This document shows, piece by piece, positions 1-64,000 of a stretch of DNA of 64,000 nt. Each line of letters opens with the position of its first letter. Positions within the stretch are counted from its first letter, which is position 1. The notes below the pieces were generated by a model. It worked only from the letters and a program-made list of their open reading frames with translations. It made no database searches and was not told the origin of the DNA. A program made the translations under genes and the position numbers. The stretch comes from Ilex aquifolium (lineage: Eukaryota; Streptophyta; Magnoliopsida; Aquifoliales; Aquifoliaceae): positions 2,615,501 through 2,679,500 of the forward strand of contig OX637394.1 of assembly GCA_951799425.1 (NCBI GenBank), written 5' to 3'.

Positions 1-398
1 TACATACACAACATAGCTAAACATAGGGTAAATACACAAAGGATACAGTGGACTTAGTCCCAATTCCGAGCCCACACCAACAAAATAAAAGAGTAACTTG
101 TTGAAATTCCGTTCATGAATTCTAGGGATCTCACAACTTCATCAATGTTAAGTTTGCAATTGATGTTCTCTTAAACAAGAAACTTCACCTCATGGTCGCA
201 TTTTACTTTCCATAAATGCCCCAAAATTAGTTTTTTTTTTTCTTTATTTAATCTCTTTTGAACATGGAAGAACGCGAGATTAAGGAAATGGTTCCAAATT
301 AGTTCAATCAACACAAAACTTAGGTCCATCTTAATCAATCACCACACACTATATGGGGTTAAAAAAAAGGAAAGAGTGAATAAAATTAGATTGCTTAC

Positions 399-881
399 CG
401 CTGGTAAAAGCGCAAGTCAATCCAACTGCGAAAGCAAGAGTCACCGTGAAAATCCCAAGGAGGAGGAAATTCAACGGATGATGCTGATAATAGTAATGCA
501 ACGGTATCAACACTGCATACAAACAATGTCAAACCCCAAAAATTATGAAAAATCAAAGGAAAAAATAAATAATAAAAAATTAGTGTTAAAATATTCTGAA
601 GACAAAACGGAGAAATTGATTATGAGAATACCGATGATTGGAGTAATGATGAGAACAATGTAGAGGACTAAGCCGGCAGTGGTGGTGACGAAGAAGATTG
701 TTATCGGAGTGACATAGACGACCATAGCACCCACAGCGATGGTGAGAACCAATTGAAGGGCCACTATGGAGTAAATCTTGCGAATGAAAGCCCACCGAAG
801 TTCCGGACTCTCCATCATCGTCGGGTACAGCGGTTGGCTCGCCGATTCCAGGTCATTTTTCCGATTCGGTTGTAGCCACAT
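399..881 (-). CDS. LFG: LIFEGUARD / BAX inhibitor-1-like membrane protein, 5' part (partial)
   Basis: Two coding exons are visible on the minus strand: 881-632 and 512-399, with a GT-AG intron between them. I chose the ATG at 881 because the protein then begins MWLQPNRKNDLES, as plant LFG proteins do; the in-frame TTG at 887 is not needed. The read part contains the family block PELRWAFIRKIYSI followed by hydrophobic membrane segments (about residues 34-60, 65-90 and 105-120) and ends in AVGLTCAFTSG at a phase 1 donor. About 121 of a usual 235-250 residues are present. Nothing like the later family exons appears in 1-390, so the remainder lies beyond the left edge. Family members are multi-pass membrane proteins of ER, Golgi or vacuole that suppress cell death. 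The function is inferred from family membership; which paralogue this is cannot be decided. Confidence 0.9.
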
Positions 882-2145
882 CTTCAAGTAATTAATTAAA
901 CAATCAAGTTAAAGTATGAACAAAGTTAGGGTTAGGGATAGGGTTTGATTGTCGATTGATTGCAACCCAGAGACTTCGATCGAATTCACAAGGTTTTTTC
1001 GAGAAAGAGCAGAGAAAAAAAGTTCGTTTGTTTGGGAAAGGGGTGGGGGGGGGGGGGGGGGGGACTCGAGTCTGTTCTGTTGTGCGAGTACGAAGAATTG
1101 GATTGGATTGGATAGTTATAAGGCAGTGAGAAGGTTTTTTTTTTTTTTGGTCATAGGCGGTGAGGAGATTGGCCATTTGGTTGTTGTTTGACAATTTGAC
1201 TCCGAAGATTATTCGTGTAACCGGACACGGATATACCCGTTGAGTCCCCTACCTACTCGAACGTTCCAGCCTTCTCAGGATTGACTGACTGGGCTTTCCC
1301 TTCTTTTTGAAGGTAAAGAGACCCTACAACCTATAAAATAGGAATGTAATATCATCATTCAATAAAAATATAATAATTCAATAAATGAATCTCACATATT
1401 TTAGTAATTATCTTTGCATATCATTTAATAACCACCTTTTGTATGAAAATAACTATTAAGTGGGATTTATTTTATTCACTTATAAGTTTATCATAAGACG
1501 GTAATATTACGGAATAAAAAGGATATAGTGTCACCATTACATCCCTCCAACGAAACCATTTTTGGCCCAAGTTTAAAAAAAGAAGAAAAAAGGTATCTAT
1601 TACGTAGTATACCAAAACCTCTAATCTCAGCTCCTGTGAATGGCTTCTTTATGTTTGAAACTCTTTCAAAGGGCGACTAGATTGCTTCTTCTGCACGCAA
1701 ATTCAGGCCGATGATATTGAAAGCGAAACGAAAAATCATATATATATTTTTTTTTTTGAGAATAGAAACGAAAAATCATTAAAAAAATTCTATATAAAAT
1801 AAAATGGGAATAACAATTGGTTTTAAAACATATTAGGAAATAGTACCTGCACGGGAGATTTCTTGCAATGAATACATATAACAATCCTCTAGATGATGAA
1901 CCTGAAACAATCAAAGGGTCAGAAAATGGGCCAGGTGAACACCCCGACTTATCCCCTCTGAAGCTTAAGTCAGTAAGAATTAGAGGCTTGAGCACAGTGT
2001 ATATCTTTTTCTCAATCTGTTTTGCGTATCTTTGTTCATTTTTTTGAGAAGTATTTATATTTGAATTAGTAATGAGTGCAAGGGCAGGGAGTCTCATCTC
2101 GACATGCATTTAATAACTTGCACTCTTATCCATACGTAATGAATG
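882..2145. other. 5' leader/promoter side of the LFG gene and spacer
   Basis: This is the upstream side of the minus-strand LFG gene. It contains a long G homopolymer near 1042-1063, which reads as C on the LFG transcript strand. The rest is AT-rich sequence without a convincing coding region. An open frame on the minus strand at about 1666-2109 has no recognisable domain and biased low-complexity composition. I see no RNA gene. Confidence 0.4.
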
Positions 2146-2179
2146 TTCTCCACTCAGATCCTTGCATTATTAATGCTCG

Positions 2180-2335
2180 GGTGATAAGACAAGTGCTCGG
2201 GGTAACGCCGAGCACTTATAGCTACCACCGGACACTCAATTTCCTCTGATTGACGCCGGACACCTACTCACGAGTATTTGATGCTCGAGAGAACAATACC
2301 TCGGGGTGATCCGAGGACATATGCTCGGCGTAATC
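2180..2335. repeat. Short palindromes of an unclassified repeat (possible LTR remnant)
   Basis: Two hairpins of similar design lie close together: GTGCTCGG-(GGTAACG)-CCGAGCAC with an 8 bp stem near 2194-2216, and CCTCGG-(GGTGAT)-CCGAGG with a 6 bp stem near 2299-2316. Further copies of a gctcgg/gctcga motif lie around them. The local base composition is more GC-rich than the surroundings. It resembles a decayed retroelement end, but no coding part was found. Confidence 0.35.
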
Positions 2336-2570
2336 GCCATTAATGCATTACAATCATGACTGTCAGTTTGGATCTCGATGATGCAGGAGCTCACTAATAG
2401 CCCTGTAGTAATCAATCAAGTCTTCATAAATAAGCTGTCAAGTCTTCTTAACTGCTAATGTCAGTATGTGTACTCGACTCTCCTGAGTAATAACTGCTCG
2501 ATGCCATCTCCCAGCATCTTTTGAGTTTTATAACAGTTGTATCAATCCACGTGTCAGCTTGAGCGCTGCT

Positions 2571-3912
2571 CAGGGGCGGCTCAAGGTCAAACGGGGCCCT
2601 AGGCAAAATTTTCATATGAGACCCTATTAATATTTTGTCTATTTTATTTTTAATTATTATAATTTTTTATGTTTTAAAAAATTATCTTTTATTTTTTAAA
2701 AAAAATTAAAATATTGATCAAATTTTGACAATAATTTTTTTTAATAGATAATATTGTTAATTCATTCACTCTTAGTTGATTGTAAATAAAATTTCATCAA
2801 TTTAAGTTTTCAACAAATAATTTAATAATAGAATATGTGAGCAAATAATAATTTTAAGGTAACAAATAATCATTTTTTATCCATGAGTAATGTGCACGCA
2901 TGAAGTACAAAATTTTAATAACATAGACAATTTAAGTATAAATTATTTGGACCGAAAATTTATATTAAGACAAAAAAAGAACAAATTTTATAAATTTTCA
3001 CCACAAGAAATAATGAATATAAATTTTCTATGTGAGTGAGTGAAATACAACTATGAACGCACCCAAAATATTTAGAAAAAATTAAATTAAAGCTCACACG
3101 AATGAGTAATTTTGGACCCAAAAAAATAAGATATTGATTTGAACTATTAAAATTTGAGCCCTAAAAATTTGAATCATATCTAAAATACAAAAAATAAAAA
3201 TAAAAAAGACTATTATACTAAAGTGGTAAATTTTATGGAGGCCTCTAAAATTTGGGTTTAACCAAGTAGAGCATAATTTTGGACCTAATAAAATTAGATA
3301 CTTATTTGAATTAATAAAATTTGGGCCCAAAAAATTTCAATCATATCTAAAATATAAAATAAAACATAAAAAATAAGACCTACTATACTAAGGGCTCGTT
3401 TGCTTCGAGTATTAATTATGGGTGGTATTAGACATTATTTCCATTCCACTCATATCCAATAGTATATTATACCCGGTCTTAAACTATAATTCCATCATTC
3501 CCCTTATTTGTGTATCACAAATATTATCTATGTAATACCTATTTAAAAAAGTCAACAATTGTGGCTGGGTGTAAAAAGACAATTTTATCCTTATAAATCA
3601 AAGTCAACAATTGCGGCTGGCTTTGTAGTTGAGGGCATTTGACTCTTTTACCACTTTAATACCTCCTTCCAACATTTTATACCACCTGATAGGTGGGATT
3701 CAATAGCACCATGTAGAAGGTATTAATGACACTGTTCACAGCGGGTCGGTATTACGATCCGAAAATTAATACCGAACGAAAAATGACAAACAAACAAGGT
3801 ATAAAGTGGACCACACGTACTATTTTCCTAATATCACCCCTTTGTACCAGCCTTATACTTGAAGCAAACATGCCCTAAAGGAATAAATATTGTAAGGGTT
3901 GGGCCGGCCCTG
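2571..3912. mobile_element. hAT-like non-autonomous element relic carrying the GGGCCCTAGGCAAAA motif
   Basis: The left end reads CAGGGGCGGCTC and the right end GGGCCGGCCCTG; the right end, reversed and complemented, is CAGGGCCGGCCC, so the termini match at 10 of 12 positions. CAGGG-type ends are typical of plant hAT elements. Flanking 8-mers near 2563-2570 and 3912-3919 agree at about 6 of 8 positions, a decayed target duplication at best. The interior is AT-rich and contains two similar blocks with ttggaccca/aatttgggccc motifs. No transposase frame remains. Confidence 0.55.
3392..3875. mobile_element. PIF/Harbinger-type (Tourist-like) MITE, nested
   Basis: The left terminus GGGCTCGTTTGCTTCGAGTA and the reverse complement of the right terminus, GGGCATGTTTGCTTCAAGTA, match at 17 of 20 positions. 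The element is flanked on both sides by the trinucleotide TAA (3389-3391 and 3876-3878), the usual target duplication of Harbinger elements. Its 484 bp hold no open frame. It sits inside the hAT-like relic 2571-3912 and is therefore younger than that element. Confidence 0.8.
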
Positions 3913-4043
3913 GGCTGTTGAGCCGCCTAAAATTTCCGTCAGTACCCCTTTTATTATTGTATTTTTTATCACGAACGTAGGCTGTTGAGTTGAATCATGT
4001 ATCACTCGTGTTTTGTGATTTCTTCTAATCTAATTTTTATTTT

Positions 4044-4397
4044 GGATAAATTATACTTATACCCCCTTAACAATCACTTTTTCACTTTGTCCTCTCAACT
4101 ACCAAATTTCTCGCATTGCACTCTAAACTAATATTTTTGTTTCACATTGCCCCTATCACAAACGTCTATTATCTTTTTAGACAAAAATCATTAACATATA
4201 TCGGAGTAAAGTGAAAAAAACTATATAGTTTAGGGCAAAAAATGAATTTTTTTTTTGTTAAATAAGTGACGTACATTAATAATTAAGGCAATATAAATTT
4301 AATCAAATAGTTAAAAGTATAATATGAGAAATCTAATAATTGAGAGGGAAAAATAGAAAAGGATAATAGTTTGGGAGTGTTAGTGTAATTTACTACC
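4044..4397. mobile_element. MITE with long inverted termini
   Basis: The left part beginning GGATAAATTATACTTATACC pairs with the right end GTGTTAGTGTAATTTACTACC over roughly 75 bp with mismatches, including an inner block (cctctcaactaccaaatttctc against gagaaatctaataattgagagg). No coding potential is present. I could not find a clear target duplication. Superfamily uncertain; the ends recall Mutator-like MITEs. Confidence 0.5.
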
Positions 4398-5138
4398 CTT
4401 TTACTAATCCCTACACATTGGGCCGACTTTAAGCCGCCTCGTTGTCCTCAACTAATATAATGATGCTGTCTAACTATTGTATTTTTATTATTTTTTTGGT
4501 CAGAGTCTAACTATTGTATGGAAATTTTGTTGTTAATTCCTATTCAGATATTTTAAATTTGAATTTTGACAATTTTTTAAAATTAGGTCATGAAGAATTT
4601 ACTCCTCGTAAATTCTCTAGTCCCGGCGTGAATGACATATCTTTGATCAAATCGAGAAGAGGACTAGTCGAGATGTGCGCAAATTAGTTTGAACATCTCT
4701 AATCGTTGAACCAAAAAAAAAAAATATATATATATATATATATAACACCTGTAACATCAGTCCACGAGTATATAAGCGGGAGAAAATTACTCGAACATCT
4801 GTGCAACACTGCTACATTATTCAAAAATAGTTAGACGAGAAAAATGTTGTTTGAACATAATTTGAGAATTTAATCTGAAACTTGATTAATTATAGTTATG
4901 GGATTGAAAATGAATTTCATCTAATATTAAAATTTATAATTAATTTAATAAGTATATTAAATTAGATCTCTAATTAAATCATATTATTAACTTGTAGGAG
5001 TTAATCTATAGGGCTCTCACTTTGTATTAAATCATATTATTGACTTGGAGTTTGGTCTATATGATTATCACTTTTCAATTATTTTCATCGAATGATGTGC
5101 AATTAGATCATCGCAACACAAGTTTTTTAAACCCCTAA
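4398..5138. other. AT-rich spacer with an (AT)n microsatellite
   Basis: No gene is seen. An A run followed by about a dozen AT dinucleotides lies near 4711-4743. The remainder is AT-rich spacer. Confidence 0.5.
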
Positions 5139-5494
5139 GAGTATCTCCAACTCACTTTATTTTTATTTTTATTTTTAGCTATTTTAGCTAGTTAAACATA
5201 AAAAATCATCTCCAATCCACTTTCTATTTTTCATTTCACCAAAATGGCTCTCCAAATGTGGAGAGTCATTTAATCTCTGTAAATTCTCTCTCTATCCCTT
5301 TATCTTTCTATCACTCTATATATATGTTGTATTTTTTTAAAATTATTAAAAGTTAGTAAAAATTTGGTGAAGTAGTTAGCTAAAATAGAGAGTGTGGTTT
5401 GAATGAATTTGTAAAAATAACTAGTTAAAGTATAGAATATAATATTTATATATATTTTGATCAGCTATTTTGAAGAGCTGGGTTGAAGATGCTT
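5139..5494. mobile_element. Tourist-like MITE with TAA target duplication
   Basis: The left end GAGTATCTCCAACTCACTTT and the reverse complement of the right end, AAGCATCTTCAACCCAGCTC, form imperfect terminal inverted repeats. TAA flanks both sides (5136-5138 and 5495-5497). The GAG(C/T)ATCTCCAAC terminus is a familiar plant MITE end. The element is 356 bp, AT-rich and non-coding. Confidence 0.7.
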
Positions 5495-5497
5495 TAA

Positions 5498-7030
5498 CAT
5501 TCTCTTTTGAGCCTCGTCTCAAGTTTAAACTCAAAGTGATAAGTACTCATGATGCACAAAAGTATTGATGCAAAATCAATCAATAGATGAAGTAAGAAGA
5601 GCTAAACACATGCAAACACAAAAATTGGGTGGATTTTGTCTGGATGACCTACTCCATTGGGAAGAGTTACGGTGGGCGGAGAATCTTATTGCTCAAGAGT
5701 GTAAGGGTGCTAAAATGTGTGTGATGCCCTTCATGTGTAGACGAGACTTACACTTTATAGGCAAGTAAAGTTGGCTTCGAGGGGCTCTGATTGAGGCGCC
5801 ATCTTCGTAACCGATTCAGTGAAGCTTGCATTATCCTCGTAACGACGCGAGGGGATAGTAGAGTGATCCCTTGTAGGTCGCATTATCTCATAATGGATGA
5901 GGTAATCTCACGAGATTGGCGAGGTACTATCGATGACCGCCTCCCCACGGATTTCCTCTCCTCAAATAGAGATTTTCACGTGGGCTAATGATAAGTTAAG
6001 TCTCTCAAAAAGGTGGGCTTGACCCAACTAAAATTATAACTAAGTCTTTATTGGTCTACATCTACGCCTGCTCTGGGCCTATCATTTATATTCTGATCCT
6101 AATCTGGGGTGGGCCGTCAAATATGTCTAGATATAACTACCATGCAAGTTACCATGGCCTCATGCCCCTATTCTATCAAATCGACTTAAGGTAGTTGCTA
6201 TAGTACGGTGGTTAATGACTCTAATTAGGTGTATTGAAATATGACATAATTTGTTTTGTTTTTTTCTTTTTTGGCAATGACATGACTTGTTAACGTGATA
6301 TGAAGTTAGAGAATTTTGGTATTTCTTAAGTCATTCGTTTCGTAAACGAGTAGATCTGACATGAAATAATTAATAAACAAATTGAGTATGACGATTGATA
6401 CATGACATAAGTCCAATATGATACGACTCGTTAGATACGAATTAAAAAATAAATTAGGTATGATAAAACATTTTTTGACACGAATCTGTTTCACCTGACA
6501 TGATTCACAAGCCTAACTCTAATACCAATTAAAATATTTCAGACAAATATTATTGATACATTTTAATATTAATATATAATTCATTGTACCAATGTAAATT
6601 AATTCATCTATATAGATACATTGTATATATGGATCTATTGATACATGTATCATATTATGCATAAATTATATTTATGAGATGAATGTATAATGTACCTGCA
6701 TGAACATGAACTTGATGTTTATAAAGTATCTCTTATTCACTTCTATACATGAACCATATTCATTAAATGCATGCATAAACTATATTTATGAACTTTACCT
6801 ATGTACATTCATGAATTGATTATTACTATATACATGTACTTTGTATATACATGCATGATTTTAATACATGAACTTTAGAAAGTTATAAGAGCCTATAAAT
6901 AGGACTTCTAAGTTGAGCATTTGAAGTTCTTTGGAATATCATCCAACACATTACGATACTTCATAATGTACTAAATACACTTGAGAGTTCAAACTAAAGA
7001 AGGGTATTTCTATGGTGAAGCTTTTCACTT
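5498..7030. other. Spacer with unclassified repeat fragments
   Basis: Short open frames at about 5565-5768 and 5791-5988 lie in a GC-richer block (5560-5990) that looks like a retroelement remnant, but no protein domain is recognisable. From about 6300 to 6510 there is a block with repeated cga-rich words (tgatacgactcg, gacacgaatctg) of a common plant dispersed repeat; related words recur near 9280-9510 and 22520-22650. From 6530 to 6870 the sequence is low-complexity with many tacatg/atgcat words. Confidence 0.35.
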
Positions 7031-8028
7031 AACCATAGGCAGCCCAACATATTTAGGGCCCTAGGCAAAAATTTTAAATTAGGCCCTATTAATATATTTT
7101 ACAATAATATAAATAATTGTCAAAATTTAAATTATTTAATTTTTTTTGTTTTTCTTTTTTGAGATTCAAAAATATTAATTGAATTTTTAAATTCAAATTT
7201 TATACATTTCAATTAACAAAAGTCGAATCCTCAACCAAATATAATTAAGTTAATTTTCTATTGAAGATAATGAGAAAGAGAATGAAAACTTAAACTAACT
7301 AACAAAATGAATTTTTTAGAAGAAATGTGAAAGTTAAAATTTGTGTAAGTTAAATAGTATTGGAATATGTGCAACATGTTTTAATATTGCAGAGAACCAA
7401 AGAAATGTTTTAACTTAGAATTTTTAGCAAGACAATTATAATTATAATTAGTTTCAGATAGTAAGATACTTCTACTCACTCTATTATATAGTCATTTTTT
7501 TACGCTTTTAAAAATTATTAAGTAAAAATATATCATAAATTTGAAGTAACCTCAAATTCAATTTAAAAAAATATAAAATTATAATTTATAACTATTAGTT
7601 GATAGACAATGAATTACACAGTTTTTTTTTTTGATAATAAGATAGAAAAATATTTTATTAGGTGATAACACATATTTTTCATATACCACAAATATTGGAC
7701 AAAGATAAAACACATCAGCTCAAACTTTAGGGCCCTAAATGTTTTTATAAGAAATTCTAAAAATTTTACAATACTATTATTTGTATTTAATCTAGGGACC
7801 TAAATTTGACACTTAGTAAATTATGGTTATTTGATTTTTAGTAAACTTATTCAATGGTAGTTTTTCTTACTAATTTAATGGTCAAAATGCATTAAGTTTT
7901 CAAATTAAACCTAAAAATTAAGTCCAGTAAAATTGTACAAAAATTTAATTTCGGGCCCCAAAATTTTTGTTCCATTTGGAGGCCCTAGGCAATGACTTTA
8001 ATGGCCTAGTGCATGAGCCGACACTCCA
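7031..8028. mobile_element. Second hAT-like relic of the GGCCCTAGGCAA type
   Basis: A left block reading AGGGCCCTAGGCAAAAATTT then TAGGCCCTATTAATAT and a right block GGAGGCCCTAGGCAATGACT border about 1 kb of AT-rich sequence. The same words open the element at 2571. The outer ends are too worn for exact borders or a target duplication, so the coordinates are approximate. Confidence 0.45.
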
Positions 8029-10977
8029 CTTAACCACTTGTGTAGAGTTGGTTAGTGTTATACGATAAAACCGTTTGACTGATTTATCTTAGAAAAAACA
8101 AGTAAAATGAGAAGATCTGATGCATCAAATTTGAACTTCATCATTTGCAGAAGACTTGAATTTCTTTAAAGAGAGAGATATCCGCATTCGTTTTGTATTA
8201 AATTTTATTATTTTATATTTTATTTGAACAGGTATAAATGCAAGTCAAAATAAGTAATATTTATAACAATAAAATAGAGTCTCCTTCTTGAACTGTTTAA
8301 GCTCATCACTTAAAAAAACACAACAACGATTTAGATTATTTAAATTTGATACGATTTTTTTTAACTACAATAACTCAACACATACATTTAAAAAAAAATA
8401 CATTGCACTTTGCACGATACAAACTGGTTCTACCAAATGAATCCGGCTGTTTACATTAAAATCCAGTGTCAAAAAAATGGAAACCTCCAGCTCGAAGGTT
8501 GGGGAGGCAATTATAAGTTGCAATGCAGTGTTTCATATTAGACTGCAGAAGAACTTGGCCACTCGACACGTGGCGAAAGAGGGTGTACCAGCCATCAGCC
8601 AAGTCATGGGTCCCGCTGCGCACTATCCGCGTCATGAATAGTTTCATTTTATTACACTATTTGTGGGGGCCGTTTGTCAATAATTCCCATCAGAATCGTG
8701 GCAGACTTATTCCCTTATTCTAACCATAATCACATCACATGAATAGTATTTTACAATACACCTATAAAAAGAATATAATTTATTCTTTTTTTTTTATCAA
8801 AGATATAATTTATTCACTAAAAATTCATCTAGATCCTTTTTTTTTATTAAATAGTGATTAAATGTATATTTAGTCTTTTGAAGAAATTATTTTTTTACCA
8901 AAAAAAAAGTAACCAAACGATACCTTGAAATTTAGAGATGCAACTTGACCGAACTAACTCAATCTATTTTATGCGTAATTAATTTGTAATCTATATTCTT
9001 ATTTTTTGATTATTAAGTAATCTAAAATAATTCTTTTTCTTTGTATAAAAACACACACACACAAAAAAAAAAACCAATTATTATTTGAAATGCAAAAGAA
9101 ATTTAGAGTAGTCGGGCCACAAGTAGTTTAGCCAATAGATTGAGTCCAATAGCCTCTCACTTTTGCAATGCTCATTATAATACCATAATTTGAAGGAAGC
9201 CTTTTTATTTTTGGACTTCTGTCCAAAGTTAGCACTGAAATTTACGTCTAGTTTGTGTTAAAAAATACTCCGCGTATATTCGATTCGTTTATTAATTCGT
9301 GTCTAACGAATCATGTCATATCAAGTTCATATCATGTATAAATTATATATAAGAGATATCTAAATAAGTCATGTCGTGTATTTATTTTGATTGACTTTAC
9401 TCATACCCGATTCGTTTATTAATCATATCATATTGAGTCAACTCATTTAAAAAATGAGTGATTTAAAGAATATTTAAATATTCTAACTTTATATTGTATG
9501 AACAGACCGTATCATATTTTTGACGCCCTTACTAATACCAGACATTGGTATAGTGGTAAAAGTAACACTGTTATATCTTACCAAACTATATGTATCTACA
9601 CTTTTCAAACCTTATTGTATGAAAAGTTTTATTCATTGGACTGGCTTTTATTCTAAAGTACGAATGGTTTCTTCCATCTTCTTTTTGTTGTTAAAATATT
9701 ATTTTTGATAATATCAATTCTTTTTCACTTATGCAAGAACATTACCAACTATCACTTTGTCCGTTGTTATTCGCTTATTTCTATTTTATATTACAACTTC
9801 ATCGCATCTCCATAAAAGCTTGATTGAAAACTTTCAATTTCCATCTCATACTCTTTGTTACGATTTTATTTTAGACTTCCTTTTATGTATCTTAGTCTTT
9901 ACTTTGCAGCTCTCTGATTTTGTTTTTAATGGGATCTTTTTTATTTAATTTTCAAGGAATCGGATAAATATTTCAGAAATAGAATAAAAATTAATAATTA
10001 TTTTTAAAACACCTAAAAAAAATTCAAAAATATTGGTGAAAATATCTCAAAACACCTTAAAATAATATAGATCACCTCGAAACATTTAAATTTCACTTTA
10101 ATTACTATTTTTATTTCAGTTTCTTTGGCATATATTTAATAGTTTAATTGAATGAATATAAAATTGGGTGAACTTAATAACTAATAGGGTCAGTATAGAT
10201 GGAGTGAACTTCATAGTTTGAAGTAAGATGATTAAATGGGGTGAGGAAAGAGATTTACGAGATGGGAATAGCCCCACCTTCTATTAATTGGTGACTTTTG
10301 AGTAAATTTTGTTAGTGTTGCAATTAAGGGTGGAGCCAAAATTTTGTTTTAGGAGAGGCAAAATATGAATAAATACATTTACGTGCTAATACCCAAAAAT
10401 AAAAATTTAAGTTCAAGCCCAACAAAAAAAAAAAAACTAATCAATACTAAATTACTACATCAAACAACATTCTCGAAAATTATCTACAATTAATTAATTT
10501 TAAACTAAGCATTAATTTTCTTACGAATTTTATTTCAATGTGTATAATTACAGAGTCAAATGATAAAAATCATCCTTCATTTTGTTGCAAAATCTAAGTG
10601 AGATCATTCATCGTCTTATTGAAAAATTAATTATAATACATTTGGATTTTAACATTTTATCTTGGTCATGTTTTACAGAGCTAACAATGGTAGGAAAACC
10701 ATATTATTGTTTTTGATAAATGGTAGATAATTATTAGATAGAAGAGATATATTATTTTTGGTCCATATATATGTAGGACAAGACATTTATATTCGTTTTA
10801 CTACATTCCAAAATAAAATAATTTATTTTAAGGGGCTAATAGACCACTAATTTATTGAAAAAAAAACTAGAATCACTTCACAAGTTTTCAAAAAATTAAA
10901 TTTCGTGTATGTTAATTCGTGGCTTATATTATGTAAGGCAAAAGAGGGAATAGAAGAAAACATATCTAAAACATTAA
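8029..10977. other. AT-rich gene-free spacer
   Basis: No coding region with a recognisable domain is present; frames of 60-66 codons near 8456-8723 and 9520-9948 look fortuitous. A dispersed repeat block lies near 9280-9510. A block near 10325-10420 opens with ggtggagccaaaattttg, a word common at the edge of old plant repeats, but no partner end was found. Confidence 0.4.
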
Positions 10978-11366
10978 TGCTTAGTTTGGTATGATAGAAA
11001 AAAGGAATGATGAAAAGTCGAAATGATGAGAAATTGAAAGAATAAATAATATATCAAATGGGTAATGAAGGAAAATACGAAGGATAAAAAAGAAGATAGA
11101 TTAATATTCCTTCTAACTCAACCAAATTTATTCCTCTAAAATTGAGAAGATAAGTGGTTGAAAAATTGATTATGTGTGATGAAATATATATTAATTACTT
11201 TTAATACATGCATATATCTTATTTATCTATTACATACTATATACACTTTAATTTTATATATTAATATAATAATAAGATATGAATCGACACCTTTTTCATC
11301 TTTTTAACTTATCAAAAATAAAAAAATCAATATTTCTTATCGTTCATCCCTTCGACCAAACAAAAA
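10978..11366. mobile_element. MITE of the GTTTGGTA family, intact copy
   Basis: The left part near 10985 (GTTTGGTATGATAG) and the right part ending CTTCGACCAAAC near 11361 are inverted. The interior contains ttccttctaactcaaccaaa and cctctaaaattgagaag, closely matching 17905-17945 in the split copy at 17790-22829. No target duplication was seen. Non-coding. Confidence 0.5.
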
Positions 11367-11799
11367 AAAAAAAGAAGAAGGATTCATATCTTGAAAGATA
11401 AAAAATATATCACTCATAGTTTAATTATTGTATTTTTTTCAGCCACTTTACTAAATGCATTATAAAAAATAAAAAATAGATTTACAAAATTAACTTAAAA
11501 ACTTGATTTAATGAATCACTATGACTGAAAGATAATAAATTTTAATAAATATTGAAACATATAATTAAATCAATAATAAATATAATAATTACATCATCAA
11601 ATCAAATTTTTAAATATGGGCAACATGGGCGTGTTACAAGAAAGAGAGAGCACCGTAATTAAGGACAGGTTTGCGGGACAAAATCGTAAGAATAGGGTGG
11701 GCAATTACGTGGCGTCCTGGGGTTGCAGGTTTGCTGCCCCCATTAGATGGAAAAGGCACCTCAAACAAAGCGGCGACGCCGCGGCCAAATTCCCCGAGG

Positions 11800-11955
11800 C
11801 GCACACACACACTCTCTCACTCACTCACTGAGTCACCTGAAGTGAAACCCCCCAAATTTGACACATCTTTACTTGAATAGTCATTTGATCTGCTCTTCTA
11901 CTTCGAAGGAAGCAGTCGGAAAAGCTCCGGTCAATCTTGGCCGGAATCTTGCACC
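11800..11955 (+). promoter_or_regulatory. 5' leader of the PEAPOD gene with a CA/CT microsatellite
   Basis: A run of CA then CTCT/CACT repeats lies near 11801-11829, just upstream of the start codon. CT-rich tracts are common in plant core promoters and leaders. The start codon context is caccATGtcg at 11956. Confidence 0.4.
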
Positions 11956-14900
11956 ATGTCGCCGGAGGAAACCGTCTCCAAGTCACCGCTCGAAAAACCT
12001 CTTCACCTACTCACCGAAGAAGACATTTCTCAGCTCACTCGCGAAGATTGTCGCCGTTACCTCAAAGAAAAAGGTTATTTCTCTCTCTAGTTTCTCTCTG
12101 CAAGTATATTTGTACTTCTGTATTTAAAACCAAGAGAAAGAATGGAAGTTGATAAAGAAATCGAGAGATAAGATGAAATCAACGGCGCCTGATTGTTTGT
12201 TTTTCCCTGGCTGACGTTCGTACAGGCATGAGAAGACCGTCATGGAACAAATCGCAGGCGATCCAGCAAGTCATCTCTCTCAAGACTCTCCTTGAAACGA
12301 CGCCGGATTCCGATGCCGCTGTTCGCAAGAAGCTCTACATTCCCCGTACAGATAATCATCTACCTCGTGTGAGTGCCAATCATCCACATACACGCACTCC
12401 CTCGGTCTCCCTCATTTTTTATTATTTGAACACTGTTAGGTTTATATTAAAATATTATTTTAATTGGATGATCCAAAGTACTTTACATGCTTATTGGTTG
12501 GTTAAATTAATCTTTGTAGGTCCCCCAAGGAACAATTGCCGATGCAGAAATCTCTGTTTCGGCCGAAGAATCGGTTCCGAATCAGCAAAAAGATCCTGAG
12601 AAACACGATGTTTCAGGTGATTTATCGGCTCATCTCGACGCCGCTGACGATGACTCAGCTCCTCCTAGGTAAATGTTCAAATCCGCCTTGTTGTCTTTAT
12701 TTTGTTTGCTTCATGTGCAACTTTCTATATAATCTTTTAACATTACTACTGCTGCTTTTGAGGAAAATAACATTTTTTTTCTTTAGAAACATATACTTCT
12801 GTTTTTGACCTTTCCTGGGAGTTTTGGGGATGTGCGACCATGCCTTCAGGTGTAGAATTAATGTGCCTCCGTACACATAGTATTCGACTTTCCCCGGTTT
12901 AGTTTATGGTAGTCTAGTTTCTGATGATGACTGTTGGAGCAAACAAAGGTTCTGAGTATCAAGTTTGTTATACATAGGGAGTGTGGGGGTAGAAAACAAG
13001 TGTATAAAAAATAAACGTCGCTTTTGGTGGAGGATGATGTTTTTAATACTTTGCACGCAGTGCGTTTAGGATCCACGTGTTTGAGTATGCATGCACACCT
13101 CAATTTTGACTTAATGATATAGATTTGAGGTGTGAGATGTAAAACTGCAATGGTATTATATTTCTTCTTTCTTGGTAGATGAGAATGTTGTTTTGTTGCA
13201 CGTGTTGACATTTGCACAGCCTGTCATAGACTGGAATGTAAATACATGGATTGAAATATGGAAATAATGTCGAGATCAATTGTTGGAAGAAAGTGAAGAA
13301 GAATGGTGTAAAGCATCTTCGCTTCATGGAATTGACAAGGGTTTTTACAGTTTGTTCAGGATTCATTTACAGTCTGTGTGTTTATGTGCATGTGATAATG
13401 CATGTGGAGTATGTTATACACACAAAACATGATGCTTTTGTAGATCTTATAGATTCAAAGACTTGAATGGCATTTCATTGCCTGCTTAAACCTCATAGAT
13501 GACATATTGATGTCTTTGTTCTAATTGTTCCATAGGACTGAACTTTTCATTTTGTCCAGAACCACAGGTGTAGCAACTGGGCAAGTAGGACAAATGACAA
13601 TCTTCTATTGTGGCAAGGTGAATGTGTATGATGATGTGCCAGATCATAAGGTATCTGCTCTTTTTGCAGAGTTTGAAATACCCTGGTATCAGTTTCATGT
13701 AGTGCTGTATTGTGGGCTTCTAATGTGACCAACGAAGATCTCTCTAGGCACGAGCAATAATGCAGCTTGCTGCAAGCCCGTTCCATTTGCCTCAGGAAGC
13801 TGCATTCAATGGAACCACAGCAGTGCATTCTTTACCATGCCATTCACAAGCCGCAAGTGTCAAAGTGGGGCCAGGTTCTGTGTTGTTCTTGCCAAACTTG
13901 CAAACAGGTGATTAGGGATGTATTAAATCCTCTCCCTTTATTCCTTCTGTATACATTCTATACACATCTGTAACTTCGAACTTATTGATGGATCTAGTCA
14001 GTCAGGAGCCACTGCTCTAATTGGCTATATTGGTAACTTTATGGAAAAAAGCTTGAGCCATGCAAAAACTGCATTTTTTGTTTGTTCGCTTGAATTAAAC
14101 ACGTTCATTTGTGATGGACCACGTTGAATCCAGGAAGCTCTTTAATATGGAAGCTCGAAAAAAGTATCCTGGTCCTAAGAGTGACTGTGGCGTGTGTTGA
14201 GTTTCTTTATTGTTAATGATATTCTATACTAATACAAATCAACCTTATACCAGGGAAAATGGCCGAAAATTCACGACTGCAAAAAGAGGAAAGCAGCATA
14301 TTTCGAGAAGACAACCCTGGTAAGTGTTTCTTCTGGTTGACAGTTGTTTCATCAGAATTTACACGAACAGATGATATTGAATTGTTGAGCCATTTCTATA
14401 TTATAGTAATGCATATCCAAGGAGTTCACCATCTTGCATGTTCTGTTCGAGTCGTGTTATATGAATCTTGTTTAGTGGCTATCTTTCATGCTTCTCACGT
14501 GGTCATTGCATGTTGTTAGTGTCTATTTGACATAGTGACACTTTCCTGGCATTGCCACTTTAGAGGCAATTGCCTGCAATTCCATTTGACAGAACTTTAT
14601 TGCAACTACTTGTGATCACTGATCAACTAGAAGGTTTCTTCAGACTCCTTAGCTTTATTCAGTCTTTCTTTTTCTTCCTCTAATTAGATGGACCATCAGC
14701 CCATTTTTACTCCTTGAACTTATTCTGTCTTTCCTTGCTTTTGTAATGCCTTCAAATTGGACCAAATCAGTTCTCCTTAATGTTGTAGTTATGGTGCCTA
14801 GTTTTTTTTTTCAGTGTCATTAGTTGTTATAGTAATTTGTCTCCATCACATAAGTGAACCAACCTATGCATGGTTTTTCCACAGGGTGTTACCTCTAGCA

Positions 14901-15851
14901 TGAGTGGTATCCCTTGTGGCAATTTGTGTCTTGGGACAATTACTTCCTTATGCCACTCATTCTTCTAAAAAATAACTTTTCTTGCACTATAGGTGATGTC
15001 ATCAAGGAAGCCAGTAGCAACTTAGTTATACGGGGTTGATTTGAGAAGTTTCCCAAGCTGGGTTTATGTAGGATGCTCTTGACCTGTTGTTTCTTGTAAT
15101 GTTCTGTTATGGACTTTAGTAAAAGGCTGCCATTATACAAAAACCAAGAAGCATTTAAATCATATTTTATTTAGAGTGGAACCTTTTCTCAACCACACAA
15201 TTGGCTTGCGTAGTGATGCACCATGAAATTCTTACGGGCAATGATTTGGAGTGTTGCTCTGCCTTCTAAAATTTTCACTCTCCCCTTTTCTTTATTGGAT
15301 TTGCTTTGAAAAATTAATAATTAGCAGCTGAAGGCCCAGCAAGTAGAAAGGCATCAGTGCAAAGATATCTCGAAAAGCGCAAGGACAGGTATTTTGAATG
15401 GCTACAATACTCTTTTTGACAAGCATATAGACATACAAACAGTCCGTTTTGCTTCTCCTTTCTGTTCCTCACATCCCTGTTAGGTGAAGGTTTAAAAGCA
15501 AGAGAAAGGTAGGAACGCCTGCACCTGGTAGCTTGGACATCTATTTAAACCATCAGTCCCCAAATGAGCACTCCAGTCGGAGTGACACATGCTCCCCACC
15601 CCAAATTGGACCACCCAACATGCCTACCCGGTGCGGCGCAATGGAGAATGATAGGGCGAAGAATTTGAATCTTTCAGCTGGTCTCAATGACAAAGGTGAA
15701 TGTGGTTTAGCATTGTTGCGTTCCTTGATCACATGAGGTGTTATAATAGAAATAAGATTTTGCAATGATGCTGTTTTCTTTTTTCTTTTTTCTTTGATTT
15801 ATGTCAGAATTGGATCCCTCGGATATGAATGCTTGCTTTTGTAAACATTAG
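11956..15851 (+). CDS. TIFY4B: PEAPOD / TIFY4-type transcriptional repressor
   Basis: Coding exons: 11956-12073, 12226-12368, 12520-12668, 13560-13650, 13748-13907, 14254-14319, 15328-15388, 15490-15695 and 15808-15851, giving about 345 residues. The N-terminal PPD domain reads LLTEEDISQLTREDCRRYLK then MRRPSWNKSQAIQQVISLK (about residues 18-60). The TIFY/ZIM domain contains GQMTIFYCGKVNVYDDVP (about 145-175), and a divergent Jas motif reads SVQRYLEKRKDR followed by FKSKRKVG (about 250-275). PEAPOD proteins are nuclear; they act with NINJA/TOPLESS and KIX-type adaptors to limit meristemoid division and leaf or seed growth. Exon 4 could instead start at 13536, adding 8 residues. The last exon could instead be 16736-16749, giving about 335 residues. 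PPD1 versus PPD2 orthology cannot be decided, so the symbol is the family type. Confidence 0.92.
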
Positions 15852-16749
15852 TGTAATGTATGCATAATTATTTACGGAAATAATTACTAATACAAAAAGT
15901 ATATCCCGGGACTGAGCAATATATACTTGATGTGCTGAGCTGGTTTAATATTAAACGGTGGTAACCTAGCTTGGCATCAAAATCATATATGTTCTCAAAG
16001 CAGGGATGAAAATTCCCTGATAATTGGTCATTGTTCTGTTGCTCTATGGCCTTCATATTTGGAAGATATGATACCTGCCTCTTTGTTAAAGCCTCAAAAA
16101 TATATTGCTTTGATCTTAGTTTTATGAGTTCTATTTGACAAAAATTAGGCAAGCAGGATGCCTTTGCATTTATTCCAACCAGGAACCATCTCAAAAAACT
16201 CTCCTATAAAACCGGATGTATCTAAATCTTTTTCAAATAGGAACCATATGACTACTCCCCTTGTGCTCATTGGATTATGATAGCTGTATGAATTCTTATG
16301 TACACTATTTGTCTGGGATGTATTTTTTTTCTTTCTGTTATTTTCCCCCATTATTTTTTTCGTATACTGCTTCTTTGGCAGTTAGGTTTACATGCAGGAT
16401 TTCTACTTTTGTTCCATTATAAGATGAAATTAGTTGTCTCCAGCAGTCTGATATTTAAATAACATAATAACTGGTTTGTTATCGTGATATACTCTTGGCT
16501 ATTTTTTTGACAGCGCTCCAATGTTCACGTTTAATATGGTTGATTTGCTTGTCTCTCGTCTTCTCTGTCATTCTTCGGTTTTGCAGTTTGGTTGTCGACA
16601 GAATGGTCGAACTGAAATAAATCTTTAAATATGTGGAGACTGTCAGAGTGAATAATATCATTATATATTGATTACAAATTAATGTTGGAACTTTGAAATA
16701 GTGGATGAATGTTGTGATGGTCTGTTGCATTTCAGATATACAGGACTGA

Positions 16750-17789
16750 AGTTGGGATCCTGGATTGACCATGCAATTCTAGTGGGCATGTCGTGAGACT
16801 TTGTTAGGACTTATAGAGCCAATGTCATCCAAGATGGCTCGCTGAAAATGCCAAGGGATGCAGAAAAAAAAAAATGTAAGCTTCCCTGTAAACATATTTT
16901 TATTATATATATATTTTATGTATTTGCTTGTTTTCATTTTTGGGATAAATGAAGAGAAGACTTCCGCATCTGATAATTTATCTCTCCATGCTGCTTTGAA
17001 ATAAACTTGTTGGCCTTTGAGGTGTGCAGACCTAAAACTAAGAGTGCCCTTTCCTTTGTTCATGGACTCTGGTTTCTGGAGGATCTATCGGTTTTACTAC
17101 TAAAACGAAAACTGAAAACGGAATTTGGAGATACCACCAAAGATGTTAATAGTATGGAGACTGATTATGATCGGACCGTAGGGATTTTTCTATGATTTTG
17201 GTCAATGGCTCCTTTGATATGGATGAATGAGATGGAAATTTGGAACACAACTTAAGAGGGCTTGGCTCCTCTCCGACTCCTAAAAAAAATTCTTTTTGAA
17301 TAGTTTTAAGACCTGTTTATATCAGCAAACCTCACCTTTTTCAAAAAGCACTTTAAATTTTAAACTTCAAAATGAATTGAAATTTATATCATTCAAAGAA
17401 AATTGAAGGATGATCCAAGTATTGTGATTGGAAGTGGGAAGCAGTAAAGCACTGTTGAAAGTGGTCCTTTGGGATACTCGTGGCCTTGGCCTTAGTAAAG
17501 AGATGATGATGATGACGATTAATGGTTCATAGTATCCTAATGGGCCGATAATTTTTGTTTTAAACCAAACTATTATGGGTTTGGAATTTTATTCCACTTC
17601 TCTCATGGTATTTTATTTATTTTTTAATGTGCCAAGGCGAAGAATTGAGTTGACGTGGGTGAGGATTCTCTCTAGTAATTGTAGAGGTGTTATTGATCAA
17701 AATGACATCGTTTTGGTGCAAAATAATGTGTTTTGATCTTCCCTTCAATTAAAAATTAACTGCCAAAGCTGAACCCATTAAACACTCAT
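16750..17789. other. Region downstream of the PEAPOD gene
   Basis: This holds probable 3' untranslated sequence and spacer. No further coding exon is recognised. An A9 run lies near 16866 and a gatgatgatgatgacg microsatellite near 17502-17518. Confidence 0.4.
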
Positions 17790-17996
17790 GTTCCGTTTGG
17801 TACGATGAAAAAATGGAAGGATAGAAAGTTGGAAGGATGGAAAGTGGGAATGATAGATAAAATATTATGTTTGTTAAGGAAGAAAAAGTAGACGGATTAT
17901 TTTTCCTTCCAACTCACTAAAATTAATCCCTCTAAAATCGGAAGGAAAGTGGATGGAAAATTAATTATTTGTGTTGAGATGTATCTTATTTATTTA

Positions 17997-20265
17997 CTAG
18001 CAATTGCCCGTGCCTGAAGGCACTATGTAACAAACAAAAAATTGCAAGCAATTATCCATTTTCAAAGACATTGTATAATACAAAAAAATCGTCAATAAAA
18101 AAAAACTAATGAAAATTGTCAACCAATATGAGCCCACAATTATTTTTAATTTTTTTCCCCTAAATTTCAGAAAAAAGATACAGTAAAAATGTCTTTTATC
18201 GAGTGCCTACAACAATTAGCACTTGTGTGATCACTTAATGATTCCTTTAAAGCATGCAACTTAAAAAATTACTAAATGCACCTTCTTTGACGTTTATGTT
18301 TCATGTCAGTTCCAAAGCTGGAAATATATCTTCAAGAAAAGCAAAATAACCAAAAAAAAAAGACATAGTAAACTCATATAGACAATGGATGAGGTCCGCT
18401 TGAAAAATTCCAGTCTTCTCCAACTCCTCAACAATGAGCATGTACTCAAGCATGACTCAATTAGTCCTCTTGCCCCGCACCTCTATACATAAAAAAGAGA
18501 TATGGGTGACCTCAATATGCATAATTAACCTACTAATTTGATAATAAAACCACAATTCCAAAGAGAGCAACATGTAGATTGGGTTTTAGAGAGAGAATAA
18601 GAAATAAAATGGAGCTTGATGATGTACTAAACAATTAAAAGACGAAATCCCAGTTCTTGATAAACATAAAACAATTTGATTCAAATAAAACCAATGGCTT
18701 ACCCGCATATAACAATGCAAGCATTGCCAATATCACTTCCTTGATTAAAAAGCAAGATGACCATTCAAATTATGGATCAATGCAAGCATTGATCTAGTGC
18801 TGCACCGCTACCTAAATAAACATATAATTAATTGGTTCGATGAGATTAAATTTTTTATATGAAATGTTTAGTAATAAAAAAATAAAACAAATGAAATCAC
18901 CAAATGAATTTAAGGTAATTTTCGGGTCAAGGTTATACAAACAAAATACTAACAATGAAACGATCAAAAAAGGATATCCACCTACATGATTCATGTGCAA
19001 GTAAAGAGTACAACATTACAATTCACATCACAAATAGAAGAGACAAAGAGAGATAGAACCACAAATAAATATCCAAAGAATACCTGGTGAATCTTTGTTT
19101 CATTTATGGAGAATAATTCTAGTGTACCTTCCGAAAAGAATAATTCTAGTGTAAGTTACTTTACCACCTAATGCTCCTACTTTTCATAACAAAGAGAACC
19201 ACAAACTTATATTTGCATAGAAATACAAATACATTCTTAGCTAGAATTCTGGTAAGATTAAAAGTATAAAGCTAAGAAAGTATCCTGGAGCTCAAGCTTG
19301 TTCATAAATATATGCTAAAGAAAATAAGGTTTGAAATCCAATAATATGTACTTATTTACATGACTTTCATCTTAAATAGAATCAAATGCTAGTATGCCTA
19401 ATGAAAATAGGTTCTCGGAATTGTAATTAGAGAAAACCACGCATTCATAAAACTGGAAGCTGAAATTGAAACCTTATTAGCAATCAACCCAACCAATGTC
19501 ATGAAAATCCTTGCCTTCAAACCACTAAAATGCTTGGCAATTCATCTATGTGCAGGGCTACATAAAAAAAAAAATCAGATACAAACAGGCACCCAAGATC
19601 CCACTGGACAAAATATTTGGCTTGACAACTCATCGAACAGTTGGTGTGCAGGGCAACAAAACAGAAGGAAGCAGAAAAAAATCAGAACATGACATACTTG
19701 AGAGAAGGAAGCAGCAACGACTGATGGGAGAGAGACCCAAGCAAACAGGGAGGGAGAGCCTGCCAAGCAGAATAGGCTGGGAGATAGAGAGCAGCGGCAG
19801 AAAGTTCTTGATTATGATTTTGGCAAGCCATTATGACATAAATTGGCTGGGATTTTTCAGAGATCTGCATCAAGTTTGGAAAGCTATTTTTAGGGGATAT
19901 ATGCAGCGGGTGAAGGGTATCTGATTTCATTGCTTAAAATTTCGGGGGGAGAGAGAGATTGGGTGGGTGGGGGGAGCGACTATAACTCAGCAAAGAGAGA
20001 AAACCAATGAATTTTTTGGGGGAGGCAGGTGCGTGATTTTGGGAGAATTAAAGGTAGAATTTGTGATGAGCGGGATTTTTTTTTTTCATAAATGAATATC
20101 GTGCGTTAGATCAAGAATTTTGAGATGATCTGAGACGTCAATAATTCGAGACAGTTTAGGATAACGTCGATCGTTGGATGATGTCCTTTTTGGTCACAAA
20201 ACGATCTCAACCGCTCTTTGTCTCCAAAATTCAAATTCGTTCTACTTTATTATATATATATATAC
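17997..20265 (-). mobile_element. Non-autonomous Helitron, minus strand
   Basis: On the minus strand the 3' end at 17997 shows GTGCCTTCAGGCAC (18023-18010), a perfect hairpin, followed by GGGCAATTG and the terminal CTAG with a T after it, the Helitron signature. The 5' end is placed near 20265 because the sequence there on the minus strand (ATAATAAAGTAGAACG) matches the 5' end of the plus-strand copy at 20313. An open frame at 19550-19924 has no recognised domain. No Rep/helicase is encoded. Confidence 0.65.
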
Positions 20266-20470
20266 ATTAATTTCATATAAAAATACAATAATAAAATATG
20301 TATTTGTATATATCTATATAATAAAGTATAACGACTTTGAATTCAAGAGATAAAGAGCGGTTCAGATCGTTTTGAGATTAAAAAATGCATCATCCAACGG
20401 TCAACGATATTTTAAATTGTCTCAAGCTATTGACGTCTCAGATCGTTTCGATCCAACGTACTATATTAGC
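20093..20470. repeat. Head-to-head inverted repeat of two Helitron 5' ends
   Basis: The arm 20093-20255 pairs with 20313-20470 over about 160 bp with scattered mismatches; shared words include GATCTGAGACGTCAATA, CGTTGGATGATG, AAAACGATCT and CCGCTCTTT. The roughly 50 bp spacer is AT-rich. The layout is expected for two copies of one family in opposite orientation with their 5' ends facing. Confidence 0.75.
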
Positions 20471-20475
20471 TTTTG
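20313..20475 (+). mobile_element. Helitron 5' end, plus strand (3' extent uncertain)
   Basis: It starts TCTATATAATAAAGTATAAC, with the expected TC dinucleotide, and is the plus-strand arm of the palindrome. The next plus-strand Helitron 3' end is at 22443, but a separate 5' end occurs at 22065, so how far this copy runs is unclear. Confidence 0.5.
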
Positions 20476-21359
20476 AACATTTTTTGCCGCTCAAAACTTT
20501 TAGTTTCCAAAACTAATATCCCTAAATTTAATTTTTCAACCCAATCAAATCTGACAATTAAGCGATCTCTCGTTCCTCAACTTTGTCTCTCTCTCCCTAA
20601 AATACATATTATAACTCTTATCATTATTTTCCTGATTTTATTTCTTATGTTAAGGGATCACTTTCTATACTGAGACATTGACTGTCTCTAACACTCTCAT
20701 CTTTCATGATTCTCTTTCCAAACTGAGACACATGTTTTCCCAAAATTCTATCCTAATGCAGCTGCTCTCTATCTTTATTGTTCATATCACACACACATTT
20801 TTACTGTACATATATATAGTACAAAAATCGAAGACATACTATATCTACATGTTATATCTATAGAAAGTTTCATCTAAACACCATGTAGTTGAGTCTAAAT
20901 TCAATGACAACTCCTATAACAATAACTTTTGTCTCATTCAGTAGATAAAATAATGATTTAACTAAATATTTTGTAAAAGTACTAAAATTACCCTTTTATT
21001 ATGTAAATAGACTAAAATGTCATCAATTCTTTCCCCATTATATATGCGTTAGCCAGCCAACCAACAAATGTAATTTCAATTATTATATTATTCCAATGAA
21101 TTTTTTATTTTAAAACGTTGTATTATAACTTTGTTATAATATTAGTTATCATATTATCACTCATTTGGTTACATAATCAAGTTTCTCTATTTTTTATATT
21201 TTTTTATCATAATATTTTTTATAGTTAAAAATGATTTTTCTATAGTAAAAATTACAATTAATAAAGTCAATGTCAAAATCTCATATATTTTTAATTCTTC
21301 TGCTATCATATGTCCTCCACAACGTCGTCCGACCGCTCCTCACACATTATACTTTATAT

Positions 21360-21815
21360 ATAAAATTTAAAATTATTTGATAAAATTTAATATTAATTGA
21401 ATAAATTTGGTCTTAATTTTGATAAATTTAAATATTAATTTAATTGAATTTAATGTTAATTGAATAAATTTGAATGTTGTTTTAATAAAATTGAATGTTC
21501 ATTTGATGTTAAATTAAATAAATGACATTAATTTGATAAGGTTAAATTTTAAATTAATGAAATTTAATATTCTATTTAATAAATTAAATAGTTTAATTTA
21601 ATAAAATTGAATGTCAATTTGATGTTGATTTGATAAAAATAAATAATAACTTAATATTAAATTAATATAACTAAATGCTAATTTGATAAAATTAAATGTC
21701 AATTTTGTGTTAATTTGATGAGATGAAATGTTAATTTAGTTTAAATTAAATAAAAAAAATTAATTTGATAAAATTGAATATTAAATTGATCAAAATAAAC
21801 GCTAATATAATATAA
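21360..21815. repeat. Degenerate AT-rich tandem repeat
   Basis: About 20 loosely conserved copies of a unit close to AATTTGATAAAATTGAATGTT follow one another, with variable spacing and many substitutions. Non-coding. Confidence 0.6.
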
Positions 21816-22064
21816 CTAAAAGAGAGTGTATTGAAATTTCAGAATCAAGAAAGAGAGTTGTTAAAATTAGGTTTATTTATAAGAGGTGTGGATAAAATTT
21901 ACCCTATAAAATACTCGAGGATATTTCTATAAATCAACCATCACCATTAATGGTGTAACCCGACAATCACTAACAGGGAGCGACAGTGAAATTTTAAAAT
22001 CGGAAGGAGGTGTCATTGAATTTAAACCTAACTACAGGGAATCTGGATGAAATTTTCTCTTATA

Positions 22065-22443
22065 TCTATACAAATATATATAAAAAAACACATAGAAAGT
22101 TGAATTTTATCCGCTATACTTTTCCTCCCCCAAAATCATCACATCACTCATTTCTATCACATGCTCAATCATTTAATATTTGATTAATTTGTAATTTAAC
22201 ATAATTTTTATTTCAGATATTATCCATACACGATAGTATAGATCTGTTAAAAAAAATTATCGAATTACATATTTTAAGAAAATTTTGTCAATATCTTTAA
22301 GAAAATAATGGGTAAAAATAAATTTTGAATGATTTAATCAAATAAATGAAAGAAAGAAAAATTATTATTTAATATAGTGATATCGTTTTTTTAGGATTCG
22401 AATTTTTTATTCTATCGTGCCTTCAGGCACGGGTTATGACTAG
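22065..22443 (+). mobile_element. Short non-autonomous Helitron, copy A
   Basis: The 5' end is TCTATACAAATATATA and the 3' end is the perfect hairpin CGTGCCTTCAGGCACG (22416-22431), then GGTTATGA and CTAG followed by T. The 379 bp interior aligns with copies B and C (words aagttgaatttt, atcacatcactca, cacatg(c/t)tcaatcatttaat, taatttgtaatttaaca). Non-coding. Confidence 0.75.
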
Positions 22444-22519
22444 TATATATATATTTTAAAAAAATTTAAAAATAAAAAAAATAAAAAATAAAAAAAATAA
22501 AAAATAAAAAATAAAAATA

Positions 22520-22655
22520 AACAGGTCAACTCGTAACTCGACACGACACAATTGATTAAATGAGTTGAGTTAGGTTTGACTAATGTTCAATACAAATCTG
22601 TAATGATTCAATACGAATTTGACACGACACGACTCTATTGTCACACTTAATCTTA
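22520..22655. repeat. Dispersed repeat block (cgacacgacac type)
   Basis: The block carries actcgtaactcgacacgaca and tttgacacgacacgactc words, as in the repeat blocks near 6310 and 9280. Such blocks are common in eudicot spacers. Exact borders are not visible. Confidence 0.35.
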
Positions 22656-23032
22656 ATCAGCACAAAAAAAATAAAATAAAAATTTAGTCATTTTTATTTT
22701 TCATCCATCCAACCAAACACAAATGAAGGAAAATTTATTATTCCTATTTTTCTTACTTAAAGAATAGAGATTGTATTTCTCTTACTTTCCATCTTTTCTA
22801 CTTTCTATCATTCTTACCAAACAAAGCAGGAGTAAGGTTGGCCCATTGGTTGACAATTTTGCCAAATCACGTGATGATGATATATAGCTAACCTAGCACT
22901 CCATACATTTTAAAACGATAATTATTTTTCAATGATGGGATATGTGCCGACTCTTTCTCTTTGTTCGCAAACCCAACCCCACCAAACTCTCCTTTATCTA
23001 TCCTTTTGTTTAAATTTTGAATTTTGTCATTA

Positions 23033-23714
23033 TCTTTATAATAAAGTAACTTACAATTCAAATTTCAAAAGATAAAAAAAATAACTTTTGTTTTTTGTGA
23101 TTCAGATCGCTTTGAATTTTACTTTAAAGTTAATCTAACGTTAATATTAACACCAAAAATTTAATAGGAAAAATAGACCCCCTAAGGGTATGTTTGGAGT
23201 GACTTTTTAAAAGTAGAAATTATTTCTCATAATTATTTTTAAAAAAATAGTATTTAAAACCGCCCCACCACTACCTTTATCACCACCACCCCCACCACCA
23301 CTACCTCTACCACCACCCCCGTCACCATCACCATCACCGTCACTGCCACCACCATCGTCGCCACCGTTGCCGCCACCACCACCGCCACCGCCACCACTGC
23401 CACCGTCGCCACCGCCACCCCCGCCCCCGCCGCTGCCACCACCACCGCCATCGCCATCGTCATCGTCGCCACCACCACAGCCACCATCGCCAACACTACC
23501 ACCGCCACCGCCGCTATCGCCACCACGGTCATTGCCACCCACCATAACCATCACCGTCTCCTACCACCGCCACCTCTCACCTCCATTACAACCGAGGCTT
23601 AAATTCATTTATCTCTCCTCTATGTTTGTGATTTGATTTTGGATATGAATACAAATATGTTTATTGTTTACCATTTTTTATTACTCTGTGCCTTCAGACA
23701 CAAACAATAACTAT
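23033..23714 (+). mobile_element. Helitron copy D, carrying a CCACCG-rich block
   Basis: It begins TCTTTATAATAAAGTAAC, similar to the 5' end at 20313, and ends with a worn hairpin (TGTGCCTTCAGACACA) near 23687-23702 and CTAT in place of CTAG. Its interior holds the CCACC/CCGCC array at 23261-23560. Confidence 0.5.
23261..23560. repeat. CCACCN/CCGCCN trinucleotide-type low-complexity array
   Basis: About 300 bp of imperfect CCACCA/CCGCCA/CCATCG triplets. All long frames here encode homopolymers (Pro on one strand, Gly or Ala/Val on the other) and are an artefact of the repeat, not a gene. Confidence 0.85.
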
Positions 23715-23718
23715 TACA

Positions 23719-24081
23719 TTTATATAATAAATCAATTAATAAGTTGAATTTTATTTCTTATATATTTTTTTCTCAAAAAATATCACATCACTCAATTATA
23801 TCACATGTTCAATCATTTAATATTTAGTTAATTTGTAATTTAACACAATTTTTATTTCATATATTATTCATGCACAATAGTGTACACATGTTAAAAAAAT
23901 TTTAATAAGTTATATGCCATTTGAGAAAATTTTGATGTTATTTTTAAGAAAATAGTAGGTAAAAATTAATTTTAAATGATACAAGCAAAAAAATTAATTT
24001 TAAATTTAATATAGTGGGATCAATTTTTTAAATACTAAAATCTTGTGTTTCATCGTGTCTTCAGGCATGAGTTATAACTAG
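23719..24081 (+). mobile_element. Short non-autonomous Helitron, copy B
   Basis: Aligned with copies A and C along its length. The 5' TC has decayed to TT. The 3' end shows the hairpin CGTGTCTTCAGGCATG near 24053-24068, then AGTTATAA and CTAG at 24078-24081. It is directly abutted by copy C. Confidence 0.65.
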
Positions 24082-24300
24082 TCTATATAATAAATCAACT
24101 AGCAAGTTGAATTTTTATCCACTATACATTTTCTCCCAAAAAAATATCAAATTATCTAATTTTATCACATGTTTAATTATTTAAAATTTAGTTAATTTAT
24201 AGTTTAACATAACTTTTATTTTATACATTATTCATACACGATAGTATACACATGTTAAATTTTTTTTATCGAATTATGTATTTTAAGAAAATTTTGATCA
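24082..24300 (+). mobile_element. Short Helitron, copy C, 3' truncated
   Basis: It starts TCTATATAATAAATCAACTA immediately after the CTAG of copy B and matches copies A and B to about 24297 (ttaagaaaattttgatca). The family 3' hairpin and CTAG are missing, so this copy is broken. Confidence 0.6.
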
Positions 24301-24939
24301 ACAATCTGCTCCTTCCGAGTTCTGGCCGCTTAATGTGATGTGCTCCATCTTGAGGAGCATTTTAATTTTAAGTATCAAGTATGTGCACTAATAAGAATAG
24401 AGATATTAGGGCGAATGGTATTTTATATCTTCAAAGATTAAATTAAACTTTTATTTTGTACCTTTAAGAATTCATTTTTTTTACAATACACTCTTAATGT
24501 ATCAAAAATATTGTAATGTGACATTTATGTTAGTTTTTTTTTTAGTTTTTCTGTTAGTGTCAATCGATTGACTTTTGACAGAAAAAATAATAAAAGCTAA
24601 CAGAAGAGTTATATTGTAATATTTTTGATTCATTGAGAATACAATGTGAGAAATTTAATTTTTGAAGGTATAAAATATTTTTTTTTTTTAAATTTTTAGA
24701 TGCAAAAAACCCAAAATATTAACCCACAGATCCATTTAATTAAAGTCTTGCTTGCCACCATGAAATTTGGATTTACTTGATATGTGTATAGTTTTATGAA
24801 GGAATGTGTATCGTTTGGGCTGCAATCACAAACTCTCGTTATCAAAAAATAGTAACAAGAAGCTTTAATCCCTATACCTATCAATTAGATTTAAGTTCCG
24901 TGGCACCGGTCACAAAGTGTTAACCTTATGGCTAGGGCT
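24301..24939. other. AT-rich spacer
   Basis: No gene or clear repeat border is seen. A 62-codon open frame near 24696-24884 has no recognisable domain. Confidence 0.4.
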
Positions 24940-25225
24940 GTTAGTCGAACGAGTTCGAGTCTAGTTCAAGTCGAGTTTGAAAAACTTGTTTTTTAATTGA
25001 GGTTAAAAAATTGTTTAAGTTTGACTCGTTTAGGAAACAAGCCGAGCCTGAACGAGTCCAAAACAAGTCGAGCCCGAGTCGAGTTCAAATATTTACACAT
25101 AAACGAGTCAAATCTGTCGAGTTTGAGCCGAGCATGTAGAACTTATTTTTTAAACGAGCTTAAAAAGTTGTTCAAGTTCGGACTTGTTTAAAAAACGAAC
25201 TGAGCCTGAAAGAGTCAAATCCGAA
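24940..25225. repeat. Dispersed CGAGTTCGAG-type repeat
   Basis: A block rich in cgagttcgag, aagtcgag, aacgagcc and gtttaaaaaacgaac. The reverse complement of 39958-40205 shares its order of words (tttttaaacgag, aaaaa(g/t)tgttcaag, gagccga), so the two are copies of one family in opposite orientation. Confidence 0.6.
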
Positions 25226-26369
25226 TAGTTCAGTTTAATTAAAAACCCTACTTATGGGTCTAACCTAAAGCATTTTAATTTTTGCATGTACATCTCTCCT
25301 CCCCTCTTAATAGAAAAGCGAGGAAGAGAGAGAAGAAAAAGCAAAACAAAATTATTATATGACTCTTGAAATTTGATCTCAAATTTTTTTTTTTATCGCA
25401 TAACCAATTAATTTTTGTTCAACAGATTGTCGGTTTCTCTTACGTAACAGCACAAGATCAGACTATATAATAACAGTTCGAATTGCCAAACAGCTCATAG
25501 GACTAATAACAGCTGACCGCAATCAGCTAAAGGTCACAAAAACTAAATCATTGTTTTGGGTAAACAGAAAAAACCTCAACTTTACCAAAATTCAAACCAT
25601 TAATATCAGCGGAACCCAACTTGGGAAAGACAAATCTCTGTTTGCTTGGCCAACGGAAAAGAAAGTAGACTACTGAAAGGAAAATTCAAAAAGAGAACAC
25701 AAAGAAAAAAACTTTCCCTTTTACCAAACAAGCGAAAGAAAGTGAAAGACTGTTGAGAATTTTTCTTTGGATTCCTTCACTTTGATCACACGCTCTCTGC
25801 GGCTCTGCAGCTTTGTTCCCAATTTTGTGATTTGGGTTTGTAAACTCAACCCAGAAAAGTAGTGGGTTAGGTTTTTTTGAATCTGGTGTGGAGTCTCATT
25901 TGGTTAAGTTTTCTGGCGACTACATTTCAAACAAGGTTAGTGGGTCTCTCTCTTTCTCGTTTTGGTTTTTCTTGTGTTTCTCATAGGGGGGATTCGGTGG
26001 GCTTTGATGTGGTTTGGTTGCATATATTGTGGAGATCTTGTGTAACCTTTGGTGGGTCTTTGGCTTTTTCGGGTCTATTACAATACAAGACTAAAAGAGC
26101 AGAAAGTTCTGTTTGGTAATTTCTGTGAGGAGGAAGAATATAGATGTGGAAGACGGTGATTGCAATAATCTTTACTTTTGGAGAGTTCAGTATAGAGAAC
26201 CCCTAGTCTGGATTTTGCAGTGTAAAATTTATAGGGAGAAACCCAATTTGGGCTTGTGAGGATTTATTTGTTTGTGTTTTGTTTCATTACTGTTTTTAGT
26301 TTCGGTTTCGGAGAAGAAGCTTATCTAGCTATTGTGGAGATCTGGGATTTGTTTCAACTGTTATGTCCC
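25226..26369 (+). promoter_or_regulatory. Promoter and 5' leader region of the EOL gene
   Basis: Sequence upstream of the ETO1-like start. Open frames at 25877-26119 and 26256-26369 have no upstream ATG that would extend the protein and are read as leader. A short upstream ORF at 26363-26401 overlaps the main ATG (see findings). No unambiguous TATA box was chosen. Confidence 0.4.
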
Positions 26370-29300
26370 ATGAGGACTCTCTTTCCTTCCGAGTCTTGTA
26401 AAGAAACACAGCTCAATGCTATCAATCCACAATCATGGCTCCAGGTTGAAAGAGGGAAGCTTTCTAAACTCTCATATCAGACCCCATCTTCCATGTAAGT
26501 TCTCCATTTTCAGTTTTCCTGAAAGCATTTTGAACAAGGGAAAATTTTCGTGAAATTAAATTCTGCATATTGTGTTTGATATTTGTAGAGAATCTCTTAT
26601 CAAAGTCCCGGAGCCACCGATTCTTCCATTCTTTAAACCTGTTGATTATGTAGAAGTTTTAGCTAAAATTCATGAAGAACTCGAGTCATGTCCTCCACAT
26701 GAGAGGTCGAGTCTCTATTTGTTGCAGTTTCAGGTCTTTAAGGGCCTTGGTGAAGTCAAACTAATGCGGAGGAGCCTTCGTTCGGCTTGGCTGAAGGCAA
26801 GTACTGTTCAAGAGAAACTTGTCTTTGGAGCATGGTTAAAGTATGAGAAGCCAGGTGAAGAGCTCATCTCTGACTTGCTTTGTTCTTGTGGTAAATGTGC
26901 AAAGGAGTTCGTGATGATAGACATTGCCTCTGAACTTTCCACTCATGTAAATATTACTTCCCCTATAGTTATGGTACCAGATAGGAGCAGCGTTCCAAAA
27001 AATGTGACTTTTCATATTGGAGATGAGAAAATAGATTGTGACAGGCAGAAGATTGCCGGACTTTCAGCTCCATTTCATGCCATGCTTAATGGCTGTTTTA
27101 CAGAGTCACTTAGAGAGGATATAGATTTGTCTCAAAACAATATTTCCCCTTTGGGTATGAGGGTGATCAATGACTTCAGCCTAACAGGCAGTTTAAATGA
27201 AGTTTCACCCAACCTTTTGTTGGAGATATTATTATTTGCCAACAAATTTTGCTGTGAAAAGCTCAAGGATGCTTGTGGCAGAAAACTTGCTTCTCTGATT
27301 TCCTCCAGACAAGATGCTGTGGAACTCATGGAATATGCTCTTGAATTGAATTGCCCTGTCCTTGCTGTATCATGTTTGCAAGTGTTTCTACGTGAACTCC
27401 CCGACTCTCTTAATGACAGTAAGATAGTTGAATTATTAAGCAATGCTAACAGGCAACAAAGATCAATTATGGTTGGTCCAGCCTCATATTCCCTCTACAG
27501 TTTATTAAGTGAAGTTGCCATGAACCTAGATCCCAAATCAGATAAAGCAACTCTTTTCTTGGAACGTTTGGTAGACTCTGCTGAAAGTACCCGACATAAA
27601 ATGGTGGTATACCATCAGTTGGGATTTGTAAGACTCCTGAGGAAAGAATATGATGAAGCTGAGAGGCTCTTTGAGGTGGCTTTAAATGCGGGCCATGTAT
27701 ATTCTGTCGTTGGATTGGCTAGATTGGGTGGCATTAAGGGCCATAAACTTTGGTCTTATGAGAAACTCAATTCTGTCATTTCCTCTGTTACTCCACTGGG
27801 ATGGATGTATCAGGAGAGGTCACTATACTGTGAAGGTGATAAGAGGTGGGAAGACCTTCTGAAAGCGACCGAGTTGGACCCAACACTTACTTACCCCTAC
27901 ATGTATCGAGCTGCATCCTTGATGAGAAAACAAAATGTTGAAGCTGCCCTTGCAGAAATAAATCGTGTTCTTGGGTTCAAACTGGCATTAGAATGCTTGG
28001 AACTCCGATTTTGTTTCTATCTGGCTCTTGAGAACTACCAATCAGCATTTTGTGATGTTCAAGCCATTCTTACCCTTTGTCCCGGTTATAGGATGTTTGA
28101 GGGACGAGTTGCAGCATCCCAATTGCGTACTCTTGTGCGTGAACATGTTGAGAATTGGACAACTGCAGATTGTTGGCTCCAACTGTATGATCGATGGTCT
28201 TCAGTTGATGATATCGGATCCCTCTCTGTGATATACCAGATGCTTGAGTCTGATGCAGCGAAAGGAGTTCTTTACTTTAGACAGTCTTTGCTTCTCCTAA
28301 GGTACGTTCTAGTTATTTTTCTTTTTCCTGATGTTTGGCAATAATTAACTGAGTTATATATAAAAGTAATTATTTCAATGGTCTATTATCCAACACTAGA
28401 GTTATTATTTCTGCAAGACGTGTATAAGGCAAATCATATCGTAATAGCGATATTTTACACAAATAAATAGTTAGACTAAGTGAAGCCCTATATCATGAAG
28501 TAGTCTACAGTCACCTGTTGTCCTGATTGCCAATATATTTTCTCTATCCAATACTTTTGCCAAGGAGCTTTTTATCAATGTGGCACCTCTGTCTGTGTAT
28601 GACTGTTAGTGGCTTGGAATCTTCTGATAAGTTCCATTTTTTTTCCTGACAATGTTCAAAGAAACATTTTTTATTTGGGAAGCCATAACAATTGGTATTT
28701 TGTTACTAGAAACTTCAATTGTCTATCTATCTTATGACCAGCTTTACTTGGCATAACTGCTAGACTCAAAATATATTGCACGCTTGCACCCACACGCTAT
28801 GGAGAAGCCTTGTTCATATACTTCTCCATGCCTGTAATTTGGAGAGTTGCCAGGTCCAACACCTCATATCTATGTTAGACTGAACACCTGTGGTTGTTGC
28901 TGCAATCAATATCTTCGTAACACGCATTAGATCTCCACATCGAAGTTGCTTTTAAATTTTCCCACTCATATTCCAGTTTTTTTGGATTCTAAGTAAGTTT
29001 TGGCGACAAATGGTTTTTGTATCCCGATTTTGTGTGCCCTGATGAGTCTCTGTGGATTTTTCGTATACAGAAAACGATTTCGTGGTATGCTCATCTTCTT
29101 AGATATAGCTTTTTAATTTGGCAGGCCAATTAGAAACTAATCTTGATCTCTTCCTCCAGTTTTTTATTATTTAACTGCCACCACCACCCCAAGGAGATGT
29201 CTATGGGTATATGTAGCTGAATGTCTTGCCCATTATTGTCTGCATATAGAATAACAGAAACAGAAAAACTTACCTTATTTTAAGCTCATTCTATGCTTGA

Positions 29301-31697
29301 TCAGATTGAACTGTCCCGAAGCAGCCATGCGAAGTTTACAGTTGGCTTGCCAGCATGCATCTAGTGAACATGAACGTTTGGTATATGAGGGATGGATCTT
29401 GTATGATACTGGTCATTGTGAAGAAGGACTACGAAAAGCAGAGGAGTCTATTAGCCAGAAGAGATCTTTTGAGGCCTTCTTTCTGAAAGCTTATGCATTG
29501 GCTGACTCTAGCCAGGATTCATCTTGTTCTTCTACTGTTGTATCTCTTCTTGAAGATGCCTTGAAGTGCCCCTCAGATAGGCTTCGCAAAGGTCAGGTAT
29601 GATTTTTCTTTACCCGAGACAGCCGCAACATGTAAGAAGATTGACCTTTAATTGTCAGGTACAGTTCTAGATGGTAGAAAGAGAGTAGTAGAAGGTAAGT
29701 ATTGCCCGGTTGAATAGGTCTTGCTATAAGAAATGTATTGAAGAGCGTACTTAACAACAACCATCTGGCATGCTTACTATGTGAGATCTAGTTTTAGACT
29801 GAAACCAAGTAACTGCCGTAGTGAGGTGACTATACATGTAATGTCAAATAAGGAGCCTAAGGAGTAAAAAGTTTCTGAGGCTACAAGTAGCATGAAAAGA
29901 ACTTGTGGTTAAAAAGATGGGAAGATGAGCTCTTGGTGTTAGATTGTGAATATGAAAGCTGGAAACAAAATCATAACAAAATATATAATGGAAGCTGCAC
30001 AAAAGTCCAGATTATGGTAGTGCAATGTTGCAAAAGTATTCTAATAAGCTTCTAAGGTTTAGTAGTACATAAATTTGAGTTCCGTCAAAGAAAAGTAGAA
30101 GGCAAAGAGTTGAGTTTTAGATTACATTTTGTGCAAATAATGCCGAAGTGGCTGAAAATTCCTTGAGTTGTGTCTTTTTCTTAAGAAAAATGAAAAGGTG
30201 CATATAAAATACAGACTGGAAATCATAAATCTCATATATAGGGCGCTTAATTTGCCTGTTGGACACTTGTGAGCTGTGGGAGACCATGCCTTCTATTTGG
30301 TTCGTTGACAATGTAATATGCGTGCCTCAATCCCATCATCCATGTGTTGTAAGTCTTTCTCAAGAAAAGAAAAAACATTAAATAAGGACTAACTGGAAAT
30401 CATATATGTGATATATAGGGTGCTTATGCCTGCACCAGACACTTAAAAATCCAACACCTCTAATCATCTTCCTATCATTCAATATGGGCAGGCCTTGAAC
30501 AATCTTGGAAGTGTTTTTGTTGACTGTGGGAAGCTAGATTTGGCAGCTGATTGCTACATTAATGCCCTTAAAATCCAGCACACCCGTGCCCACCAGGGCC
30601 TCGCTCGTGTCCATTTCCTTAGAAATGATAAGAATGCTGCATACGAGGAGATGACCAAATTGATTGAGAAGGCGCAGAACAATGCATCTGCCTATGAGAA
30701 GAGGTCAGAGTACTGTGAACGTGAACTCGCAAAGGAAGATCTAGAGATGGTCACTCGCTTAGATCCCCTCCGGGTTTATCCTTATAGATACCGAGCTGCA
30801 GGTTTGAATTTCTTGTTCATTTTGGTTTCTGTTTCTAATGTTTTATGAAAAACGTCAGCATAAAGAATAACCGAAGCAACCAGATCAGACAAATTGGACT
30901 TCTGTAGACACTGAGTGAAAAGTTAAGAATAACATCCCATCATATCCTATTTTTCCTAAGAAGCACTACTTTTCTTTACCTTTGCTCCTGATTCCTCTAT
31001 CCACCCAGTCGTCCCAAAATCAGGGAAAAAGAAAGAAAAAAGGAGAAAAGGGGGGGGGGGGGAGGCGTTGGCGTTTTTTTGTGGCAAGTTTTACCTGCTA
31101 GCTTTTTTACTTTTTCCATCCAACTGTATGTTTATGTTCTTTCTAAAAGTTTCTTCAGTTGAAATATTGCTCTGAAGAAATTGCCATTATTATGAATTAC
31201 TCCATATCAGTAATTCTGGACCTTCTGATTGATAGTTACCCTTTAACATGTAATACTATTCAGGTAGACAAAAGGACATTAAGACTGCCACCCGTCCTCT
31301 TCTTTTCCCAACAATTTAAATATGTCAAGTTGGATGTATAAGTTGTGTTTTGCTCACTGAGGTTGAGGTGCTTGTAGTATATTTTAAAAATGGTTCAAAT
31401 GATTTACTAGATGGCAACCATTATCTTGAATTCTTCATGTTGGCTGATATTGAGCTGGAATTGGTGGTTATAACAGTGTTGATGGACAATCATAAGGAGA
31501 AGGAAGCCATAGAGGAATTATCAAGGGCAATTGCATTCAAAGCAGACCTTCACCTTCTACACCTCCGGGCTGCATTCCACGAGCACATTGGCGATGTTCT
31601 AGGTGCCCTGCGAGATTGTCGAGCTGCTCTCTCTGTTGACCCCAACCATCAAGAGATGCTGGAACTTCATAGTCGTGTAAACAGCCAAGAACCATGA
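26370..31697 (+). CDS. EOL1: ETO1-like (EOL) BTB-TPR adaptor, regulator of ethylene synthesis
   Basis: Coding exons 26370-26494, 26589-28301, 29305-29596, 30492-30801 and 31477-31697 join in frame to 886 residues, close to the usual 880-950. The start reads MRTLFPSESCKETQLNAINP. IESLIKVPEPPILPFFKPVD follows the first intron, as in ETO1/EOL proteins. A BTB domain begins at NVTFHIGDEKIDC (about residue 180) and runs to about 280. TPR-like helices fill the remainder, such as YHQLGFVRLLRKEYDEAERL, ALNNLGSVFVDCGKLDLAAD and the end LRAAFHEHIGDVLGALRDCR. ETO1 and its paralogues act as CUL3 ubiquitin ligase adaptors that bind type 2 ACC synthases through the TPR part and promote their degradation, restraining ethylene production. 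It looks intact. EOL1 rather than EOL2 or ETO1 is chosen from the N-terminus and is the less certain part. Confidence 0.93.
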
Positions 31698-32563
31698 GAA
31701 GGAAAACAGAAAAATGGTAAAGACATGGAAAAGGCATATCTTGGTGGTACAACCACTGTATTATACCTGTGACTCTGAGTGAGCCTTGTGCATGTAACAT
31801 CTATGTCTCATATTCCTCTTACTTTTTCCTAAATTTTTGTAATTTTTTTTTTGTAATTTTTGGTATTATAGTTTATTTAATGGAAATCAGCACGCCTCTG
31901 TATTTGTTTTCTTTTTTTTTTTATTGAATATTTTAGATGTGGCATCTAGAACAATGTAGAAGGTTCGTGCATTTTTTTGATAGTTTATTTGTGGAATGGT
32001 CCTACCATTCGGCTGTGGGTTGGAATCCACTCTCTTAATTTTATAATTGTTGTGATAAAAAAAAATTTATAATTGTTATTTTAATTGTTTTTTAGGAATT
32101 TTATACTCTACTTTTATCAAATTTTACCTAATCAATTGCTACCTTTTTGTAGAAGGGTCTCAAAAAAAGTCCAAAAAGAAAAAAAAAAAAAAAAACCATA
32201 CCAGCGCCCACATGAACAATTTAAATATTACCATGGAAGAACATGTAATAGATATTGAATGTTGATGAAATATATTTTTTATGTTTTAGCCATTTAGTTT
32301 ATTCTGCAATGATCTCAGATGAAGCTACAAAGAGCTTGATTTGATAACTTTAACCACTTGATTAATTTGGGTTTAATGTCTGTTTTAGTTTATTTACATC
32401 TCGATTAGTTCATTTCTTAGTCCAATTAGAAGCATGTCATTCAAGTCCGCATTAAAATATTTATAAAAAATAATTTTTTTATTACCTGAAGGTAGGTCAA
32501 GATTCAAATTCAAGAAGGGATGTTAAGATTCAAATTCATGAAATTAAAATATTTTAAAGATAT
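31698..32563. other. 3' flank of the EOL gene and spacer
   Basis: AT-rich sequence with T runs near 31843-31852 and 31911-31922 and an A run near 32179-32195. It probably includes the 3' untranslated region, but no coding sequence or defined repeat was recognised. Confidence 0.45.
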
Positions 32564-32572
32564 TTAAATTTA

Positions 32573-33562
32573 GGGCGAATTACACTCAGACCCCCTGACA
32601 TTTAAAATATTATACACAAATCCCTTGAGGTTTGTACGCGCGTAACACTTAGATCCTCACTATAAATATATCTGTTAATAAATTACACTTAGACCCTCTT
32701 GAAGTTTGTAAGTATATAATACTTAGACCCCTTAAGTTTAAAATATTATACTTAAACAAAAAATACTCTAATCAAAGATAGAATATCAAATATTTTAAAT
32801 TTTAGAACCAAAATTCATGTTCTATTGTATCATTTATTGAAATAAAATTAAAATTAAAATTTTAATTTTTTCTTAAAAATCGTAATTAATATACAATTAT
32901 ACTATTTATTGAAATAAAACTAAAAAATCAAATAAGGGGTCTAAGTCATTCATAATAGAATATAAATTTTACATCCAAAATTCATGTTCTATTATGTCAA
33001 TTATTGAAATAAAATCAACAATGAAAATCTAGTTTAAAAAAAAATCATAGTTCGTATATAATTATATTATCTATTAGAATAAAACTAAAAAATTAAATAA
33101 TGGATCAAACTGTAATAAACACAATATCTTTTAGCTTTAATTGAGGTAGTTTGGTATTTTAATTTGGTCATTTAAACGACCAAATTAAATTCTAATAGAC
33201 AATATAATTGTATACTAATTACGATTTTTTAAGAAAAAATTAATTTTTTATTTTTTATTTTATTTCAATAAAATAAAAAATAAAACATGAATTTTAATTG
33301 TAAAATTTAAAATATGTGATATTTTATTTTTGATTGAAATATTTTTGGTGTAAGTATAACAGTTTAAACTTAAAGGGTCTAAGTAACATATGTTTATAAA
33401 TTTTAAGGAGTCTGAGTGTAATTTATTAATGGATATATTTAAAGTAGGGGTCTAAGTGTTATATACGTACAAATTTTAAAGGGTCTGTATGTAATATTTT
33501 AAATGTCAGGGGATCTAAGTGATTAAGTGACAAATCTCAAAGAATCTGAGTGTAATTCTCCC
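32573..33562. mobile_element. 990 bp fold-back element with 9 bp target duplication (Mutator-like MITE)
   Basis: The ends are GGGCGAATTACACTCAGA and, on the right, TCTGAGTGTAATTCTCCC. Inverted similarity continues inward over several hundred bases (CCCCTGACATTTAAAATATTA against TAATATTTTAAATGTCAGGGG, and further blocks around 32680-32850 and 33220-33440). The perfect 9-mer TTAAATTTA flanks it on both sides (32564-32572 and 33563-33571). A 9 bp duplication with long inverted ends is the usual mark of Mutator-like elements. No transposase is encoded. Confidence 0.88.
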
Positions 33563-33659
33563 TTAAATTTATAACTTATTTCTCCTATCACGGATTTAAG
33601 TGATGCTTTTGACTGTTGTCCACAGCGCACCAATCAAATTTAGTAAGTCTTAGTTGGAT

Positions 33660-33799
33660 TTCCAGAACTTTCCGAATAACCTCTCTCCCCCCCGGGGCAA
33701 CCCCCCTCTCCCGCGGAAATAAGAAAGTCATGCCCTAATATCTAGAACCTTCCACCATGGTTTTTTTCACTGCATGAAACCCATTCAGCTCTATTTATT
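33660..33799 (+). promoter_or_regulatory. Heat-shock elements and TATA-like box of the HSF gene
   Basis: A perfect three-unit heat-shock element, TTCCAGAACTTTC (TTC-nn-GAA-nn-TTC), lies at 33660-33672. A second two-unit site, GAACCTTC, lies at 33745-33752. A TATA-like TATTTATT follows at 33792-33799. Order and spacing suit a heat-induced promoter and imply a 5' leader of about 450 nt, which is inference. Confidence 0.6.
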
Positions 33800-34272
33800 G
33801 CTTTAAACACTCTCTTCCAGAGCTTGTTTGTCTAGGTTAATAAGCCTTGTTTGACAAATCAAACTTCTTCTTGACATCATAAACGACCTTCCCAATAGCG
33901 GAAAGCATAGTGTGCAAAAGACATCTCAATTTTGCTTGGCCTTTCTATTTTTATCATCACATTCAACTGATTTTCACTCTCAAACCATCAATGCAATTTC
34001 TTTCAAATTTCATGTAGAACTGCGATCCCTTTATTACTCTGTTCTTTCCAAAACTTCCACTCTTCTTCTTTGCCTATTTACACTTCGCTCTTGAATTGCC
34101 AAAACTTCGATCTTTGATTATTACTCTGTTCCAGACTTCCAGGTTGTATACTCTGTTATCTATTTGATCAAAGTGCCTCTGATTAATAGACCCAAATCAA
34201 ATTCAGCAAATATATAGCAAAAACAATAAAAAACCCATCAAGAAATTAATTGTTTTTTGTTCATGTTTGATC

Positions 34273-36713
34273 ATGAATCCTTCAGACCAAGTTAAAGAGG
34301 AGTACCCAGGATTGAATTTATCAGGGTCCGGTGACCCGCTAATGATGCCACCGCCACAGCCGATGGAGGGGCTTCATGACATTGGACCTCCACCATTCCT
34401 AACCAAAACCTTTGACATGGTGGATGATCCAACCATTGATCACATTGTTTCCTGGGGCAGAGGAGGCCAAAGCTTTGTTGTTTGGGACCCTCATGGCTTC
34501 TCCACCAATCTCCTCCCTAGATACTTCAAGCACAACAACTTCTCAAGCTTTGTCAGGCAGCTAAACACTTATGTAAGTACTCTGTTTAATTGATGTCTTA
34601 TTCTATTTCTTGCCTTCTTTTTTCAAATCTAATTGTAGTTCTGTTTGTTTTGAAATGACATGGAACATAGTTCAAATGGAATAAAGAAATATGCCTTCTT
34701 ATAATTTTTATTTTTTTGTGGCTAGTGTTTATACAAGTTCTTCAATGTGTCACATTCCTTTTCTGTAACTATGGGGACTCACTGACTGTGCATTTGAATT
34801 CCTTTTAAGTTATAATGACCGTTCATATGAGTTACTAAAGCTTCTTCATCAAATCACTTCCCAAAAAAGATGAAATGGTGTACCTTATTATAGTAGCTGA
34901 AACAGAGGATTCCAGTGCTACATTACAATATCTGATTTTTTTATGGCACTATGAACATCTCTCTCTTTACCCTTTGGATTATTTTTTATTGGATTTCCTC
35001 ATTTTTTTTTCTTCTTTTGCCTTCTTTAAGCAACAAAATCAATTAACCTTATACATATACTAGTGAATTATGTGTGTTTCTTTCATTTTTCTTATGTTTT
35101 ATTTACATTTCTCCTTCCTCAATTTTCTGACTGTGGACGTGTCCTTAACTTTTAAAACGTACAAAAAAACTGGGATACAAAATAGGAGTAGGGGTGTTCA
35201 AATTGTCGATTAGCCGCAATTTCTTACTCTATCCGACTATATTGAACGATTAGCCAAAAAAATCGAGTAAAAATGCAAAACAGTTTTTGGTCTTCCAATT
35301 AAATCGGGTAGAAATGTGGAATAACCATTAATTTCTGTATTCCTACCCTACCCTACCCCCATTAATTGATATATATATAAACTAAAAACCCTAATTCTCT
35401 AACCATATGGTTTAAACTTAAAATAATTGTTATTGTATTTGTGCAACAATTATGATGGATTGATGTTTATACTTTCTTGTGTTTTATTGTAGTTGTTGTT
35501 GTAATTGTTTTAGGTTTTAGTGTTATTAGTTTATCGTGTTGTTAAATTAGTGCTTATAATTTAATTGAATTGTTAAAATGATCCAAAAATTAATAACTAC
35601 AAAAGTGTTCACCAGATTTTCTACCCGATTAATTTGGCTAGAAGTCGGGTAGGAATACCACACTTGATCGAGTAGGATAAGCCAAGAAAAAATTATTTCG
35701 CAAAGTATCGGGTAAGAAGACGAAAGATCATATTTCCTACCCGTAGGGTAGGGTGAACACCCCTAGGAGATAGTGCAAGCCATTGGTACTAGCAGATAAG
35801 CTATAAATCTAATCTGTTCCATGTTCTTTTTGTAATATGTTTCTGCCTTCTTGCGTGAAGCCTTATGAGAGTTTTGGCTCTAATCATAAACTTGTTAGCC
35901 CTTGAACTTTGCGCTAAATATTGAAATTATTTCCTTCAGGGCTTCAGGAAGATTGATCCAGACAGATGGGAGTTCGCCAATGAAGCATTTCTAAAGGGTC
36001 AGAAGCATCTTCTGAGGACTATTAGGAGAAGAAAGGGACCTTCTCAGCCTTCTCCACAACCCACTCTTGGTGTTTGTGTTGAAGTTGGACAGTTTGGTTT
36101 AGACAGAGAAGTTGATACTCTGAAGCGCGACAAGCAGGTCTTAACGATGGAACTTGTGAATCTTAGACAGCAACAGAAGAATACCAGGGCTCAGCTTCAA
36201 GCCATGGAGCTAAAGCTACAAGGGACTGAGAAGAGGCAACAACAAATGATGAATTTCTTAGCAAAAGCTATGCAAAATCCTGTATTTATTCAACAATTAG
36301 TCCAGCAAAAAGAGAAAAGAAAGGAACTTGAAGAGGCTATTACGAAGAAAAGGCCACGACCAATTGATCAATGGCCTAGTGGAGAATCAAGCCAAAGTGG
36401 TGACAGACTAGATCTCATTAAGGCTGAGCCTCTAGAATTTGGAGATCCTTACGGGTATCAAGTGTCTGACCTGCAGGCACTTGCTTTAGAAATGCAGGGA
36501 TTTGGTAGAGGAAGAAGGGAGCAAGAGCAAGAACATGAAGAGCTAGAACAACTTGAGGGTGAGAATAGGGAACTTGATGAGGGATTCTGGGAAGAGTTAT
36601 TGAATGAGGAGTTTGATGAAGAATTGGGAATTACTGGGAACAAAGAAGATGAAGAGGAGGATGTGAATGTCTTGGGTGATAGGTTGGGGTTTTCGGGTTC
36701 AAGCCCGAAATAG
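34273..36713 (+). CDS. HSFA6B: Class A heat stress transcription factor (A6/A7 type)
   Basis: Two coding exons, 34273-34572 and 35940-36713, encode 357 residues; the intron falls after VRQLNTY, the conserved HSF position. The DNA-binding domain spans about residues 39-132 ([18 protein letters not shown] to [10 protein letters not shown]). The HR-A/B oligomerisation coiled coil spans about 150-220. A basic nuclear signal, KKRPRP, lies near 236-241. The acidic C-terminus carries an AHA activator motif, [13 protein letters not shown] (about 313-325). Class A factors trimerise and activate chaperone genes after heat through heat-shock elements. The upstream region has such elements, suggesting heat induction or autoregulation. 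The AHA motif and [10 protein letters not shown] start fit A6b or A7a; the exact subgroup is a judgement. The intron carries a MITE. Confidence 0.9.
35189..35765. mobile_element. MITE in the HSF intron, TAGGGGTGTTCA ends
   Basis: The left end TAGGGGTGTTCA is repeated inverted at the right end as TGAACACCCCTA. The 577 bp interior is AT-rich with gggtag motifs near the right side and contains no frame. Flanks share only a partial match (TAGGAG), so the target duplication and the superfamily are uncertain; hAT-like ends are possible. Confidence 0.65.
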
Positions 36714-37715
36714 GAAGCTGGACTTGTTCTGAATTCTCCATTTCTAGTCTCCTTCTCAGATCACTGTGAAAATGGCCATTTAATTTATGCATCATATCTT
36801 CCACTTATATTGTTTATCTCTTTCTAATTCTGTCTGATTAGGTCCTTCTTTGCTGTGAAGATGCTAATGTCTTGGTTGATCCGATGCATTAGTCTTGGCG
36901 AGCTTGACTTTTTCTGCACAACTATTCATCCAATGGGTCGCTCCTGGCTCAATGACAATTGTTTTTGGGTAGTAGATTTTCCATAGTTTCTAAGGTAAGT
37001 AGATCTTTTGTTGTTGTTTTGGTTAATTTCTGTCTCATTTTGACTAAATTAAGCCCTTGTTATTATCATTGGACTTTAACTTTCATCCAGCTTTCTTGCT
37101 ATTGACAGAACTCTTCTGTGACAGAAGACAGAATTACCAAGCATCGCGTCCTCGGAAAATATTGTTCCTGGTGTTTCTAACTCCTCTGCAGATTTTCTTT
37201 CTTGGGTTCCTCCCTTCTTTTTTTTCCTGATAAATCTCTTCGTCTTATTCCCCTCTGTCTTGATCAAATTGCAGGCATTGCTTGGCCAGATTATTCCGTA
37301 GAACCCATTTCCATGATCATATATCTGAAAAGGTAGTTGTTTTTATTTCTGTTTTCTCCTCCAAAACACACTAGTCTATGCACTGATTTCATTGAACAAT
37401 TGCTCTCAAGAAAAGGTGTTTACTAACTGCCTCTGGTGTATACTTTTTTGTCTTCAACTCCTTCAGATTTACCGGAATCTGTTGAACTTGGAGATGATAT
37501 GGCTGAAAAGAATGAAAACTTCAGTGATCTTTCTAATTCAAGTGGCAGCTGATAGCTACTTTGTCCGTTAGATTTTTTGTTGTCTTCTTTGTTTCAGTGA
37601 GACAGAAATTGAGGAATGGTCGGTGATCTAACACTTGCAACTTGTAAGATATTTTCTTGTCAAAGCAAGTTAGTTCCCATATATCATTTTCATCACTTGC
37701 AGAATTGTTATAGTG
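36714..37715. other. 3' flank of the HSF gene
   Basis: T-rich sequence following the HSF stop, likely 3' untranslated sequence and spacer. No coding region with a domain; open frames of about 60 codons on either strand look accidental. Confidence 0.4.
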
Positions 37716-37720
37716 ATATA

Positions 37721-37968
37721 CAAACACACATATCCATGTTTCTTGTATTTTCTATAAACGTTGTAGCGTCTATAATTTGCAATTGGTCTAATATTCATTA
37801 CAACTTGCAAGCTTCAGTTGTGAGTAGAATAGTAGTAGTGATTGACATACATATACACACATAGATTCTTTTTGTATTTTTTATTGACATTGTAGCGTCT
37901 ATAATGTAATATGTCTAATATTCGTTACGACTTGTAAGCTTCATTTGTGAGTAGGATAGCGATGATGT
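37721..37968. repeat. Tandem duplication of about 120-130 bp
   Basis: Two adjacent copies share ACACACATA, TTGTATTTT, GTAGCGTCTATAAT, GTCTAATATTC, GTTAC/ATTACAACTTG, AAGCTTCA, TTGTGAGTAG and ATAG in the same order. The first runs about 37721-37840 and the second about 37856-37968. Confidence 0.75.
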
Positions 37969-39957
37969 TGAGAGTCTTCGGTATTGCTTGTAAAGAACTT
38001 GTTTAGATGATTAACGAAATCACCTAACCAGGTTTTTGGTCTTTCTCGGATTTTAGATTGTGGTGTAGCATTTTTTCGTACCCAATTGATCATTGATACA
38101 TAATGCCTTTCCTTTGGGTGGACTGGCCTGGTTCGCTGACCACCAAGACCTAATTGCTCAACCTGCGGACCAATGCCTTCGACTAGTGGACCGGCCTGGC
38201 TCGTTCCTGCCCGTTGTATGACTTGGGATTTAGTGTTGTGGGGGTGCTCCTACTCCTACCTATCAGGACAGTATTCCCACACATGCAACCACTAACCAGG
38301 GTTGGTGCATTAGGAACTACATACACATGAACGATAAGGTTATATGGAAAAACATATCAACACACTCTACAAGAAAAAAGTAAATTAACATGTGATTCAT
38401 CCAACATGGTTGCCGTGTGTTGTGCGACACAATATCAAAACAAGAAAGATAATCACGTGATCTAATGACGTGGCCCCAACCCTGGCCAATCTCGTGATTA
38501 GGACAGCGGACAGCCAAGCCAGGCCCAATGCCAGTCTCATTATGTAATCACGTCTTTCAGTGGGGACACAACTGTCGGATTTTCACATGGGGGCCTAATT
38601 TGGGTTTATTAATTAAATGGGCTGATACATTGGAAAGGCCTTCGGCCCTATTTTCACGAATTTATGATCCAAGTAGTTCACCTTGGGCCTGGGCTTTTAG
38701 TAAACCCAGTTAAACAGTAGAAGATGCTTGTACTGTGACAGTGATATTTTGCCTGTTCAACTAGTACGGTTATTTATTGATTTAAAAAAAAAAAAATAGT
38801 ACGGCAAATATATTAAAATATGATATTTTTTAATTTATTTATCAAATTATGATATTTTTTAAAAGTAGAATCAACAAGTCCGCTTTTATTAAAAAAGAGA
38901 TCTAATTGTAGAAAAATTGTGGACAAAACAGGTGAAAAGTGTGTTTACTAAACACACTTTTATGACAAAAGGTGTTTAGTAAATATGCTTATAATTTATT
39001 GTGCAACAATATTTAGATGTACTGATTATAGATGAAACAAACACCCTTCTTGTTGTTTCTACGATGAATTCTTAACATCTCATTTGATGATCATAGATAA
39101 ATCAAAAGCTAAGCAGTTATAATATCCTTATAAATAATAACGTTTTTATAACACGAGAGTAACATATACTTGTCTTAAAGTAAATCTCAAGTCACAAGTC
39201 TATAACACTAAAAGATATCTCAAAGATAACAAGTTGATCTTTTCAAGAGCTCATGTCAACAAAAAAATTTGGCATCTAAATGTCGCCTCTGCACCACCTG
39301 GGGTTGTAGATATTTTCGGAAGGAAGACGTTTACGATTGTGGCGTAGTTCAATAAATTATCCAGTTTCAGATCTAACTGGTAAACTAGTATACCGTAATC
39401 TCATGGAGAGGACATGCAAAAGGATGAAAATAGAGGGGCACCACCGCAATAATGGATTTTATAAGGTCCTTGGAGAGAAAGAGAGCTGCAAACTGTAAGA
39501 GAGAATCTAGTAATAGAAGAACCCGTGAAGAAAAGTGTGGCCCACAGTAGCTTATTCTTTTCCACTCATCAATATGCTTCTCTGCTTACACATTTGGAAA
39601 GAAAGATATAAATGGATACAGAAGCATGGCAATCATGACTTCACAAGAGTACTTTCATAGAAAAAAAAAAAAAAACATACAAATATTAGAAATTTTCAAT
39701 TTATCCGAAATTAAGGATCAACATGGGCAAGATATAGACATACTCTCCATGTTAGATGAAACCATTTTCATAAGAGTTTGTCGTAATGGTTATTGCATGC
39801 AATTAGGTTCAACCCCAATGTATCTATTAAACAAAAAAATTATTTGACTAGTGGAACTCGAACTCTGGATGTTTGATTTCATACCTTATTCTCAACTCGT
39901 TTTTTTTTTAATGCATAAATAATCACTTTTGATAGATGTATGTAATTCAAGTTATAG
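37969..39957. other. Gene-free spacer
   Basis: A GC-richer block at 38100-38720 (gtggactggcctggttcgct, ccggcctggctcg) may be old retroelement sequence, with no domain recognised. AT-rich spacer follows to 39957, with A runs near 38782 and 39661. No RNA gene was recognised. Confidence 0.35.
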
Positions 39958-40205
39958 GACTGATAATCGAATCGAGTTATTCGAGTTCGGCTCGTTTAAA
40001 ACTTGAACAATTTTTTAGACTCGTTTAAAAAACAAGTTCGATAGACTCGACTCATTTATGTGTAAATACTCCGATTCGGCTTGGATTCTGCTCGTTTTGA
40101 AGCTCGACTCGTTTTTCTTAACGAACCGAATTTAAATACTTTTTTAGACTCATTTAAAAAAAGAGCTCGACAGACTCGGCTCGAGTTCGTTCGATGATCA
40201 ACCCT
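39958..40205. repeat. Dispersed CGAGTTCG-type repeat, second copy
   Basis: Inverted relative to the copy at 24940-25225. Typical words are cgagttcggctcgtttaaa, gactcgtttaaaaaacaagt and gagctcgacagactcggctc. Non-coding. Confidence 0.6.
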
Positions 40206-41128
40206 CCTGAATACTATAAAAATGCATTACATTGCAAGATTGCGGGAACATAAGCCCTCATTTGAGAGCCCAACTCCTCATGTTATAAAAAAAATCTAGG
40301 ATTACCCAATGGACATAATTAAGGGTGCCAAAAATCCAGAAAATCTCCATCTACTATATGATGTAATGATTTTGCATCCATCAGAAGTTAATATTTCCTA
40401 TTAAATCTTGAAAATGATTTCAACATTTTTGTAGAGATTACTTCTGAAAAATGCTTAATGTACCAACTGTATCATAATGCACTTGCAAGCTGATTGATGT
40501 GGAGCTAGTTATTGTGTATTTAGGTTGAGGAAAAGCACTGATGAGTATATCTAGCAAGCAGCAGGACCTCAGCTTTTTAACCTTAAAGGTGAATCAGTGA
40601 AGCATAAATCTCACCCTTATCCCAAAAGAAAAAGGGCATGAATCTCGACAAAAAGATACTCTTAACAAATTAAGATCAAAAGAACCCACATAGGATTCCA
40701 AGGTTTTTTAAGAGCAATCTTAGATGTAGCTATGTTTTTTCAAGAATTAAATCAACATGGGTCCTATTTCCAGCATGTTAAGGCTCATAGATTTGGTTTC
40801 ATGTTGCCTGTCCTTTGCTTTAGGAGCCCTATGGGATTAAAAGGGCTGCAATTTAGCATCACAAAGGTTATTCTAATTTCCAATACATTCTAGTTTGATT
40901 TTGACAATTGAAGAGGATATACTATGGTCTCTATATGCTTTGGATTAGGGTTTGGAATAAGAAAAAGTTGAAAAGGAGGAAAAGAGGAGACCTTCTAAAT
41001 TCTTCATGGTGGGGTTTTGGCTTCACAACTTTAACTATACACTAGGATGTGGGAATAATTATGAACCAAAAGAATCAGAAATGAAAAAATCCTTGTGAAA
41101 ATAAATTGAAAGCTATTAAGATTCTAAA
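40206..41128. other. Gene-free spacer
   Basis: AT-rich sequence without a coding region or clear repeat border. Confidence 0.4.
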
Positions 41129-41133
41129 AACCC

Positions 41134-41302
41134 TGTTAAGTGTAGAAGATTAACATAATATTAGAGAGAAACAGAGAGAGGTAAAAACTTAACCTAGCTC
41201 TCATACATCACTTGTATTTATAGTTAACTCACAATAATAAGAATTACACATACACCCTCTTACTATTAACAATTTACACATACTACCATAATATTCTTAA
41301 CA
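41134..41302 (-). mobile_element. Solo LTR of the Ty1-copia family found at 57911-62420
   Basis: The 169 bp sequence begins TGTTAAG and ends CTTAACA and is nearly the same as both LTRs of the complete element (shared words gagagaaacagagagaggt, catacatcacttgtattta and cacatacaccctcttacta). The 5-mer AACCC flanks both sides (41129-41133 and 41303-41307). No internal element sequence adjoins it. The strand is given by analogy with the complete copy. Confidence 0.9.
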
Positions 41303-42531
41303 AACCCAATAACAATTCAATGATATAACAATGAAAAGTATCACAATACAAACAGATCGAGGCTTGAACACCTTGTAAATTGAAAGATGAGTTTGAATTG
41401 AATATCATAAATAAAAGTTTATCATCACTTTTGGAGGGGTCAAAAAATAAGCAGAAAAAGATTACACTATTAAACAACCATATAAGCTTTTTGTCTTTGA
41501 TGATAGGTTAAGCTTTTTGTATAAGCTGATAGTCAATCAATAATTCAATCATGATAGAAAAGGTTGGAAGGGCCTCATCTCTACCGCTTTGCCTTTAGGC
41601 TTTATCACCCACCCAAGCTTTATAAGCTTCTCACATTCTCCTAAGCAAGCTTGTTAACAATACCTCCTTTTAAATCATTCCATTCAAATCAAGGGCCTTT
41701 TAGGATTTGGGTGTTTTATAACAGGAACAAAGGAAACGACAGAAAGTGCCAACGTCAGACTCAAAGTAAAACATCAAGAAATAAAAAGAGAAAATATAAT
41801 TAATCATGAGAACAGTTGGGTTGGGATCCTTCCTGGTCTTTTCTTTGCTTGGCCTCATTTCTCTCTCTCTCCTTGGCAGAATTCTTAACCTTTATGGATT
41901 TTATTGCCTTTACATCACCTCGAATTCACTAAATTTTATTTTTAACTCTAATTTGCCACCCCCATTTCCTTAGTCTGCCACCGTAATCATCACCTTCTGT
42001 ACACCATCTCTACCAACTATTTTTGTTCTTTTTTTTTTCTTTTTCATATTCTATCTCTCTTTGTTCACATACATCAATTTATTGATAGCTACAAAAGGAG
42101 AGGATCATTGGATAGTGGGGAGATTTGAAGGAAAACCATCCTATTGTCTGTGCTTTCAGTGTTTCTGATTGCATGGTAAGCTTGTTGGGTTTAAGAGAGA
42201 GATTGGATAGAGAGATCTGAATTGTGTTTCAGAATTGCTCAGAGAAGCAATCCATGGTTAGATAGCGACTTTGAGAATAACCCATCATAATCTCTTCACG
42301 AGATTTTGCTTTTGCCACCCTTTGAATTATGCCTTCTTGTGTCTAAATGTCACTGCCACCTGTTCGAATACATATCACCGCTTAGTTGTATCCAAAGTTG
42401 GGATTCCCCATTTCTGGGGTTTTCACTTCAAGGGTCTTAAAGAGGTTGTTACAAAGAACTCAAACAAACAAAAGGGATTAGATTACTGGGTTTGTTTTGT
42501 TTTTCTTTGTTGGAGTCTTCTTCACATCCAA
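41303..42531 (+). promoter_or_regulatory. Spacer, promoter and 5' leader of the IDD gene
   Basis: 41303-42000 is spacer. From about 42060 the sequence looks like a transcribed leader: CATGGTAAGC near 42173 could be the donor of a leader intron. The frame open before the main ATG contains no earlier in-frame ATG. Short upstream ORFs occur, for example ATGCCTTCTTGTGTCTAA near 42328 and a 12-codon frame from the ATG near 42346. Confidence 0.4.
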
Positions 42532-45500
42532 ATGTTTCCTGTGGTCATGTCTAACTCAACTTCTTTATCTGAGGAAGCTAGTGCATCTTCTTGTACTAAA
42601 ATTCAGGACTTTGGAAGCTTAAATCCAATGGTTCAAATCATTTCTCCTCAGCAGACACAGAAGATCAAAAAGAAAAGAAACCTCCCTGGAAACCCAGGTA
42701 AAATTCTTCATATGTAACTAGTAATTTTCTAAGTTTTGATCTTGATTTCGTGTGGGTAATTCTTTTAATGGTGATGCAGATCCAGATGCAGAAGTGATTG
42801 CGTTATCTCCCAAGACCTTACTGGCTACCAATAGATTTGTGTGTGAGATCTGCAACAAGGGCTTTCAGAGAGACCAGAATCTTCAACTTCACAGGAGAGG
42901 CCACAACCTTCCATGGAAGCTGAAGCAAAGAAACAGCAAAGAGATAAAAAAGAAGGCATATGTGTGCCCTGAACCTACCTGTGTTCACCACCATCCTTCT
43001 AGGGCTCTTGGTGACCTTACTGGAATCAAGAAACACTACTGCAGAAAACATGGGGAAAAGAAATGGAAGTGTGAGAAATGTTCAAAGATCTATGCAGTTC
43101 AATCGGACTGGAAGGCTCACTCAAAAACATGTGGAACAAGAGAGTATAGATGTGATTGTGGAACTCTTTTCTCCAGGTAAATTTTTGGTTATTTCGGTTC
43201 ATTCTGAAGTAATGTTTCCTTTGCGTTTGTCTATATGTCTGTGTTCTATAGTCCCTCAATCCTTCCATCTTTGTTTTGATGAGATATATGATATATCTTT
43301 GTCATTCATGAGTGTGAACTCTAACGAGACTCCTAGTGGATGTTGGTCTTTTTGCTTGAAGTTGAAAGCCTCATGTCCTTAGGAGGAGGGTCTTTGTTTT
43401 TGTTTTCGTGCACTTTGTTTTGTTGCTGTTCTTACACCAGAGTGGTATAAGCTTTATAGAAATGCATATGTTGCCTTAATGCATTGACAGGTAACATGGA
43501 AATACACAACCATTATATAGAAGGAGATCTGTTATTGAAGACATTGCAAGAAAAAACTGAAAGAAAATATCTTTGAAATCTGAACGTGCAAATTTGATAT
43601 CTTAAAGAACACAGAGCGATCAAGATAATCTTTTGTTTTATTCATATACTGTACCACCTTTGATTCAATGACTAGCTAGTCTTAGTTTCTATCATGTTCT
43701 CACACTGAATGCTGAACGTCTTAGGTTTCCTCCTTCCCAATCTTTGTCGGATGGGCTGAGGAGATCAGGAAGGGGAAAGTCTATGGTTTGAAGGAATAGC
43801 CAATTATGCGCCAGACTCATGTCCATGAGAAACATACTCTTAAATAAATCTACAATTCCAGTTGGTTAAATGATTTTTGCAAGTCTTGAAATTGGCAAAC
43901 ATTTCCCTTCAAGGGTTTTTTTTTTCTCTCTCTTTTATCTTTTTAATTTTTTGTTGACCTTTTGGTATTTAGTTAGTAGTGGAGTGTCTGCAGTCTCAAA
44001 GCAATGATGGATTTCTTCTCTTGTCTAAGAAAAAGTTATAGGGGTTTGAGTACTTTTGGGTGTTCATGGAGGGTAACACTATTTTACCTTCAGAGCCCTG
44101 TAAAACTCTGAACTACTACATCATCATCAACAAAACTGATAAATCTGCAAAAACATCTGTGAGATGTGGTGTTGTTTTCTTCGCACTCATCATTAAAAAT
44201 CAGGGTTTGTTTTTCTGGCCTGAAACATATGGGGTTTGAATTGCATATAAATGATTTACATTGGCTTCGTGCATGAACTCGAATTTCAAAAAGCTTTTGT
44301 CATCCCAGTTTACCAATTTTTGAATCTTTAAGGCAATATAATCAGTGCCTGCCTGCACAAACATCAGTCAACTCTCTCTCTCTCTTCTCACACACATACA
44401 CAATGCAATATAGTTTAATTTTGACCCATATAAAAAATTCCTCCTGTGTTACAGAAGCTTTATGACTTTTGAGTCTGTATCCATTACGCATGCATGATAT
44501 GTATCTCAGCTTCTTTTTATAACGAGGAATTGACGAATATAAATGTTTTGCATCACCACTGCATTGTCTACCATTCCCGTACACAGCTTAGGCTTGGCCT
44601 CTTTCTGTACTAACTGAGACAAAACCTTCTCCCCAAAGGTTTCTCCCTAAATTTTGTTTCACAGCTTTCTTTGTGTTCTCTTCAGTATTCATCTTACTTG
44701 CTTAAAAGAAAACACATAACTAAACTTCACTACATTCGTTTAATCCACAACCTAAAAGGAAAACTATTAAAATAAACATTGCATTATATTCAAAAAAGAA
44801 GCCAAGTGCATAAGTGCCCTGCTGTTGCGAGATTTGGAGAATTTAAGATATACCCTACACGTCAAGAGGCTGTTCCGGCGGCTTGAATCTTTGACGTTGA
44901 AGTCAAATCATTATAGAATAATTTACCGCCGAGCCAAGGCATACCCTCAAACATTGCATTGTATCCTGCCAAGAATTTCCATGCTTAGTTATTCTATGAT
45001 CACATAATTTCTTGTTTGTTTCCTGTTGCGTGGATTCGATGATACTAGTTTGTTCTTTCATAAAATTATGTCTTAGCATGAGTTTCAAATTTTACAGGAA
45101 GGATAGCTTCATCACCCATAGAGCATTCTGTGATGCTTTAGCTGAAGAAAGTGCAAGACTCTCTGCAAACTCAACATTAACAACAATCACAAACCCTACT
45201 GGCCAAACCTTTCATCTTCAACCACAAACCCCATTCTCAGTCTTCCCTTTCACAACCCAACACCAACAAGAAGAGCAGCACCACCACTTCCCAAACCCAC
45301 AAACCCACATCTCTCTGAACAATCCCTGGGATCATTCACCTCAAAACCCTAACCCTAATCCAAACCCAGTTCATATCAAGCCTGAAACTATTCATCTTCC
45401 CATGTCTTTACCATTCTACCAAGACCCACCGCAGCCAACTCTCAAGAGCTTGATGACTTCACCCTTCCAAAACCTCCACGTCAGCACACAGCCCACCTCC

Positions 45501-45923
45501 AACACTGCCACCACAGCCCACCTCTCCGCCACCGCACTCCTCCAAAAGGCTGCAACGCTTGGTGCACAAACGGTTGGTCAAGTGCCTTCTACTGTGACGC
45601 AGTTGGATATAAGCACAATGGGTCACATGAGCACAAGAATCTCGCCGGAATACCTGAGTTTCACGCCGGAAAACTTTGTTACATGGCAGAAAAGTGACCG
45701 TCTGACCAGGGACTTTCTGGGTTTGACAGGAGATCATCAGCGAGGTGGTGGTGGCCGTGGTGGTGGCAATGGGAATGTTGATGTTAACTTGAACGTGAGG
45801 AATCTGCTATCGTTCACGGGGGATGTAGAATTCCCGACATATGACCGTGACCACTCACTGTTGAAGCATCAAAGCTTTGGTTTTACCGAGCCTGCAGCCT
45901 CGGAAACTTGGGGGAATTGTTAA
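42532..45923 (+). CDS. IDD: INDETERMINATE-domain (IDD) C2H2 zinc finger transcription factor
   Basis: Coding exons 42532-42697, 42780-43176 and 45098-45923 join in frame to 462 residues. A basic KIKKKRNLPGNP motif precedes the ID domain. Finger 1 is FVCEICNKGFQRDQNLQLHR; finger 2 starts YVCPEPTCVHHHPSRALGDL; fingers 3 and 4 follow from KWKCEKCSKIYAVQSDWKAH and EYRCDCGTLFSRKDSFITHR (ID domain about 70-195). The C-terminal half has the family motifs LSATALLQKAATLGAQ and TRDFLGL plus Gln/Pro/Asn-rich and Gly-rich stretches. Such proteins are nuclear and partner with DELLA, SHORT-ROOT or SCARECROW GRAS proteins; the C-terminal motifs are typical of the JKD/IDD4/IDD5 branch. Small departures from the usual sequence are HHHP (often HHDP) and KIYAV (often KRYAV). 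The subfamily member is not resolved. Confidence 0.93.
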
Positions 45924-48900
45924 AGCTACAGATTGATTATCGAGAGGGATAAAACAGTATTCTCCAATCTCTATTCATTGAAATGACAAAAATATCCCTA
46001 GAGAGAGCGAGACAGAAGAACCTATGCTTTTATTTTTATTTTTTTTTTCAGTTGAAATGGTTAGAGTAAATTATGCCTTCAGTTTTACTTTGATCTATTT
46101 ATTTTTGTTTGTATTATTTTGATTCCCGAAGTTTTCTATTTCTTTTTAAATAAGTTAATTGTTACTTTGCTTCTAAATAGTTTATTAAAAAAAATATTAT
46201 TTAGACTTAATTTAAAAAATTAATCTAATAACCTAATTTAATATAACCACTGAATTGAAAGTGGGTTCTATCGAACTTTAGAACTTACAACCAATTTAAT
46301 GACTCCATTGAATTAAGTTTTCTCATTAAGTCCTCAACTTAAATCTCTATAGCATTGCTCGTTTACCAAAGTGCACCCACGAAAATCATAACGGAAAGAT
46401 ACATAATCCTAGTCAATTAATTATTTAGACAGAAATTAACGATTTGCCTATGTCTACTTAAAACACCATCAGCGTAATTACTAGCTTTTACTAGGCTAGG
46501 ATTTGCTTTCTTAAACCTTTGTTTTTTTGTTTGTGAGTTGCATTTGATTGTTCTATCATTTTTATCTTAGAGAAAATCTAATGAAGCATAAAGTTAAGCG
46601 CATATAGCGAACTCTAGTAGTGTTGCCATGAAAAAATGTCACATGCAAAAGGAGGAAATCTCTCTCTCTCTCTCGCTCTCTTATGCTATTTAGAGATTTG
46701 CTTAAGTGAAATTTTAAGAGATTTGCTTAAACAATTGAAAACATAGCAATTGGCCCGGAGCAACAGTCAACACTTTTAATATTATGGCCTCCAGAAAGGT
46801 CAACCAATAGACCAAGTACGCAGAATGTCTGCATTTTAGGGTCGCAATGTACGCATCCCTCGACTCATAATCGAAGTAATCTCGTGCGATCTCATGTGGT
46901 CATCATTAAGTCGGTTAGGTTGCCTACAATTATAGAATTGCCGGCAAAAATCCCCTTGACTCTCTCTTTCTATATATAAAAACGTTATGCATCATTAACA
47001 ACGCTAATGCTAGTTTTTCTTCCTTTTGCCCAATTCCTCGAAAACAACGTTCAAATTACATGTGTTAAGTATTATAACTAACATTTCTTCTAAGCCATGA
47101 TCAAACTCTTGTTTTGAGATAGAGTTCTTGGTTTGTTTGAGATGTAGTTGTATTCTATCTGATAAAATTAAAAAAATGGAGTTCTTGGTTTGTAACTCAA
47201 CATATGACTTCCTCCAAGTGTTGAAGTGCCCTTTCAAAATAGGGGGGAGCACCACGGGTGATTGCAAGCACCTCTTGTCTGCGACCGACCTACCTCCCCA
47301 ATCTCGCATTTTCAAAATAATTTTTCCTATTTTATTAAAAAATATATATTTATATCATTATAATTCCTATAAGACAACAAAAGACAGGTCGAGATGCTGC
47401 GGATGAACTGAGGGACACCTCAAAAACATAATTGGGAAAGGAGTACATTACAGATTGCATTATGGGGGAGTTATACAACGAATACACACCCCTTACAATC
47501 AACGAAATGATCATAGAGAGTGTGGAATATGAACACAGGACAGGATCAAAAGTGGCTGTGCACCCCAAGTACAGTATGAGGTAAGCATGTCCGTCGGTGG
47601 ATGGTAGGCCATACCTTGTACTCTCTTCTGGATTGCCAAACCTACCCTTCCACCCAACCCCATCAAAACGATCGAAACCACAGTGCCTAATTGTGTTTGA
47701 GGCTCTTGAAAATTTGCTAATCTCATCTAATGTCCTGATTTAGTAAGTAGCAGATCATATATTCCCAATAAAAACTAACATTTACAGTTAAAATAATTCA
47801 ATTGAACTATATATCAATTTACAAGGTCAGATTATGAAGTCTTGTTCAAATGCTTTTTTGGACGTTACATGGAGAGGCAACTAAAACAATTACTCAACAC
47901 TTCTCGTACCCTTTGAGAGTCAATTATCCTTATTCTTCATGAATCATGTTCTAAACCTACTCAGACTACAGTGGTCAGTATTCAAGCTCGAGAGAATAGT
48001 CAGTAAACCTAGATACTCTGTAATTAAAATAAAATAAATAAACCCGAAGCAATTGCTTCATCGATCGATAATAGAGTAGAACCATTGTTCTCAGAGACCA
48101 CATTATTGTCCTACAACGTGGTCCATATAAATAGTATCCTAAGCATGATGGGTCCTTTGAGAGGAATTTAAATGGGTCATTATCAATCTTCATTTATCTA
48201 CATAAACCATGTTTGACAAAACGAAATCCTCTCTTAGCCAAATCAATGCAATGACAAATAAATCCCAAGAAAGCTAGATAATTATAATACCCCGGCTCCA
48301 TTGAAATTCTCCATCACTCTGTTCAAATTCCAACGCCATAATACAGAACAATCACTATCGATAAAATCTTTTCCTCTTCCCTCTTTTTTTTTTTTTTGGT
48401 AGTAAGTCAAGAATTTTTGGATAAATTCAAATTTCAAAGTACTGTAGACTTTTGCAAAGCAAAGTAGAGAGGCTGTAAACCCTATTGTAAGCGTGGGTAT
48501 AAAGGTGACTAACTAGATGGGTATAGGTGTTTTTGTGCAAGTGTTAGTGGTGGTCCGGGATTTGGTGGTGGTGCATGACCCAAAAGGAAAAAGAAAAGAA
48601 AAGAAAAGAAAATAAAATAAAGAGGAAAAAAAAAGATGAGAAAAATAAAAGATGATGAAAATGTCAACGGTTATGACAAAGATGCACACCGGAACTTTGA
48701 AAGTTCGGAATCACGATTCTCACTCCTCATTTTTGCTGGATGACTCTTTTCTCAAATTCCGTGCACGACCCCATATTACTCAGCCTTTGTTGGCACCTCA
48801 ACATACAAGTAACACCACCACGTTTCTCATAATCTTAGTCCTCTGTCTTCGACCTGAACCAGAGGACTCTAAAGTCCTCATTAACAAGCATGTTTCTCAC

Positions 48901-49069
48901 ACTATTACATGTATTTATTGGCGTAATATCTTTCACGGTTTCACCTACAAGATCATGGAAAGTAACTCAACATCATTCCTCCTCATTTCCTTAATTTCAG
49001 TAGAATAAAAGGGTAAACAAATAATCTTACTTCGACTGCATAAAATAGAGCACGGATATTCCATAAATA
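45924..49069. other. Spacer between the IDD and JmjC genes, left part
   Basis: Starts with the 3' flank of the IDD gene. No gene is recognised: frames at 47010-47315, 47511-47726 and 48652-49008 lack any known domain. Low-complexity items are a CT run near 46659-46681 and an aaaag microsatellite near 48590-48620. Confidence 0.4.
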
Positions 49070-49262
49070 ACTGGATAAATCGACTACCATGCTGTAAAGA
49101 AAAAAAGTATATCCAAAATTCTAGAGAGAGGGAGAATTAACTGCATAAATCAACTACACATCATAAAGAAAAAAGTATATCCAAAAGAAACCAGAGACAG
49201 AGAGAGCTGCATAAATCAATACAATAATGTCATACAGGAAAAAAAAATTAGTATATTCAGCA
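49070..49262. repeat. Three imperfect tandem units of about 68 bp
   Basis: Units start CTGGATAAATCGACTAC, CTGCATAAATCAACTAC and CTGCATAAATCAATAC, each followed by a gtaaagaaaaaaagtatat(c)c-like block and, in the first two, an agagagagg tract. They begin near 49070, 49140 and 49207. Confidence 0.65.
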
Positions 49263-50607
49263 ATCTAAAGGGGGAGGAGAGGGAGTGGGCCTAGGAATTA
49301 ATGAACGGAGGGCTGGGTATTATGGTATATCCAAGCTTTTAGAAAGTATAGGTAAGTTGCAGGGTTAAGGTACAATACATACCATTTGCCTACTAAAAAA
49401 GATTGCCTCTTTTTATCTCCTCTGCAGCACAACTAGACAAACAAAAAGTTTCACTTCTATTCCCCACTCTCTACTCTCTACTCTCTACTCTCTTCTACCT
49501 CTCTCACACAGACTTGCATATGTCATCTTTCGTCAAGGAATCTCATCTCCACAGAACTACCTTTTGTTTCTTTTTTCTTCCCTTCCAATGTCAATAATTA
49601 CCAAACCTTCTTTCCTATGCTTTTCTCTTTTCCCCTTCTGCTGCAAATCCCCATGCACTTCCCTCCTTTCTACACTCCTCTTGAGTATCACCACCCAATA
49701 GATGAAGTGCTAAGACATTTCATGGCCTCTTCCAACATGAACTTCATATTTGATAGCTTTACTTTAAAGACTTAAGTAGAAGCCCTTTTCATTCTCATTA
49801 TTTTCCCTGATTTCGAAAGGTTCAAAGATGTAATGACGAATTCAGTATTCAACAAGAATGGATTATGAAACCTGAAAGGAGGATAGCCCAAGAAGACCTA
49901 CAAGGAAAAAAAAAGAGTTTATAGAGACTGTTAACTAAGTGTGATCTGCAGAAAAAGTGCCCTAGTTTCTGAACATCATTAGCTAGAAAGGTTCTAACTG
50001 ATTCATCTGAAGCACCCTACGCTTAACCATAATCTCACCCCTCATTACTAACAGCAACATTTTAGAAATTGATTTGGATAACACAACATCAACATTGAAG
50101 TGAAATATCTCACAAGATTAGACCTCTTGTTACTATGCCAATTTATGTACAGCCATAACTTCCACAAAGTACTACTGTCTCTCACTATTTTCTCCAGCCA
50201 AAAAAAAGTCATTGGTATTTACCTTTAAACCATCTTTATCTTTACATACACAGCACAATTAAGCTTTCCAGTTTGTCAGTTCTATTTGTCAAACAATGTC
50301 GTCATCTCTGACTGTTCACTCAAAACTCTTGCAATTAAGCACAAAGCAGATTTTCTATCTTACACTACACCGTACTTGGGACATTTCAAAAGAACAGCAT
50401 TGCTAGTAGCAGATCACAAAAAATGTACACAAATGCGACAGCCAGAGTTAATATGGAACTCATTCTAGAATACAGCAGAAGACTCACATTTTCAAGTAAG
50501 AATTGAGGGGGGGGAAAAAGATCCTCTGTTGCGACAGTGAATAAATTTGGACTCGCGAGACAACTATGGAACCAATTTCTTCGAAGTCCATGTCCATAGA
50601 TGTCTCA
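49263..50607. other. Spacer left of the JmjC gene 3' end
   Basis: Includes a CT-rich block at 49465-49500 (actctctactctctactctc). No coding region is recognised. The part next to 50607 is probably the 3' untranslated region of the minus-strand JmjC gene. Confidence 0.4.
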
Positions 50608-53600
50608 TCAAACCAATGACTTAGCCCCATCAAAATTAATTCCCAAGTATTGATCCAACACATTCTGGTAGGCCTGAAACAGAACACATCAAAACCTGTG
50701 TTTAGATCCTTTTCATCAAGTGTCAGTGTCATAAAAAACAGCCTTGTGGCTCATTTAAAATTTCCTTATGTATCACCCATAAGTTCTATCGTATTTTAGA
50801 TCTTAAAATTCAGGCAGTAAAAGGATTTTATACATAATCCTGTAATAGCTTCCATATGAGGATGGAATTGGGCATAAAGATGCATTCGCAGCTTAACCAT
50901 CATCTAACTTGAAAAGAAAAGATAAAGAAGCAAGAAGAGAACAAGAGTCCTTTCTGGTAACAAACATATAGAACTTTACAATTTTCTTAAGCAGGAATAG
51001 ATGACGAACAATTTTCAAGGCAACACCGAGTCCACAAGTCATTTCCATGGCATCAAAACTGCATAAGATCATAAAGAATCTAGAAAAACTGCTTCGGTAT
51101 CTGGGCCAGTTAATGTTCTCTGCAGTGAAGGGCCACTCATGGTTGTGCCAACTTCATGCTTTCTCTTGCTTCTAATCCAAAAGGCCCATCATAATAACAC
51201 AGTCCAACTGACATGCTACGTTATTTATCTTCTAAAAAAGTAAGTAAATGCATGAGAAGATCCATGGTCTTGATACTTTGACATAAAGGTATTTTGTTTC
51301 GGGACTCCTTTGCCAACCTCACCCACCCACTCCCACTCCCACCCCACCCCCAAAGCCAACTGCTCATGGGGGAATCCTGTTCTTTTTGGTGGATATGACT
51401 CCTTTTTTTTTTTTGGGTGGGTTATGACATACATACAAAATAACTAAGGATTTACCCAATAGTCTAGCAATAAGATTGTTGAATACCTGAAGCGCAAAGG
51501 ACTCTTTCCCATTCAAAAGTGCATCCATTGCAGCAAACTGATCATCAAATACACCATAAAAAATCTGGTAGAATTGGTTCCTGAAAACATAATTGGTAAA
51601 TTACACACCGAAGTCATGTGCATTGTCACATCGTCTTTGCAAAAAATGAAATGAACATGTACCGATCTTCTTCAGCAGTCAGTTGATCCATCTCATCGAA
51701 TTTCCGCGTAAGAATTTCTGCCCCCACTGGTGAAAGCAAGTGCAATATCAAAGCCTCCAAAGTTCTCGGAAAGTTGTGCTGAAAAATAGAAAAACTAAAA
51801 TGATGCAATGGTAGAAAAAGAAACAAGGCAATTATTCAACACGGAAATAGTGTAATCATAAACTGGCTGGATCTACAAGTACATAACTGACAAGAAGAAA
51901 ATGAATCACTGGGGAGTAGCAGCAGCAGCAGCTACTACTGATAATGGCAAAACCTTGTAAATAAATATACCAGTTGAACACAAACGAAGTGGTCTCAGGC
52001 CAAAAAGTGGGGAAGAAGATAAATAAAACCAAACCGAACAAAAAAAAACTAAACTAATCTAAACAAAATAAAATGGGTTCAACATACCAGCCATGAAAGT
52101 ATTAACAGGAAAGAGAACGAATTGAAAGGAACATTTAATTTAGCAAAAATACAGACATGGAAACATTGATCAGAAGTGATGGGGCCTCGTTTAATTTAGC
52201 AAAAATACAGAATCTCCTACCAAAAGAAAGTTAAAATTGATTTTGCTGCTATATATGTTCCCTAGCAAAGCGAACTCATTGTATAGGTTATCTAGGTGGG
52301 CAATGAATCAAAGGAATGAAGATCATCATTCCAGATGCAAGGAACGAGTATTATCCCCTAAGTAATCCAAATTCTTCAACTTAATCATGATCAACTGTGT
52401 TCCCCTACTGTTGCATACTGCATCCTTAAGCATTGTACATCTTTCTTTCTTTTATCTGGATTTTTTTTTTTTTAATATAGATAACACACCATCAACCGAT
52501 AATTGTAAATCTCCTTTCGGAAGTAAAGAAGGCGTGCCAAGTCACAATAGATATAAAGGAATGGAATAAATTTAACAGGACCACACCATAAATTACAATA
52601 CTATTTGCCCAATTATAAAGGAACAATTAAGGTCAGGCTTTGAAAGAGAGCATGAACTCACAGCCATGGCAAGAAAAACTCTTTGAAGAGTAAGCGGTTG
52701 GAGGTTCCAAAGTATACTAGCAACTGGATTCTCTTCCAAGTAAAATATATTCGCTTGAAAAGTTTTCTTAGCTTCATCTTTCTCTCCCATTTCTGGATAA
52801 TTTGTTGAGGTGGAATCACTTGGCTGGCTTTGATTGCCAACATTAACATGGTCATGGACTAGAGAAATAAGTTCATGAAGAGATTGAAGCGCAAGTGGTT
52901 CCAGTTCGTGCAACATAATCTTTTCCTTCAGCATAGTTGCTTTTGAAATTTTGCTGCCATAGTTCTGATCCAAATTATGCTCAACAAGATCTGGTAAATA
53001 AATTAACAAGTATGTAAAATATTAACATCAACATGAATGTAAGCAACAAATTTCCCTTTAATTGTGAGAAACAATGACAGGAAAAAGGACCAGTTGCCTT
53101 CCCCTAAAAAAAACTCAGGATAATTCGATACATTTTACTAACCCCCAGCCAAAACAACACATGGGCATTCAGTTTTTTTTTTTCTTTTTGTAAGTGGGGG
53201 ACGTGGTGATTAAGCCAACCTGCATTTCCATTATTGGGCTGGCCAATTGTGTTTGCCATTTTAACCGTCGAAACCATATGCAGCATTTCGTTCTGCCCTG
53301 GTCATAAAAGAAAGAAATGTCATTTATAGTGCTGAATAATAAACTTCTACTAAAAGATTACTCGGATAAGCATTTGACAATAAATTTAATTTTATAGATA
53401 CAATTATGAATACTATCCTTAAATATGAATGCCTGAAAAGGAATTAGTTCAAACGTGCAAGTCAAAGTTAGCAAACCAAAACAATGAAGTTCATCCAGGA
53501 TAAAATGTATAATATGACCATAAAGACTCTTCGAAATATTGACAGCAGCAATCCACACAGGAAGAGGACAGTTAACAATTCAAATAGAACTGCAAAGGCT

Positions 53601-55577
53601 ATCGGATAAAACTCCAAGAACTGCAAAGGCTATCAGATAAAACTCCAACCAGCAATTGCAGGAAACGTATGTGATTACCCATTATTGCATGAGAATAATT
53701 TTTTTCTCTCCTCTGGAAGCAAGAGTTACCATCAATGTTGCAAACTCAAAATCGCAAAGATATACAAAAAAGTGTTGACAAATTTTATATAACCAACAAT
53801 TTTCCAAATGGAACAGCATTGCAGAAACTCTTGTTCAAATCAACCCAGCATTATTAAACCTATTTGCAGAAATTGAGACTAAAGTTGAAAAATGCCTACC
53901 ATTTCTTTGTCCGTCAGTCTTCAATTTTAATCATTTCAACGATCAAACATGGAGAAAAAGTTTAAAAAAAAAAGTATTAGCTTATAGATTAGCTAGTGAT
54001 TAAAAAAAGCAAAAAAAAAAAAATGAAAGGAAAACCATTTTGAAAGGTACAAGGACCACAACTACCTTTTTAATATCCTGCGAAGATAATATGCATCCAT
54101 GTGCTCGGGCATGGTAGACATCATTTCGGACCGCCACCAATAGTTAACAGCAATGGTTAAATTGTCACTGTCCACTTGGTGGAACCTGGGGTATTAATAT
54201 TTACAAAATAAAAATAAAAATAAGAAGTCTGATGGCTATTACTACTATAATACAAAGCATTAACAAATAAAATGGGATGACGAATCCTGTTATAAGTGGG
54301 CGAGAGGTACAACACAAATGAAACTAAGTCTATTAAGCTCGTAAGCTTTGCAAGCAGTGAATCCTGCTCATTTATCACTGATCTTGTCTATATTGCAATG
54401 TACAAAAAAACACAATGGTTGTCTGATCCTTCACCAAAAAACCGTCCCTTAAGATATCCTACAGAGGTTGCAGTGATTTCTCAAGTATTCTACAGTGTAC
54501 ATCCTTCACCTGCCCAGAAAATGTTCATTTATTTGTGCACAAACGTCAGTTTGGCAAAACAACTCTCAGCAAAAATTTTGTTAAATATTGGCGCATAAAT
54601 AAAGTTACTCCATTGTGACCTCCACACCAAGGATTCAAGTTGCGGAAAAAAAATCCCCACATCTGGGGTTCAGGTTACGTCTCCATACGACCCTTTAGAT
54701 CCCATTGCTGCAGGAGCCTTGTGCACTGGCCGCCCCTTAGTGGATACATTCAACATATAGCATCTTAGTCTTGTAAATGAGTTCCTTCTAAAGGGCAAGA
54801 CTAAGTAAGTACATGTTTGCATGACTAGAAGTCTTGATAGAAGCCATGGACGGAAAGCAAGAATAGAGATAAAAAAACCAAGGAGAAGTAATCCAGAGCA
54901 CGTCCAACTGATGCCTACTTTCAGAAACCCAATAACTGAACTACAAATCCCAGAAACAGGACATTTCAAAAACCAACAAAAAAGAAAGATGAGTAATGAC
55001 TCATTGCCCAAGAATAATCCAACATAAACCAATGGCAATATTTGCATAAGCAAGGCTTAAAATTTCGTTTCGGTGCATAGTTTCAGTTAGTTTAGAAACA
55101 TAAACGTTTTAGTAATATTTTAGAAACATTTCAAAAGCAAGATGAAAATACAGAAAAGTTCTGAAATTTTGTTTCCGAAACACATCAAAACATAAGAATT
55201 TCAATATTCAATTAATAATTCGTTTCGGTTTCCAAGGAAACACCATTTCGAAACGAAATTAGTTCCTTGTGCATAAGCAGGTTTGAGCGTGGCGCATCAA
55301 GCTATAGTTTTATTGTCTGCGTTGAGGACCATTCATGAATCTTGTGATAACAGTAAAAGACTGTAAAGTCACACGTGGAAGGACTCTGAAATTTTGAAAA
55401 AGACAATAATTTGTAAATTGAGGTAGAGAGAATGATATGAAGATATACAATCCAACAAAGGAGAGATCCATGATAAGTTGCAAAGACAAGAATAGATGCA
55501 TAAGGACAGTGCAGGTAATTAAAAGTAAGCAAAGCTGCTAATAACTTCTTGTGCATTGCTATCTTAACACCCTCCCC

Positions 55578-55608
<31 letters not shown>

Positions 55609-58600
55609 AAAAAAAACATCATCTATTCTCAAATTCCAAATGTTGCAAGAACCAATTACATCTGCCGCAAAACTTGTTAGTAAGTAATTGCTTCTGTGAC
55701 TATTTTAAAATGTAAAATGATTTCCATATACCAAATGTACAAGTCAAAAAAATTGAAATTACTGATGCAGAAATTTCACAACAAAATCATATGTTAAAGC
55801 AAGTTAAATTCAAGAATAAGCTGCTGCTCAACATTTTCTACTCTCTCCCTCCCCTACACTTACATACCATAGGCTGGCACAAGAATTCATATTAAATCAA
55901 TAATATATGATCAAACCAAATTCATTTTGAGAGAAGATGCTCTAAATTCTTTCACCGAGTTTCATTAACTTCTAAAGCTAATGCAATATGCAAACTTATT
56001 GTGGTGTACATCTTGGGTTAATTAAAATGAGACTTTTTAAGATTAAAGGAAAAAGGAGAATAAATTTTTAAGATCATTTGGAACTAATTAATTTTTAAAG
56101 CTCACCAGCCTTCGGGAATGAAAAGTGCATCGCCTGCATGAAGAATAACTTTCTGGGAATACTCCATCACCCGAGCTGCTCTTGGATGAACAGAAATATC
56201 AGGTTTTTCTAATGCCACAGCACTACAAAAAAATAAAGAAGAAAGTCAAAATAGAACACTGAAAAAGAGCCCTAAATCTCAGTAACAAATTAGAAGCACT
56301 TTATTCCTATTCTCAAGGACTAGAGAAAGAAACTAAAATTTACTACCTATTATAAATACAGAGAATAACATACCAGTGGTTTGAGGCCTCCCCATATATA
56401 GGCATTGGATACAAGAAGGAGCTTGCAGAAGGGGGCCATAAGACAACTGAAAAGCAAATAATGTTGTCCACCAATAGACAAACACATACACACACAGAGA
56501 ATCAGTTCATATATTATGGCCTTAAAACACATTCGGAATGTGAAATCTGGTAACTATAATAAAAAAATGTAATAACATGAAATTTGCAGGTGTAAAAGCA
56601 CAATCTAAAATATTTCTCTTTTGTTCCTTTCTTTAGTTCATAACTTGATATAAATGTAAACATACTTCATTGGAAAACACCCAAAAAAAAACCTCTACCA
56701 CAATACCAAAGAGGCCAAAGCATTCCAACTTATTCAAACAAAAAAAGGACAGAGGAAGGATGAAGTGTGGTCCACACACCTGAAGCACAAAGCACCATGG
56801 AAATGAAAACCATCAAACCAAAACTCCAACAGCTCTACTAACAACTATTCCACTGAGAATATGGTTGATTCATATCCTCTTTGATGGATATAAAATGAAC
56901 TTAGACAAGGTTCTACATAAGTTGAAGAAGACACAATTTTGCGCCAGCATACAATCCAAAAGGTGAACGTTTGAAAGGAATATCAATTACCAACTGAAAT
57001 TCCCAACCATATAGACATCTCTTAAGCATAAAGCACCAGCCTTCTGTATCCTTCATCCATGGGATGCATCCATGAGGATGCTGAATTCCCAGAGGTAAAG
57101 GTCAAATTCCAAATATTTTCCAAGATTTCCAACAAATGTAAGGAGATCGAATCGAGATCGAATCAAGATCGGCAAGAAAAATAGGGGTGTACATTCTAAT
57201 TGTTGTCGGCGTGGAAGCACTCTCATCTAAGCCCATGATTCCATGATATCAGTGCAGTGAGAGTTCCTTTTAATCAGACACTAATAAAACATCTTCCTCA
57301 AAGGACTGCTTGTCATTTAGAGAAGTTGTGATTGAAAAAATCATGGAATCTTACAAGCATGGATCGAAATATCGTTTCGAAGTACCGTTTCAGTCAGCTC
57401 AAAAACGGAAACATTTCGGAAACGCAATGGAAACGCAGAAAAAATATGAAAACATATGGAAACACGTAGAAACACAAATACAATCCATTTATTTATAAAG
57501 ATAAGCTTAATAATTGATTAATTCAATATATTTATTGGGTTAACATCCATTTATACAAGAATAAATTTAAATTGGAGGGAAAAAAAGGATTGACATGAGG
57601 CAGAAATCACTTAAATTAGTTTCAAACACTTAATTTTTATCAAGTAAACATATTTTTACATAATATTAAGGTCTCATAATACATATGAAATGCTAATGAG
57701 TACATACTTACATGGCTACATCCATCCCCCTAATTTATTAATTTAAATTGCGTCTTTAAATTAATAAATAATATTATTTCATTAATATTAAAATCATTGT
57801 ATACACAATTTGTACACACATAAATCATTAATTCTAGATATTTAACAAATAAAGTATAATTAATAAAATGACTTGCAGTTATTTAATATACCAATTTAAC
57901 AAATAATAATTGTTAAGTTTAGATGATTAACACAATATTAGAGAGAAACAGAGAGAGGTTAAAACTTAACCTAGCTCTCATACATCACTTGTATTTATAG
58001 TTAACTCACACTAATAAGAATTACACATACACCCTCTTACTATAGACAATTTACACATACTACTTTAATACTCTTAATACTCCCCCTCAAGCTGGACTAT
58101 ATATATCATGTAATCCAAGCTTGGAACAAATCGATGTAAGACGTGTACGACTCAATACTTTGGTAAACATATCTGCAAGTTGATCTTCAGATTTCACAAA
58201 TGGAGTTGTAATCTCTCCAGCTACTATCTTGTCCCGAATAAAGTGACAATCAACCTCAATATGTTTGGTTCTCTCGTGAAACACCGGATTGGCAGCGATA
58301 TGGATAGCTGTCTGGTTGTCACAGAACAACTGTAAAGGATGTTGAACTGGAAGCCCAATTTCCTGGAGGAAGTGTAGTAGCCAAGTCAACTCACTCGTCG
58401 TATGCGCCATTGCCCTATACTCAGCCTCAGCACTGGATCTCGCTACCACGGATTGTTTCTTACTTTTCCATGAGACAACGTTACCTCCTAAGAAAGTACA
58501 ATAACCAGTGATTGATCTCCGATCAGAAGGAGAGTCAGCCCAATCAGCATCTGAGAAACCTTCCACTCTAAGATGTCCATTAGCTCGATATAACAATCCA

Positions 58601-61600
58601 AGTCCAGGAGCTCGTTTGAGATATTGCAGAATATGAGTAACTGCCTCCCAATGTGGTACTCTAGGACACCCCATGAACTGACTTACTATACTGACTGCAT
58701 AGGAAATATCCGGTCGAGTAATAGTGAGATAATTGAGCTTCCCAACCAATCTGCGATACCAACCCGGATTCCCAAACAGTGCACCATCATCCATCAATAG
58801 TTTTTGATTCGAATCCATAGGAACATCAATCGGTCTGCCACCCAGTAAACCTGCTTCCTCTAGCATGTCAAGTACATATTTCCTCTGCGATAAACAAATA
58901 CCCTGTTTAGATCGAGCCATTTCAATTCCCAAGAAATACCTGAGTTTTCTCAAATCCTTAGTATGAAATCGATCTTGCAAGAAGATTTTTAACTTGGCAA
59001 TCCCCTCATAATCATTTCCAGTGATCACAATATCATCTACATAGACCACTAATAAAACATATTCAACATCCGTCTGTCTATGAAACACAGAATGGTCTGT
59101 TTGACATCGAAGAAGACCAAACTCTAAAATTGCATCTGAAAACTTACCAAACCATGCCCTCGGTGACTGCTTCAAACCATACAAAGATTTCTTTAGCCGA
59201 CATACACTCTTACCATACTCCCCCTGAGCAATAAACCCAGGTAGCTGCTCCATGTATACCTCTTCAACCAAGTCACCATGGAGGAAGGCATTCTTGATGT
59301 CTAACTGAAACAAGGGCCAATCAAGATTAGCAGCTAAAGAAATCAAGATACGAACTAAGGAAATTTTGGCAACAGGAGAGAAAGTCTCCTCATAATCAAC
59401 ACCATAAGTCTGAGTAAAGCCCTTCGCAACAAGCCGGGCTTTGAGACGCTCCACAGAACCATCCAGATGAAATTTAACAGTATACACCCAACGACAGCCA
59501 ACAGTTCGTTTACCGGGAGGTAAAGGAACGAGATCCCAAGTCCCATTATGATGTAAGGCATCCATCTCATCCTCCACAGCTTTCCTTCAACCCGGATCAG
59601 ATAATACATCCTGTAAACGCTTAGGAATAGATATAGTAGATAATTGAGAGGTAAAACAAGAGAAGACAGGAGACAAGACATCATATGAAACAAAATGAGC
59701 AATGGGATGATTAGTAACACACGAACGAGTACCTTTTCGAAGAGCAATAGGTAGAGAGTCTAAATTACCTGATGGACCAGGATCAGCAGACGGCAAGGAA
59801 GACGGTACAGGCACCTCAGTCGATGGTCGAGGACGATGAGAGTATACACAAAGAGGTAAAGTAGATGGTAACACAGTAGGCAGCGGAATATCTGAAGATG
59901 AGGGAAGAGATGGTGATATAAGAGATGACCCAAAGTCCAGATCCAGAGGCTGAGAAGGTGCTGGAAAATATGGAACAGATTCCTCAAACGTGACATCAAT
60001 AAAGTATCGTCGCAGAGAACGACTATAGCAACGATACCCCTTCTGTGTGCGGGAATAACCAATAAATACACATTTGGTAGCTCGAGGGTCAAGTTTATCA
60101 AACCCAGGACCCAAATTGTGAACATAACAGACACATCCAAAAACCTTAGGTGGTAAGGAAAATAAGGGCTTACCAGGAAAAAGGACAGAATATGGACTTT
60201 GCCCGTTTAACACAGAGGATGGCATACGGTTAATAAGGTGACAAGCAGTAAGAACAGCATCACTCCAAAAATATCGGGGAATATTCATCTGGAATAACAA
60301 GGCACGGGTGACTTCCAACAAATGACGGTTTTTGCGTTCAGCAACACCGTTCTGTGGAGATGTGTAAGCACAGGAAGTCTGATGAATAATGCCAGTTTTA
60401 CTAAGATAAGCTGAAAAAGGATCAGATTCATATTCCCGAGCATTATCAGAACGTAAAATACGTATACGACAACCATACTGAGTTTTTATTTCTTTACGAA
60501 AGGTCTCAAATATAGAGAATAATTCAGACCGAGCTTTCATCAAAAACAACCAAGTCACACGAGAATAGTCATCCACAAATGACACAAAATAAGGATATTT
60601 ATTAGATGAAATATTCTTTATTGGACCTCATACATCAAAATGTACCAACTCAAATGGACTAGACACACGATTATTGACTTTAGACTGAAATGATACACGG
60701 TGATGCTTACTAAGTTGACAAGCTTCACAAGACAAAGATGACACACCACTAAGACTGGGAACTTGGCGCTTCAGATTCTGGAGAGAGGGATGTCCAAGAC
60801 GACAGTGCCATTGAAAAGGAGACAACGAGGTCTGTAAAGCTCGAGTAGGTGAATCAAAGTCAAAGTAATATAGACCACCAGCTTCATGCCCTGTACCAAT
60901 CTTCCTCTTCGTCTTGAGATCCTGAAAGACACAATAAGAGGGATAAAAGGTTACAGAACAATTAAGAGACCGGGTAATCTTACTAATGGAAAGTAAACTA
61001 AAAAGAAACTGAGGAACAAATAACACGGAAGATAGGGACATATCAGGACTCAAGTGAGTAGTCCCCAGACCTGAAACTTTAGAACAAGTACCATTAACAA
61101 GAGTAATACTACGTGTGGAAATAGCAGACTGATAAGTAGAAAAAATATCAGACGCACCAGTCATGTGGTCAGAAGTACCAGAGTCTATGATCCAGGGACT
61201 GCAAGTGGAGGACAACAAACAAGTGGAATCAATACCTGACTGGGCAAAAGTAGCAGTAGAGAGAGATGGGACAGCCTGTTGCTGGGACAGGAGTTGAGCA
61301 TACTCCGCTCGTGTAATAGTAACCGACCCAGTGTCTTGCTTGGGTTCCATAACAGTGCAACAAATAGGTGTCTGAACACTGGACAAAACTTGAACAATGT
61401 GCTAGGTGCCTGAACCGGACCAAAAATAGTGGTTGAAGGCTATTGAAAAGCTGAACCAGGCTGGAAAAATGGACTGAACCACTGAACCGGGCTGGAAAAC
61501 CGGACTGGACCACTGAACCGGGCTGGAAAACTGGACTGGACCGCTGAACCGGGCAGGCTGAGCCCTCTAGACCACTGAACCGGGTTGGAAAAGGAAGCTG

Positions 61601-64000
61601 GACCACTGAACCGGACCGGTTCGACTTGCTGGATCACTGAACCGGACCGGTTTGACTTCCTGAACCTCTGAACCCGAGTCAAAATTGTCTGAACCGGACT
61701 GAACCACTGCCTAAAGCTAAACCGAGACCAAATCGGGATTGATCCGGTCTAGAGTGGATCGTGGGCTGGACCCGAAGTGGGTTGGATCAGATCTGGGTTG
61801 ACCCGAAGTGGGTTGGATCAGATCTGGGTTGACCCGAAATGGGTCGGGTTTGGACTTTGTCTTCTTCGTTGGTTAGGGTTCCAGAGAACCCTCTTCTGCG
61901 ACTGCGCCTCACCACCAACGACGAATGACAAACCACCACAACAAACACGCCACCACCACGACGAACACCAAACGACGGCGAGAAGGCCACCACAACTAGC
62001 GACACACCACCACGGTAACACGATAGCTTCGACGACACCACCACAACCACGACAGTGCCACCACCACCACAATGGAGATCACCACCACACGCGACAACAC
62101 CACACCAACAGACCAACAACACCACTGTAATGAACGACAACACCACACCAACAGACCACCACCGGCAACAGTATTCCGACAAATACAGTACCACGAACAA
62201 AAAATTAATTTATTCAAAATATATATTTATGATCGTAATGCTCTGATATCATGTTAAGTTTAGATGATTAACACAATATTAGAGAGAAACAGAGAGAGGT
62301 TAAAACTTAACATAACTCTCATACATCACTTGTATTTATAGTTAACTCACACTAATAAGAATTACACATACACCCTCTTACTATAGACAATTTACACATA
62401 CTACTCTAATACTCTTAACAATAATAACATAAAAGAATAATTACAAAAAAGAAAAAAAAATAATGAAGGGTATTAAATGAAATTAATGGTACTTATGTAT
62501 ACTTAAAAATTAAAAGTTATAATGTAGTGGGGTATTAAATGTAATTTTTCATACTTATAACAAAAAAAAAAATACAAAAGTCAGAAGACTCGAGTCAGCC
62601 GTGAGTCTCGTGACTCTCTGTCACCCACGAACAAAGAAAGAGCCAGAGAGAAGAGAGAAAGGCGATGGCGATGGCGATGGCGATGCGATGCCGGTGTTGG
62701 GGAGAGAGAGAAGAATAAGAAGAACATACCTGGTAGCTCGTGGCTCGTAGGTCGTAGGTCTTAGGTCGCAGCGATGAAGACCTAAGTCACAAGCCCTAGA
62801 TCTGTGGAGAGGGAGGCTAGATTTGCTCAAATCTGGACTCAAAGAGGTAAGCTATTGAACTCTTCTCCTTCAATTTCTATTGTATAGCCTATAACTGTGT
62901 CTTTCTCTCTCTCTCTGATTTCATCTGGGTGTGCCTTTCTCTCTCTCTTCTCTTTGTTTTATTATTTTTTTTTGCTTGGAAGATCTAGACCTGTGTACAT
63001 GTGATTTCTGAAAAAATCTAAGATTTTTGTGTACATATAATCTCTGTTTTTTCCCCTTTTTTTTTGGCTTGAAGGACTTTGGCCTGGAGTTTCGTCGAAT
63101 CTATACACTGTTTCGACTGAAACAGTCCGACACAATGACATTTCGACCGAAACGTTGGAATTTTGAGATTCAAGTCATGTTTCGTATCGGTGTGTTGAAA
63201 ATTCAAAACGTTTCGGACGAATTGACATGACATTTCGATCCTTGCTTACAAGACAGTCTCAATGATGGATTCACTGATAACGAGTCAAATAGTTTCAACC
63301 ATCAGTCAAATCCTGACATGGATTTGACATTATGTGAACCGTATTAATGGCAAAGCCAGACAAAGAAACAAGACCTAATGCTCTCATTTTCATAATATCT
63401 TCATCTCTTTGTTTAATATTCCCCAGGACCAATACTCTAATCAAAATTTAAGGAGTTGCACAATAAGTCACATGAGCAACCCAAAATCATGGAATATTCT
63501 AAGTTGTTATCCAAATTGTAGTGAACAACCGGAAATTTTCACATTCTCATTTCTTTCTTTGATAAGAAAAAGTAGAAATATAAACTATAAAAGCATACAA
63601 TGAAAGCAATTACGTTCTAAAGAACAAAACATCTGTTATAATTCTTCCTCAAAAAGTCCATTGCACAAAACAAAGCCAGATTTTAAATTCCTAGGCCGAG
63701 AAAACCAACAAGATACAGTCATCAAAAGTCATTATGACCAATTTCCGTCCATCTTTTACTTTTTCTTTTTCTTTTTTGGTAAAACACGTCAATTTTTTTA
63801 ACTTACTACCAACAAAGCCTAACAAAAAAAAAAAACGATACAACCACAAGCTTACAAAGAGCACATGAGTGGAAAACAAGCTCCTTCAGTAATTGAGGAA
63901 TAACAAACCTTGTTTGCTTCCAGTGACTAAGCAAAGAAGGTTATGGTGTGGATCATAGTGAGTGCTTGATCTAGCTTGAGCGCTGTTCATCCACAAATTC
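50608..64000 (-). CDS. JMJ31: JmjC-domain Fe(II)/2-oxoglutarate oxygenase, JMJ31-like (5' end off window)
   Basis: Coding exons in transcript order: >64000-63909, 56446-56374, 56222-56106, 54185-54066, 53918-53900, 53292-53220, 52990-52662, 51778-51663, 51580-51487, 50673-50608. All join in frame and end after GINFDGAKSLV. The first exon carries NLWMNSAQARSSTHYDPHHN, where HYD is the HxD iron-binding pair. KQVVLWPPSASSFLYPMPIY spans the next junction. HAGDALFIPEGW then continues as FHQVDSDNLTIAVNYWWRSE, whose FHQV His is the third iron ligand. The helical C-terminal region (LTDKEM, HELEPLALQSLHELISLVHD, TLEALILHLLSPVGAEILTR) is kept. Plant JmjC proteins of this small class resemble protein or tRNA hydroxylases rather than large histone demethylases; the substrate is unknown to me. 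The JMJ31 (At5g19840) name is from memory. One exon is only 19 nt. Confidence 0.88.
53584..53649. repeat. 33 bp tandem duplication in a JmjC intron
   Basis: AACTGCAAAGGCTATC followed by GATAAAACTCCAA occurs twice in a row with a single G/A difference near the middle. The repeat lies between the 19 nt exon and the exon at 53292. Confidence 0.8.
55051..55269. mobile_element. 219 bp MITE with perfect 8 bp target duplication (hAT-like)
   Basis: The left end CAAGGCTTAAAATTTCGTTT and the reverse complement of the right end, CAAGGAACTAATTTCGTTTC, match well. Direct repeats TGCATAAG flank it (55043-55050 and 55270-55277). An 8 bp duplication with CAAGG ends supports a hAT-type origin. It lies in the JmjC intron between the exons at 56106 and 54185. 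Confidence 0.85.
55573..55617. repeat. Poly-C then poly-A homopolymer tract
   Basis: A run of more than 20 C is directly followed by about 18 A within the JmjC intron. Such junctions are prone to slippage and assembly error. Confidence 0.85.
57911..58079 (-). repeat. 3' LTR of the copia element
   Basis: 169 bp, starts TGTTAAG on the plus strand; paired with 62252-62420. Confidence 0.92.
58087..61386 (-). pseudogene. copia pol: protease, integrase, reverse transcriptase, RNase H with two in-frame stops
   Basis: The region reads in a single frame on the minus strand from 61386 to 58087 but is cut by TGA codons at 60630-60628 and 59589-59587. The first segment has the protease motif WIIDSGTSDHMTG and the pre-integrase HCRLGHPSLQNLKR. 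The second has the integrase core (FVDDYSRVTW, ILRSDNAREY, SPQNGVAERK). The third has the reverse transcriptase motif YVDDIVITG and the RNase H block SDADWADSPSDRRSITGY. Because no frameshift is present, decay is recent. The stops leave the element unable to make a full polyprotein without readthrough. Confidence 0.92.
61430..61690. repeat. Tandem repeat in the copia 5' internal region
   Basis: About seven to eight imperfect units of roughly 30-35 bp built on CCACTGAACCGGGCTGGAAA and ctgaaccggaccggtt. It replaces the position where gag would be expected. Confidence 0.75.
61740..62180. repeat. Low-complexity leader of the copia element
   Basis: Two copies of a block reading gttggatcagatctgggttg with accccgaa/acccgaagtg words lie at about 61780-61835. 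They are followed by an ACCACCA/CGACACCAC-rich tract (61915-62165). Long frames here encode only biased residues. Confidence 0.65.
62252..62420 (-). repeat. 5' LTR of the copia element
   Basis: 169 bp, partner of 57911-58079; on the minus strand it is followed directly by the primer-binding site. Confidence 0.92.

Follow-up and report, generated by a model that had tools for sequence, protein, structure and literature searches.

A hAT-like transposon with a Copia-superfamily retrotransposon nested inside it very probably occupies a pre-existing intron of an oxygenase gene in holly (Ilex aquifolium), and the whole is most likely spliced out with that intron. The gene lies on the minus strand at the end of the window, by which we mean the full 64,000-nt stretch of DNA that was analyzed. 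Its model comprises nine exons between 64000 and 50608, translating into 345 open codons followed by a stop; the 5' part of the gene is outside the window, and openness of the frame is shown from 64000 down only. All eight introns of the model have a GT donor and an AG acceptor. Exon boundaries were chosen by hand and are least sure beyond the JmjC domain, notably at exon 5, whose donor (GTTAAA) is weak. The parts of the gene are as follows.

63909 to 64000, minus strand: exon 1, running past the window end, with the HxD iron ligands (THYD) and the 2OG lysine (GSK), from translation and FIH alignment
56447 to 63908, minus strand: first visible intron, 7,462 nt, GT-AG, phase 1, read directly from the sequence
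56374 to 56446, minus strand: exon 2 (VVLWPPSASS...), from translation
56106 to 56222, minus strand: exon 3, from translation
54066 to 54185, minus strand: exon 4, with the third iron ligand (WFHQ), from translation
50608 to 53297, minus strand: exons 5 to 9 to the stop codon (53297-53266, 52990-52662, 51778-51663, 51580-51487, and 50673-50608), with boundaries that are the analyst's reading of the sequence

The earlier note had exons 1 and 2 joining in phase as K-Q-V-V-L-W, and this was borne out nearly to the base. On the minus strand the donor GT begins at 63908, after the exon end at 63909; the acceptor AG is 56448-56447, and the following exon begins at 56446, giving a phase-1 junction with the peptide GSKQ/VVLWPP. 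The interval 56446 to 63909 had been given as the intron; the locus is right, while those figures are the exon edges and the intron itself is 56447-63908.

Judged by its domains, the encoded protein is a Cupin_8/FIH-TYW5-JMJD5-like Fe(II)/2OG oxygenase. Against Pfam, the fragment encoded by exons 1 to 4 matched Cupin_8 (1.4e-37) and JmjC_2 (1.6e-5; 24.9 bits, above the cut-off of 22), and its score for JmjC (PF02373) was 19.6 bits, below the cut-off of 24. The same fragment matched 35 PDB sequences: GH14974p (presumably a Drosophila name), FIH, C2orf60 (which we take to be TYW5), JMJD5, and JMJD7; several of the matched JMJD5 entries were deposited as "Lysine-specific demethylase 8." In the FIH alignment, which runs gap-free over the 63909/56446 exon junction, H14, D16, and K29 of exon 1 stand opposite FIH 199, 201, and 214, which we take to be the iron and 2OG residues of FIH. 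The HxD...H ligands and the 2OG lysine expected of a JmjC/cupin Fe(II)/2OG oxygenase are present in alignment with FIH, in the motifs THYD, GSK, and WFHQ, the last supplying H96 as the third ligand. We take AtJMJ31 to be the name of the Arabidopsis counterpart. Neither of the marks of a KDM-type histone demethylase that we looked for, a PF02373 score above the cut-off and KDM-type homology, was found, in what is a partial test on a protein whose N-terminal part is missing. The domains and matches give no sign of a histone demethylase. In the part of one study drawn on here, plants have a JmjC domain-only group made up of AtJMJ20 and AtJMJ30 to AtJMJ32 (PMC9029850).

The outer element was recognized by its target site duplication (TSD) and terminal inverted repeats (TIRs), and lies within the first visible intron together with the element that it holds.

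57350 to 57357, no strand: outer TSD CTTACAAG, left copy, read directly
57358 to 63244, no strand: hAT-like element, 5,887 bp with the Copia element counted in, from the TSD and TIRs matched at 12/13
63245 to 63252, no strand: outer TSD CTTACAAG, right copy, read directly

Its TIRs, CATGGATCGAAAT and CAAGGATCGAAAT, match at 12 of 13 positions and are directly flanked by CTTACAAG, a word that occurs twice on the plus strand of the 64-kb window and nowhere beyond these two flanks. Without the Copia element and one copy of the inner TSD, the hAT-like element measures 1,372 bp. We scanned the window for identical 8-mers 80 to 10,000 bp apart accompanied by inverted 13-mers matching at 10/13 or better, with low-complexity words excluded. 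Twelve pairs were returned, with the hAT-like element the only one at 12/13, whereas in 30 first-order Markov samples pairs arose at a rate of 4.2 per window at 10 and 0.23 at 11, and never at 12 or above. Since the sole 12/13 pair has no equal in the Markov samples, we regard the outer element as real. One other pair, at 22056/26593 (an 8-bp repeat with ends matching at 11/13), was rejected: seven such pairs at 11 arose in the 30 Markov samples, and on inspection by eye the match between its ends goes no further.

No Pfam family matched any of the 23 ORF pieces of at least 30 aa in the arms of the hAT-like element at E values up to 0.1, and hence no hAT transposase or remnant of one was found there. 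The hAT label accordingly comes from the 8-bp duplication and the ends, and we write "hAT-like" rather than claim a proven hAT; a missing transposase is expected if the element is non-autonomous. A gene captured in the arms was rejected on the same result, no Pfam match in the 23 pieces. In its 8-bp TSD and short TIRs the outer element resembles non-autonomous hAT elements. CTTACAAG fits both fixed positions of nTnnnnAn, a consensus given for Hermes in the part of the source used here (PMC2803484), but the TSD of the related copy described below fits it only in part.

Two further copies elsewhere in the window, each with its own TSD, support both element-family calls.

55051 to 55269, no strand: in intron 3 of the host gene, a 219-bp element related to the outer one, with TSD TGCATAAG
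41134 to 41302, no strand: solo LTR belonging to the Copia family of the inner element and lying 17 kb from it, with TSD AACCC

The 219-bp relative has a perfect 8-bp duplication, TGCATAAG, which fits the Hermes consensus nTnnnnAn at position 7 only, and reads CAAGG on both ends. The left TIR of the outer element reads CATGG; the other three ends of the two elements read CAAGG. The relative is missing from the 12 scan pairs because its own ends match poorly past CAAGG. Comparison of the left ends of the two elements aligned them in the same register over positions 10 to 59, a fit equalled in 1 of 500 shuffles; the right ends aligned 13 positions off register (2 of 500 shuffles). Three other end comparisons were weaker (20, 14, and 123 of 500 shuffles), one of them being that of the outer element's own ends. 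Half of the GAAACG/CGTTTC motifs in the window (9/18) fall within the outer element and the 219-bp relative, outside the Copia element. By these resemblances, two related hAT-like copies occupy two introns of one gene. The solo LTR differs from one intronic LTR at 11 and from the other at 12 of the 169 sites; together with the intronic Copia, it implies at least two insertions of this Copia family in the window. Intron 3 also holds, at 55570-55616, a long stretch of C and then one of A (poly-U and then poly-G in the transcript), either real or an assembly artifact. A 31-bp tandem duplication lies at 53586-53648 in intron 4 of the host gene.

The inner element is a Copia retrotransposon on the same strand as the host gene, with the following parts.

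57906 to 57910, no strand: inner TSD ATAAT, left copy, read directly
57911 to 62420, minus strand: Copia-superfamily LTR retrotransposon, 4,510 bp, from LTRs and pol domains
57911 to 58079, minus strand: 3' LTR, with the purine tract GAGGGGGAGTA before it
58087 to 59577, minus strand: pol piece with RVT_2 reverse transcriptase (4.9e-68; Pfam)
59587 to 60585, minus strand: pol piece with SH3_retrovirus (6.3e-20) and rve (1.1e-7; Pfam)
60628 to 61386, minus strand: pol piece with Pol_BBD (8.4e-16) and gag_pre-integrs (3.7e-13; Pfam)
61451 to 61674, no strand: 31-bp tandem array (CTGAACCGGG...), at the expected place of gag
62252 to 62420, minus strand: 5' LTR, followed by the primer-binding-site-like TGATATCAGAGC
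62421 to 62425, no strand: inner TSD ATAAT, right copy, read directly

The two LTRs are 169 bp each and differ at four sites (4/169, about 2.4%). With only four events the range of any LTR date is wide, and no age is given. The right LTR has the ends TG...CA and the left TG...TA, a change that counts among the four differences. TGATATCAGAGC looks like the initiator-methionine primer-binding site found in Copia elements of plants. Integrase ahead of reverse transcriptase is the Copia order, and on the minus strand the piece with rve and SH3_retrovirus is upstream of the RVT_2 piece (the pieces were searched apart; the rve match, at 32.5 bits, is 0.1 bit under the cut-off of 32.6). The piece at 60628 to 61386 includes DSG, presumably a protease-like motif. 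All three pol pieces share one frame with in-frame stops between them, so this Copia copy is broken. A search of all 10 minus-strand ORF pieces of 61380-62251 returned no gag family; the three matches obtained there were at chance level and far under cut-off (PF20844, 0.037; PF13664, 0.077; PF06131, 0.096). The description of a hAT-type element with an 8-bp duplication holding a copia element with a 5-bp duplication thus stands, with CTTACAAG and ATAAT both intact and the outer element termed hAT-like.

The insertion had been described as splitting the catalytic core of the enzyme, and this the anatomy does not support. With its TSDs, the insert is set 656 and 903 nt in from the splice sites of an intron that has its own GT and AG; once it and a single TSD copy are removed computationally, 1,567 nt remain, with GT and AG unchanged. 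K29 and the third ligand, H96, are separated by introns of 7,462, 151, and 1,920 nt, and so further introns also fall between the catalytic residues. Given these distances and the 1,567 nt that remain, the insertion most likely lengthened a pre-existing intron and did not divide the domain; the greater age of that intron is read from the anatomy and not from an empty site.

The most probable course of events would start with a non-autonomous hAT-like transposon of about 1.4 kb entering an intron, about 1.6 kb long, that already existed. A Copia element would then have inserted into this transposon, leaving two nested, intact TSDs. The order of events had been called certain. What nesting establishes is that Copia entered a hAT-like copy, perhaps before that copy arrived here; arrival of the hAT-like element first and of Copia later at the present site would be the likelier order. 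A single event in which the composite of hAT-like element and Copia moved into the gene together is a rather unlikely alternative, with which the two TSDs are as compatible as they are with two arrivals; since both TSD pairs are perfect, decay cannot date the insertions apart. Joint arrival requires a 5.9-kb, cargo-laden non-autonomous element to transpose, and a second composite copy was not seen among 20 of the 25 direct-repeat families listed for the window.

After a hAT-like insertion followed by Copia, the 7.5 kb would most likely be transcribed in full and removed as one intron, with the transposons presumably silenced. The gene may tolerate its insert, as the earlier note had suggested; the open frame is consistent with tolerance. 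It is quite improbable that the gene is a dying copy, in which the insert blocks full-length expression and a paralogue does the work. The presence of a large sense-strand LTR element within a catalytic-domain intron would suit such a copy, but 345 codons remain open across the nine modeled exons and the catalytic residues are retained.

The main effect of the insert on an intron otherwise spliced out whole, if there is any, would be that the sense Copia LTR acts as an early poly(A) site, with loss of the third iron ligand. On the sense strand of the intron, all eight AATAAA hexamers are within the insert; the insert makes up 79% of the intron, and eight of eight inside it is therefore no significant excess. 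ATTAAA is divided evenly, with two of four in the insert and two of four in the host part. In plants, poly(A) hexamers taken by themselves carry little weight. The earlier note raised the prospect that the intron affects splicing, silencing, or polyadenylation of the gene, which is possible by analogy with RPP7/COPIA-R7 and IBM1. A silencing-gated switch, in which loss of heterochromatin makes transcripts end in or near the sense 5' LTR and yields a protein that lacks the third iron ligand, is quite improbable. Copia does lie on the gene's strand, with one AATAAA starting at 62214, 38 nt downstream of the 5' LTR, and another at 62963, some 540 nt upstream of it, and there are precedents in IBM1-S and the RPP7 ECL transcript (PMC11265718, PMC7529245). 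However, the enzyme gives no sign of being a histone demethylase, so that IBM1's feedback logic may not hold for it. It is very doubtful that a non-IBM1 JmjC gene has independently gained a transposon-built, silencing-sensing intron with transcripts ending in the Copia 5' LTR and the third ligand lost.

IBM1 is among the closest known comparisons. In the portions of PMC11265718 drawn on here, it is an H3K9 demethylase whose isoforms depend on methylation, the short one lacking the catalytic domain, and its intron 7 in Arabidopsis is long, methylated, and within the JmjC domain. The same portions report intronic mCHG in 27 of 65 IBM1 orthologues. These orthologues often have long methylated introns within or near the JmjC domain, and the methylated introns contain simple and transposon repeats. 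Intron lengths in orthologues include 7.3, 3.6 and 9.6 kb (cassava) and 27.2 kb (cacao), with position relative to the domain unstated in those portions (PMC11265718). The holly gene is like IBM1 and its orthologues in having a long, repeat-bearing intron in the JmjC domain; unlike the H3K9 demethylase IBM1, the holly enzyme is Cupin_8/FIH-like and is known here from sequence alone.

RPP7, in the part of PMC7529245 used here, is an NLR gene with COPIA-R7 in its first intron, where the 5' LTR has been demonstrated to be able to end the host transcript. Both genes have a Copia element in an intron, but termination at the LTR is shown for RPP7 and only possible in the holly gene. The holly Copia is nested in a hAT-like element, a feature not mentioned for COPIA-R7 in that part of the source (PMC7529245). 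Among Arabidopsis intragenic transposable elements (TEs), at least 80% are under 1 kb, and intronic TEs are tolerated and masked by silencing, according to the sections consulted of PMC4417168; the holly insert, at 5.9 kb, is unlike most of these. Transcripts joining TEs and genes have been reported at thousands of gene loci, in the part of that source drawn on here (PMC10241880). Our literature search for nested insertions in introns or JmjC genes recognized no such case, which does not show that there is none in print. The arrangement is well preserved, ordinary, and of a kind already known from plant genomes. IBM1 orthologues include introns of comparable and greater length, and the holly case leaves the general view unchanged; as a clean nested insertion between catalytic residues, it offers a test case for splicing across large sense-strand retrotransposons in plants.

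Over the whole window, Rfam at gathering thresholds gave no matches and ARAGORN no tRNA genes. Inverted repeat copies containing GTGCCTTCAGGCAC or its complement lie at 17987-18037 and 22403-22453. ORFs at 26572-31697, 36147-36713, and 42752-45923, which we take to represent an ETO1-like BTB/TPR protein, the end of a heat-shock factor, and a INDETERMINATE-type zinc finger, point to a gene-rich plant region.
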